Source: Mactromeris polynyma
Lineage: Eukaryota; Mollusca; Bivalvia; Venerida; Mactridae
Direction of reading: 5' to 3'
Assembly (NCBI GenBank): GCA_032209605.1
Contig: JASFXZ010000002.1
Location: forward strand, 58,034,431 to 58,098,430
Length of the DNA: 64,000 nt
Made by a program: the position numbers and the translations under genes. Every line of letters starts with the position of its first letter. Position 1 is the stretch's first letter. Below are positions 1 to 64,000 of this stretch, piece by piece. The notes below the pieces were generated by a model. That model made no database searches and was not told the DNA's origin. It saw only the letters and a list, made by a program, of their open reading frames with translations.

Positions 1-210
1 AAAGTTTCACTCTTATCTTTTTATACTTAGGACTTTTGATGAAACGCAGCCCTGGTTGTTCATAAACTATACATGTATGAAAATAATTTGGTTGCTTGCT
101 GCTACGACCTTTTGTAAAACTTTCATATTTGAAAATTCAATTCAAAATTTTGCTTGAAGTAATGAGTAACTGACATAGGAAGTAATAATGTTTGCATATT
201 TATATTTCAG

Positions 211-3200
211 ACCACTCTGACCATGGATACACATTATTGTTTGGTGTTTGAACCAATGCTTCCTGATCCGTTAACTCATTTTTTCAGTTATATTCCTTCT
301 CCTAAGGTAAGAACAGATGGTCTCCACTCTGCATTCAGCACTCTGCATTCACCAATCTGCGTTCACCACTCTGCGTTCACAATTCTGCATTTACCACTCT
401 GCATTCAGCACTGTGTTCAGCACTCTGCGTTCACCAATCTGCGTTCACCAATCTGCGTTCATCACTCTGCGTTCACCAATCTGCATTCACCAATCTGCAT
501 TTACCACTCTGCGTTCGCCACTCTGCGTTCACCATTCTGCATTCACAATTCTGCATTTACCACTCTGACCGACCCATCTTTTTTTGTCTGGAACCAAAAA
601 TAAACTTGATTGTTTTGGCCTTAAATCAAACACAGTCAGACAGATATTTTGTGAATTTTCATTCAGCCTCGTAATGATTTGTGGATATGTACCTTCGACT
701 GTGAAATATAAAGTTGTGATATGTCACTTCACCGGGTCTGAAATTTTGTTTTGAATAATGCATAGTTTCGAATAGGCCATTTCAATTTGACGTATATACA
801 TCAGGACCTGAATATGTATGTTTGGTGTCTCCATACCTACGCAATAAAAATACTGGACTTCAAAATGTTTTTGTCCTTTGGAGTTTTTATGCCCCCCTCA
901 TTTGAAGATATTCAAGAATGGGCACATAAAATGTTACCCCTGTCTGTCTGTCCATGCAAACATTTGGTTTCCGATTAATAACTCTCAAAAGGATGGATGG
1001 ATGCAAGTGATATTGGGCACATAAGCACAGGATAATAACATTTTAGTTTGATTTCAGTTACAATCCTTTAATGTTTGGAGGAGTTATGACCCTTTTTCAA
1101 CTTGGGAAGTCCATAGTGGCTGGATCTGCGTCCTATTGACACATCTAGTTTTCAATCTTGATCAAGAGAATTGTTGAGTGGATTTTCAAAAAAAACAACT
1201 ACCCAACTACACAAAGGGGAGGGGGTCATTGGGAAGTATACAAAGACATTTTCAATATGACCTTATGTAATGAGATTTTTTTTATATTGTAGAAATTGGC
1301 AGACATACGTCGTGTAGGATTGAGATTACTTACATCCATATCATTCCTTCATCAACAGAACTTAATACATACAGATCTTAAACCAGAAAATATTCTGCTT
1401 AAACATGGTGAGATTACCTTTGATGTTTCATCAAGTGAATTGATGTTTTCGCATTATTGCCAGACATTACTTAAATTTCATTTTCTTTGATTATGTCTTC
1501 TCATTATTTGGGAATAACTTAAGGATTCTTAGTTTTTACACCTATTAAGGATTTTTAAATATGTATAATACATACTTTTATTACCTCCAATGGAGGAGAG
1601 CACATGTTACGAGCAATTCACATAAAGTATTACAAAATGTACAAAAAGACCAGATTAACATACAAACACAGTAAACATACTGACATATACATCAGTTAAT
1701 GACAAAATAAGCACCATAGTGAACAAGTTCCGTTGGCTTTAAAAGGTGTTGACGATATAAACATGAATGTATATGAGCAACATGCAAAACTTTATGAAAA
1801 ATACTTCGATCAAGCTCATATACTGTTTGTTCAATGTCATACTGTTTGATCAAGGTCATACTGTTTGATCAATGTCATACTGTTTGATCAATGTCATACT
1901 GTTTGATCAAGGTCATACTGTTTGATCAATGTCATACTGTTTGATCAATGTCATACTGTTTGATCAAGGTCATACTGTTTGATCAATGTCATACTGTTTG
2001 ATCAAGGTCATACTGTTTGATCAATGTCATACTGTGATCAATGTCATACTGTTTGATCAAGGTCATACTGTTTGATCAAGGTCATACTGTTTGATCAAGG
2101 TCATACTGTTTGATCAATGTCATACTGTTTGATCAATGTCATACTGTTTGATCAATGTCATACTGTTTGATCAATGTCATACTGTTTGATCAAGGTCATA
2201 CTGTTTGATCAAGGTCATACTGTTTGATCAATGTCATACTGTTTGATCAAGGTCATACTGTTTGGTCCAAGGTCGTTTAGGTACCATATTTGCAAAGGCA
2301 TTTGTTTTTGCTAAAAAAGCCACCATTTAACTGTATGGAGATGACTCTGCTGAGACTATATCAGCGGTCTAGTGGTTGTGCTTCCTGACTTCATATCACT
2401 TGGTCCTAACAGCTGCAGGTTCAATCCCACTCATGATGTAGAATGTGTAAGTGAGGAGGTATCCAGGTAGTGACAGAAAGTAGATGGTACCCATATGTCC
2501 ACCTGGTATCTTCCTACTCCCAATAGCTGGAAAAACCACTACATGACCCTGGTTGACCCTGGTTGTTTGTGTGACTTAAAACCCCAATATGGAACATGGT
2601 CTTTGTACCTCAATATTTTGCTAAATGTTAAATTGTGATATCTGTGTGAACATTGACATACAACTGTTGCTTTTTCAATCATATGGTCTAATCTTTCTTT
2701 TCAGATCAAGATCTTGATAGTGTACACATTGTTGACTTTGGAAATGCTATAAATTTTGTACATAGTGAAGTGTCCCTGTATTACAAGGACTTTGAACTCC
2801 AGACTCCGTTATATAGAGCACCTGAGGTTAGTTCATGGTCTACATGCATTGTTAGGTGGTCTTGTGATTAGCTGTTTTTTCTAATGTGAAATTCAGGTTT
2901 TAGAATTTGTAAATGATATGATGAATGATATGATGATATATCATCAGAAATGTTAACATTGTTTAAACATATTCATAAATTATTGAGAGGCATAGTGATG
3001 AGGGGTGGATGGGCTGACTCCTGTTCCAACAGGAGAGTTAGAGCTCCTGTGAGCGGGGTTTGTTCACCAACTTAACAATCCTTGAATTTGATATGAGTAT
3101 GCCTACTGATTAGTAACCCTGGACACAGTCACAGTGAGTGATTGGAATATGTTGTAAAAACTAGTTTCACTGATGCAAAATAGGTCAAGGTCACAGTGGT

Positions 3201-6200
3201 CAATTGTTCATGAAACATTGCTGGCCAATAACTCGGCCTATACTGTTTGAACAAAGGTCATTTAGGTTCCATTTTGGCAGACATTTGTCACCATTTAGCT
3301 ATGACAAACAAGTCTGTTTTTTTAAGAATTTTTGACTGACTTTGAACACTTTAATATTTATATTTTATTATAACCTTGTATTGTGATGTATCTGTTTTAT
3401 TGTATCAGGTGATGTTTGGTATACCATTTGGTCCTGAGATAGATATCTGGTCTCTTGGTTGTATTCTGGCTGAACTTTATCTTGGAAAACCACTCTTCTT
3501 GGGTAGTACACAGGAAGAAATCCTTAAACAAGTGAGTCTTTGTTATCTTATATCAGTACTGCCTTCTTACATGGTCTGGTTAGCTTGATTGTAACCCAGG
3601 AGATCTGGGCAGGATAGGTTATGTCTGCCTGTGATATTTATATAAGGTAATTTGTCCTCCACCTTTGATTGATGTGGGATGGTTGCTAGCTGCAGGCAAA
3701 AAGGGTAGTTAGTACTGGTTGATTATGAATTCCAGGAAAACTAGGTCTACTGCACACCATGTAAAAATGAAAAAATGGTGTTGAATCCAATAAAAAAAAC
3801 AACAAAAAAACAGCCATGTAGCTAGTTATATATATTGTCTCACATTGTTAACGGACGAAAAATCAAAGTTTTTTCGAACATTTGATAATATTTCAGCCTT
3901 ATGTGGCTTTCTAGCGATTGCTATTTTTATACTGCTTATGTCTTGTTTTAAGACAGAATTATTGATTTCAAGTGTTTTAAGTAATTTTAGCTTCAACTTG
4001 ATGGTTATTATTCTACTAAAATGATTTCTATACTAAGTTGAATAATTTGAAAATATGAGTTTACTATAAAAAATACAGATCAAGTAAAAGTAATAGATCA
4101 AGTATGCTCAATATTTCCATTTTTAATTTTTCATTATTACATTGTTACTATAGATGCACAAGTTGCTTGGAAGTTTTCCTACAAAGCTGTTTCGTAGAGG
4201 AAAATATTATCCTACCATGAGGAAGTTTACTGGTGATGAGGCTCAGGATGTCTGTAAGTATTGCCTGTGTTTGTGGTTAGCTCTCACCTTGTATAAGGTA
4301 TAATGGTGGAGGGGTCAAGGGGCCTCCGAAGGTCATGGGTTCCTATCCTGCCTAAGGTGAGGTTGGAACAGCGAACTTCACAATCCCTGAATAAGGCGGA
4401 AGTACTGGTGAGTGACCCAGGAAGCAGTCATCAAGAGTGATTAATATAATTTGTAAGCTTGTTTCATAGTCAATGTAGAATCAATAAGCTTAAACATTTT
4501 TAACTATTAATAGTAACTCTCAATGCCCCTATTTGATAGACTGCATGTTTGTTATCAATTTCAATCTGGAAAAAAAACAGCTAGTGAGGATTTTATTGCT
4601 GTCTCCTGAAAGTTGATGTCTGCATCTCGGATGCCACACTTGTACTTAAGAATTCATTAATATACGCATAGATTTAACAATGGATGAGTCACAAAGCCCT
4701 CCAGATTTATGAGAGAAAATAAATGATGAAGTGGCAGAAAAAATAGCATATAGCCGCCCCTACATCCGTCTGTCTGTGCTTAGTTCTCGGTAAACACTGA
4801 CCGGAATTCAACAAAACTTTATGAGAAGCTTCTCCACCAAGAGGAATTGCACACAATGTCGATATGTTCCGGTTTGATGATCAATTATGTACATACATCA
4901 GGGAGCATCCAGCGGTTCTACCAATATCTTGTTTTAGTATAGCCATGCTTAGATTTAAAGCTGCACAACATTAATTCCCTTCTCTAACAGTTACATGCTA
5001 ACTTATATCACTTGATTTTCTGTTGGTTTGATTTTGACGTGTGTCGGAACAAAAGTTAGCCGATTATAGACATCAAAACGAACCTAGGGATTTTCTGTGA
5101 CCTTAATTAGTATTTTTTACAAATCAAAGAGGATTTTCGAAGTGATAGTTTTGATCACAGATAGGAATGACATTTGGAGTCATGAAGCATACTTCAAGAA
5201 ACTTCATGCGTATGATTCATGCCAGACAGCGTCACATTCAATAGCATATGCCTCATGTTCTTCTGTGATAGTTGAGAGATAAATGTTTTACTTCTTGCAA
5301 ATATGTCAAATTCAGCGAAATAAAGATAATATTCATTGGCTTGGATGTCATTCCTTATCTAATTTGGTAAACTGTTTTATTACTGTATGCATTAGGTAAA
5401 CGTATTATGCAGCTTTAATGTTTGTTGTAGTTTTGACATATAATAATTTTTAGATTGTGGACACTTTTTGCAGGTACCTTCAGATTGATGGAGTTTATGC
5501 AGTGTAATGATCATAACTTTGCTGATTTGATATCTGGTATGCTGAGATATAATCCAGGTTAGTATTTTCTGTGGCTAAAATTCGCCAGGAATGAACATGG
5601 TATTCTGTGCCCGGGATTGTAACGAATACTTACACTCTGCACTCAAATCACAAAAGTTACTCTTATTATTCCAAATAGTGTGGAAAATGCATGGAAAAAT
5701 GAGTGCTGAATATTCATTTTGGTCCATTTTCTTTGAGATTTTGTGGTAATCATGAGATATGGGAGTAATTATTGGGTTTGAGTTCCACACTCCACACCTG
5801 CAGTAGTTACTCTCAGATTTCACTTTACACTCAAATCCCTTAGAAAAGGGGCCACAAAGAACATTGAGCACTCATTTAACATTATTATAGAATTTTCACA
5901 TTCAAAATTATGAGTTATTATCAGACTGATAACTTTAAAGTTCTGATTAAAGTTCTGAGTGCAAGTGTCCAATCCAGTGCACTTGTTTGAACATAGTAAT
6001 GTAACTATGTAATTGGATTTTTATTATTATATGAAACTTAATTATTCCTAGCTGATACCTACCTTGCTATGGGTTAGTTTAAACATATTTATTTTTCATC
6101 GATTGTGACACAGGTGTGCAACTTATATATATATGTATATGACTCTCAATGGCTTCTTCATGGGTCACTATCCAGTTCTTGCACGAAAATCAGGGATTTT

Positions 6201-9200
6201 GAAGTTTGTGAATCAGCCTGGCCCAAGCTGGGATTGGAACTCATGAGCTTCGGATCAGAAGTCGGGTACTTTACCCCTCAACCACTGCTTCTTGCAATGG
6301 GTTGTGACTGATAAAGGTGTTGTTCTATCAAGATGTCGGCTTCACTTGGGTTGTTTTCATACAAGTGATTCCGTTTATGCTGCTGATAAAATCACTCTGT
6401 GTGTGTGTTTCACTGATAGAAAAAAAACTTCCTTGCCTCATCTGTTTGAAGATACATATAGTCCAACTGCAAGACAAACTGTTGGCATGCTCATATGTTC
6501 ATGTCTCAAGATTTTGGGGCTTCCGTGTACTTTGTATATAGCATTTTCTGATTGACTTTATAATTCATCTTTATGGTATCAAGGTTCTTTCTGCAACATG
6601 TTTCAGTATTTATGTCATTTTGTGACCATATTATTGAACTTTTTTGGTTTATCTGAAGAAAGTTTTATGTAATGGCCTAGAGATTATTTTGCATAGGTTA
6701 TATATATATTTTTTCAATACTGTCAATATTTGAATTTTCAGAGGAGAGATTGACAGCATCTCAAGCAGCAGTACATCCATTCTTTGCTAGTCATATACCT
6801 TTAGGATTTCTATCTTCTGATTGTCAAGGTAAGAGTTAAATAACTTTGGAGATTGTTTAAAGTTGCTTTGTTAGTGTGAATCACTATATTGGATGAAGTA
6901 TTAGTTTTCTGTCACCAGAACATCTTGACAATATAAACTTGATATTGATTTGTATCTGTTAAATAATTTTTCAAAAAACTTGGCTTATAATTTTACCACA
7001 CACTTGTCAACTTTCGACCATGTCAGTTCATGGTGAATTCCAAGGACAATATTGATATATTGATTTCAAGGGTGACAGTAATCTAACATTCCTGTGGAAT
7101 AATCTGTTTTCATATTTTGCTAGAAGTCTGTGGAGTTTATTTAAGTATGGTTAAATTTATGAAAAGTTTAAGCCAAAAAATACTTTATTGTTTATGAAGA
7201 GTTAATTTAATGGTATTGATTGGGCATTTGACTGATTATAAGCTTTGTGGTAATCTACATCCGAACAGCCTTACTAAACCACAAATTCTTTACAGACTAG
7301 CATGTACTGATTCAAGTGTGGTGAACCCCACTCCCTGCACATACACATCAAACTATGTCACCCATAACTTTCGATGACACTGAAAGCTAAAAGTATGAAA
7401 ACTACTCGCTACCTTATCAAACAGTAATTATGTGTTTAATATTGATACCAGAGAGATTGATTATGAACATAGCCATTACTTGCACAATTAAGGTCTCTTT
7501 GTATACCACAAATAAATGTAACGATGATGTACCAAAATTTCTGCCTCCACCTTGCCAAAATTCTCGGATCTGGGTGAGACTAGCAACACTTTGGATGAAG
7601 GAATCCAGTTAATATTTTGTAAGTCAATGACCAATGTTTGTTATATTGCAGGTGGATCTTCGTATAGTGCTGTGAGTCTTACAAAAGAGACATACCAGTT
7701 TACCCCTCATATTCCACCAAGTATAAAAAGACAGCCACTCTCTTCAATTGATCTTCTCAAGCAAGGAACAGTTGAGAACTTGGATAAATCGTTGATGAAA
7801 CCTTCTCCTAAACTGAGTCGATTAAGGGGGAGTAACTCTTGTGCAACAACCAAGGGAGGCAATTTGTATGTGACATCAACGGGAAGTAATTGTGGTGAAA
7901 ATTCAGGTTTTACTGAACCTGTTTCAGAACCCTGTGCTGAGAGAACAAATTCAATGCCAGGTAGGAATCAACCTAGTGATGTGTCGGTTGTTAGAAATCT
8001 TATTGTTGGCGCTAAGAGAGGTGAGAAGTATTCAGAGAATGTAACAGACAAAATGTCCTTGCTTCTACGAGCCATAAGAGAGGAGCAAATGTCTGTGGAC
8101 GATGATTTAGATCGGAGAATTGAAGCCGAGGGAACACATAATCTAAAAAACAGAAATAAAAATAAGATTCCATCCACAGCAAACTTGCTACGACCTAGCC
8201 CTAGGTATGGAAAACTTGGACAAACTCACAATAATGTTGAGGATAGTCATAGAATACATTCAATGTCCCAAACAATAAAACATAGAGAAGCAAATAATGA
8301 GTTATTTAGCACTGTGAATGCTGATACTTCTCAAAATAATAATTCTAGAACAGCCTTTAGATCGGGGGAGGATTGTTATAAAAAGCTAGAAAAGGTCTTA
8401 ACAATTCAACAGGATGTAGATAATTCACACCCGAGACAAAACTTGTTGCCTAGGAGATATGAAGAATATAGAACTGTATCATGCTGGCAGAATTCAAACC
8501 GTGTGCAATCTGACAATGTTATTTATGAAAATGATGATGCCACTCCTACCTCAACTTCATATTGTTCAGGGAATGGTTTTTCCGTGCATACTGAGAATAA
8601 TTCATTTGATACATCTGGAGCCGAGTCCCAGAAAAATGACACAAACAGATTGAAGTATCAAGTGATTATGAAAAGGAAACTAAAAAGCGAGAAAAGGAGT
8701 TCGGTCGAGTTTTCTAAAATTGGTAAACATAGTCACAGTAATCGTCTTTCCAGACAAATAAATGAAAGGGAAAATGAAAGTAAAAGTTCTGTTGAATTGA
8801 TTCATTCACACAAGAAGGTGTTTCTGCATACAGAACCAGCTGAGAAAGGTTTTCAATGTGAAGAAAAACCTGAGATGAATAGTTTACATCATACTCATAA
8901 TGCTCAATCTTCAACCAAAACAGATAATTTTCATCGTCTTGTCAATCGAAGGAAGATTATTTCAAATACATCGGATGGTGAAATGTCAACCATTCCTTTT
9001 GATCAATCACCTCGGAGAACAAACAGGAAACGTATGGCTAGTGTGAGTGTTTCTGATGATGAAGAGTATCTTGAACTACTGTCTACACCGTCGATGGTGA
9101 AGTCAGACAGAAAAAAAGTGAAATCAGGAAGTCTCACTAAAAGAAGGCAATTTCTGGACATCGCCTCTAGCAATGAAAATGCCGGAAAATGTTTAGAAAC

Positions 9201-10332
9201 AGAGGCTAACCCTACTGCTTATAAAACAGTGTCACCTCAAACAGGCGTTGATGCTGTTAATCATGTAAGCAAAAGACACAATGATAGTGACAGAAGTTTT
9301 CAGGACACATATTCAAATATTTGTGATAATGATGATAGAAAAACGAGACAGCGAAAGGCAAGAGAGTGCGATGGAGAGAGAAATCAAGTCGCAGCAACAA
9401 GTGACTTAAAACCTAGTGCTCGCTCTCATGGTTACAATTATCGACAAGATTTTCCAGTATTTACACCAATACAGAAACAAAACCCTCTAGTGACAGACTG
9501 TTCTGACAGTCCTGAAATCATATACAATGTTGCACACAAAAAAGCTAGTCACACGAAAAGTAAAACTGGTGGTCATGGAAAAAGCCTCACTTACCAAGGA
9601 AGTGTACAAAGTGATTCTACCAAAACAGAGATGAAACATTTAATGTCTCAAAGATACTGTCCAAGTAATGTGAGTGACTTAAAATCCAACTCAGACATCG
9701 TGAAATCAAAAAAGAAAGAACATGTTGTATCTGTGGATAGAAGAACTAATGTGAGAACGTTATTGCAGGATTTTAAATCTGAAGACTCCAAACATGATGA
9801 TTTCTCATTCAGAGACACGCCACCAGATACTGATAATAAACATTGTAATGCAGCTGGTGGAATTGCTGAAAGAATTGCTCAAATCAACAAGAAACGGAAA
9901 AAGCCTGCCCGGAAAAGCCTCCACTTTCAATATAGTGACAGTGATGTGCAACACATAGAGGAGAGATGTGAAGACAGATATAATGATTTGCGTAGAAACA
10001 GGTCTTTTGTTGGCAACGATACTGAATTGCTACACATACACGACACTAAGGATTCTTTGACAGAAAAGGATGGACTAAGAGATAGATTTAGAAATAGAGT
10101 TCCCCATAAAGAGACTAGAATTTCAAACTATCGCCTAGGAGACTGTGCTGGAGAGCTACATGATAGAGTTACAAATGCTCACATCAGCATGGAGTCAGAG
10201 AGAGATATAAACCCTATGTGTAGGCAGAGATCGTCGGTTAATGCGAGATCTGAGAGAACAAACTTTAGGCGAAAATATATTCCGAAAAATGATACAACAT
10301 TCACCATAGATTTTGAAAGTCCGATACATTAA
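211..10332 (+). CDS. CMGC-family protein kinase, DYRK/CLK-like (3' part of gene, 8 exons visible)
   Basis: Eight GT-AG exons with consistent phases total 1136 codons including the stop: 211-306, 1293-1407, 2705-2826, 3409-3531, 4154-4253, 5474-5557, 6742-6828 and 7652-10332. The reading starts at the kinase hinge (HYCLVFEPML). It continues through the catalytic loop IHTDLKPENILL, the magnesium loop VDFGNAI, the P+1 region TPLYRAPEVMFG, the F-helix DIWSLGCILAELYLGKPLF, and the C-lobe end PEERLTASQAAVHPFF. The glycine loop, catalytic Lys and C-helix lie left of the window. The CMGC assignment rests on the Leu-Lys-Pro-Glu-Asn loop, the WSLGC motif and a C-lobe insert. His-Thr-Asp in place of His-Arg-Asp is typical of CLK/LAMMER kinases, whereas the F-helix reads more like DYRK or HIPK. 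The tyrosine pair of the DYRK activation loop is not visible, so the exact subfamily is open. The catalytic Asp, Asn and DFG are all present, so the enzyme is probably active. Confidence 0.85.
325..568. repeat. 14-bp minisatellite directly after a kinase splice donor
   Basis: About 17 imperfect copies of a unit like CACTCTGCGTTCAC start 18 bp after the exon end at 306. Variation is mostly G/A at CTGCRTTC and small changes at the unit ends. One copy is shortened to 12 bp. The 14-bp period is not a multiple of three and stops are absent by chance, which creates spurious open frames on the plus strand. Confidence 0.9.
780..1150. repeat. Dispersed repeat in kinase intron, ending in ATCTAGTT
   Basis: The stretch contains text typical of abundant molluscan interspersed repeats, with runs such as CTGTCTGTCTGTCC and AACATTTGGTTTCCGAT. 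It ends in CACATCTAGTT. The 3' terminus CTAG followed by T resembles the ends of the unrelated repeat in the C4-like introns (for example 15605-15608). A non-autonomous Helitron-type element is possible, but I see no coding remnant. Confidence 0.35.
1806..2272. repeat. 19-bp minisatellite with TCAAGGTCA / TCAATGTCA variants
   Basis: About 24 head-to-tail copies of GGTCATACTGTTTGATCAA lie in the intron between the exons ending at 1407 and starting at 2705. Copies differ almost only at one position, giving AAGGTCA or AATGTCA, in a mixed order. One copy is 3 bp shorter near 2035. The array ends in a degenerate copy at GGTCCAAGGTCG. It has no spacers and no cas genes, so it is not a CRISPR array. 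Confidence 0.92.
2350..2650 (+). mobile_element. tRNA-derived SINE in kinase intron
   Basis: A tRNA-like head with an A-box-like segment (CAGCGGTCTAGTGGTTGTG) is followed by a B-box-like GCAGGTTCAATCCC. A body of about 200 bp follows. It cannot be a functional tRNA because the stems do not pair. Confidence 0.55.
2985..3190 (+). mobile_element. Decayed SINE of the GTACCGGTT / CAGTCATC family
   Basis: It resembles the better-preserved copies at 4290-4500 and 44120-44340. It has the order tRNA-like head, CTTAACAATCC, an AACCCTGGACACAGTCA-type core and a GTTTCA tail, and is strongly diverged. Confidence 0.4.
4290..4500 (+). mobile_element. SINE (family with AGCAGTCATCAAGAGTGATTA core)
   Basis: A tRNA-like region (GGTGGAGGGGTCAAGG, then GGTCATGGGTTCCTATCC) is followed by CACAATCCCTGAAT and the shared core GCAGTCATCAAGAGTGATTA. 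It ends in TTGTTTCA ... ATGTAGAATCAATAAG. Related copies are at 21230-21365 and 44120-44340. Confidence 0.6.
6105..6320 (-). mobile_element. tRNA-derived SINE (minus strand) in kinase intron
   Basis: On the minus strand an A-box-like GTGGTTGAGGGGTA is followed by a B-box-like GAGTTCCAATCCC. The body contains TGACTCTCAATGGCTTC and GGGTCACTATCCAG. A paralogous copy at about 27625-27830 was carried along in the segmental duplication. Related copies occur at 51815-51975 and 61780-61905. Confidence 0.6.
7652..10332 (+). CDS. Terminal exon of the kinase gene: long disordered basic/serine-rich tail
   Basis: One 2681-bp exon encodes about 893 residues after the kinase domain and ends at TAA 10330-10332. 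The acceptor is ttatattgcag just before 7652. The open frame extends back to 7552 only because the intron end happens to be open. The tail is rich in Ser, Asn, Asp, Lys and Arg, has no recognisable folded domain, and has many short basic clusters such as NKKRKKPARKSLHF that could be nuclear localisation signals. Acidic-serine patches (SDDEEYLEL, SDSPEIIYN) resemble casein kinase or SUMO-interaction sites. Long disordered C-terminal tails are common in CMGC kinases. The tail is absent from the duplicated kinase fragment at 26489-28788, which stops in the preceding intron. Confidence 0.85.
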
Positions 10333-11800
10333 TATTCCCAGGCACCATCTGAATTCATTTAATATTATTACTTGTAATATATGCGATGTGCAGAAAATGT
10401 ATGATTCTTGTTTTCTAGAATTTCTACTGGTACTAACATTATTTATTTAACAGAAACATGGATTTTATAACATTGACTCTTATCGATAATGGTATCTTGT
10501 GTTGATTAACTGCAATACAGATATTTGTGTAAATCCACTTTGTACATACTAGTAAAACTGAAATCTGATGTTTAAGACTCTTTGCTTAATTAAGTTAATT
10601 TTAGCAGAATTTAAACCGACACAAGTTGTGATAAACACCAAATATTCGTCTGTTCAGTGGTTCAAACATTGAAACTTTTTTTCCATCATAATTCATAAAT
10701 AAACATACGTTAAAGACAGTCCCAAAGCAATACTATAAATGATCAAACTATCTATTTAAGCATACTTTTATCAAGACATCATACAAGAAGAACCGAAACA
10801 TTCATCTTGGCTCTTTTTACTGTAATGCAGCATTGCAAATCATTGTCGGTTATAATATAATACACATACACACTGACTGTCGTACCGCACAATTGAGGTA
10901 TTCCACTCGTAATTAAAATACGTAATTTCCATTGTACACGTATAAGCAAAATATATAACGTGTTACAAAATTTAACATCAAAATATAATTTATAATTTAT
11001 TTGAAATATAAAATCCTATTCGAAATTGCTGCAACAGTTTTTCTAAAAGGGAGATAATTCAGTGACAATAAATTGAAAATAAATAATTAAGTTATGAAGA
11101 GACCAAAAATTACCTTGATTTTGTTGCACAGTCAATATCATTATGTTTTTCAACAACACTAAGTTAAATTTTCCAGAAGACATACTTTTGTGAAAAAGCA
11201 AACAAAACCACTAGGAAGTGTTACTTTTTTTCAGAGAAATGTGCATGTCATTCTGTTCAAAATGAAATTGCGGTGTCACCGAACAGTAAAAGTCTCTGAA
11301 AGTTTGATATTCTGTGTTAGATAATGTAAATAATTTTTATTACAGACAATTTGATGCCCCATTGATTCATCAATTTAGTTAAGGTCATCTGCTATTAACA
11401 ATCATTAATTTTGAAAGGAAATTTGCCCATTCTTAAATGCTATACACATAAATGTAAAAAACCAAACATTTTCCTTTAATTTCTTGTAGCTGTTTCTTAC
11501 ATTACTTTATTCTACATATCTCATTAATACAAAGATGCTTTCCTAAACAAGAAATATTACAAAATGAGAAGTGAAATGTTAATTTTCCACTTACTGGTCA
11601 TTTTTGTAGAAAAAAGGTCATAACTTTTTTAAAAAAAACGGTAAAAATTTATGAAATTTTAAATTTGTATCCGCATTATAGTACAGATTGAATATATACA
11701 AGTTTCATGTGCCTTGGAGAAATGTCCATTGTGTGTTGAATACCTCGAGCTAAATGATCTGTACTTATGTTAGTTTACGGTGTCATTGTCTAGTTTGCTG
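10333..11800 (+). other. 3' UTR of the kinase gene and AT-rich flank
   Basis: After the stop there are several AATAAA signals on the plus strand, the first at 10698-10703 and another near 11086. I see no coding potential. The exact cleavage site cannot be told from sequence alone. Confidence 0.5.
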
Positions 11801-11809
11801 ATGGATTGA

Positions 11810-11920
11810 CCCAATCTCATTGAAATCAGCTCCAGTCGCACGCTCCTATACTATACGCTAACTGCCTAACAGCGGACAATAATGGAGCTAAAGTTAGAGG
11901 CTGATTTCAATGAGATTGGG
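11810..11920. mobile_element. 111-bp MITE with 21-bp terminal inverted repeats and ATTGA target duplication
   Basis: The left end carries CCAATCTCATTGAAATCAGC and the right end its exact reverse complement. Five-base direct repeats ATTGA flank it at 11805-11809 and 11921-11925. The interior is too short to code. The superfamily cannot be assigned from this one copy. Confidence 0.8.
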
Positions 11921-12420
11921 ATTGACCTTGCTTGTTTTATTAACATTTTGGGCACTCGGTGTAGGCCTACTGGTTCAAATGACTCAGATCCACTATCAAA
12001 ATTATGCCAGGAGGCTGACACGTCAAAACGATAATCCAATGGACTGAGTTTATCAAGTAATCGTTTTCAACATTGTGATGAACCTGAGGGATTTCATAAA
12101 ATGACAGCCCTTGGTATTATCTTCTCTAATAATTCGTATTAAATGAAAACGCACCTAACGGTTTGGCTTATTCTTATTGTATGTCTCTTTCATGATTTAT
12201 GTTTTGCATATATACAAACTTACTGGCTGCTTTTCAATAACCTGGCGTGAGTTTTGGAGGACGTATGTTGCCAATGACCCATTTTCGTGAACCCCGTGCA
12301 AATTGTTATTTGCTGACAATCATGTTTATTCTGAACCATATCAATGTAGTGGCGATAGCATTTCATATCTTGGCTTTAGAATACCAAACATCCACAAAAT
12401 ACTTCAACTTTATTCATGAT

Positions 12421-12645
12421 ATGGGACGTTTAAATGACGCACTACGTCATAAAGCCATCAGTATGGTAGCAAGGGTGTCGTATCACGCTGTTGCTCGTAG
12501 TATGCATTGTTCTCACTCCACTATCGTGCGGTAAGACAACACCAAGACTCTGGCTCTGTTGGTGATCTTCCTCGCCAAGGACGCCAAAGAGTGACGTCTT
12601 ATCAACAAGACCGCCATATTTTCCTTGAGGTCGCTTTTAAATTAC
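12421..12645 (+). pseudogene. Tc1/mariner-type transposase fragment (N-terminal HTH region, frameshifted)
   Basis: Translation from ATG 12421 gives a helix-turn-helix N-terminus (MGRLNDALRHKAISMV ... YHAVARSMHCSHSTIVR). A stop follows, and a second frame continues with QDSGSVGDLPRQGRQRVTS. The G-S-V-x-D-x-P-R-x-G-R linker is typical of Tc1-like transposases. No catalytic DDE region is recognisable downstream. A related fragment is at 21992-22225. Confidence 0.75.
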
Positions 12646-13384
12646 AATATGGCAACAAGCAATGCATTAGTCAACCCACTGTGCGTCCACGCCCTTAAGA
12701 TGCCTAAATTTCAGCCCATGATCCATGCAGGCAGAGAGGTGACGTAACCGTGAGTTGTGTCGTGGGCATCTACGATGGACGCAAGATTAGTGGAAAGGTG
12801 TTTTGTACAGAAATGCTGAATGGGAGGCGTAATGTGAGGCTTCGCCGAGGTGAGCATTGCGCAGATTGCTGCATGAGACGGCATGCATGGTGGGGAGGGG
12901 GCAGCGTAATGGCACTACAAAACACTAGACATTTTATCGTGTTAATATATGTGTCTGGTATGAAAATTTATCACGATACTTATCTAGTTAACCACGTTAT
13001 TGTCTAGTTAATTATGTAGTTTACTAGTTTCTTGAACATGATAAGCACATATTTTTCCAGTAAATTATGTAGTTAACTGGTGGAAGAAGTATACCACTAT
13101 AATAAACCATTGTGTGATACAGGATAACATTTGCAAAATATGTTGGGATATCGTAAGTTTGACGTTTAGTGTAATCATTTATGGAACAATACATTGTCAT
13201 TTACAGGACATATATATATATCCTGTTTGTTTCCTCAATTAATAGGTTTCTGAATGCAAATTATTCAAGCCTGGAACGTAACGTCGGTATGGAATTATAA
13301 CACATTGACAACTTTAAGATCAACAAATAGACTATCCTATTCTTACTTGGATGCTTGACATTTGACGCTTCCGTCTTAGCATTT

Positions 13385-13620
13385 TCTAAACCCACACGAA
13401 TAGCTCAGACATTAAAGCGTTCAACTGCTCATCTAGGTTTTGAGTTCGAAGCCTGGGTAAGGTGTTTGTTCTTCTGTGACAATTTGACTAAAGATAATGT
13501 ATCCCAAATCATTTGTCATGCACCTCTGCTTTATTTGGAGACGAGCAGGTAACTAACCCAGAAGCTTGTTAGGTCAACTGACCGCCGTATATAACTGAAA
13601 TACTGTTGAGAAATTGCATA
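13385..13620 (+). mobile_element. tRNA-derived SINE
   Basis: A tRNA-like head (AATAGCTCAGACATTAAAGC, then GTTTTGAGTTCGAAGCC) is followed by CTGTGACAATTTGACTAAA and a 3' part ending GGTCAACTGACCGCCGTATA. A second copy of the 3' part with the same ending lies at about 35995-36195. Confidence 0.6.
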
Positions 13621-13860
13621 AAACCCAAACCAAACGTGTTGCAATTTTTAGTTTAAAAAACACCTTTCTCGTTCACTACTTTTCATGTCATATGAGACAA
13701 CGCTGTTTACCAAACATAACAATTTATAAACATGTAATGCATTTTGAATACAAGAGATATTCGAAATGTATTGTGATAACAAGCATTTCCACGATGCATT
13801 TTACGTCTATGTTCATACAACTGAATACCTCTATCCAATATCTACACAATGGTATATATA

Positions 13861-14012
13861 CAGTAAAACCTCAAAAATACGACCACCCATGGGACCTGTG
13901 AAAACTGAAGAGGTGATCTCAATATGGAGGTTGAATAAAGAGCAAAATAGGGACAATGGACTTGTGTAAGGCATTCTTAATTTTGAGGTGGTCTTTGCGT
14001 AAGGTTTTACTG
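13861..14012. mobile_element. 152-bp Tc1/mariner-superfamily MITE (TA target site)
   Basis: It starts CAGTAAAACCT and ends with the reverse complement AGGTTTTACTG, with TA on both sides. The match continues imperfectly inward (GACCACC on the left, GGTGGTC on the right). The short interior has no coding capacity. It ends about 70 bp before the first triplicated unit. Confidence 0.75.
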
Positions 14013-14084
14013 TACATGTATCCAATGAAAAACCGGTTTGTAGAGTTTTTGTCATTTCAATTTAGGCAGTCGTTGACCACTGTT

Positions 14085-14400
14085 GCAAAAATGGTTGGAA
14101 AACGAATAGCAGTATTGCATAAAACTTCGCAGTAAGCTGGATTGTTCTGTGAACGAGATATTTGCCGAAATTACCCGTGTTTAAGGGTCTGGTAAGATGT
14201 CTTATGAGACGGTTCGTAGATAGAAAAATAAAGTTGATTGTGTGGTACCAGTCTGTTGAAAATGCAGCAAAATCAGGTCGGCCGAAGACTTGTGACAAAC
14301 GATTGAAGATAACAGAAATTCTTCAAAATGAATTTCTAACCATAACCATTTTTAGGTTACAAACCACAATACATTTCGAACATCCCCCGTACTTAAACTA
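14085..14400 (+). pseudogene. Mariner-like transposase remnant at the head of unit A
   Basis: The stretch contains broken coding text for a mariner N-terminal domain. ENAAKSGRP is readable around 14258-14285, along with shreds such as EIFAEITRV. Frameshifts and stops interrupt it. The same remnant is at 28791-29033 (unit B), and a longer version is at 36205-36830 (unit C), so it predates the triplication or travelled with the unit. Confidence 0.65.
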
Positions 14401-14719
14401 GCAATATAATTTGACAAGGTGCACGAAAAACGATCATATAGATGCTAGAAATGTAGATTATTTTATCTTGAGTGATGCATTCGCGTCTTTTATTTATTTT
14501 GGTGTACAGTATTATTAGGTAATCGTACAATATGTGTAGAAACTGCTATGACAGAAATTGTTGCAAGAATAAAACAGAGAAAATGATGTTCAAACAGACA
14601 GATAAACAGAAATATCAAGTAAGACAGATTAATATCACAAGGGCAAAATACAACCTGGAGTCATAAAATGTGTTTACACAAGAACAGTATCCCGCAGTGA
14701 TCCCGCTTAAAAGTCGTGA

Positions 14720-14804
14720 TAAAGGAATTTTGCTTCGCATAGGGATCTCATTCGAATTAAGCCATTTGTGATAAATTGTCATTTTCTGACGTACACACTT
14801 AAAT
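14720..14804 (+). promoter_or_regulatory. Conserved 5' flank of the C4-like genes
   Basis: The 80 bp before the start codon are preserved in all three copies. They include AAGCCATTTGTGATAAA and TCTGACGTNCACACTTAA (TGACGT is CRE-like). The equivalents are about 30555-30617 and 38145-38198. Conservation may simply reflect recent duplication. A core promoter here is inferred. Confidence 0.3.
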
Positions 14805-17800
14805 ATGGCTTCCATGTCTAAAACATTGAACATGTGGATATTGGTAGTATTTTTTTTCTGTTGCGGTAATGGTTTGTTACTAAACACTGATGACGACTTG
14901 CTTTCAGCATATCAAACACTCTCTCAACAGGTAAGCCTGAGATTGCATTGCTGAGTTTCTCTTCATGATCAATGGTTGAGTGGTCCTTGGTTGTTTTCTG
15001 TAAGTTATTAATCCCGTCACGTGTAAGGAGGGGATTAAGGAATGGCCTTCGTCCGTCTGTCAGCCGATCCGTCCGTAATATTTTGTGTTCGCTCTGTACC
15101 GCGTAAATCGCTTGAATGGTTTTCCTTAAACTCGACATCTCATCAAGACGACATACAGTACTGCTACAATCCAAGGTCATGATCACACTGCAATGTCTAA
15201 TGTTCGACCCTTGGCATTTTATGTCCGCTCTGTATCTTCTGAACCGCTTGAAGGTTTTTCTTGAATTACGGTTCAAATGTTCATCTTATCGTGACTATGT
15301 GTAGAACCCATGTCCGTACCGCGACAGCTGAAGGTCACACCGCAAGGTCAAATGTAAAAAGGGGTCTAAGACATCTTGTTCAAACCATAACTTTGTCATT
15401 CAATTTGGTATTTTCAAATACTTGGCATAACTGTTCATTATAATATGGCGGTGTCACGTGCAAGACCTGTGTCTTGCAAAGGCCCAAGTCACATATTGAG
15501 GTCAAATGTAAAATGGGGTATAATGTTGCACTGTATAGCATTATATTAATCTATTATCCTCATGTATTGACAATTGGCGGGCTCGACACGTTACCCTTGG
15601 GTTTCTAGTTAAAATAAATTTCCATAAATGATGATCAAGACGTGATGGTCCTTTATGTATGTGATATGTGGAGGGGGATGCAGCTGTCCTTCATTCTGCC
15701 TTGTTTTATTTTGCACCCTCCGGATCTGCGTAGGAAGCCTTGTTTTGTGGACCATCACGGTGCTTATTCTCATTTACATATTCTCATTTTTCTTGTAAAC
15801 TTAATTACACATTATTGGCAAAGACTTAATCAAGTATACACATTGTATCTAAGTCAAACTGTGCCAGACATACATATGAGTATCTTAAACAACAGTCTCC
15901 CTTGAACCAGTTGGCTGTCGCCATTGACTATATTACATACTTTCTGTAAATGATTTGCACGAAGGCCTATTAGGCAAAAAACGTATGTTCATAGTTATCT
16001 CATTATGACAACATCTTCTCTGATGATTACCACACAGATAGTTCATTAATAGGCCTATAGGATTACGACCTAACATCTCGCATTTAACCCACAATTACTC
16101 GATATTTTCTTTAAGTATAAGATAAGTACACCTTTCCCAATGTGCAATGTTTTCATTTGATATACTATTCATGTTCTTTTCATGTTCTCGGTCGTTAATT
16201 CGAGACATATATCTCCTTATATTGTTTTCCCGGAGGTCTGTGTGGGGAGGCACTGTCTTATGTATGTGGCGTTCCCTGAAGCAACTTATTCTCTCTCTTA
16301 TATATCTCCTTATTGCGACCTAATCATCTCGTATTTAACCCAGAATTACAAGATCTTTTTTTTAGAAACATTTGTGCAACCACGGCATTTACGCAAATTA
16401 TCTGTACATATAACTAAAACTATATTATTAACAGCAAATCACGCAATATATCGATAACACAAGATCATTAACTCCTAATTGCGAGATAATTAGCTCTGCT
16501 GTTTTCCCTGGGGTCTGTGTTGGGGAGGGATTGTCTTATAAATGTATGGGGCGTTCCCTGTAACAACTATCTTATATATGTCTAATGAAATATTTGTATA
16601 CGGTGTAGGTACAGACAATGTCAACCAAGATGGCTTCAATGGAATCTACAATATCCAAGCTACAGGCTGCTCAAGGTACAGGATACTTGTTCGCCAATAA
16701 TTTATCAAGACAACTTATCCGTGACGATTTACAATATCTATAATTATACAGTAACTTACAAGTAGATTGGTGAACAAGATATGATAAAAAAACACTTAAG
16801 ACATGCTGTATCTATTTTGCAAGGATTGACTTCAGCGATTTCATGAGAACGCTAAAAAAATGTTTTAAAAACAACCTACGCATGCACGGAAAAAACTTCT
16901 TTATTACGAAGCAAATTGTCCACGATTTAATACGTCATATTACACATTTTCATATATTAAATGGCATAAATGTGTATAGAGTATAGATTTTCTAAACAAG
17001 ATACTTAAATTGTAGGTCCATCCAGTGTTGGTGCAAATTATGTGAGATGGGGACGAACCACCTGTCCTGCAAATGGAACCACTTTAGTGTATGAAGGTAG
17101 ACATATTCATGTACATAGTTTCTTTTCTAATATATCGATTTATGTCTTATATAAACACAAAATGTCATTTTGTGTATCTCTAACTGGAGTACCATTTCCT
17201 CATGAATTTCAAAGGTTATTTTCCATTAAATATCGTTGTTACACACATTTTAACAACCAGTAGTTCTATTAAGCTTCACTTATTTATAATTTATGTATTT
17301 TCTATGGAAGTATTTTGTCTCATATCATTAACATAACTGTACCTGAAATTTATCTACAGTGGTTTAAATACTATAATATATAATATGTATGCACAACTCA
17401 TATATGGTATTTTGTACGAATGTCTTTTGTAATTTGGGCCGGTGACCCCGTAATACACGGAAATGATAATAACTCTTAATGAATCTTTGACAAATGTGTT
17501 GTAATACTTCTAGTACTGCATACAACAGGGCCATTATAGCACTGTATCACTCGCCTGAGAAAGTTTTCACTTGGCTTATAATAAGTTATATTTCATTTAT
17601 TTACATTCTAACCAGGTTTCATGTAGGTCAGGTAGAAATTATTGAAATCCTACCAATATTTTACTAGTGAAGAGTATAGACTATATTTATAGTGTAAACA
17701 AGTTTATTCTGTTATATGAACTTATGCCCTAGCTTCTGACCCCACATAAACACTTGACCGTTGGTTTAAAAAAGACAAATATTTAGACCAGGTTTCGTGA

Positions 17801-19216
17801 CAATCAGGTAAATCTGCATCCTTTATAGTGTTAACAATGTTTTTCCATCCTATGCCCTAGTTTTTATCCCACTTTACCCGGTTTCAAATTCCGTCAAAGT
17901 TCCATGTAGCTCAGATAGAAAATGTGGCATCTGTGGTGTAAACATGTTTTTTCTACATGACATAATTGCAACCTACATTACACTATTTCCAACGTGACCT
18001 GGACTTTATACACAGACAATATTCTCGGCAGGTTTCGTGTTATAAAGTAGAAACATCAGTCTCTAGAGTGTTAACAAGATTCTTAACGGATTAGGCCTTA
18101 TTACCTAGTTTTTAACCCTAATGTCACACCTGACCTAGAATTTAAAAAGAGAAAAAATGCATTAAATATCCAAAATATCAGGTAGAAAATGCAACCTTTC
18201 CAGTTTAAACATTGTACTTCAATAATATTGACCTAATGTTCAAGTTTTTGACCTCACACACTCCAGTTAAATATGTTTAGAAAGACAACAATTCAGGCCA
18301 TATTCCATGTATATCAGGTAGAAAATATGGCGTATAACATTTTAAAATGGTTTTGTATGATTTGACAAAGTGACCTATTTGTTGCCCCAAACTGACCCGA
18401 TGTTTTAACTTTTCTGAGATTTTAATTTGGCAAATATTCTGACCTTGTGTTATTAGAAATGGGCAAAAGTTGTGACCTCTAAAGTGTTAACAAGCTTGTT
18501 GTTGATGTCGGAACGATGCTGCATGATGATGGACACAGGGTGATAAAAAAGGTCACATTGAACTCTTTATACTCAAGTGATCTAATAAACTGACAAATCA
18601 ATTTTCAAAACAAAAACATAATGAATCGCCAAGTCATATGGTATAGAACATGTTCAAACAAGCATCCATGATCAGTTACTAAATGTAGTAAATGCTTATG
18701 TTGCAGTATTCTGTATATCACACAGGTTATGCTGCTGGTTCTCGTTATACCCAGTCTGGGGGAGCAGCTAACTACTTGTGTTTGCCAACTGATCCACAAT
18801 GGGATTACTATGAAGATGCGATTGCTTCTGGCGGTATAATATATGGGGTTGAATATGAGTTGGGTGATGACCACACCAATGGTGGATCACATTATTTGGG
18901 AAAGAATGTAAGGGATGAGGATGCTCCTTGTGCTGTCTGCTCAACTCAAAGGTCAGAGATTTTGATGATTCCTGCAAGACGTGATTGTTATCCTGGATGG
19001 ACAAAGGAATACAATGGCTACCTTATGTCTGGTCACTACGCCCACGCTTCAGCCACTGAATTTGTATGTGTTGACAAACAAGTGGAAGTGGTTGCAGGTG
19101 GTCATCCAGATCAAGAAGGTCGATTGTTTTATCTGGTTGAAGGTTTTTGTGGTTCACTGAAGTGTCCACCTTATGTAAATGGACGAGAAATCACTTGTGT
19201 TGTGTGCTCAAAATAA
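14805..19216 (+). CDS. Short-chain collagen C4-like secreted protein, copy A (4 exons, intact, 254 aa)
   Basis: Exons 14805-14930, 16609-16675, 17016-17096 and 18726-19216 join in frame to 254 residues. Residues 1-23 form a signal peptide with hydrophobic core MWILVVFFFCC. Residues 28-64 are a short heptad-like helix (LLSAYQTLSQQVQTMSTK) that may mediate oligomerisation. From residue 65 the C-terminal domain runs through YVRWGRTTCP, GGAANYLCLP, VYGVEYELG-like text, DAPCAVCSTQRS, MIPARRDCYPGW, GYLMSGHY, EFVCVDKQ, CGSLKCPPYVNG and CVVC. It has ten cysteines, probably paired. This domain is found in molluscan and poriferan proteins annotated 'short-chain collagen C4-like'. The Gly-X-Y collagen stretch of sponge homologues is absent, so the protein is collagen-related in name only. 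The role is unknown; extracellular matrix or immune lectin-like roles are guesses. AATAAA overlaps the stop codon. Exon 2 is 21 bp longer than in copies B and C. Confidence 0.88.
15008..15608. mobile_element. Dispersed repeat in intron 1 of copy A: hairpin start, CTAG end
   Basis: It begins with a hairpin, TTAATCCC ... GGGATTAA, around GTCACGTG. The interior has degenerate blocks of about 130 bp (CGTCCGTCTGTCAG, CGCTTGAA, AAGGTCACACCGCAAGG). It ends ACCCTTGGGTTTCTAG followed by T, where ACCC/GGGT can pair. Copies occupy the same place in B (30819-31355) and C (38402-39009). The layout recalls non-autonomous Helitron/HINE elements, which is inference. Confidence 0.45.
17560..18560. repeat. Degenerate tandem repeat array (about 130-140 bp period) in intron 3 of copy A
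   Basis: Successive blocks repeat the order GTGTTAACAAG, a short T-rich piece, CTAGTTTTTGACC, 'ACCCAGTT'-like text, GACAAATATT, CCAGGTTTC(A/G)TG, and ATCAGGTAGAAAATG. About seven to eight blocks are recognisable. The same array is in intron 3 of copy C (about 40900-41960) and in truncated form in copy B (34100-34590). Confidence 0.65.
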
Positions 19217-21590
19217 AACATACAGTCTAAATTGAGTATTCAGCCTATATTCCAATAAAAAAACAAAAATACATTGACAATATGTCATAAGACAAAAATC
19301 TACTTCAAACAAAGGCATATTAGGCAAAAACGTATGTTCATAGTTATCTTATTATGACAGCATCTTCTTTGACGATAACCAGGCAAATAGCTCAATAATA
19401 TAGGATAATTATCTTCGTACTACAATATATTTCTCGTTTTTACAACATATGTCATTAGTATGTGAAATATATCTCTTTATTACGACCTAACAACCTAATA
19501 AAGATACTAGCATATACATGTACATATATTTCGACAATGTTATGTATAGGGTTGTCAAAGAATATTCCTACAGTCGAATATTTGTTCGTAGGTCCGAATA
19601 TTGAAATTCTGATTCGGCATTCGAATGATCTCTGAAAGTAATTTGGCAATACCGCTTTGATACAGCAAATAAGAATGAATTTGCAATGTTATCATTAGAG
19701 AATGCTTGTAAGAATAAAGCAGTTAATAATTAGACAAAAATATAAAACTTAAAATTAAAGAGATGAAGATATTTTTAAAGTAAGTAACTAATACACATAT
19801 ACTATGTTTTATAAACAAAGGAAGCTACTTATATCGCTTTATATTACTTCTACACAACGGTTACTATGGCAACTGTTTTTTTCGAATTTACTGGAAAAAA
19901 ACATAACTAGATATGTCATATTATTATGTTAATGTGATTTGGATTTTCTACAAACATTTCTACTGCACACAATATGTACATTTTCAATGTTATTGTATCC
20001 ATTGACACTAAAATCAAAATGAAATAAATTACGAAATTCATAAAAAAGCCCTTTAAAGCATATTTCAAATTGGCCACAAAACAACTTTTGACGTCGGATT
20101 TTGAAACGAAAGTTGTTTTTGTGATCAGGAGATATGCGTCTTTGAAATGCAAGCAAAAAGTAAATTTCGATAAATTTTGCCATTAGCGCCAAAATCGCAG
20201 ACCCTGGCTCATTTGTTATGCCGTAGTAATTGAAAATAATCGAAAAATCGTCGCTAGACATCCGATGTCGACGACAATCAATTATGAACTACAATAATCG
20301 ATTAAAATCGCAAATTGTGACTGAAGTGTTACTTCAAAAACATTGATATTATAAATATTCAAATTTTAAAGTTATAAACCCGGATATACATTCAAATCTT
20401 AAATCTAGTTAATACGTGCACAAAACATCTAGTCAATAATAGTCAATGATTTATTGAACGGTAAAATGTTCTTATCATATAAGAGTTATATAAAACCGCA
20501 ATGAGTTAAAAAAGAGATGAATACATTTGTATAAATGAATTAAACTGTCAATATTATACTTATACTAAAAAGCTAAATATTTCGATTTTTTCCGATTCGA
20601 TTATCGATTATAAGTTTTAAAACTGATCCAATAATCGATTATGAAATTTATCCGATTATCCATCACTTCTTAAAATTAAGCTTGAATAGTGTTGTGACAA
20701 ATAGTGGTTGTGTAGATTCATGTGTAACTAAATATACAAACGTATGCATGCGTACACAAAATACAGCGATACCAGACATATAGTGATGTGAACAAGAACT
20801 CGTAACATGCATTAGTGTGTAAAGAATGACAAAATGGCACAGACAAAAGAAGCGAGTCCTAACACAATGTTTAACCAAGGTTTATGACCTGATAACTTGT
20901 CTGGTACAAATCATTTGCGAGAAGTTACAATGGTTAAGGAGAACAAGCACAGCCAATGAAATTTTATATAATGTTTTATCATTAACGGGCAGTAACTCCA
21001 TCAAAAATCATCCAACCAGAACATGTCGACCATATTTAGGGTTCAGCGCAAGACTATCCTAACTACTATGTATTTAAATAGGAGTAAGTATAGTCTTGCA
21101 CTGAACCTTCGATATGCACAACTAGGCTTGGAACAAATCGTTTGTGTGAAATTTCATGGAAAACAACCAAGTGGAACATACTAATTAAATATGCACAACT
21201 TTCTATGTTTTCATTCGTAATAACAGTTCGGTGAGACCTCGGAGTTAAAAAGACATTAAATTCCGAGTGCGAGTACCGGTTGCTAGCCAGGCAGCAGTCA
21301 TCAAAAGTGATTAGTGTAAATTGTAAGAACTTGTTTCACAATTGATGTAAAATAAATATGTTTAAATATATCAAATCCCAGGTACAAAGTATAGGGGGTT
21401 TGTTAGTATTTGTGAGTCTTTAAGTGTGAACACGATTGTTCCAGGATTATTAAATTTTGCTTGTTACACTTAAATGCCACCACCTAGACTGTAATTCGGT
21501 GAAGGAAGTAGAAAATTAGAATAATAGTCTGACTTTCCATCTCATTATGGTGTCCAGTTTCAGGTATCCTTATTAGCCTAAACTCTAAAT
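19217..21590. other. Flank of copy A, shared in part with the other units
   Basis: It holds repeats of the 'GGCCTATTAGGCAAAAA' type (near 19311, also inside intron 1), an ATTCGAATATTNGTTCG-rich piece (near 19560, also at 35390 and 42890), and ACAGCGATACCAGACATA text shared with 43135 and 35630. From about 19890 to 20660 there is DNA not seen in the other units, rich in AATCGATTAT, perhaps an inserted hAT-like element. No gene is visible. Confidence 0.5.
21225..21370 (+). mobile_element. Truncated SINE (same family as 44120-44340)
   Basis: The 3' half is shared with 44240-44340: GTGCGAGTACCGGTTGCTAG, CCAGGCAGCAGTCATC, TTTCACAATTGATGTAAAAT. The tRNA-like head is missing here. Confidence 0.6.
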
Positions 21591-21991
21591 GTTTTGCAGC
21601 TCTTTCGTGTAAGAATTTCCTCCCACAAGTTGCGAACTACCTGTCAGGGTTTTCGTGGGACAGAATTCCTCACAGCTCTGGAGTTCGATGTAAAACTATA
21701 CTCAGCGTCACTGAAAAGTTACCACCCTATTGACCCTTATATTTTAAAAATCGCATTGCACGGTGTTAAAAGCATAACACGACAATTTTTTTGAACCAAC
21801 TGAGTAGTCACTGGTGTAAAGCTTTGTCCAATTCGATGAACTCCATTTGAGTCACGGGCTGCACGTGTAAAATGACTTTTTCGAGCAAAGTCGACATGTA
21901 CGCAACTTTTATCACAAATCACTCGTCTTACTTGAAAGTTAGTGGATCGACTAAGAGAAAAACATTAAAAAACAGAATTTATTTGCTAAGA

Positions 21992-22225
21992 ATGCCACGT
22001 TTGGCGGACGCTCAACGTCATCAGGCCATCGGCATGGTTGACGCCGGACTTTGATTTCGTGAAATTGCACGTCGTATGGGCTGTTCTCACCAGACAATCA
22101 TAAAACTGGTCAGGAGACATGATCAAACAGGGTCTGTGAGTGATAGACCGCGCCCAGGCCGTGAGAAGGTGACGTCGATACGTACACACCGTCACATTAC
22201 CCTCACCCATCTCACTTTTTCGCTA
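21992..22225 (+). pseudogene. Tc1-like transposase fragment with in-frame stop
   Basis: From ATG 21992 the frame reads MPRLADAQRHQAIGMVDAGL, a TGA at 22052-22054, then FREIARRMGCSHQTIIKLVR and RHDQTGSVSDRPRPGREKVT. This is the paired HTH region of a Tc1-type transposase. Nothing of the catalytic domain follows. It resembles the fragment at 12421-12645. Confidence 0.8.
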
Positions 22226-22380
22226 CATCATCGCACAAACCATTCAAATGTAAACTCAGACAGATAATCATTTGGTACAGAGTTTAGACAAAAATGTAGG
22301 TGGTCTTACTTATTGTATACAAATGTAGTTTGTCCCTTGAAGAAGCGTGAGTGGTACGTATTGCACATTTTGCCTCTATG

Positions 22381-25300
22381 CAGGCTGTCAAGTGAACTTC
22401 TTTCAAAAAGTAGGAATACGATTTACCAAAAAGTAGGAAAAATAAGGAATTTGTACTAAAAAAGTAGGAGTTTACATACCGACGTACAGAGCTTTGAATT
22501 ACTCACGGGCATACATTGCTAACTAGAATACATCATGACAAGACTGCATAGACAGGTCTTTTGACTCTCATACATCTTTCACCTTTGCATGACATTCTCC
22601 AACTATAAATATCAAAGCGCTGAAAGCGCAAAAAGACTGGGGCAGACGAATTGTCAACCAGAGATTCTAGAAGCATTGCACAGCCTCACTCGGGGATGGA
22701 AAGAAGGCTTGGTTCACTTACAAGCAATTTTACTTTCAAAGCGTGCATGTATGACTAGTTTAAACTAGACCATCGATAAGACAAGTTTTGTTTACCAGCT
22801 CTACTTTGAAACGAGTTGTGTGTCGGCGAGTACTCTTAACGTTTTTTGTTTTTTAAACGAACCTTGTTATAAATCATTTGATTGCCAGTTGGACAGGCCT
22901 GCAAGCAAGCATTACATATTCGCGGTTTATTAAAAAGAAACAATTTTTGTGAGTTACGTTTGAACAATTTGAAATAAACTGAAACTATTGCGAGCGATGA
23001 GTTAGAACTTGCATTGTTTTCGGGCAATACACATTTCGGACATGTTGAACTTTTTTGAATGCATAAACATGGCAGATCAGTACATCAATTTTTCTCAATA
23101 TCGGGAGTGCTTGCATCATGAGGCATCATTTAATCGTCTCATCTCTGTTATAGTTACATAGTCACCTAGTGACATGGGACAAGTTGATACTTCAGTAGAA
23201 ATTTATTGACTAGGTATATATACATACCAGGTCATTAGATGACTATGTATTGAATTTACCCCATGATTACCATGTTGTTTACCAATACTCACAAGGGAGA
23301 CAACCCGGAAACATAGAAAAGACCATCCATCATCCTGCATCTGCTATTTGAGTCCCCTCTATAGACAGACCATAACATTACACAGATGCTTTTTACAGCA
23401 TTTTACTATTCTATGTAAACTCTGCTGTGTTTCTGTTTATCTGGTCTCTGTAGCTTTCAGACAATCATTGCTCTAAAATGTATGGGAAGTGGTGATTGTA
23501 AACAACACACTGTGCATACGCAGTTTTTGCTCCAAAACGTGGTACAGTCTAGGCGTTCGGTTTGATAAAAAATGGCGGATGATGTAAACTTTTTTTCAAG
23601 TGCCGTTTATCGTGGTCAAGAGTTGTCGTTCCTGGGAGGATATTTTACGTTTAATTGCATGGGAGGAATTCAAGGAATAAAAGTCGCTCCAAGTAGGGAG
23701 TGCCTCATGAAAGGTGTCGTTCTGGGAGGGAATGCAGTAGGGATAAGAAAATATTTCAATGGTTAGTAATCAATTTTGGAAACAAAATGGCTTTACAAAT
23801 CATAATTACATTCTTTTTTTGGTAATTAAATTTAAGTATATATATATATTGTATCGTAAATATCATATCAGCATGTAGTTTATCGATTCATATAGTATCG
23901 TGTGATGACCGTATCGTGTCATGCCCTACATGTAATACCCGTTGAACAGCAATGTTTACGTTTCACAATCTGACTTTATCTGCTTGTCATCCAGTTAAAA
24001 ACCCGGAATCGTTTACAATACGCTAAATAGGGTAGTGTCCGCATACTGGTAGTTTCGGCATACTGTTCAGGTCTATCTAACAGATACACAGGCATTTGCC
24101 TGATCATGAGTTTAGCCGAAAAAGATATATGTTTCCATAAAATAGATTTGTTTAGCCCGGCTGGTTTCCTATTTTGTAAAATGCAAATTATAATAATAAT
24201 AATAATTTCAGAAGTTGATGGGAAAAACTAACAGACTCACATGACAGCCGATCTTAAATCGTCCCTCCGATATCGAAGCGTCAGTACATTAACTTTGTTG
24301 ATGGCCTGACTTATACCATAGGTCAACAATAAAAAAATACGTAATTCAGCTAGAATTTAGTTTGAAGACTCTGCTCATAGTCATAGACATCATGACCATT
24401 TCTTTCCGTGTCACAGAACGCCATATGTATCGGGACCACGAGAGCGAACACTATCCGCATAGAAAAAATGTTTTCCAAGTTTATACGAAATTCGGTGTGG
24501 TAGCCAGTTTATGTATTCCTGTTTCTATCCGATATCTTCATGCATCGCGGTTTGATAGTGAGAATTGCATCCCATGGGTTCTCAGCGCACATGTTTACTT
24601 GTAGCGAGACCTTTTTTGAGCTCTAGCTTCAATCACAACGTCTCGGCAATTTCCGTACAGTTCGGAAATCAGATAATAACCGATGTGATCCGAATGCTCT
24701 ACCTTATTCCTAACAATACGGAATAAGGACATGGTTTATAAGTCTTCGATGGAATTAATTATTTTTAAAAGATGCAATAGAGATTAACAGTAACTGCAGC
24801 TATTATTTAACGATTTGCTACAGTATTCAGTGTGCGGTAAAATAATGATCAGACTCCGATTCCGGAGTTTTATTCCAACTCGTCTGCCGAGCGCGTGCAT
24901 GTACAAGATATTTCCTTTGTTGTCTATAAATAGTAACTTCTGCGAGCGGGCAATTTTTATGAATGAAAGCGGGAATTGTTCGTGAATGAATCGTATCGTC
25001 GATAAACTTAGTAACCTCGGCTGTCAACAAACAAGGAGTCAACAAAAACAAGAAATGTATCCGAATGGAGCACTTGTTTCCGACAGAAAATAGTCCTCCC
25101 TCAACTCATCGATTTCTCTTTTTATGTATCCAAAGAAATGTTAACCAAAAACACATAAACAATAATTCAACAATAATTCTTGAACCAGATATTACACTTT
25201 AAAATAAAATTCTCTCGATAGATTCGGAAACGAAGATCTATTTTACCTTCCGAACAATTTGCAAATTTATCAAAGATGAAGGAAAGTAGTACGGCGGTTA

Positions 25301-25583
25301 GTGATGTCACGATCAATTCGACATGTTGATTGGTCGTATGCAAATCATGCGCAGTGATACATAGAGTGGTATCAAATGTGTCTAACTCTGCGACGACTGT
25401 TTCCAAAATTACGGTTACTAACGACATGGGGCTAACGTCCCAGTCTAATAAGGTCTCTGTGAAGTACACAATTTGAACCCAAAAAGTAGAAAATTTCTGG
25501 AATTTTTTACCAAAAAGTAGGAAGAATAATAAATAAGGAAAATAAGGAAAAAGTAGGTAAAATAAGGACCGCTTGACAGCCTG
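22381..25583. mobile_element. 3.2-kb DNA transposon with 12-bp TIR and 7-bp target duplication
   Basis: It starts CAGGCTGTCAAG and ends CTTGACAGCCTG, exact inverted repeats. CTCTATG directly repeats outside both ends (22374-22380 and 25584-25590). Subterminal direct repeats ACCAAAAAGTAGGAA lie near both ends (about 22428 and 25508). The only clear candidate exon inside is 23572-23761. No known transposase domain is recognisable, so the element is either non-autonomous or of a class I cannot name. Confidence 0.75.
23572..23761 (+). CDS. Possible first exon of an unknown gene inside the 3.2-kb element
   Basis: ATG 23572 follows an A-rich AAAAA context and opens 63 codons (MADDVNFFSSAVYRGQELSF ... 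GIRKYFN). It ends in a good donor, AATG|GTTAGT. The translation has balanced composition and an MGGIQGIKVAP stretch, but I do not recognise it. No following exon was found. It may be a first exon of the element's own gene, a captured host exon, or chance. Confidence 0.3.
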
Positions 25584-25751
25584 CTCTATGCTCAATCAAA
25601 CTGAGCTGATGTGGATTCTGTCTCCAGTTTATGGTGCCACAGCTGTTAGGATGACAGATCAATTCACAAGAGATAGTGATTAAATACACAGAAGTTTTAA
25701 CAATCTACAGCTAATAATGGTGTGACTTTACAGGCTAAAATGAAGGTGCGG

Positions 25752-25979
25752 TGACCACAAGAGTAAAACAAACAATGTCATATACCAAAATCCAAGATGG
25801 CGTCCACGATGGCCGCCGTTTTTTAATATAAATGTATAATATGAAAAAGGCCCTGTAAGTATATTCTTGGATTTTGGGGCCCGCACCAACTTTAGATAAT
25901 TTATGTCGGTGGTCTGATAAACTACAGACCCTGACGAACATTTTGGTATATGACATTGTTTGTTTTACTCTCGTGGTCA
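25752..25979. mobile_element. 228-bp MITE with about 40-bp terminal inverted repeats
   Basis: Left arm 25752-25791 and right arm 25940-25979 are reverse complements with one difference (TGACCACAAGAG against TGACCACGAGAG). The arms share AACAATGTCATATACCAAAA. The interior is non-coding. A target-site duplication is not obvious. Confidence 0.8.
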
Positions 25980-26089
25980 TCTACCCCTTGAAATAAACCT
26001 CTTTTCAGGCAAAAGTCACTCCACTATAAGATGCACATGGTTAGCTGAAAACTATGGTGCTCTTTTAGAGAAAACAAGTATATTAGAAA

Positions 26090-26478
26090 CCATTAAAACA
26101 TTATTTTGTAATAATTTCAAGTAAAATAAAATTAGGAAGTCATGTAATAAATCTAACAGATAATCAATTATAACCATGACTGTTTCTGTAAGTTTTTTTT
26201 GTTCTAACATTAGATATCTACTTGGATAAAACTAACAATGCTAATGTATACAATATTTACAAAATAATTTATAGCTATAGTACAGCATTGAAAGGTAGAG
26301 TTTCTTTAACACTTAAAACTGGGATTCATCTTTTATACGTGGTTCATAGATATGCGAACACAGTAACACCACGCTTTGAATTAATATGATGCATATATGA
26401 TAATAGATAATACCAGTGCACTTCAATCATCAAATGAAATACAAACCTTGCAACAAATTGATGTCATAATTTTGCAAT
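26090..26478 (-). pseudogene. Truncated duplicate of LIN52 (intron and part of one exon)
   Basis: About 390 bp align with 45505-46100 of the LIN52 gene, for example ATAATCAATTATAACCATGA and CACTTAAAACTGGGATTCAT. At 26447-26478 it includes the donor end of the LIN52 exon that lies at 46070-46142 (CCTTGCAACAAATTGATGTC on the plus strand). The copy is cut inside that exon. The next LIN52 exon (45393-45476) is missing. It cannot encode LIN52. Confidence 0.85.
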
Positions 26479-27091
26479 ATATGATGTATGTCGGAACAAA
26501 AGGTAGCCGATTATAGTCATCAAAACGAACCTAGGGATTTTCTGTTATCTAGAATTGTTTACAAATCGAAGATAATTTTCTAGGTGATAGTTTTGATCAC
26601 AGATGGGAATGACACTATGAGTCATTAAGCATACTCCAAGAAAGATGTGTTTGTGTATGATTCATGTCAGACAGCGTCACACTCAATAGCATCTGCCTAG
26701 AGTTTTTCTGTGATAGTTGAGAGTTAAATGTTTTACTTCTTGCAAATATGTCAAATTTAGCGAAATAAAAATAATATTCATTGGCTATGATGTCATTCAT
26801 TATCTAATTTGGAATGTTGTTGTAGTTATGACTCATCAGAATTTATAGATTGTGTACACTTTTTGCAGGTACCTTCAGATTGATGGAGTTTATGCAGTGT
26901 AATGATCATAACTTTGCTGATTTGGTATCCGGTATGCTGAGATATAAGCCAGGTTAGTATTTTCTGTGGCTAAAATTCGCCAGGAATGAACATGGTAGGT
27001 ATTCTGGGCCCAGGATTATACTGAATACTTACACTCTGCACTCAAATCACACAATTACTCTTATTAGTCTGATTTTCAAAATTTGAGTGTG

Positions 27092-27215
27092 GAAAATGCA
27101 TGGAAATGTCAAATGAGCGCTTAGAAAATGCATGGAAATGTCAAATGAGCGCTTAGAAAATGCATGGAAATGTCAAATAAGAGCTTAGAAAATACATGGA
27201 TATGTCAAATGTGTG
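27092..27215. repeat. 32-bp tandem repeat, four copies, private to the kinase duplicate
   Basis: The unit contains GAAAATGCATGGAAATGTCA and AATGAGCGCTTA. The parental site at about 5680-5710 has a single copy, so the array expanded after the duplication. Confidence 0.8.
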
Positions 27216-27624
27216 CCAAATATTCCTTTTCGTCCATTTTCATTGAGATTTTGTGGTAATCATAAGATACGGGACAAATTATTGGATTTAAGTTCCACAC
27301 CCGCACTTGTAGTAATTACTCCCAGATCTCACTTTACACTCAAATCTCTTAGAAAAGGGGCCACACAGAACATTGAGCACTCATTTAACATTATTGTATA
27401 CTTTTCAAACTAAACATTATTAGTCATTATCATACTCGTAAGGGTAAAGTTGTTATTTGAGATATGAGTGTAAGTATCCCTTATAATCCAGGGCCCTGGT
27501 TTGAACATTGTAATGTAACTATGTTATTGATTTTTCATTATCAACTTAATTATTCCCAACTGAGACCTATCTTGAGATGGGTTAGTTTAAAAATATTTAT
27601 ATTTCATCGATTGTGACACAGGTG

Positions 27625-27835
27625 TGCAACTTATATATACATGTATTTGACTCTCGGTGGCTGTTTCCTGGGTCACTATCAAGTTCTTGCACGTAAATCA
27701 GGGATTTTGAAGTTTGCAGTTCAAGTTTGTGGTTCAGCCTGGCCCAAAGTGGGATTGGAACTCATGACCTACGGATCAGGAGTCGGGTATTTTACCGCTC
27801 AACCACTTTGCCTTGCAATGAGTTGTGACTGATAA
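27625..27835 (-). mobile_element. Duplicated copy of the minus-strand SINE at 6105-6320
   Basis: It matches the parental SINE at the same relative place in the duplicated kinase intron, with extra bases (GCAGTTCAAGTTTGTG) near 27717. Confidence 0.6.
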
Positions 27836-28790
27836 AGGTGTTTTTCTATCAAGATGTTAACTCCACTTGGGCTGTTTTCATACCAATGATTCCTCGTGTA
27901 TTTCCCTGTATGATATTATATGCTGTCTAGTGTCATATAGTCCAACTACAAGACAAACTGTTGGCATGCTCATATGTTCATGTCTCAAGATTTTGGGGCT
28001 TTAGTGTACTTTGTATATAGCATTTTCTGCCTGACATCATTATTCATCTTTATGGTATCGAGGTTCTTTCTGCAACATGTTTCAGTATTTATGTCATTTT
28101 GTATTGGATTTTTTTGGTTTGAAATCTGATGAAAGTCTTTTGTAATGACATAGAGATTATTTTGTATGTGTTATATATACATATTTTGAATACTGTCAAT
28201 ATATGAATTTTCAGAAAAGAGATTGACAGCATCTCAAGCATCAGTACATACATTCTTTGCTAGTCATATACCTTTAGGATTTCTTACTCCCGGCTTTATG
28301 GTAAGAGTTAAATAATTTTGGAGATTGTATAGAGTTTCTTTGTTAGTGTGAATTACTTTATTTGATAAAGTTTTCTTTCAATAGATCATCTTGACAATAT
28401 AAACTCAATGTTCATATGTAATTTGTATATGTTAAATAATTTTCAAAAAACTTGGCTTATAATTTTACCACACAATATCAACTTGTAGAATGCAACTTTC
28501 GACCATGTCAGTTCATGGTGAAATCCAAGTTCCATATTGATATATTGATTTCAAGGGTGACAGTAATTTAACATTCCTGTGGAATTATCTGTTTTCATAT
28601 TTTGCTAGAATTCTGTGGAGTTTATTTAAGTATTGTTAATACTTTATTGTTTATGAAGAGTTAAGTTGATGGAATTGATTGGCCATTTGACTGATTACAA
28701 GCTTTTGTGGTAATCTAAATCCGAACGGCCTTACTAAACCACAAATATTTCACAGAATAGCATGTACTGATTCAAGTGTGGTGAACCCGT

Positions 28791-29033
28791 GCAAAAATGG
28801 TTGGAAAACGAATAGCAGTATTGCATAAAACTTCGCAGTAAGCTGGATTGTTCTATGAAAGAGATTTTTGCCGAAATTACTCGTGTTTTAGGGTCTGGTA
28901 AGATGTCTTATGAGACGGTTCGTAGATAGAAAAAGAAAGTTGATTGTGTGGTACCAGTCTGTTGAAAATGCAGCAAAATCAGGTCGGCCGGAGACGTGTG
29001 ACAAAAAAATGAAGATAACAGAAAATGAATTTC
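28791..29033 (+). pseudogene. Mariner-like transposase remnant at the head of unit B
   Basis: It matches 14085-14330 closely, including GCAGCAAAATCAGGTCGGCC. It is joined directly to the truncated kinase intron at 28788-28791 and interrupted at 29036 by the Harbinger-like element. It is non-functional. Confidence 0.65.
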
Positions 29034-29036
29034 TAA

Positions 29037-30029
29037 AGCCCCAGTCACACTGAGACGTACGACCTTTCAGTCGTAGGACTCCTCGGGTTTAGACAGTTTT
29101 TCAAGTAGTCGTAGGACTTGCCACGACAAAAGTAGTGTTGGGAGAGAGTCTTGCGTTGGTCTTGAAAAAGGATCGTCGTACGACAATCTGAGAAGCAACT
29201 GCCGTGCGTTGACGTACGTCGTCGTGTGTTAGTCGTGCGTCGTCACGCGTTGACGTGCGTCGTCGTACATCATGTAGATACGACGACACACGTCTACGCA
29301 CGACTGACGCACACAGTCTTGTCTATCAGCACGGAGTATATAGAAGTGCGCTGCAGGCTTTCCATTTCATACACACAACTTATGTGTTCACGTTCCACCA
29401 GGAAGACTGGGCTCAGTCCTAGTGGCATTAAAATTGCTACAGCAGCAACATGTCGCAAACATAGACATTCTAGACCTGATTAGACGTCGCTTATTAAGAA
29501 GGAGGAGGCGCTGGTGGGTCCGGCCATAGATCCAGCGAAGGCCACATTTTGGTACATACGAGAATCTGATGCTGGAGCTTGAACGTGAGTCTCAAGCCTT
29601 CACTGCCCTCCTTTCCCCTTCTTGTTTAACTTGGGTGGCATGTCCGGGATCTCGACATAAAATGACCTGTCAACGCCCGCTTTATAAAGTGGTCGGTCTA
29701 GCAATGCATTTGCCGTACGTCAGTCTTGCGTCTTCTTAAGACAGTCTTACGACAACACAAGACTGGTAGGACTAGACGTACGTCGACGCAGGACAATTAA
29801 ACTCTCCAGACTAAAGTTAAGACAACCTAAGACTTGACGTACGTGAATGCAAGACTATGTAGAACTGGAGATTCGAGTCTTAAGGTTTTTTAAACATGTT
29901 AAAAACAAGCTACGACAGCTTTTTAGATCTGCGTCGACGTACGACTCTTAAAGACGACGCAGGACTCGGCCCGATTTTCCAGTCGTAGACCTGTCTTATA
30001 GATGTTTAAAGTGCAGTATGACTAAGGCT
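29037..30029 (+). mobile_element. 993-bp PIF/Harbinger-like element, deletion derivative
   Basis: The ends are AGCCCCAGTCACACTG and, inverted, AGCCTTAGTCATACTG, a 16-bp imperfect TIR. TAA is duplicated at 29034-29036 and 30030-30032. Unit A at 14330 has the empty site, which confirms the insertion. The interior is unusually rich in ACGTACGT-type words. A transposase relic reads ALKLLQQQHVANIDILDLIR, then RRRRRWWVRP, a TAG stop, then IQRRPHFGTYENLMLELERE (about 29430-29605). This is the N-terminal region of Harbinger transposases (compare WVHPWIQRR in HARBI1). The catalytic domain is gone. Confidence 0.85.
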
Positions 30030-30818
30030 TAACCATAACCATTTGTATGTAACAAACCACAATACATTTCGAACATCCCTCGTACTTAAACTAGCAATAT
30101 AAGTTGACAAGGTGCACGAAAAACGATCATATAGATGTTAGAAATGTAGATTACTTTTATCTGGAGTGATGTATTCGCGTCTTTTGTTATTTTTTTTGTT
30201 GTATTAGTAGACACTCGTACAATATTTGTAGAAACTGCTATGACAGAAAGTGTTGCATGGATCAAACAGAGAAACAGAGGAATGTTACATCATTATGCTC
30301 TATGATGTTCAAACAGACAGATTAACAGAAATGTCAAGTAAGACATATTAATATCACAAGGGCAGAATACAACCTGGAGTCATAAAAATGTGTTTACCCA
30401 AGATTAGTATCTAAATGAGGGTAAATGTGTCTTTATGATTCGTCTAAGCCCAGATCTCCATGCAAAATAATGTGTTAAAGTTACGCGTGTTTTGGAGTGA
30501 TCCCGTTTAAAAGTCGTGATAAAGGAATTTTACTTCACATTATAAGAATCTCATTCGAATTAAGCCATTTGTGATAAACTGTCATTGTCTGACGTGCACA
30601 CTTAAAACATAGCTTCCATGTCTAAAACATTGAACATGTGGATGTTGGTAGTATTTATGTTCTGTTGCGGTAATGGTTTGTTACTTCACAATGATGACGA
30701 CTTGCTTTCAGCATATCAGACACTCTCTCAACAGGTAAGCCTGAGATTGCGTTGTTGAGTTTTGAGTTTCTCTTCATGATCAATTGTTGAGTTGTCCTTT
30801 GTTGTTTTCTGTATGTTA

Positions 30819-31355
30819 TTAATCCCGCCACTGCACTGGAGGGGATTAAGGAATGGCCTTCGTCCGTCTGTCAGTCGATTCGTCCGTAATATTTTTTGTT
30901 CGCTCTGTACCGCGTAAATCGCTTGAATGTTTTTTCATCAAATGTTCGACCCTTATCATTGTATATCGGCTGTGTATCTTCTGAACCGCTTGAAGGTTTT
31001 TCATGAATTACGGTTCAAATGTTCATTTTATTGTGACGATGTGTAGAACCCATGTCCGTACCGCGACAGCTGAAGGTCACACTGCAAGGTCAAATGTAAA
31101 AAGGGGTCTAACCATTTGTTCAAACCATTACTTTGACATTGATTTTGGGATTTTCAAAATACTTGGCAAAACCGTTCACCATAATATGACGGTGTGTCAT
31201 TTGCACGACCTGTGTCTGTACCGCAAAGGCCCAGGTCACACTTTGAGGTCAAATGTAAAATGGGGTATAATATTACACTGTATAGCATTATATTAATCTA
31301 TTATCCTCATGTATTGACAATTGGTGGGCTCGACATGTTACCCTTGTGCATCTAG
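30819..31355. mobile_element. Intron 1 hairpin/CTAG repeat, copy in unit B
   Basis: Same element and same position as 15008-15608, shortened by loss of an internal block of about 80 bp. The terminal ACCC/GGGT pairing is partly broken. Confidence 0.45.
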
Positions 31356-32976
31356 TTAAGTAACTTTCCATAAATGATGATCAAGACGGGATGGAGTAAC
31401 GGTCCTTTATGTAGAGGATATGTGGAGGGGATGCAGCTGTCCTACAGTCTGCCTTGTTTTATTTTGCACCCTCCGGATCTGTGTAGGAAGCCATGTTTTG
31501 TGGATATCCATCACAGTGCTTATTCTCATTTACATATTCTCATTTTTCTTGTAAATTGCTAACTTAAGTACAAATTATTGGCAAAGACACATTATATCTA
31601 GGTCAAACTGTGCCATACATACATATGAGTATCTAAAACAACAGTCTCCTTTGAACCACTTGGCTGTCGCCATGACTCTATTATCTACTTTCTATAAATG
31701 ATTTGCACGAAGGCCTATTAGGCCAAAAATGTATGTTCATAGTTATCTCACTATGACAACATCTTCTCTGACGATTACTAGACAAATATCTCATTAATAT
31801 AGGATAATTATCTTCATTCTACACTATATTTACACGTGTTTACAACATATGTCGTTGGTATGAGAAATATATCTCTTTATTACGACCTAACATCTCGCAT
31901 TTAACCCACAATTACTCGATATGTTCTTTAAGTATAAGATAAGTACCCCTTTCCCAATGTGCAATGTTTTCACTTGATATACTATTCATGTTCTTTTCAT
32001 GTTCTCGGCCCAGTATTACTGACTTTCTTGACTTGTTGCGTGATGTATTCCATCCATGATTTTTTCAATCTTGTTGACCCCTTAATTTGTTATTTATGGT
32101 CGGCCAGACCATTCCTTACATCCCTATTTACGTACGTTTTTACCCTTGTAGCTCGACAGTGCCTGATATTTTGTGGACTGCTGTTGTCCCGAGGGTCTGT
32201 GTGGAATGGCATTGTCTTATAAATGTATACATGTGGCTTCCCTCTAACAACTTAACCAACTTATATATGTCTAATGAAATGATTTTATACTGTGTAGGTA
32301 AAATCAATGGAATCTACAATATCCAAGCTACAGGCTGCTCAAGGTACAGGATACTTGTTTTCCAATAATTTATCAAGACAACTCATCCGTGACGATTTAC
32401 AATATCTATAATTATACAGTAACTTACAAGTAGATTGGTGAACAAAATATGATAAAAAAACCACTTAAGACATGCTGTATCTATTTTTCTTAGTATTGAC
32501 TTCAGCGATTTCATGAGAACACTAAAACTAAAAAACATTTGCACGGAAAAAACTTCCGTTTATTACGAAGCAAATTGTCCTCGATTTTAATACATCATAT
32601 TACACATTTTCATAAATTAAATGGCATAAATGTGTATAGAGTATAGATTTTCTAAACAAGATACTTAAATTGTAGGTCCATCCAGTGTTGGTGCCAATTA
32701 TGTGAGATGGAGACGAACCACCTGTCCTGCTAATGGAACCACTTTAGTGTATTAAGGTAGACATATACTTTTAGTTTTGTTTGTTGCATCGAATAATGTC
32801 TTATATGAACACAAACTGACATCTAGCGTACCTCTAAGTGGAGTACCATTTCCTCATGATTTGTACAGGTTATTTTTTCCAATAAATTATCCTTATTACA
32901 CACAGTTTAACAACCAGTAGTTCTATTAAGCTTCGCTTATTTATAAAATTGTGTAATTCTTTATGAAACTATTTAG

Positions 32977-34093
32977 TCACATCACAGTGTATAACCCGAT
33001 GTGACTTCCGCGGAGTGATGTGACTTCGACAGAGGGACACGTTCCCGGCAGGAGAGTAGTGGTATTCGTTTTCTTGTCCATAATTCGTAATTTCGGTGTT
33101 TCTCTATAATCTTTTATCGTCTGAATGACCATGAATGTCTAAATCTACTATAAAACCGATACGAAGCGATGTATGTGCGGAATAAAGCTGGAATCGTCCG
33201 TTTAATATCGACATATAGAAAAAATGAAAAAAATCGCCTTCAACTGATCGATATTAAGCGTTTTGCGATATAATTGAATAGTATCACCCCATATAATAAA
33301 ACATATATCATCTATGAACAAGTATAGCGAGTTGCAAGTCTGTCGGTGCTCATAAACCAACGTTTGGTGCTTCCAAAGGGACCCTGGTATGCACAAATAT
33401 GATGCCGTTTAACGCAGAGGGTATTTTGCAATGATGACGTTTTCGGCTGAGGAACGAAAATTATGGATGTCGTTTTCTGCGGAGGAAAACATATGATAAA
33501 ATGACGAGTGTTTGCTTTTCTAATCGTTTTTATAGCCGGTAAAGCATGAATTGTTTAGAACAATGCATGCCAATGATTATTGTTTCACCAAATTGGGATT
33601 TTCAATGCCATATACTTCTGTAATTCATAAATATTCATATATAAGGCCGTCACTATGTGCATTACTGACTTAAATCATAGAAAATAGTGACACACAACAT
33701 AGCTAAATGCTCAATCAAATCATAGTCTGCATTCTAGTACATTTCCCGGACTATTACGGCATTACCCGTATTTTATACAAGCCTCCAATAATGCAATTTT
33801 TATCATGGAAGGTTAACTCATAGAAATCAGACGATGTGCAAGAATTTATGCAGAAGTATATACGAGCAAGACCTTAGAAAATGTTTTATGGTTTGTTAAG
33901 CAGCATTTGAAAGCTTTCAGAATACTTACACAACTTGTAATATTAATGTCAAGGTAGGAACACAATGTAATAGTGCTAAAAAATCATGCATTAGCGAAAT
34001 CAGATGACAATTGAAAAATGTAAACACATTCTGGTAAATTATAAACAAGCACGAGGCTATTTAATGTACCATAAAACATTTTCTAAGGTATTG
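32977..34093. other. Unit-B-specific insertion in intron 3
   Basis: It replaces about 760 bp of the intron found in copies A and C. It contains a 21-bp inverted repeat (CCTTAGAAAATGTTTTATGG at about 33871 and its complement at about 34071-34091) that may bound a nested 220-bp MITE. No coding remnant is recognised. Confidence 0.5.
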
Positions 34094-35216
34094 CTTAAAG
34101 GATTATGCCTGATGACCTAGTTTTTTACACTAATGTCACACCTGACCTAGAATTTAAAAAGAGAAAAATTTGCATTTTTCCAAAATATCAAGTAGAAAAT
34201 GCAACCTTTCTAGTTTAAACATTGTATTTCATTAATATGACCTCAAGTTGTTTTGACCTCACACAATCCAGTTAAATATTTTTTAGAAAGACAAAAATTC
34301 AGGCCATATTCAATGTATATCAGATAGTAAATATGGCATATAAAGTGTTAAAATGGTTTTGTATGATTTGACAAAGTGACCTATTTTCGCCCCAAACTGA
34401 CCCGATGTTTTAACTCTTCTGAGATTTTAATTTGGCAAATATTCTGACCTTGCGATAATAGAATTGGGCAAAAGTTGTGACCTCTAAAGCGTTAACAAGC
34501 TTTTTGTTGAAGTCGGAAGGATGCTGCATGATGATGGACACAGGGTGATAAAAAGGGTCACCTTGAACTCTTTATACTCAAGTGATCTAATAAACTGACA
34601 AATCAATTTTCAAAAAAAAAATGAATCGCTAAGTCATATGGTATAGAACATGTTCAAACAAGCATCCATGATCAGATACTAAATGTAGTAAATGCTTATG
34701 TTGCAGTATTCTGTATATCACACAGGTTATGCTGCTGGTTCTGATTATAGAGAGTCTGGGGGAGCAGCTAACTCTTTGTGTTTGCCAACTGATCCACGAT
34801 GGAGCTACTACAAGGAGACGGTTGGTTCTGGCGGTAAAGTATATGGGGTCGAATATGAGTTGGGTGATCTCCACAACGACGGTGGATCACATTACTTGGG
34901 AAAGAATGTAAGGGATGAGGATGCTCCTTGTGCTGTCTGTTCAACTCAAAGATCAGAGATTTTGATGATTCCTGCGAGACTTGATTGTTATCCTGGATGG
35001 ACAAAGGAATACAGTGGCTACCTTATGTCTGGCTACTACAGCCACGCTTCAGCAACATAATTTGTATGTATGGACAAACAAGTGGACGTGGTTGCAGGTG
35101 GTCATCCAGATCAAGAAGGTCGATTGTTCTTTCTGGTTGAAGGTATTTGTGGTTCACTGAAGTGTCCGCCTTATATTAATGGACGAGAACTCACTTGTGT
35201 TGTGTGCTCAAAATAA

Positions 35217-36200
35217 AACCTACAGTTCAAATAGAATACTCAGCCTACATTCGATAAAACACAAAGCTACATTGGCAATATGTTATAAGACAAAGATGGG
35301 CTGTAAATGAATCTATGACTTTGAAAATAAAGATACTAGTTAGCGTATAAATATATATTGTCGATGGTATATAAAGGGTTTACAACACCATATTCGAATA
35401 TTGAGTCGGTATTTGAATATTCGATAGAATACTGGAACTATCACTGAAAGTATTTAATACCCCAGCAATACCGACTTGTCAGAGGAAGTAAGACTGTAAT
35501 TTGCAATGATATCATTGAAGAGTGCACGTAAAAATAAAGTAGTTAATAAGTTATATAACAAGACAAACATATTCAACTTAGTTTGAATGGTGCCATGATA
35601 GGTGATGGTTCATGTAAATGTACAAAAACAGCGATACAAAACATACTGAAGTGAGCAAGGTGTACTTAATGATTTACATGCATGAATGTGGTAGGAATGA
35701 CCACCTAGCACATATATAAGGAAATGAGTCTAAACACAATGTTTAACGAATGTCTATGCCCCAATAACTATATTCAAAGCATCCAACCGGAACACGCTGA
35801 TATACACTGTGTTTGGTACAAGTCATTTCTTGAGAGGTTTCATGGAAATCCACCTAGTGGTTTAGGAGAACTAGCACAATGTAATTGTCTAGCATTTTCT
35901 CTCATCAAAGGGTGGTAACTTCATAAAAAGCACGCAGATGGAACACACTAACTAAATGCACAAGTAGGCTTGGTACAAATCACTAGCCTAGGCAAGATGT
36001 GTGTTCTTCTGTGACAATTTGACTAAATATAATGTATCCCAAATCATTTGTCCTCCACCTCTAAACTCTGATTTACGCGGAGATGCGTGCAGACAGACGG
36101 GCATGCTAGTACTGGTTACTAACCCAGGAGTACTGGTTAGGTCAACTGACCGCCGTATATAACTGAAATTATGTTGAGGAATGGCGTAAAACCCAATACA
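35217..36200. other. Flank of copy B, and SINE 3' part
   Basis: It shares text with the flanks of copies A and C, for example GTCTAAACACAATGTTTAAC. From 35995 to 36195 it carries a SINE 3' part (TGTGACAATTTGACTAAA, GTCAACTGACCGCCGTATAT) like that at 13480-13620. No gene is seen. Confidence 0.5.
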
Positions 36201-36204
36201 TGTG

Positions 36205-36830
36205 ATGAAGAAATTGTGTGATACAGTCAGTTGAAAATGCGGCGAAATCGGGTCGCCCAAAGACAGCAACGTTTGACAAAAATGTATTGAAGATAACAGT
36301 TAATCTTCAAAATGAAGTTAGATATACATTGCGTGATATTGCACGCATTGTTGGTAATTTACTATCAGCTGTCCATTTCATTTCAAAGAAAATGTTGAGC
36401 TTAAAGCTCAAAATGTTCCAAACTATGACAAAAAGCTTGTTTATGAATCTGTGTACACTATGTTGAGCCAGTGAGAAAGGTTGGGACAAATATGGGCCAC
36501 CAAACATGGCAAAAGGCCAATTATTGCAAAATGCAATATATTAGTACAAAGAAGGTTTTGTATGACATATTCTTCTCTAGCGAGTGCATAGCAGTACAGG
36601 TACATGCAAAAGAGGACCGAAGTGTACTACCGTGATATTGTATTGAACAAAATAAAAAGTACTACGAGAAATGTCGCCCAGTGACTGGTTTCAAACATGT
36701 TCGACTGTAGCTCCAGCGCATACCTCTAGTATAGTAACACAATTTTTAAAGTCGGAGAAAATTACTCTGCTATCACAACCTCCTTATTCTCACATTAGGC
36801 ACTATGTGACTTTAAAATTGGTCGTAGCTA
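36205..36830 (+). pseudogene. Mariner-like transposase pseudogene at the head of unit C
   Basis: The readable N-terminal part is QSVENAAKSGRPKTAT, then TLRDIARIVGNLLSAVHFIS (HTH). After frame changes, a catalytic-region fragment reads APAHTSSIVTQFLKSEKITL, then LSQPPYS (about 36710-36785). In intact mariners this corresponds to DNAPAHTS followed by PPYSPDLAP. The aspartate before N-A-P is destroyed by a shift. It is the longest of the three remnants. Confidence 0.8.
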
Positions 36831-38198
36831 TCGATCGTGATAAGCTCACGTTTCTGCTGTTCATCAGTACTGCCATAGTATACCAAAGTCAGCCTACCGT
36901 ATCTGTGTTTGTTAAATTTTCCTTTCTCTTGTGCAATTCTTTCACTTTTTATAAAGTGTTCATATTTATTTCTTCCCACTTTCGGTCTATTGTTGCTAGC
37001 TTTCTAGAATTTTTCTGTGATGTATTCCATCCATTAAACCCCTCCCTGTTTCTCCTCTTTCATTATTTTAATTATCCCTTATGGTCGACCAGGTCATTCA
37101 TTGCGCCCCTGTTCCCTTACGTATGTACCCTTGAGCCTCCTCAAATGCCTTATGTTTTGTGGATTGCTGTTTTCCCGGAGATTTGTGTAGAGAGGCTATG
37201 TCGTTTGTATGTGGCGTTCCCTGAAGAAACTTATATTCTCTCTCTTTTATTACATAGTAATACAATACGGGTTCGTAACATGTCGTGTTGTTTTTTATTA
37301 AGCTTCAGCTTTACTTTTCCATCTTTTGTTTTTCAGTAATATCCTGATGAAATTTCCGTTGTTTAGGGTTGATTTTAATAAATGGTATTACAAAACGAAC
37401 TCTGTAAAATTATGACTTTATTGTAAGAGTTTTACTTTCTACATTTTAAAATATGACTTATTTTACTTTTGTGCGTAAGTTTCTTGTTATCTTATAATGT
37501 TGAAATTGATCATTTCTGTGCATTTTGATTTTTTTTTACAAAACGCGTTGAGCCTAATAAAACGGTATTACAAGACGGGTTCTTTTAAAATCATGTCTTT
37601 CTACAAGTTTTCCTTTCCAGTCTTGCTAAATAAGACTTATGTCACAGTTGCAGACTGGTTTCCAGTTATTTCATGATGAAATAAACCGTTTCTGATTTTT
37701 TATTACAATACGGGTTGTAACAAAGGTGTATGAAAAACGACCATATAGAGGTTTGAAATGTAGACAATTTTTATCTGGAGCGATGTATTCGGCTCTTTTG
37801 TTAGTTATTTTGGTGTATTAGTAGACAATAGTGCAATATTTGTAGAAACTGCTATGACAGCAATTGTTGCATGGATCAAACAGAGGAACAAAGTAAGCCT
37901 AGTGTTGCATCTTTATTTACTATAATGTTCAAACAGACAGATTAACAGAAATGACAAGTAAGACAAACCAATATCAGAAGTGCAAAATACAATTTGACGT
38001 CATAAAAAGGTTTTTACACTAGAGGGCAGACGTGTCTTTATGATTCATCTAAGCATGGATCTCCATGCCCAATCATTTGTAAATTTTACGCGTGTTTTTT
38101 CTGTAAGGCGTAGTAATTCAATCTCTACACTAGATAACCTCATTCACAGTATGTCATTTGTGATAAACTTTGTCCTTTCTGACGTGTACACTTAAAAC
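36831..38198. other. Repeat-rich flank before copy C
   Basis: At 37090-37260 it shares text with intron 1 repeats (TTTTGTGGA(T/C)TGCTGTT, GTGGCGTTCCCTG). At 37260-37720 it has several TATTACAATACGGGTT-type words. From 37725 it aligns with the upstream flank of copies A and B. The open frame 36671-37339 crosses unrelated repeats and is not a gene. Confidence 0.5.
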
Positions 38199-41100
38199 AT
38201 GGCTTCCATGACTAAAACATTGAATATGTGGATGTTGGTAGTATTTATGTTCTGTTGCGGTAATGGTTTATTACTTCACAATGATGACGACTTGCTTTCA
38301 GCATATCAAACACTCTCTCAACAGGTAAGCCTGAGATTGCGTTGTTGAGTTTCTCTTCATGATCAATTGTTGAGTTGTCCTTTGTTGTTTTCTGTATGTT
38401 ATTAATCCCGTCACGTGACAGGAGGGGATTAAGGAATGGCCTTCGTCCGTCTGTCAGTCGATCCGTCCGTAATATTTTGTGTTCGCTCTGTACCGCGTAA
38501 ATCGCTTGAATGGTTTTTCATCAAACTCGACATCTCATCAAGACGACATGCAGTACTGCTGCAATCCAAGGTCATGATCACACTGCAAGGTCAAATGTTC
38601 GACCCTTGTCATTGTATGTCCGCTGTGTATCTTCTGAACCGCTTGAAGGTTTTTCATGAATTACGGTTCAAATGTTCATCTTATTGTGACGATGTGTAGA
38701 ACCCATGTCCGTACCGCGACAGCTGAAGGTCACACCGCAAGGTCAAATGTAAAAAGGGGTCTAAACATTTAGTTCAAACCATTACTTTGTCATTTATTTT
38801 GGGATTTTCAAAATACTTGGCAAAACCGTTCACCATAATATGACGGTGGGTCACGTGCAAGACCTGTGTCTGTACCGCAAAGGCCCGGGTCACACTTTGA
38901 GGTCAAATGTAAAATGGGGTATAATATTACACTGTATAGCATTATATTAATATATTATCCTCATGTATTGACAATTGGCGGGCTCGACATGTTACCCTTG
39001 GGCATCTAGTTAAATAACTTTCCATAAATGATGATCAAGACGGGATGGAGTAACGGTCCTTTATGTATGTGATATGTGGAGGGGGGTGCAGCTGTCCTTC
39101 AGTCTGTCTTGTTTTATTTTGCACCGTCTGGATCTGTGTAGGAAGTCTTGTTTTGTGGATATCCATCACGGTGCTTATTCTCATTTACATATTCTCATTT
39201 TTCTTGTAAATTGCTAACTTAAGTACAAATTATTGGCAAAGACTTAATCATGTATACACATTGTATCTAGGTCAAACTGTGCCATACATACATATGAGTA
39301 TCTTAAACAACAGTCTCCTTTAAACCAGTTGGCTGTCGCCATTACTCTATTATCTACTTTCTGTAAATGATTTGCACGAAGGCCTATTAGGCAAAAAACG
39401 TATGTTCATAGTTATCTCATTATGACAGCATCTTCTCTGACGATTACTAGAGAAATAGCTCATTAATATAGGATAGTTATCTTCATTCTACACTACATTT
39501 ACACGTGTTTACAACATATGTCGTTGGTATGAGAAATATATCTCTTTATTACGACCTAACATCTCGCATTTAACCCACAATTACTCGATATGCTCTTTAA
39601 GTATAAGATAAGTACCCCTTTCCCAATGTGCAATGTATTCACTTGATACACTATTCATGTTCTTTTCATGTTCTCGGCCCAGTATAACTGACTTTCATGA
39701 CTTGTTCCATCCATGAATTTTTAATCTTGTTGACCCCTTAATTTGTTCTTTATGGTCGGTCAGACCATTCCTTACACCCCTATTCACATACGTGTTTACC
39801 CTTGTAGCTCGACAGTGCCTGATGTTGTGTGGACTGCTGTTGTCCCGGGGGTCTGTGTGGGAAGGTATTGTCTTATAAATGTATACATGTGGCGTCCCTC
39901 TAACAACTTAACCAACTTATATATGTCTAATGAAATGATTTTATACTGTGTAGGTAAAATCCATGGAATCTACAATATCCAAGCTAGAGGCTGCTCAAGG
40001 TACTGGATACTTGTACTCCAATAATTTATCAAGACAATTTATCCGTGACGATTTACAATATCTATAATTATGCAGTAACTTAAGTAGATTGGTGAACAAA
40101 ATATGATAAAAAATCCACTTAAGACATGTTATATCTATTTTGCTAAGTATTGACTGCAGCGATTTCATGAGATCACTAAAAATAAAAAAGTTTAAAAAAA
40201 ACGAACATATGCACGGAAAAAACTTCTTTAATACGAAGCAAATTGTCCACGATTTTAATACATCATATTACACATTTTCATATATTAAATGGCATAAATG
40301 TGTATAGAGTATAGATTTTCTAAACAAGATACTTAAATTGTAGGTCCATCCAGTGTTGGTGCCAATTATGTGAGATGGGGACGAACCACCTGTCCTGCTA
40401 ATGGAACCACTTTAGTGTATGAAGGTAGACATATACTTTTAGTTAGTGTTTTGTTTGTTGCATCGATTAATGTCTTATATGAACACAAAATGACATCTAG
40501 CATTAAGTGGAGTACCATGAATTGTACAGGTTATTTTTTCCAATAAATTATCCTTATTACATACAGTTTAACGACCAGTAGTTCTATTAAGCTTTACTTA
40601 TTTATAAACTTGTGTAATTCTTTATGAAAGTATTTAGTCACATATCATTAACAAATCTGTACCTATAATTTATCTACATTGTTTAATTACATATATATGT
40701 AATATTTATGCACAGCTCATATATCTTGTATTTTGTACGAATGTATTTTGGGCCAGTGGCCTTGTGTAAAACATGGAAATGATGAAACCCCTTTATATAT
40801 CTTTGACAAACGTGTAGTAATACTTCTTCTACTGCATACAACAGGGCCAGTATAACACTGTTTCACTCGGCTGAGAGTTTTCACTTGGCTTATAATAAGT
40901 TATATTTAATTCATTAACATTCTAAACATATTTCATGTAGATCAGGTAGAAATCATTGAAATCCTACCAATAGTTTACTAGTGATCAGAATATAGACTAT
41001 ATAGTGTTAACAAGTTTATTCTATTATATGACATAGCTTCTGACCCCACATAAGCACTTGACCGTAGGTTTAAAAAGACAAATATTTAGACCAGGTTTCA

Positions 41101-42733
41101 TGACAATCAGGTAAATCTGCATCCTTTAATTATAGTGTTAACAAGTTTATTCTATTATATGACATAGCTTCTGACCCCACATAACCACTTGACCGTAGGT
41201 GTAAAAAGACAACTATTTAGACCAGGTTTCACGACAATCAGGTTAATCTGCAGCATTTAGAGTGTTAACAAGTTTTTTCCATCCTATGCACTAGTTTTTA
41301 TCCCACTTTACCCGGTTCATATTCCGACAAAGTTCCAAGTAGCTCAGGTAGAAAATGTGGCATCTGTGGTGAAAACATGTTTTTTCTACATGACATAATG
41401 TTCACCCTACATTACACTGTTTCCAACGTGACCTGGGCTTTATATACAGACAATATTCTCGCCAGGTTTCGTGTATATAAAGTAGAAAAATCAGTCTAAT
41501 GAGTGTTAACAAGATTCTTTGACGATTATGCCTGATGACCTAGTGTTTTACACTAATTTCACACCTGACCTAGAATTTAAAGAGAAAAATTTGCATTAAA
41601 TTTCCAAAATATCAGGTAGAAAATGCAACCTTTCTAGTTTAAACATTGTATTTCAATAATATTACCTAATGTTCAAGTTTTTGACCTCACACAATCCAGT
41701 TAAATATATTTAGAAAGACAAAAATTCAGGCCATATTCCATGTATATCAGGTAGTAAATATGGGCTATAAAGTGTTAAAATGGTTTTCCATGATTTGACA
41801 AAGTGACCTATTTTTCGCCCTAAACTGACCCTATGTTTTAACTTTTCTGAGATTTTAATCTGACAAATATTCTGACCTTGCGTTAATAGAATTGGGCAAA
41901 AGTGACCCTCTAATGTGTTAACACTCTTGTTGTTAATGTCGGAACGATGCTGCATGATGATGGACACATGGTGATCAAAAATGGTCACCTTGAACTCTTT
42001 ATACTCAAGTGATCTAATAAACTGACACTAAAAAATGAACGAAGAGCCAAGTGAAATGGCATGGAACTTGTTCAAACAAGCATCTATGATCAGTTACTAA
42101 ATGTTGTAACATTAATGATGTAATTATACTATACTGTTTTAGATAGGTAAATACTCACGAAATTCAATTTTTGCCGAATTCCTGAGTACATTAGGGCCTA
42201 TCTGTAGAATGTTTATGTTGCAGTGTTCTGTATGTTACACAGGTTATGCTGCTGGTTCTCATTATTCCCAATCTGGGGGAGCAGCTAACTACTTGTGTTT
42301 GCCAACTGATCCACAATGGGATTACTACGAGGAGACGGTTGATTCTGCTGGTAAAGTATATGGGGTTGAATATGAGTTGGGTGATCGCCACACCAATGGT
42401 GGGTCCCATTACTTGGGGAAGAATGTAAGGGATGAGGATGCTCCTTGTGCTGTCTGTTCAACTCAAAGGTCAGAGATTTTGATGATTCCTGCAAGACGTG
42501 ATTGTTATCCTGGATGGACTAAGGAATACAGCGGCTACCTTATGTCTGGTGGCTACAGCCAGGCTTCAGCCACTGAATTTGTATGTGTTGACAAACAAGT
42601 GGAAATGGTTTCAGGTGGTCATCCAGATCAAGATGGTCAATTGTTTTATCTGGTTGAAGGTGTTTGTGGTTCTCTAAAGTGTCCACCTTATGTTAATGGA
42701 CGAGAACTCGCTTGTGTTGTGTGTTCAAAATAA
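38199..42733 (+). CDS. Short-chain collagen C4-like secreted protein, copy C (4 exons, intact, 247 aa)
   Basis: Exons 38199-38324, 39954-39999, 40344-40424 and 42243-42733 join in frame to 247 residues. Start, signal peptide (MASMTKTLNMWMLVVFMFCC), helix and the ten-cysteine C-terminal domain match copy A. Exon 2 encodes VKSMESTISKLEAAQ, seven residues shorter than in A and the same length as in B. The C-terminal domain has YEETVDSAGKVYGVEYELG, CYPGWTKEYSGYLMSGGYSQ, and ends ELACVVCSK. No Gly-X-Y repeats are present. B and C share the short exon 2, so they appear more closely related to each other than to A. The function is unknown; the protein is probably secreted and disulfide-bonded. Confidence 0.88.
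38402..39009. mobile_element. Intron 1 hairpin/CTAG repeat, copy in unit C
   Basis: The best-preserved copy. It starts TTAATCCC, perfect palindrome GTCACGTGAC, then GGGGATTAA, and ends ACCCTTGGGCATCTAG followed by T. Confidence 0.45.
40900..41960. repeat. Degenerate tandem repeat array in intron 3 of copy C
   Basis: Same array as at 17560-18560. One block (TAGTGTTAACAAGTTTATTC ... CTTCTGACCCCACATAA) is duplicated near-identically at about 41003 and 41135, which indicates recent unit turnover. Confidence 0.65.
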
Positions 42734-44120
42734 AACCTTCAGTTCAAATTGGGTATTCAGCCTATATTTCGATAAATACATTGGCAACGTGTTATAACAA
42801 CGTATGCCATCGAAAGAAAATAAAGATACTAGCATATACATATATATTGACTGTGTTATGTATAGGGTTGTCAAAGAATATTCGAACACTCGAATATTCA
42901 TTCGTATGTCTGAATATTGAAATACTGATTCGGCATTCGAGATATCTCTGAAAGTGATTCGGCATTACCGCTTTGATAGAGGAAGTAAGAAAGTAATTTG
43001 CAATGTTATCATTGAAGAATACTTGTAAAAATAAAGCAGTTAATAAGTAGACAAAAAAATTAAACTTAGCTTGAAAGGTGCCTTGACAGATAATTATTGT
43101 GTAGATAAACGTGTAAATATACATATGCATACACAAAATACAGCGATAACAGACATACAGAAGTGAGCAAGAATATGTAATAAATACTCGTAACATACAG
43201 GAGTGTGGTAAGAATGACCGAATGGCACAGATAAAAGAAGCGAGTCCTAACACAATGTTTAACAAAGGTTTATGACCTGATAACTTTGTCTGGAACAAAT
43301 CATTTGCAAGACGTTTCATGCAAACCATCAAATGGTTCACACTAATTAAATGCACAACTTCTTGTATTTTTATCAGTATGAACAGTTCGATGAAACCATG
43401 GAATTAAAAAGACATTAAATTCCTTGGTGAGATAAATGATTCATAATTAATAAGGGTGTAAAGACATTTCAATTTTTGCTATCACTTTAATAAACAAGTT
43501 GGAATAAGTTTTCAACATCTCAATTCCAAAGTGTTTCAAGCAAGCATAGACTGTATACAATAAAGAAGAAATAGTAATGAGCAACAAATAGTTGAAGTCG
43601 AATGTTCAAATATTTGTTCGGAAGGTGGAACGAATATTCGAATACCAAAATTGCATTCGTTGACATCACTTGTTACATGTATTACAGATTATGTGAGAAA
43701 TATGACGAAATTCTTCGAAGCAGATTTAAAGTTTGAAAGTCATCAAAACATAATTCTAAAACACATTGTATCATATGTATATGTGAATCTAACAACACTT
43801 AAAACTTCATACATGCTATATTGTCAAATAATAACACTTCAACCCTTGACTGATAATCTTGTGTTTCCAGCAATGTTTCAAAAATGATGAGAGGCTCCGT
43901 ACATTTTGACAATAAATCGGATGAAAATTAATATAAGTTTTTAATGACAGTTCAATCATTAGTTCTGAAATCTCCAATCACGTAGACCAGTGCATTTTTT
44001 ACACAAACCAGCATGGGTATAATATCGTGGATGGCTTCCCTTTGTTGTATGCTATTCACACCTAATCAGCTTGTGCCACTTCTCATCTGGTGAAAATTCA
44101 TTGTGAAACTTTACCTCCAA
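42734..44120. other. Flank of copy C
   Basis: It shares blocks with the flanks of A and B (TAGGGTTGTCAAAGAATATT, CGAGTCCTAACACAATGTTTA). Minus-strand open frames here are low-complexity and have no homology I recognise. No gene is supported. Confidence 0.5.
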
Positions 44121-44340
44121 GTCCAAGGGAGGCGCAGTGGTGGAGGGCTAGAGCGCCCGACTCCTGATCTGAAGGTCGTGCGTTATCGAGCACCGCGATA
44201 AGCGGGGCATGAACATCACAATCCCTACATTTCGTGCGAGTACCGGTTGGTAGCCAGGCAGCAGTCATCGAGATTAGTGTAAGTTATAACAATTTGTTTC
44301 ACAATTGATGTAAAATAAATAAGTTTAAATAAATCAAGTC
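44120..44340 (+). mobile_element. SINE with complete tRNA-like head
   Basis: The head reads GGAGGCGCAGTGGTGGAGGG, then GAAGGTCGTGCGTTATCGAG. The body has ACATCACAATCCCTACATTT, GAGTACCGGTTGGTAGCC, AGGCAGCAGTCATC, and a 3' end TTTCACAATTGATGTAAAAT. It is the best copy of the family in the window. Confidence 0.7.
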
Positions 44341-44563
44341 CCAGATACAAGATTTAGGGGGTTTGTTAGTCTTTTAAGTGTGAACACAATTGTTCCAGGA
44401 TTTATCAAATGTTTAGTGTTACACTTAAAAGCCACCATCCATATTGTAATACGGTGAAGGAAGTAGAAAGTTAGAATAATAGTCTGCCTTTCCATCTCGT
44501 TATGGTGTCCAGTTTCAGTTGAAGGTAAACCATTTAATTACCAGTCTAAACATTGAGTTAACC

Positions 44564-47060
44564 TCATGATGTCTTTTTAGGTTTTTGTAAAACTTGCAAG
44601 AACTTTCCTCTTGTCATTTCTCGAGCTGTGGAAAGAAAATGTTATTAAAATAACATAACATCTCAATAACACATGAACCTCTTCAAAAATTAAACAATCC
44701 TTAAAAATGTGTTTGTTTTAGGTATCCTTATTAGCCAAAACTCTTTTTTGTAAGAATTTTTACATGTCTACAATCTAAAAGGAATAATCCAAGAGTCTTC
44801 CAACATGTACAGAATTATATTCAAATATCCACACATTTAGAGAATACTAAATAAGTGTACATCATTCTAGATTATTTCCACGTACAATTCAGTACCTAAC
44901 TCTGAATGCACTGAAAATGGAGACAATAACTCAATTTTCCATGCAGTGCTCACCCTTTACAAAGTACACAGACATCTGCCATTACAATTTCAAAACTAAT
45001 TTGTTTTTAAATCCAAATATATCCTGTATTTTGTATTTTAGATAATAGCATTGTTTGCAGTAAAATTCAGATGTATAAGGCGGATAAAGTGGTCAATTTG
45101 AAATAAATTATCAGATAAAAAGATCATAAAAACAACTGTAAGTGTAACATAGTTGTTCAAATAAAAATCCATCACCACATGATATACATGAAGACATGGT
45201 GACCGTACAACAAGGGAGATAAGTGATGTAAGGAGTTTGGATATATATACATTAAGTAACACGAGTGACTTGTTTATATGTGTAAGACTGAACATGTGAA
45301 GTTGTCATACAGTAATACCACTGTAGTAAACAAACGATACGGTATATCAAAGATCAGCATTTAAGATTTCAATCATTATCTAGAACAGATACCTTCGTCA
45401 AGTCCAAGCTGGTAAGCAAGATTCTGTAATCCTCTCACTTTTTCCATCAACTGTGATGTAGTCAAACTTCCAAACTCTGAAATCAAGCCACACTCATTCG
45501 TTAAACACTATTTTGTAACAATTTCAGTGTTAGGTAAAGTATAATCATATGATAAATACTACAATGTATAATAAAGAAATAACGACGAAGAGGAATAAAC
45601 AATGAACAACATATGTATTAATCTATCTACTTATTGACATAATTACCCAAGGTTTCAATCATTCAAATGGTCTTCATCAAGGAAGTCATGTATTACATTT
45701 TGCAGATAATCAATTATAACCATGACTATTACTGTAAGTTTTATTTGTTCTAACGTTAGTTGGATAAAACTAGTCTAAGTTATGAATTGTATACATTAGC
45801 ATTGTAAGACTGTCTTACAATGCTAATGTATAGAATTCACAACTTATTTCCAAAATAATTTATAAACAACAACTTATTTCCAAAATAATTTAAAACTATA
45901 GTCCAGCATTGAATGGTGGAGTTTCTTTAACACTTAAAACTGGGATTCATCTTGTTCTGTTTGGTCCATATACATGCAAACACAGAAACAACACCCTTTG
46001 AATTAATCAGGTGAATATATTGTAATAGATAATACCAGTAAGCTCCATTCATCAAATGAAATTACAAACCTTGCAACAAATTGATGTCATCATTTTCCAA
46101 GTCTGCCATCCATTTTGGTGGACTGTTAGTTCTTGATGATGGCTAAAACAAAATTGTCACAATGTATTAATTACTAAATAAATGAGAAATTTATGTACTC
46201 TAAATATAATAATAGTTGGTTACAATATGATGCACAGTTAGATAAACAAGTAGGCTAACCGAGACCCATGCTTTATAAGGTGTTATATAATGCAATGAGT
46301 TATCTCAAAGAGAAACAACATTAAAACAAAACTTACCAATTTTTCAGCTGCATATTCCGACACACCAGGAACTGAAATGGAAGTAAGTATGTTAAAATAC
46401 ATTTCACCATGACTCTATGAAGCATTGACTTATACAGAAAATGTAAAATCAGCCACATACCAAAGTAAGCAAGAAATAAACACAAATGGTAAACAAGAGA
46501 ACCACCTGCAGGTGCCAATGTTCATCGGATTAATTTTAATTAAATTAATCATAATTCAAGCAAATGTCATTACAGAGTTATCCCTCTTGTCATGTGAAGA
46601 AAAAGATGAGTGCTAAGTAACAAGGACACACAAATATATAGTAAAGTGGATTTTGACATAAAGGTTAACAAAAGGGACGACAATGGCAGTCAAGTGATAA
46701 CAGTATTTTTTTATTTCAAAAATTCAAATGAGATAAAAGTAACATTAGCTCGGTGAATACGGAAAACCAACACTCTTGGAGATCTTGGAGATTCGGGCAA
46801 TGCCCCCAGCCCAGAGCCCATACACAAGATGTGGTGATTTTTCATGTTTTTATGGTAAAACTGAAAGAAAAGTATGACTATCTCAAGACAGGACTTCACA
46901 GATCTTAAGTACACATTATTCTTAGCTTGATTAATATTATATAAAATTTATAACTGCTTACTTTGTTCCGGCCACAAATCTGGAGATGCTCTATCAAGTT
47001 TCTCAAAGCTAAGTAGTTGATCTGAGTCACCTGGCGCTGTCTGATACCATTTCCCATTTT
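44564..47060 (-). CDS. LIN52: LIN52, DREAM/MuvB core complex subunit (first exon not found)
   Basis: Five minus-strand exons in transcript order are 46962-47060, 46337-46371, 46070-46142, 45393-45476 and 44564-44625, with stop TGA at 44564-44566. They give 117 residues after the missing start, close to the 116 of human LIN52. Conserved segments are LLSFEKLDRASPDLWPEQ, PGVSEYAAEKL, SPPKWMADLENDDINLLQ, FGSLTTSQLMEKVRGLQNLA, YQLGLDE and EMTRGKFLQVLQKPKK. LLSFEKL is the LxSxExL motif that binds the p107/p130 pocket. The Ser in RASP is the residue phosphorylated by DYRK1A in human (Ser28). LIN52 bridges LIN9 and the pocket proteins in a nuclear cell-cycle repressor complex. The first visible exon begins in phase with one missing base, so a short start exon lies to the right of 47060. 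Confidence 0.93.
45784..45838. repeat. Near-perfect 27-bp inverted repeat with one-base loop in a LIN52 intron
   Basis: The arms are centred on T 45811 (AAGAC T GTCTT) and contain TACATTAGCATTGTAAGA and its complement, with one mismatch near the outer end. The duplicate of this intron at about 26235 has only one arm, so the palindrome arose by a local inverted duplication. Confidence 0.85.
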
Positions 47061-47214
47061 CTGAAATATTAAATAGAAGCATAATACATGAATAAGTACA
47101 AATTACAAAATTTTAATCAAATGAAACCCAAAAAAATATGCAAATATGAACATCAATAGTGAATTAATTAAAGTAAAGTAAAATAAAATCAGTGGAATTT
47201 AAGTTAAAAGGTGG

Positions 47215-47445
47215 AAAAGTGCGTCAGATGTGGGGCTCGAATCCACGACCCTCTAAACATTAGTATGACGCTCTACTGAGTGTACTTAAGGCTCAACCAC
47301 TGTGGGCCGTCAAACACCGCTGCCACCATTAATTTTAAAGTAATTCAAGGGGGAAAAGTGTGACAGATGTGGGACTCGAACACACGACCCTCCAAACACT
47401 AGTACAGCACTCTACCAACTGAGCTAACCGGGCGGCCGTCTAGCC
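47215..47445 (-). mobile_element. Dimeric tRNA-derived SINE (minus strand)
   Basis: On the minus strand the first head reads CCGGTTAGCTCAGTTGGTAG (A box), then GTGTGTTCGAGTCCCACATC (B box). A linker with TTAATGGTGGCAGCGGTGTT follows, and a second, weaker head (GGATTCGAGCCCCACATCTG) follows that. The same two-headed layout is on the plus strand at 60265-60515. Confidence 0.75.
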
Positions 47446-47639
47446 CCACACCACTACAGTAGCAAGAAAGTGATTTTATATCTTGAGTTGGGCAGACAAG
47501 TCCCTCTTCATGAAGGATATCAAAGAGGGAGCCTCAGCTATTGTGGTAGTCCTATTATAGGCTATAAAACGAAAATAAAAGTTTAAATTCTCTATGTACG
47601 TTGAATAAATCATGTTTTCGGTCCGAAGCGGTGTACCAC

Positions 47640-47960
47640 TAAGAAATTATCTGTGAAAATGGGAACCGAAAAGCAATTTTATTTTATGAACCCCAAACAT
47701 GTTGTTGTGACTGTCGATAAGTTAACGACCCTAGTCTAGGTAGAACTAAGCGGCCCAATGCGTCATCGTAAGGATCGGCTCTGATTGGCTAATGACCCTG
47801 GCGGCAAGGACAAATCTCGGTGCACGAGATCTTACGTTCTTGCCAGTATTCGTTAGGAGCTATGCCGTGCGGACGTATCACGTAAACAAGTTCTACAACT
47901 CTCCACCTATGTAGACCCGGTACCTTATAGTACCATAGCTAGTACCATAAGAGACACTAC
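47640..47960 (-). promoter_or_regulatory. Candidate LIN52 promoter region
   Basis: It is locally GC- and CpG-richer than its surroundings. It has a minus-strand CCAAT box (GATTGG on the plus strand near 47783) and a CRE-like GCGTCATCG. It lies some 600-900 bp upstream of the first LIN52 exon seen. The start exon was not identified, so this is a weak inference. Confidence 0.25.
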
Positions 47961-47999
47961 AACACAAGTGAGTAACCCCCTCTCTATCCCAGAATTAGG

Positions 48000-49130
48000 G
48001 TGAAAACTGAAATACTTAATCAAGTTAATGTTAATGAATTCACTTAATGGTTAAATGGGAATGTAAACGCCTAATATTTTGGACTACTGGTGTGGCTGGT
48101 AGTCTGTTCCATAGTGGGATAGAACTTGGTAAGAAAGCTCTGTCTGAAGTAATCAGCTGGTGAACTGTTGGAATCTCAGTGACTTTGATGTTCTGGAAAC
48201 AGCGGCCAAGTTTATTATTTTGTACAGCATAGTGATCTGTTATCGACTACTCACATACTTCTTAAGAGAATGTCCACTCGTGTAAGGTATATATAACATC
48301 ATCCAAAAATAGCATATGACAAGTATTTACGAAAATGCTTTAATAAACTTAAGGGAAACAGCATTTACCCGAATTCTCGTCCTTGTTCGAATTGTCCGCC
48401 ATTATTATTTCGTTTACACGTCGACGATGTTTTATCAAATATGCGGATCATTTAATTTAACATGTCGACAAGATATACAGTATGCGGATCAAATTTCTTG
48501 TATCGGATATATTGCATGTAACATTAAACATTTGCATAAACAGGTTGAGCTTGTTATGCACATTAAAGACAAATTTAAGTTTAACTTGTTCTATTAAACG
48601 ACATTCTTAATATTCTTGTCCATCTAAGTATTCTGCCCTGACAAAAAAAAATGTATTTCAATAAATGACTGTTAACAGGCTACCCAGAATGATATAAATT
48701 ATAAAACAGGTTTAAAACAGCTGTAAAGAAGATCTTCTTCATGAAGAAAAGCATTTGAACAGTGAAAAAACTTGTTACATGTATTGATATACTAGTGGTC
48801 TAAAGTTTTCTTTTGTTTTGCTGAAATACTCTATTTACAAGTTCCTAGGATTGTATCATCTTTAGTTTGTTTATCCCAAAGACCTAATTTAGGTCTTTGT
48901 TTATCCCAAGCCTATTTTTTCATGAGTTGTGCTTGATGGTATGGTTACATAGTATAAATACTTTTCTTTAAAGCTTATATAATGTAACATTTTATTTGAC
49001 AATGATCATAAAGAAATCTCGCAATGTGCATTTTGTATTGAACTGAAGAAAACCCAACACATAACTGTCCTAACCCTAACTCTGCTCACAGACAACCATC
49101 CTAAAAAAACAAACATCCTGTATATAACAT
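48000..49130. other. Intergenic stretch without recognisable gene
   Basis: AT-rich DNA between LIN52 and WDPCP. A 93-codon plus-strand open frame at 48316-48597 has no recognisable domain and no splice or start context that stands out. Confidence 0.4.
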
Positions 49131-49133
49131 TGT

Positions 49134-49360
49134 ATGTCCTATAACTATGCAGTGTCATGTGTCATATAACTATGCAGTGTCATGTGTCCTATAACTATGC
49201 AGTGTCATGTGTCCTATAACTATGCAGTGTCATATGTCCTATAACTATGCAGTGTCATATGTCCTATAACTATGCAGTGTCATGTGTCCTATAACTATGC
49301 AGTGTTATGTGTCCTATAACTATGCAGTGTCATGTGTCCTATAACTTTGCAGTGTCATGG
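49134..49360. repeat. 25-bp minisatellite, about 9 copies
   Basis: The unit contains CCTATAACTATGCAGTGTCA plus TGTGT. Copies are nearly identical, with TGTGT/TATGT variants. It lies between LIN52 and WDPCP. Confidence 0.9.
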
Positions 49361-49504
49361 TATGGTTAACAGTATGGTAGCGCCTATTTAGTTAATTTGT
49401 TTGGAACAGTCGCTCCTTTGTATCGTCTTTCTTACTTTCTGATGTTGTAATCATCAAACCTTGACTATCAATATTTACATGTGAAATTTCGTTTGTCTCT
49501 GTAG

Positions 49505-49750
49505 CGGATCCGTAGTCCAGTGGTAACGCACTCAACTAGTAATCCAGGGATCGCAGGTTCGATTCCCCGCTCCATCACTGACAACTAACAGTCTTTCGGA
49601 CGAGACTTTAAAAACCGAGGTCCCAGGGGTGTTTCTTGAAAGTGGTTCATCTCCTGTATCATGCACTATCCTCCAAAAATCTAAAATGACTAAACATTCT
49701 TCCAGAGGCATCGCCCATATTGGAAACCGGTGGCGACGATAAATAATTGC
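49505..49750 (+). mobile_element. tRNA-derived SINE
   Basis: The head GATCCGTAGTCCAGTGGTAA (A box) is followed by CGCAGGTTCGATTCCCCGC (B box). The acceptor and T stems do not pair well enough for a real tRNA. The body continues through CTTTCGGACGAGACTTTAAA and GAGGCATCGCCCATATTGG. Confidence 0.65.
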
Positions 49751-49759
49751 AAATACAAA

Positions 49760-51640
49760 AAAAATATTGTCTGTGGTTATCAAAAATCCCTTAAATAGAA
49801 CTTCTGAATTTTCATATAACTTTGTACATTTCTTTAAAGTAAATTTATACAAAAATATGACAACTTGAACCAAAAGCTACTGATGAATACATATGTCTTA
49901 CTATTTACATTTCTATTAGGACTATGGATAGGACAAACTGAATCACGTATTTAATCACACACTTTTTGCTACAAGTAGTATTTTTGTCACGTTTGTGGGA
50001 CTAAATAAATAACGTCAACAGAAGCAAAACTTGTCTCGATTTTCTTTTGTGTTCAATTTTCTCTTTCACATCTTTTTACAGTTGATTAATGCTGATAATA
50101 TCATTTCTTTCCCATATTTTACCTATTATGCCCTATTGTTTCAATGTAGGTATTGTTGTCATACCACAACACCTCAAAACCGGACGTAATGCGAAAATAG
50201 CAGCAAACAGTTTAAAAGCAATAAATAACAAACATTGTGTACACATTTCTTTTATTGATTATGACATTAGAACAACTTTGTTCTCAATGGACGGATGATA
50301 AATATACATGTAAATAATACATACACTCAGACAAACTTATAAGTACATGTATGACATGCAGATTCTACCTGTATGTAAATTTTTGATAAATTTATTTCAT
50401 TTTTGCACGTCTTCATGAAAGTAGTAAGGTCATCTGATATTGCCGTTAAATATGCAAGAAATTTGATTTAGAAGTTACTTCATATTGTTTCCATGGTGAT
50501 CCAGACATCCACACAATGTAACACCATACTTATACATGTAGTTAGCTATAGTTATACATGTAGTATGGTAAATAGTATAAAGAAATATCTTTCAAAAATA
50601 TTTCCCCCAAATAAATGCATTTAGTAACCCATACATTGTCATAATATTGTATACAGGAACATAAACATCTAATAGTACCAACAATCCATATATTGATACA
50701 GGAGATTGTCATGGGTTCTGTCCCTTTATCTCATCCAGGGTTTGTATAAAGGGAGAGAACTCTATAAGGAATAAAGGGAGAGAACTTGTGATGATCTCCA
50801 GTGGTTGGGAATATCATTAGTGTGTAAATGCTGTCTATTGATTAATATTTTCCTCTACATGTTTTCATTGGCTGACCACTTCCCACTTTGTTTACAATTG
50901 TTCTCATGTAAATGATAAAAATGGACTATACACAAGCACAGTGTGTAATGATCCTATTCAAAAGAAATAGTAGAAATTCATAAAAAGAACAAGGGGTCAA
51001 TAACAGCCTTGATTTGCTCACCCAAGTTTGATAGCTACATACAAATGGAGAAAAAGACCATGCTCCCTAACAGGTCTGTTGTTTTTCTAATTGGTGTAAT
51101 TTGTTCAATCTTTGTGAAATTATATCAAAATCCAAACCAGACATGCAGTGTGACAAGAAGATGTTTTTATATTTGATCTACCGACTTGTCTGGACCAATC
51201 AAATTATGTTTAACAATTTTTGTAGAAGCCACGACCAGAAAGCTTCTTGATCACATTCTGACCATATATTTAGAAACAGATGTTGTTTGAAGAGAAAATG
51301 AGAATGTATGAACAGATGAATGGATGCAGGATGGTGAGTGATCCCAATAACTCCCCCTAGCACTACATGCTCAGCTGAGCTATGTAGCTCATGGACCAAA
51401 CATGCTTTCATGTTCAATGCATATAAAATTGTTAATTAAAAAACAATTAACCCAGTAAGATATCATAAAATTGAAGTTTCTGACATCAGGTTTTACAACA
51501 ATATCTCAACATTCTAAGCATTCACGTAAACCTGAGTATATCCAACACAAACAAGTATAACTAGATTTCAGAGTCAATAGGAATGTTTGGCTGTAAATCA
51601 CAGATTAATTTTTTCGTGGTACACATATCCGCATTATTTG
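49760..51640. other. 3' flank of WDPCP
   Basis: It probably includes the WDPCP 3' UTR near 51640. It has a pair of GGGAGAGAACT repeats at 50750-50785 like that at 63200-63235. No other coding signal is seen. Confidence 0.4.
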
Positions 51641-51641
51641 T

Positions 51642-54600
51642 TCACACCAATGCAAAATGAATCACATTTGCTGAACTCTCATCCTGCAATATAACACAAA
51701 ACAATGATCAGTATCTTACCACATTATCATAATATAACAGGTGTGAGGAACTTTGAAGTTCAAACATACATGTACATTTGTATTTACGTTACATTGAATG
51801 AGAAAAAAGTCATTACAACGTCCATTCATCACTCTCAATGACTTCCTGGGTTACTGACCAGTACTTGCACAGAATACAAGGCAGAACTCGAGCCTACAAC
51901 CTTAAGATCAGGAGTAAGGCATTCTACGCGGCAACCACTTTGTCTCGCTTCCAGCAACACATTGAGACACACCTAAAACAACTCACCATTTCATTTGATG
52001 ATATATGTATTAACTGATTTCATTTCAAGATCATATCATCAACACACAGATGAGAAAGGCATTATCTTCAAACGTAAGCATTGATTATGACTCACAAGCA
52101 ACTTGTTCCTTTTTTTGTGAGAACAATATTATTATGCCATTAATTCACAAGTTACAACTTTGGTTTAAAGTACACAAGAAGTTTGTATAGAAATTACTCA
52201 AATTCTTTTCAGTTTAGTAAACACTTTAGAAACATATATTATTACATAATCCACAGACTTCATTTTCCAAAACTAAGAGAATTTTATTGCGTTGATATCA
52301 CTATGACATTAAAGTGTGAATAACAGAGAGTATGGTTACCTTGTCACCATTACGTTGTTGAGAATTCCATAAACTTCCACCATCATTTAATGCAGACGTA
52401 TAGTCACTTATTAGATCAGAATTCAGATCAAGGTCACTTACATCTTGATTTCTGAAAAATTGGTAGAAGACTTCAAAAAACAAATTAACATAAGTTACAC
52501 CTAAGTACACTTTTCAGTAAGCCTTTGATTTTATTCTCAAACCACACCATAAATGGTAACACATGAAATCATACGTGATTTTTATATGAAGAACGTTTCT
52601 ATTCAGTAACAAATATTTACAGAGTATATCAAAGATGCTGGCCAACATAAGGCTATCTGGGCAATTTTTCAAGAATGTTTTGATAAATTTGAACATAAAG
52701 CACTTCTGCAGGATGTCCAATATGAAACATGTATGCATAAGATCTTTTTGAAATTGCTAAACAAAATCACACACCTAACTTTCTAAATAGACAAATACAG
52801 AGGTACTTAGGTGACATACACGATCTTTTAAAAACAATGATATTGTTCCTTACAGATAATATCAATGGTAATAACTTAATCTTTCTTCCAAACAAAAAAT
52901 ATTTGAATATGTCACTTAAGAGGTTCCATATGAAAGGAAAAGTTTGAAATTAATATATTTACTTACAACTGCTCATCAGAATACTGCACTCTTCTTCTAC
53001 CCGACCTTTGACCTTGATGTGATGATCGTGATGCATTGAGGGATGCATTTGAAGCACTATGGGATTGTTGTGATGAATTATGGGAATGATTAGATGCATT
53101 CTGGGAAGACTGTTGAAATGTCAATGGAGCTCTGGAGATTTGAGGAGACCTCTGCTGTTCATGATGCCAGGGGTGTTGTCTCGAGGCAGGAATCTTTTCA
53201 AGGAAAGTTACAAAAGAGTTATCATAGAAAACTCTTCACTATAAGTATGAACATAAACTGAGCTTTTTTTATGAATTCCAAGTTGACAATGTCAATCAAC
53301 TGAGTCATTGCTGAATTCCTCGAGAAAAATGTTAATAAATGCTTGTTTTAACTGATATCTGAATAAATTATTTTCCCGTCACACAACATACATATGTTAA
53401 TCATAATGGAAGATAAAAAATCATTTATACCTTTAGACAACATAGAATAAACAGAATAAGCTGCAGTAAGATGACACCATTCTGTAAATACAATCTCACA
53501 TTTACAACAAACCAAGTGTCCGATTTAAAAAAAAACTTACTAAGAAAATTGTAGTTAAACTATGACTTACGTGGTAATTCTAAAGTCTCATTTTTTTGCC
53601 AAAAATGATCTTTTAACTCGTTTGACTGAAAGCTAGTAATATAGTCGACAACCAAACTTACCGTTTCTCTACTATGTCCGTTAGACGTTGTCCTACTGTT
53701 AGATGTTCCATTATGTTGTTGATAGAAATTTCCTTCTAATCCAGGCAATGTTATATCATCATCATAACTATCTGTAGTAAACAACAACAACAAACACGTT
53801 GAACAATAATATGAAACCAAACTCTATGAAACTGTTCTCATTAATTGTTAATGTTGTTTTATGGCGCATCAACAGTTTAGGTAATGTAGAGTGGATAGGA
53901 AATGGTGTCTTTGTAGCAGATATAGTGCTGACACACTGTGATGCCACGCTGTAGACATGTGGCATGATACCCCACCCAGTCACATAAACCTGACACCGGG
54001 GCAATCAGTCCTAGCACAACCTATATACAATGCTTTCAAGTTTGCAACTCGCTACCAGGTTAAATGATTTGTGTAGGTGGCAGTAAAGACTCAAACCTAG
54101 GATCTTCCTTCAAAAGGTGAACTATACCACTGAGCTGGTTTGATATATGTATATGTGTATACTTGATTGTAAAACATTATACTTATATCTTTAAACAGGA
54201 CACAGTATAAAAACATGCAACACCAAGCAAATGAAAAATCAACATATAGTCTGTTCAGTCTTCATAAAAATTCTCCATTTTTTAAGCAGTAAAGTTTGAA
54301 ATGTATAAATAAATCATCTCTTTCTATCATTAAGGTGTTGACAAACAAACATACATAATTAAGTATAACTCAAATTCGTAATTTCTTTTATTATCTCTTT
54401 ACCTAAATATCGATTATAGGGGTGTTGTATACAACCTCATTACAGCGAGTTAAAATGATATCACATGATTTAAGCAATATCAAATTGGGTTTATACTTTA
54501 GTGCAGAGTTCAGAAACAACAATGTCATCACAAAAATTTAGTGATATAAAACATTATACCAATGCAACATGTCATCTTAAAGGAGTATATCACAATTTTT

Positions 54601-57600
54601 TCTAACGTAGTGATTTTTTAAAAACTTTGTATATACAAAGATGATGCTTTTGCCCTTACAATGACATCTGGAAATCATTAGGTTACCATGCTTGTTTCCA
54701 AGTTATGCTTCGTTGAGCAAAGTGACTACTGGCCCTTAAATTGGCTAATTTCGACTCTAAACATGTTTTTTTTCTAAAACTAGTAAAATTCAGATAAAAA
54801 CCACAGTAATGAAAAAACAATGTTTAAATCTTTACTTATTTAATGGAAATACATTCATGTCAGGTATACATGTATATGAGATGTCTAGTTTTGAGCATTA
54901 AAAAAAAATAAAAAATTCTTTCGGCTTGATTCACAGTAAAAAAGACGGAAATTATACCATTAAATTTTGAAAAAGTGCAATAAAAAATGATCTAACAGAG
55001 ATTTTGACAAAATTTTCTGTAATGATAAAAGTCACAATGATAAACAATATAAAAGCATAAAAACATGACCTTTCCGTATTTGTTTCTTCTGTTCACATTG
55101 TTGTTATATCGAAAAAGGTTAGAAAAATGCTTTGTGAGGAGTATTATTATAAAAAATTGTTGATATATGATTTTTTGTATGCTTAACAACATATGCAGAA
55201 ATAGATATAGCAATAAATTTAAACATTTCAAGGCTTTTGTTTTACAACTTTTCCATTGCACTAAACAGAAATTCAAACAATTTACGCGGAATAACGGAAA
55301 GGTACCGGAAATCTTGTCCGGAATACCATACTACTTTACCGGTGCGTTGTGAATATCACTAAATGAAATAATCGCGATTGCGCATGGCTATGCGTAAACA
55401 ATTGTGATATACTCCTTTAATGTCAATATCTACATTGTATTTGGATATATCGCTTTGATGCAGTTTTGTGCATACACTTTGAATGAAATCATCATTCAAA
55501 GACTGGCAGACATTTACGTGTTTGGCTGAGCAACATGCCTTGTTTGTTATTTCCTTACATTGTCGCTGATGTATTCCATTTCGTATAATAATGCATAAAT
55601 AATACCACAGGGTTTTGACACCATATTTCCATATGCACACACCAACTGTACTTGTAACAAAAAAACAGAATGTTTGTGTCAAAAACCTGTGCACATCATA
55701 AAAAAGTATTACCACAGGGTTTCGACACCATATTTCAATATGCACACATCAACAGTACTTATAGTAAGCACACATCAACAGTACTTAATACTTATAGTAA
55801 ACAACTGGATGTTTGTATCGAACCCCTGTGCACATCACTACAACTATTACCACAGGATTTTGACACCATATTTCAATATGCAACCATGAACAGTTTCTGT
55901 ACTTGTAGTAATCAACTGAATGTTTGTGTCAGACCCCTGTGCATCATAATAAATGCAAACACTACCTAAAGAATCTGAATCCACTTGATCTGCTTTTCTT
56001 CGTGAAACCTCGGCTAGCGCAGTCTCCCCTTTATCCAATGCCATGTAATGTATATCCTTAAAAATAGACAAGAAACATAATTTGTCCACATGTAAAAGAG
56101 AACCTGTTTAATGACAAAAAAGTCCTTTTTCAATTTTTTACATTTTCTAACAGATATATTTTTCAACTTACATTTAATACCTAAAATAGTAAAACCAGAT
56201 GTCTACTTTTCTTGATATAGCAATTCCAATATTAAGAACAAGATGCAAAAGTAAGCAAAACAATGATGACAGTGTAACAGAATGTACATACTTCTCAAAA
56301 AATCTTCCACTCTCCAAATAGGAAAAACAAATTATGCAATACTTTCAATTAATTCTATAAATCACAATGAAGCCTCCAAAACATCTTAGTTTGTGACATT
56401 AAAACTTTGATTGAGAAATACATATTCTTGACGTCATAAATGGCGTCACTAATACAGGTTCTGTCATAGAAACGCTCATAACTGATTCACCACTGTGGAA
56501 CTTCTGAACGATGAAAATGAAGTGGTACCTATACTGAGCAACATCTCCAGAGCAACATGCCCTGGCAGACACAATGTTGGCTGTTGTAGAGAGGTTGTTG
56601 CTCTAGAGAGGTTAAAATTATAGTAAATTCTAACAACAGGAAAAATGGATACTGGTGTTGGAGACTGGTTTTTAATGATGGAGGGCCACTGTGGAGAGGT
56701 TTTTCTGTTAATACTATCTGATTGATTTATCATAGTTTATTACACAAAATTGTACAAAAAGAAAGACAACTTCGAATTGTATTTCATAATGAAGCAAGTC
56801 ACAGAACAGACATTAGCATGTTAGAGGTTATTGTAACACCATGGCCACCATCTACAGAAACGTACGGTATTTATGACATTTAATGCAGATTTAAAAACAA
56901 CGTTGGAGTGTGTTCAGAAAACTTCTTTATTTGTGATGAAATTATACTTTTATGAAATACATATGTAGCCAGTATGAGCATCAATTCATTAATGTTTATG
57001 AATTATTGGACACAATCACATGACTGAAGGCAACTTCGATGATCTGGTGCTATTACTGGTTATATCACTAATTTCAATATGTATAATTTCAAAATACAGA
57101 TTTTCTTACCACAGTCAGTCGTTCATGAATAAATATCTATATTAAATGCCATACTTTTCTGTAGACGGCCTCGGTGGTCAAGAGTTTCACCAAACAAATA
57201 TCCTCAAACCTACAGATGTGTCTGAATGCCTGAAGAAATGTCACTTGCCACTTTGAGCAGACGACACAAAGTGCAGTGATGAATGGTAGAAACACGATTA
57301 CATCTACTAACCATGAATAAATCTCGAGCACCAATATCTACAGCTAACAGATAAGCCTTGTCAAATCTTGCATATCTGAAACAATCATTACATCAATAAT
57401 GCTTATTATGCACAGTATAAATCTACAACTTGGAGGATATTTACCGTTAACCAAGAAACGTTCATGAAAACAATGTTTCGTGTTCCTCATATGACATTTT
57501 CATGGCTATTGTAATGCGCCAAATTACATCAATATACTTACATGGACAAATGAAGGTCAGGTTTGTGCATTTTTTTATAGTGCTGATTTATTAACTGCGA

Positions 57601-60600
57601 ACACATGAATATATAACATGATCCATTAATTTCAAATGGACGTAAAGAGCTATTCATGCTTGTCCGTGTGCTTGATGTAGAAAAGTCGCAATTGCGTTTG
57701 GATTGTAAGGAAAAATCAAACATCTGTTGTAGTTTTACACACTGGATTATTTTCTTACCTAAATTGACATGAATCGGTCCTGAAAGTTCGGGTACCAGTT
57801 TGCGGTCAATCTTACAGCAGTATAATTTCATGGAAAGGTTGTAACCATGGAAACAGCTAATGTATAAAGTGTGACATGATTTCTAGTTTTATAGTAAATC
57901 ATCAACTAGTTTTCATTTTGTAATTTAAAACTCTTCGATCTGCATTAACACAAACCTTTGTTTCAACATGTACAACCTTCTTGAACAACTGCAGATAATA
58001 TTAATAGAATACAAGTCACTGACAAATTCTTCATTTCAACTTTTAGATCAGAAGGCCATGTATGCTGTGATACCATCATTGAGCAATACACGTTTATGTA
58101 ATTATGATCATTGTCCTCCGATATAGTCTTCTTTCAAAAATGCAGTATCAGTATCTCAGTAAACATACCTTAACAAATGGTGGAAGAACCTTCTAGCTAG
58201 ACGACTGATAGGATCCCTGTAGTCAAGAATAGTCATCTCCGATAGAGGGCGCTTTGGTGCATAAAATGTTCCCAAAGCTGTCTCAAGTTGTACTAAAAAT
58301 GACAAAAATGTTGAAATATAATACAATATAGCACAATCAGGAATGAATTCAGTCCATAGGACTTATGTACCAACATTATTTACAGAAAACAAACTACACT
58401 GCATTGCCTTTAGCAACAAACAGCCTTAACATTTATATACAGTTGTACCTCGTATATTCGAATTCATCGAGTCCAAACTTTTATTTCGAATAATACATGG
58501 TTTCGATTAACCCATTTCAATTTGAAATGCGTAAGAAGATACATTGGGACCTGACAGTTATTTTGGATAATACCAAGTGTTCAAATAGAAGGCTGACAAA
58601 TAAACAAGGTCCGACTGTATATGAACAAATATTCTTAAATTGTCCTGTGATTGGTATATGCATAAAATAATTGCATGCTTTGTAAATATACCCAGAAGTC
58701 TCAAAACTAAGCCAGTCTTGATGATATGCCAGTCTCAAGAAAAACATCATTATCCTGTGGTAAAAGATACTCAAAAGTAGCCAGTGTCAAAATGAAGTCA
58801 CCATCATTGAGTTGATGTCAGGGTAGATCTATATCACACTGACATTGTAGACTGTCTCTTTAATTGCTTGTTAATACTCTGATTTATTATTACCAAACAT
58901 GCAGCCCTGTGAGAGTCAAGCATACATTGCCAACATCTATTGTATACTGATTTATTATTACCAAACATGCAGCCCTGTCAGAGTCAAGCATACATTGCCA
59001 ACATCTATTGTATACTGATTTATTATTACCAAACATGCAGCCCTGTCAGAGTCAAGCATACATTGCCAACATCTATTGTATACTGATTTATTATTACCAA
59101 ACATGCAGCCCTGTCAGAGTCAAGCATACATTGCCAACATCTAGTGTATACTATCAGTACGGAAATAGCCAACAGTCTACATAAATATACTGGTCTGACA
59201 TCTAACTCCCAGAGCTGTTTCACACCATGCCACAAAAATGAGATTAACTTCTTTATAAATTGTGAAAATAAGTGAACAATTGAAAATCAACGATTGAAAC
59301 AAGTCAATGTATCTCATAGTCAATGTTACTTTGAAATATCTTGGTAAAAATACTCAGTTCTGTCAAGTGTGGAACACTCAACATGATAAAAGCTGATGTT
59401 GCATTTCTGGTAAGAAATAAAACCTTATACCTTCTCTCTCTGCATTCAATGGCATCTTAAGTAGATGTGTAAGTATTGATGTTAGACAGATGTAACAATT
59501 AGAACCATCTATGTCCCAGTTCATCGTACACAACAAACCTACAGCCTGAATACAAGCAAAACAAACAAAATCAACCTTTAATATAAACATTAAAACAGGA
59601 TGTCTTCAACAGAATATTTCTTCATTTTAAAAATGTAATAAAAATTCTGGAAATCTATAAATCGGGATAATGTAAAAGGGTTAAATGTATAATCATGCAT
59701 CTTTCCTTCTTCCATTCTGATCCTAAACTTACTTGGTTGAAATTAATTAAAATTAATGTATTTATAGTTACACAGCAGTATGATGTAAAGGGAAATGATA
59801 CAATGAGCATTATTCAATTAAAACTTAAAATGCAATACAAAAAAATAATAGTAAACTAATTACACAAATTTCGAAAGAATGGTATGCTGCATAGTGTTGG
59901 TTTCTACACCTGTCAAGTTAATAATTAATTATTAATTAATAATAAAACCATTCAAATGAGATCACATTATTTGGTACAATGAAACCTGCCTAGCGTGACA
60001 CCCAGGACCAGGTGATAGTGTGGATACAGACATGTTTCACTGTACATACCTCATCAATCTGTTTGGCTCTAATATATTCCTTGACAAGTTCAACACATGA
60101 CATTCTCTCTCGGCTTACAACACCCAGTGACATCAGCAACACACCAACTGGTCCCCTAAAACAAGTAGTATTATAACACCATAAACACATACTGGTAAAT
60201 AGTGGTAATTAACATCAAACATTTAATTCACCATGGTTTGGTTTTGTAGTAGTGTGGGATTAGATGGCTGCCCAGTAAGTTCAGTTGGTAGAGCACCAAA
60301 CTAGTGTTTAGAGGGTCGCGTTTTGAGCCCAATATCAGATGCACTTTTATTCCTTAATTTAAATTAATGGTGGCAGTGATGTTTTACGGCCCATGGAGGT
60401 TGAGCCAGAAGGGGGAGGAGTGTAGTGGTGTGGGAATAGACGGCTGTCTGCTTAGCTGTAGAGTGCTGTATAAGTGTTTAGGAGGTTCAAGCCCAACACC
60501 AGGTGCACTTTTTTCCCTTGAGTTACTTCAGCTTGAACGTGTTCATTGTTCATTTCATATTAATCCCTGTATATGACTGATTTCTGGGTCACTAACCAGT

Positions 60601-63463
60601 GCATGCACTTATGGTAATTCAGGTTTTGTGAAGATTCACTTCACACATCATGTTATTTAAACTGTTGATCTACACATAGCCAATAGCAAATAAACAAAAT
60701 TTTGTGCAGGAATGTTAAAAAAGTTATACGACATTAAAAAAGTGCACACTTTGTTTGTTCAGTATAGTTTATTATGTGTCAAATAGTTACATGTACATTA
60801 ATTTGAAATTACAGTAAAATTACATGTATCATACAATGTCTGAACAATTTAACTGACCTGATATGTGAAACACATTATCATAAATAATTGCTGGTAGAAA
60901 CAGTAAGTTTTTAAGCATCATCTTTGAAATTGAATCAAGTTTCAAATTTTCAAGGATTTAATTCAAACTTCTGGGATACATGAAGAAATATGAATGTTAG
61001 AATCCCAGTCTATACCTGTCATATACTATCGCTAAGATATCTGTATACTCCCCTGTCCAGTCTGCAGCCTCGGGATCAAATGGACACCATTGTATCTCCC
61101 TGAGGGGCGGAGGCGCTCTGTAATGTATCATACCACATGTGTACTTATAAATATGTCAACATGTTTACAATGAAAATATCACATTCATACGAATGTTACA
61201 ATCTGGACATATACTGGTCAAAGGTTCTAACCTACTTGTACTATTACACATAGAGTCGAAAAATCTACTGGATACGTCTTCTGCTGAATTTAATTTCATT
61301 CAACTCTAACAATTCTGATTTAAACAAATTGAACAATAAAAAACAATCACTATAAACCAGTCAAACATCATGTTTATTATTTCTATTTGTCAAATGTAGT
61401 GAATATTCTCAAATAACAAAATGGTTGTTGAGCTTTTTGACCAGTATATATATGCTGTGTTACACATTCTGGTACAAACACACCATTTAGCCATGATTAT
61501 GTAAAATTACACACACTAGATTCCATATTTTGGTTAATTAACATTAAAATCATCAATCATTCAACAATTAATCTGAACAAAACAAACAATATGCAAAACA
61601 CGTGTAAGCTTATTTATATTACATTAAACATACAAAATAATAATACAATGATAACGAGGCAATTACACAAAGAAAATCAATGCAGTATGCACAAGAAATA
61701 CAATCCTACAATATAGGATAAATGAACAACAGATGTGATAAATAAAAACAACTTATACTTAATACATTAACTACTATCAATGACTGCTTTCTGGGTTACT
61801 AAGCAGTACTTGCTCCTAATTCAGGGATTGTGAAGTTAGCGGTTCGACCCCATGATCTTCAGATCAGGAGTCAAGCCCTCTACTCTCTACCACTATATCT
61901 GCTGACAATATGTATGATTATGACTTACTTGAAGAACTTGCTTGTTGGTAACATCCGATGAGGGTTAGGTTCCTCAGCCAGAAGCTGTATTCTCAATGGT
62001 GACAGCGCAATGTCAAATATCTATAAAGTAAAGTAACGTGTGTGTGTTTATTTATAATAGACATTTCTGACTTATGAGTCACCTACTTTCTTAGCACATT
62101 TACTTCTTGATTTATATCCATTTATTAATGCCAGGCAAGTAGACGCACAGTACCGGTAACCATTATTTAACTAGCTGGCGGCTCACCAACCCACCATATC
62201 AGATCGGACTCCTACCGGGATTAGAACCTTCAACCTCCTGCTACAAAGGCAAATGCCGTAACCAGATCGCAAAGTAAGACAATAATGTCAGTGTGTATTT
62301 ATTTCATTCCTGACAACAACTCCAGGTGAAAGTGTAACTATCAGCATATGAGTAAACTTGTTTCAGGGTCACCCCTAGAAATCTACTCAAGGTTTCATCC
62401 ATTTATATGAGGTATTTCTTGCTCGACTTCTTTATTAATTTTGTAATAATACAAAGTTATTATGAATCTTGTTGTTGAAATATCCAAAAAAGGGGATCAA
62501 TGTAATGTATGGTATAAACATTAACTCAAGCTCAACATGATCCAGTTATTCGCACCTCTACAAAAACTTAAGGTGACTTTCGAAGCTAGCCTCTTTTTCC
62601 ACCAGGCTTCGTAGATGCCTATAGTGTTCCATCCTCAAAGGAATGTTGATAAAATCTTGTTGTTGAAATGATCTTGTGAGCTTGAGTGAATTTTTATACC
62701 ATACATTATTATGAATATTTGAAACAATGCAAACCACACATCATTATTTGGCCTACTTAAAGTTAGTTGAAGATATGTTTCTTTTGATAGTTTTACCCTG
62801 ATGATTCTGTAAGGGTGACTGAGTTTTTAGAAAAAAAGTAATTGACATTATGAGTGCCACTCATTCAACCACTACATGAAGCTATATGGACCCAACAGCT
62901 CCTGTGGACATCTCTACATTACAAGTGTATGCAGAATAATTACTATGATAACACTTTTATCTAGGTATCTTAATCAGTTACATGTAAAATATTAAATATA
63001 TGATGAGGCTTTTTTTTAATCATATTAAAGAAGTATGCAAACATAGGTAACCAAGGAAGCAAGTGATTCAATTGTTGACCAAACATGTCTGATTTCTATA
63101 GTAGCCAATGTTAAAGACAACAAAGTTAACAATAAACACTCTATGGGGTATAGAGAACATTTTGTATCCCAGTTTCATTATCCCTTCTATAGTACATGAA
63201 AGGGAGAGAACTCTAGAAGGGATAAAGCGAGAGAACATGTGACATCTTTTTCCCAGTTGAAAATGGCTTCTAGCTAAGAAAAACTATCAGCATTTTTAAT
63301 TTTCAGCCGAGGAACATTCTCAAACATAACAGTAAGGTACTTCTAATAGTGGATGGAGGTTAGTTATAACAAATATATCATTCATACTCACCTGAATATC
63401 TCCTCTGTTACTGGCAGCATAAAATATAGTCCCCGTAGGATGCCACTCCACTACATGAGGTAT
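51642..63463 (-). CDS. WDPCP: WDPCP (Fritz homologue), planar cell polarity / ciliogenesis effector, C-terminal part
   Basis: Twelve minus-strand exons, all GT-AG and in phase, are in transcript order 63392-63463, 61929-62020, 61016-61117, 60050-60155, 59431-59545, 58169-58292, 57312-57375, 55966-56056, 53662-53771, 52967-53193, 52340-52451 and 51642-51683. They sum to 419 codons including the stop. Segments matching WDPCP are VVEWHPTGTIFYAASNRGDI (end of the beta-propeller part), IFDIALSPLRIQLLAEEP, RGPVGVLLMSLGVVSRERM, TALGTFYAPKRPL, ARRFFHHLLRYARFDKAYLL, AVDIGARDLFMDIHYMALDK, GETALAEVSRRKADQ, and the C-terminus NVIHFALV (human ends in MIHFGLV). A Ser/Asn/Gln-rich linker (52967-53193) separates the helical region from the conserved end. 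WDPCP is a CPLANE subunit with INTU and FUZ at the ciliary base. The N-terminal WD repeats lie beyond the right edge. Confidence 0.93.
51815..51975 (-). mobile_element. tRNA-derived SINE (minus) near the 3' end of WDPCP
   Basis: Same family as 6105-6320: TCACTCTCAATGACTTCCTG, GGGTTACTGACCAGTACTTG, then a minus-strand tRNA-like head ending at AACCACTTTGTCTCGC. Confidence 0.6.
53840..54150 (-). mobile_element. tRNA-derived SINE (minus) in a WDPCP intron
   Basis: On the minus strand the A box is CCAGCTCAGTGGTATAGTT and the B box CTAGGTTTGAGTC. About 200 bp of body follow, to TATGGCGCATCAACAG on the plus strand. Confidence 0.6.
55600..55960. repeat. Three tandem copies of a 110-140 bp unit next to a WDPCP splice donor
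   Basis: Each copy starts ATTACCACAGG(G/A)TTT(T/C)GACA and has CACCATATTTCAATATGCA, then GTACTTGTAGTAA(T/A)CAACTG-like text and CCCCTGTGCACATCA. The middle copy holds an internal duplication of about 30 bp. The array ends only a few bases from the exon at 55966-56056. Confidence 0.85.
58876..59148. repeat. 68-bp tandem repeat, four copies, in a WDPCP intron
   Basis: GATTTATTATTACCAAACAT recurs at 58881, 58949, 59017 and 59085, exactly 68 bp apart. The copies are nearly identical, with one GTGAGAG/GTCAGAG change and one ATTGTA/AGTGTA change. Confidence 0.95.
60265..60515 (+). mobile_element. Dimeric tRNA-derived SINE (plus strand) in a WDPCP intron
   Basis: Head one is CAGTAAGTTCAGTTGGTAGA, then GTCGCGTTTTGAGCCC. 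The linker is TTAATGGTGGCAGTGATGTT. Head two is CTGCTTAGCTGTAGAGTGCT, then AGGTTCAAGCCC. It is the counterpart of 47215-47445 in the other orientation. Confidence 0.75.
61775..61910 (-). mobile_element. tRNA-derived SINE (minus) in a WDPCP intron
   Basis: Same family as 6105-6320: TATCAATGACTGCTTTCTGG, GGTTACTAAGCAGTACTTGC, then a minus-strand B box around GGTTCGACCCC and an A-box region near CTCTACTCTCTACCAC. Confidence 0.6.
62100..62290 (-). mobile_element. Probable SINE remnant in a WDPCP intron
   Basis: The stretch GATTAGAACCTTCAACCTCC then GGCAAATGCCGTAACCAGAT looks like an inverted tRNA-like head. It is diverged from the other families, so the call is tentative. Confidence 0.4.
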
Positions 63464-64000
63464 CTATATACAATACATAAAGACAGAATCACTGACAAAT
63501 ATATAATACAGATTATATGCACTTCAATAAATCATCATCCTAGAAACCGAGTCTTGTAGAACGTTGATGTAAAACAACTTATTATTTTACACCAAGGATA
63601 AATATTAACACAAAAAACAATTAATAGAACCAGGAAATATATATTGCATCCAACAAGTACCAAATGCCATAAGGAACATAATTGCTTAAAGGTATAGTGC
63701 TGTTAGATGGACCGCAAGCAGGTGCATGAATTTTTAAGACTGATCCATGTCAATTTAGGAAAGTACATGTACATTCTCTTGTGCATAAAAGTTTAACTGC
63801 TGTTTGGTTTACTTTTCTATCAAAACACAACCACAGCTTTTTCTCCTTCAAGCTTACAGACAAAGCTGAACATTTCAATACACCTATTCTGAAATAAAAT
63901 GGTCAGATAATATATTCATGCGTTTGAAGTTAATAAAACCACACTATGATAAAATGTGAACTGCATAAAATGCCATCGCGGCAGGTTATACCCTTCCATG
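63464..64000 (-). other. WDPCP intron, to window edge
   Basis: AT-rich DNA upstream of the first visible WDPCP exon. No further exon could be placed. The WD-repeat exons must lie beyond 64000. Confidence 0.5.

Follow-up and report, generated by a model that had tools for sequence, protein, structure and literature searches.

Head-to-tail joint of LIN52 and kinase gene fragments within a C4-like gene cluster of Mactromeris polynyma

In the clam Mactromeris polynyma, three copies of a C4-like gene lie between a protein kinase gene and LIN52, and inside this cluster a fragment of LIN52 is followed by a fragment of the kinase gene. How did pieces of the two flanking genes come to stand side by side in the middle of the cluster? 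The original prediction was that one block, reaching from a kinase intron through a C4-like gene to a LIN52 exon, had been duplicated in tandem. We therefore analyzed the surrounding stretch of 64,000 nucleotides (the window), which lies at 58.03-58.10 Mb on a 58.38-Mb contig of the 793-Mb genome. The gene order in the window was the kinase gene at the left (plus strand), the three C4-like copies between, and LIN52 at the right (minus strand), confirming that the two genes are the immediate neighbours of the whole cluster, as had been noted before.

The exons of the kinase gene were located by tblastn with Mactra and Dreissena homologues, and more exons of the gene lie to the left of the window. 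Its domain is of the CMGC kinase type according to PDB matches, with DYRK3 as the best match, and its last exon gave no match in Pfam. The assembled LIN52 product was 94% identical to Mactra lin-52. Some relatives of the three-copy gene carry the name 'short-chain collagen C4-like', and three C4-like exons searched in Pfam gave no match. Among the matches listed, the C4-like and LIN52 proteins of the window were nearest to proteins of Mercenaria, Ruditapes and Mactra. C4-like copy 2 is pseudogene-like. Self-comparison of the window also revealed short tandem repeat arrays at 1801-2274, 49133-49359 and 58879-59152. The coordinates of the features are collected in Table 1, in which unit 1 and unit 2 denote the sequences to the left and to the right of the joint.

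Table 1. Positions of genes, fragments, repeats and junctions in the window
Feature	Position	Strand	Evidence or remark
Parental kinase gene	1293..10329	+	tblastn with P0241, P0242; Pfam Pkinase
Parental kinase exons in window	1293.., 2707-2829, 3406.., 4160-4237, 5476-5556, about 6731-6830, 7651-10329	+	
Dispersed repeat in kinase intron	4953..5427 (widest extent of matches)	.	break at 5035 falls within
C4-like copy 1	14832..19213	+	tblastn with P0003; exons found without in-frame stop
Unit 1 remnant of C4-LIN52 region	21267..21586	.	matches about 44234-44518 and 44715-44744; LIN52 last-exon stretch missing between the pieces
LIN52 fragment, end of unit 1	26134..26477	-	BLAST to 45680-46100
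Joint bases TATA	26478..26481	.	pairwise alignments; four bases between the two parental matches
Kinase fragment, start of unit 2	26482..28788	+	BLAST to 5035-7328; tblastn with P0241, P0242
Secondary junction	28789..28789	.	unit 2 without 7329-14083 of unit 1, which holds the last exon of the kinase; flanks separated by one base
C4-like copy 2	30636..35213	+	tblastn with P0003, P0001; stop codons in two exons
Likely nested-duplication joint	35930..35984	.	21006-equivalent to 13450-equivalent
C4-like copy 3	38226..42730	+	tblastn with P0003; exons found without in-frame stop
Parental LIN52 gene	44567..47070	-	tblastn; five exons found, the one with the start codon not located

The joint and the decay of the broken ends

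Self-BLAST placed both fragments on their parents, with all matches in plus/plus orientation. On the LIN52 side, 26254-26477 matched 45875-46100 (85.8% identity, E 1e-69) and 26134-26213 matched 45680-45759 (88.8%). On the kinase side, 26482-27133 matched 5035-5717 and 27188-28788 matched 5683-7328 (80.5% and 81.5%, respectively, with gaps counted). Both fragments keep the parental orientation, with LIN52 antisense and the kinase sense at the joint as at the ends of the cluster, in agreement with the prediction, and the joint connects the right end of the block to its left end, head to tail. The proposed correspondence of 26489-28788 to 5042-7328 was borne out with slightly wider limits (Table 1), whereas that of 26090-26478 to 45505-46105 held for the shorter LIN52 fragment given in Table 1 and its wider start was weak (26096-26179 to 45503-45588; 68.5%, E 3e-4).

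Alignment at the base level showed that the LIN52 match stops at 26477, equivalent to 46100, and that the kinase match starts at 26482, equivalent to 5035. The LIN52 fragment is therefore cut inside an exon (46071-46142 in the parent), as expected from the earlier estimate of about 26478. The kinase fragment is also real, but it starts before the proposed position of about 26489 (parental 5042), and the supposed filler of about 10 bases is reduced to four. The kinase break is intronic, with the exon near 4160-4237 on one side and that near 5476-5556 on the other, and the kinase fragment includes copies of two kinase exons (26871-26954 and 28214-28291). When a 201-base query across the joint was compared with the genome, at least 15 scored matches were obtained, namely the joint itself at full length, both parental sites, and 12 short partial matches, all of which were on the kinase side and extended from the joint rightwards. 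The check for better matches at unrelated loci covered these 201 bases.

These 12 short matches are copies of a dispersed repeat present in the parental kinase intron, and the break seems to cut this repeat. Among the 12 other repeat copies, 11 were nearer to the kinase parent (141/217 bases) than to the joint (91/217) over 20 columns on the left side of the break, whereas over 60 columns on the right side the copies matched parent and joint alike (477 vs 487 of 648), so that the copy at 26482 appears to be truncated. When 50 columns left of the break were counted, the difference was small and weak (248 vs 225 of 521, with 8 of the 12 copies favouring the parent), and the reliable extent of the repeat on this side is short. 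With lax scoring, five of the 12 copies aligned left of 26477 at the joint, compared with 11 left of 5035 at the parent. Directly left of the break, ATAT was read in seven of the 12 other copies and GATAT-TGA in four; part of the TATA at the joint may therefore derive from the kinase-side repeat, the parent having since changed.

The broken ends have decayed. The last 10 codons of the LIN52 fragment read LQNYDINLLQ, compared with LENDDINLLQ in the parent, so that two of the ten residues were changed, at positions where the Mactra and Mercenaria proteins agree. The two LIN52 exons downstream of the broken exon were not found in unit 1. In the kinase fragment, the second exon copy was altered at residues common to the parent and Mactra. 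No chimeric gene made from the two fragments, which are antisense to each other, was evident. Near the LIN52 fragment, a stretch of 228 bases (25752-25979) has 40-base inverted repeats at its ends and resembles a small non-autonomous transposon.

Divergence, collinearity and origin of the probable duplication

Divergence from the parents was counted over aligned, ungapped sites; gaps do enter the BLAST identities, which come out lower for that reason (about 81% for the kinase). The LIN52 and kinase fragments gave K2P values of 0.130 and 0.128, with substitutions at 40/336 and 252/2146 sites, respectively, and the remnant of the C4-LIN52 intergenic region differed at 30/284 sites. These three segments were alike in a homogeneity test (p = 0.83). 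A fourth flank segment, 20670-21264, differed from 43060-43423 at 98 of 352 sites (K2P 0.351); it did not enter the test, and it aligns poorly because the two stretches are of very unequal length. Since its divergence greatly exceeds that of the fragments, divergence along the duplicated block is non-uniform. Furthermore, the segment that adjoins the kinase fragment (28790-29036) differed at only 11/247 sites and was significantly less diverged than the kinase fragment itself (p = 0.0002), indicating that unit 2 has been reworked.

Between the block ends, collinear material was present in both units, with deletions, insertions and a nested copy. The remnants at 13450-14335, 20670-21264, 21267-21586 and 26134-26477 were collinear with the right-hand unit. 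Elsewhere in unit 1, 12241-12531 and 22055-22264 gave weak helix-turn-helix matches of the transposase type, under the Pfam cut-offs, and are possible DNA transposon remnants.

The order and orientation of the parts, the equal divergence of the two fragments and the collinear remnants thus uphold a tandem duplication running from the kinase intron through a C4-like gene to the LIN52 exon. The prediction needs refinement in four points, namely the four-base gap, the loss of 7329-14083, a nested duplication and exchange between C4-like copies. With these later changes in unit 2, we put the probability of the tandem duplication at nearly 0.9. We infer a single event in which the block running from the kinase intron (5035) through a C4-like gene to the LIN52 exon (46100) would have been duplicated in tandem, by end joining that used no long stretch of homology. 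The intact kinase gene would have stayed in the left copy and the intact LIN52 in the right copy, and the broken ends, joined head to tail at 26477/26482, would then have decayed as debris. Unit 2 would afterwards have lost 7329-14083, a nested duplication would have added a further C4-like copy to it, and the C4-like copies would have swapped sequence.

A head-to-tail joint at arbitrary points would also be expected from an assembly artefact in which the second haplotype of a single-copy block was left beside the first. The breaks do fall at arbitrary sites in an intron and an exon, and the window sits close to one end of its contig, but the two units are not allele-like. Substitutions at about 12% of sites, in DNA that is mostly non-coding, exceed what is expected between alleles, the window contains no N, and the number of C4-like copies is unequal between the units. 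In addition, the gene copies are not both intact, in view of the conserved residues changed in the LIN52 fragment, the two exons not found downstream of it, and the absence of the kinase last exon from unit 2. Because of the high divergence and the decayed fragments, a retained haplotype is very unlikely, and it was rejected. It is harder still to believe that two independent events, by transposition or separate partial duplications, put the fragments side by side. Several other rearrangements in unit 2 and the non-uniform divergence along the block would suit such an origin, but the fragments derive from the genes directly left and right of the cluster, lie in parental orientation four bases apart, are equally diverged and have collinear remnants between them, and on these grounds independent events were rejected.

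Unequal crossing-over between repeats at both breakpoints would have yielded the same tandem duplication by another mechanism. It would accord with the position of the kinase-side break inside a dispersed repeat, but the LIN52-side break falls within a coding exon. When 351 bases around the latter break (45900-46250) were used as query, none of the 12 repeat copies examined was matched, and self-comparison of the window gave no match between the two breaks. Since homologous sequence at both breakpoints was not found, repeat-mediated crossing-over was rejected, and we consider it as improbable as two independent events. For the tandem duplication, end joining or a replication-based switch is the likelier mechanism, given that no homology common to both breaks was found and that the LIN52 side is coding.

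The C4-like copies and the later history of unit 2

A genome search with copy 3 gave at least 127 matches including copy 3 itself, of which copies 1 and 2 came next (85% and 82%), followed by matches at 64%. A tree built from 22 proteins grouped the C4-like copies of the window together with moderate support (83/75), and the position of Mactra 002045 beside them was without clear support. Because three copies are present, a second, nested duplication is needed. The sequence 35985-36319 matches parts of 13450-14335, which is upstream of copy 1, and comes after a remnant of the downstream flank of copy 2 (35797-35929, matching 20889-21006); the nested-duplication joint is therefore likely to lie in the short interval listed in Table 1. 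About 1 kb within copy 2 (29037-30029), located between matches to 14339 and 14337 of copy 1, looks inserted, and the insert may be a transposon that produced a short target duplication.

Intron 1 of copies 1 and 3 differed at 70/1109 sites and was significantly less diverged than the kinase fragment (p = 5e-7), whereas intron 3 of the same copies differed at 103/1000 sites and was not (p = 0.25). A mosaic test used well-aligned columns only (3551 of 6053 kept), with 438 informative sites, and none of 5000 shuffles reached the observed switching of the agreeing pair of copies along the gene. The mosaic stretches were 14400-19700, 30100-35500 and 37700-43000. The mosaic is likely to result from gene conversion or repeated exchange between the copies; uneven constraint could add to the difference in divergence, but it would not readily produce the switching of pairs.

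The joint, read as a tandem duplication, shows how the C4-like locus reached three copies, and its debris gives an internal date. We tentatively suggest, at somewhat less than even odds, that the locus holds two clocks, with the debris (K2P about 0.13) dating the duplication and portions of the C4-like copies (intron 1, K2P 0.05-0.09) overwritten by exchange, so that they look younger. If this is true, gene conversion in a large family of bivalve genes could be measured against the joint as a dated natural control. The exchange between copies suggests that C4-like copies in bivalves can appear younger than their real age.

Known duplications and the arrangement in other species

In many old tandem duplications the joint has been lost. 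The present one is the product of a common type of event in ordinary genome evolution, here cleanly preserved. Literature searches on C4 with tandem duplication and on bivalve duplication breakpoints found no paper, and a search on 'short-chain collagen C4-like' found nothing on this locus. In the excerpted text of a study of a population sample, 1116 duplications and 76 chimeric genes are reported (PMC5460883). As described there, these duplications resemble the clam joint in that the block ends fall inside genes and gene fragments are united at the joint; they are, however, population variants, whereas the clam joint is old and decayed and its two fragments are mutually antisense. According to the excerpted account of the intelectin locus of 129 mice (PMC3048546), that family, like the clam locus, grew by copying of a segment that carries a neighbour gene, and the neighbour-gene copies are mostly pseudogenes. 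The intelectin segments are described as flanked by retroviral elements, the proposed breakpoints, whereas no homology common to the breaks was found in the clam.

The best kinase match, among the best 120 of 573, was Mactra antiquata ACF0H5_002046, which aligned with 88% of the query at 31% identity (E 5e-69) and whose protein model starts close to where the kinase domain ends. Of the Mactra C4-like proteins among the best 120 of 1267 matches, ACF0H5_002045 came closest to the copies in the window (73%). These two genes have consecutive locus tags on a contig of 58,904,591 bases, and the contig of the Mactra lin-52 record also has 58,904,591 bases. Five Mactra C4-like proteins were among the same best 120 of 1267, and only 002045 was near the window copies, the others being at 62% or less. 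In the tree, 002952-002954 grouped with another pair of the window's own genome (97/94); 016758 (50%) was left out of the tree. Judged by locus tags and contig sizes rather than by DNA, Mactra antiquata probably shows the single-copy ancestral arrangement, and would then be roughly the outgroup that the original prediction called for.

Kinase and lin-52 were on equal-sized contigs, which we take to suggest the same contig, in Mactra, Mya, Dreissena and Lingula (a contig of only 126,486 bases in Lingula) and not in Potamilus, that is, in four of the five species that occurred in both lists (best 120 of 755 lin-52 matches and best 120 of 573 kinase matches) with a kinase match of at least 15% of the query. 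In Acipenser, the sixth species in both lists, the kinase match was DYRK4, covered 8% of the query and was on another contig. The C4-like match and lin-52 of Mercenaria were on contigs of unequal size (120,499,105 and 121,110,697 bases), which either is contrary to the model or reflects separate assemblies. The other C4-like pair of the window's genome (L015 and L016), near 17.64 Mb of the window's contig, grouped with the three Mactra genes of consecutive tags, and this cluster is therefore probably older than the split from Mactra.
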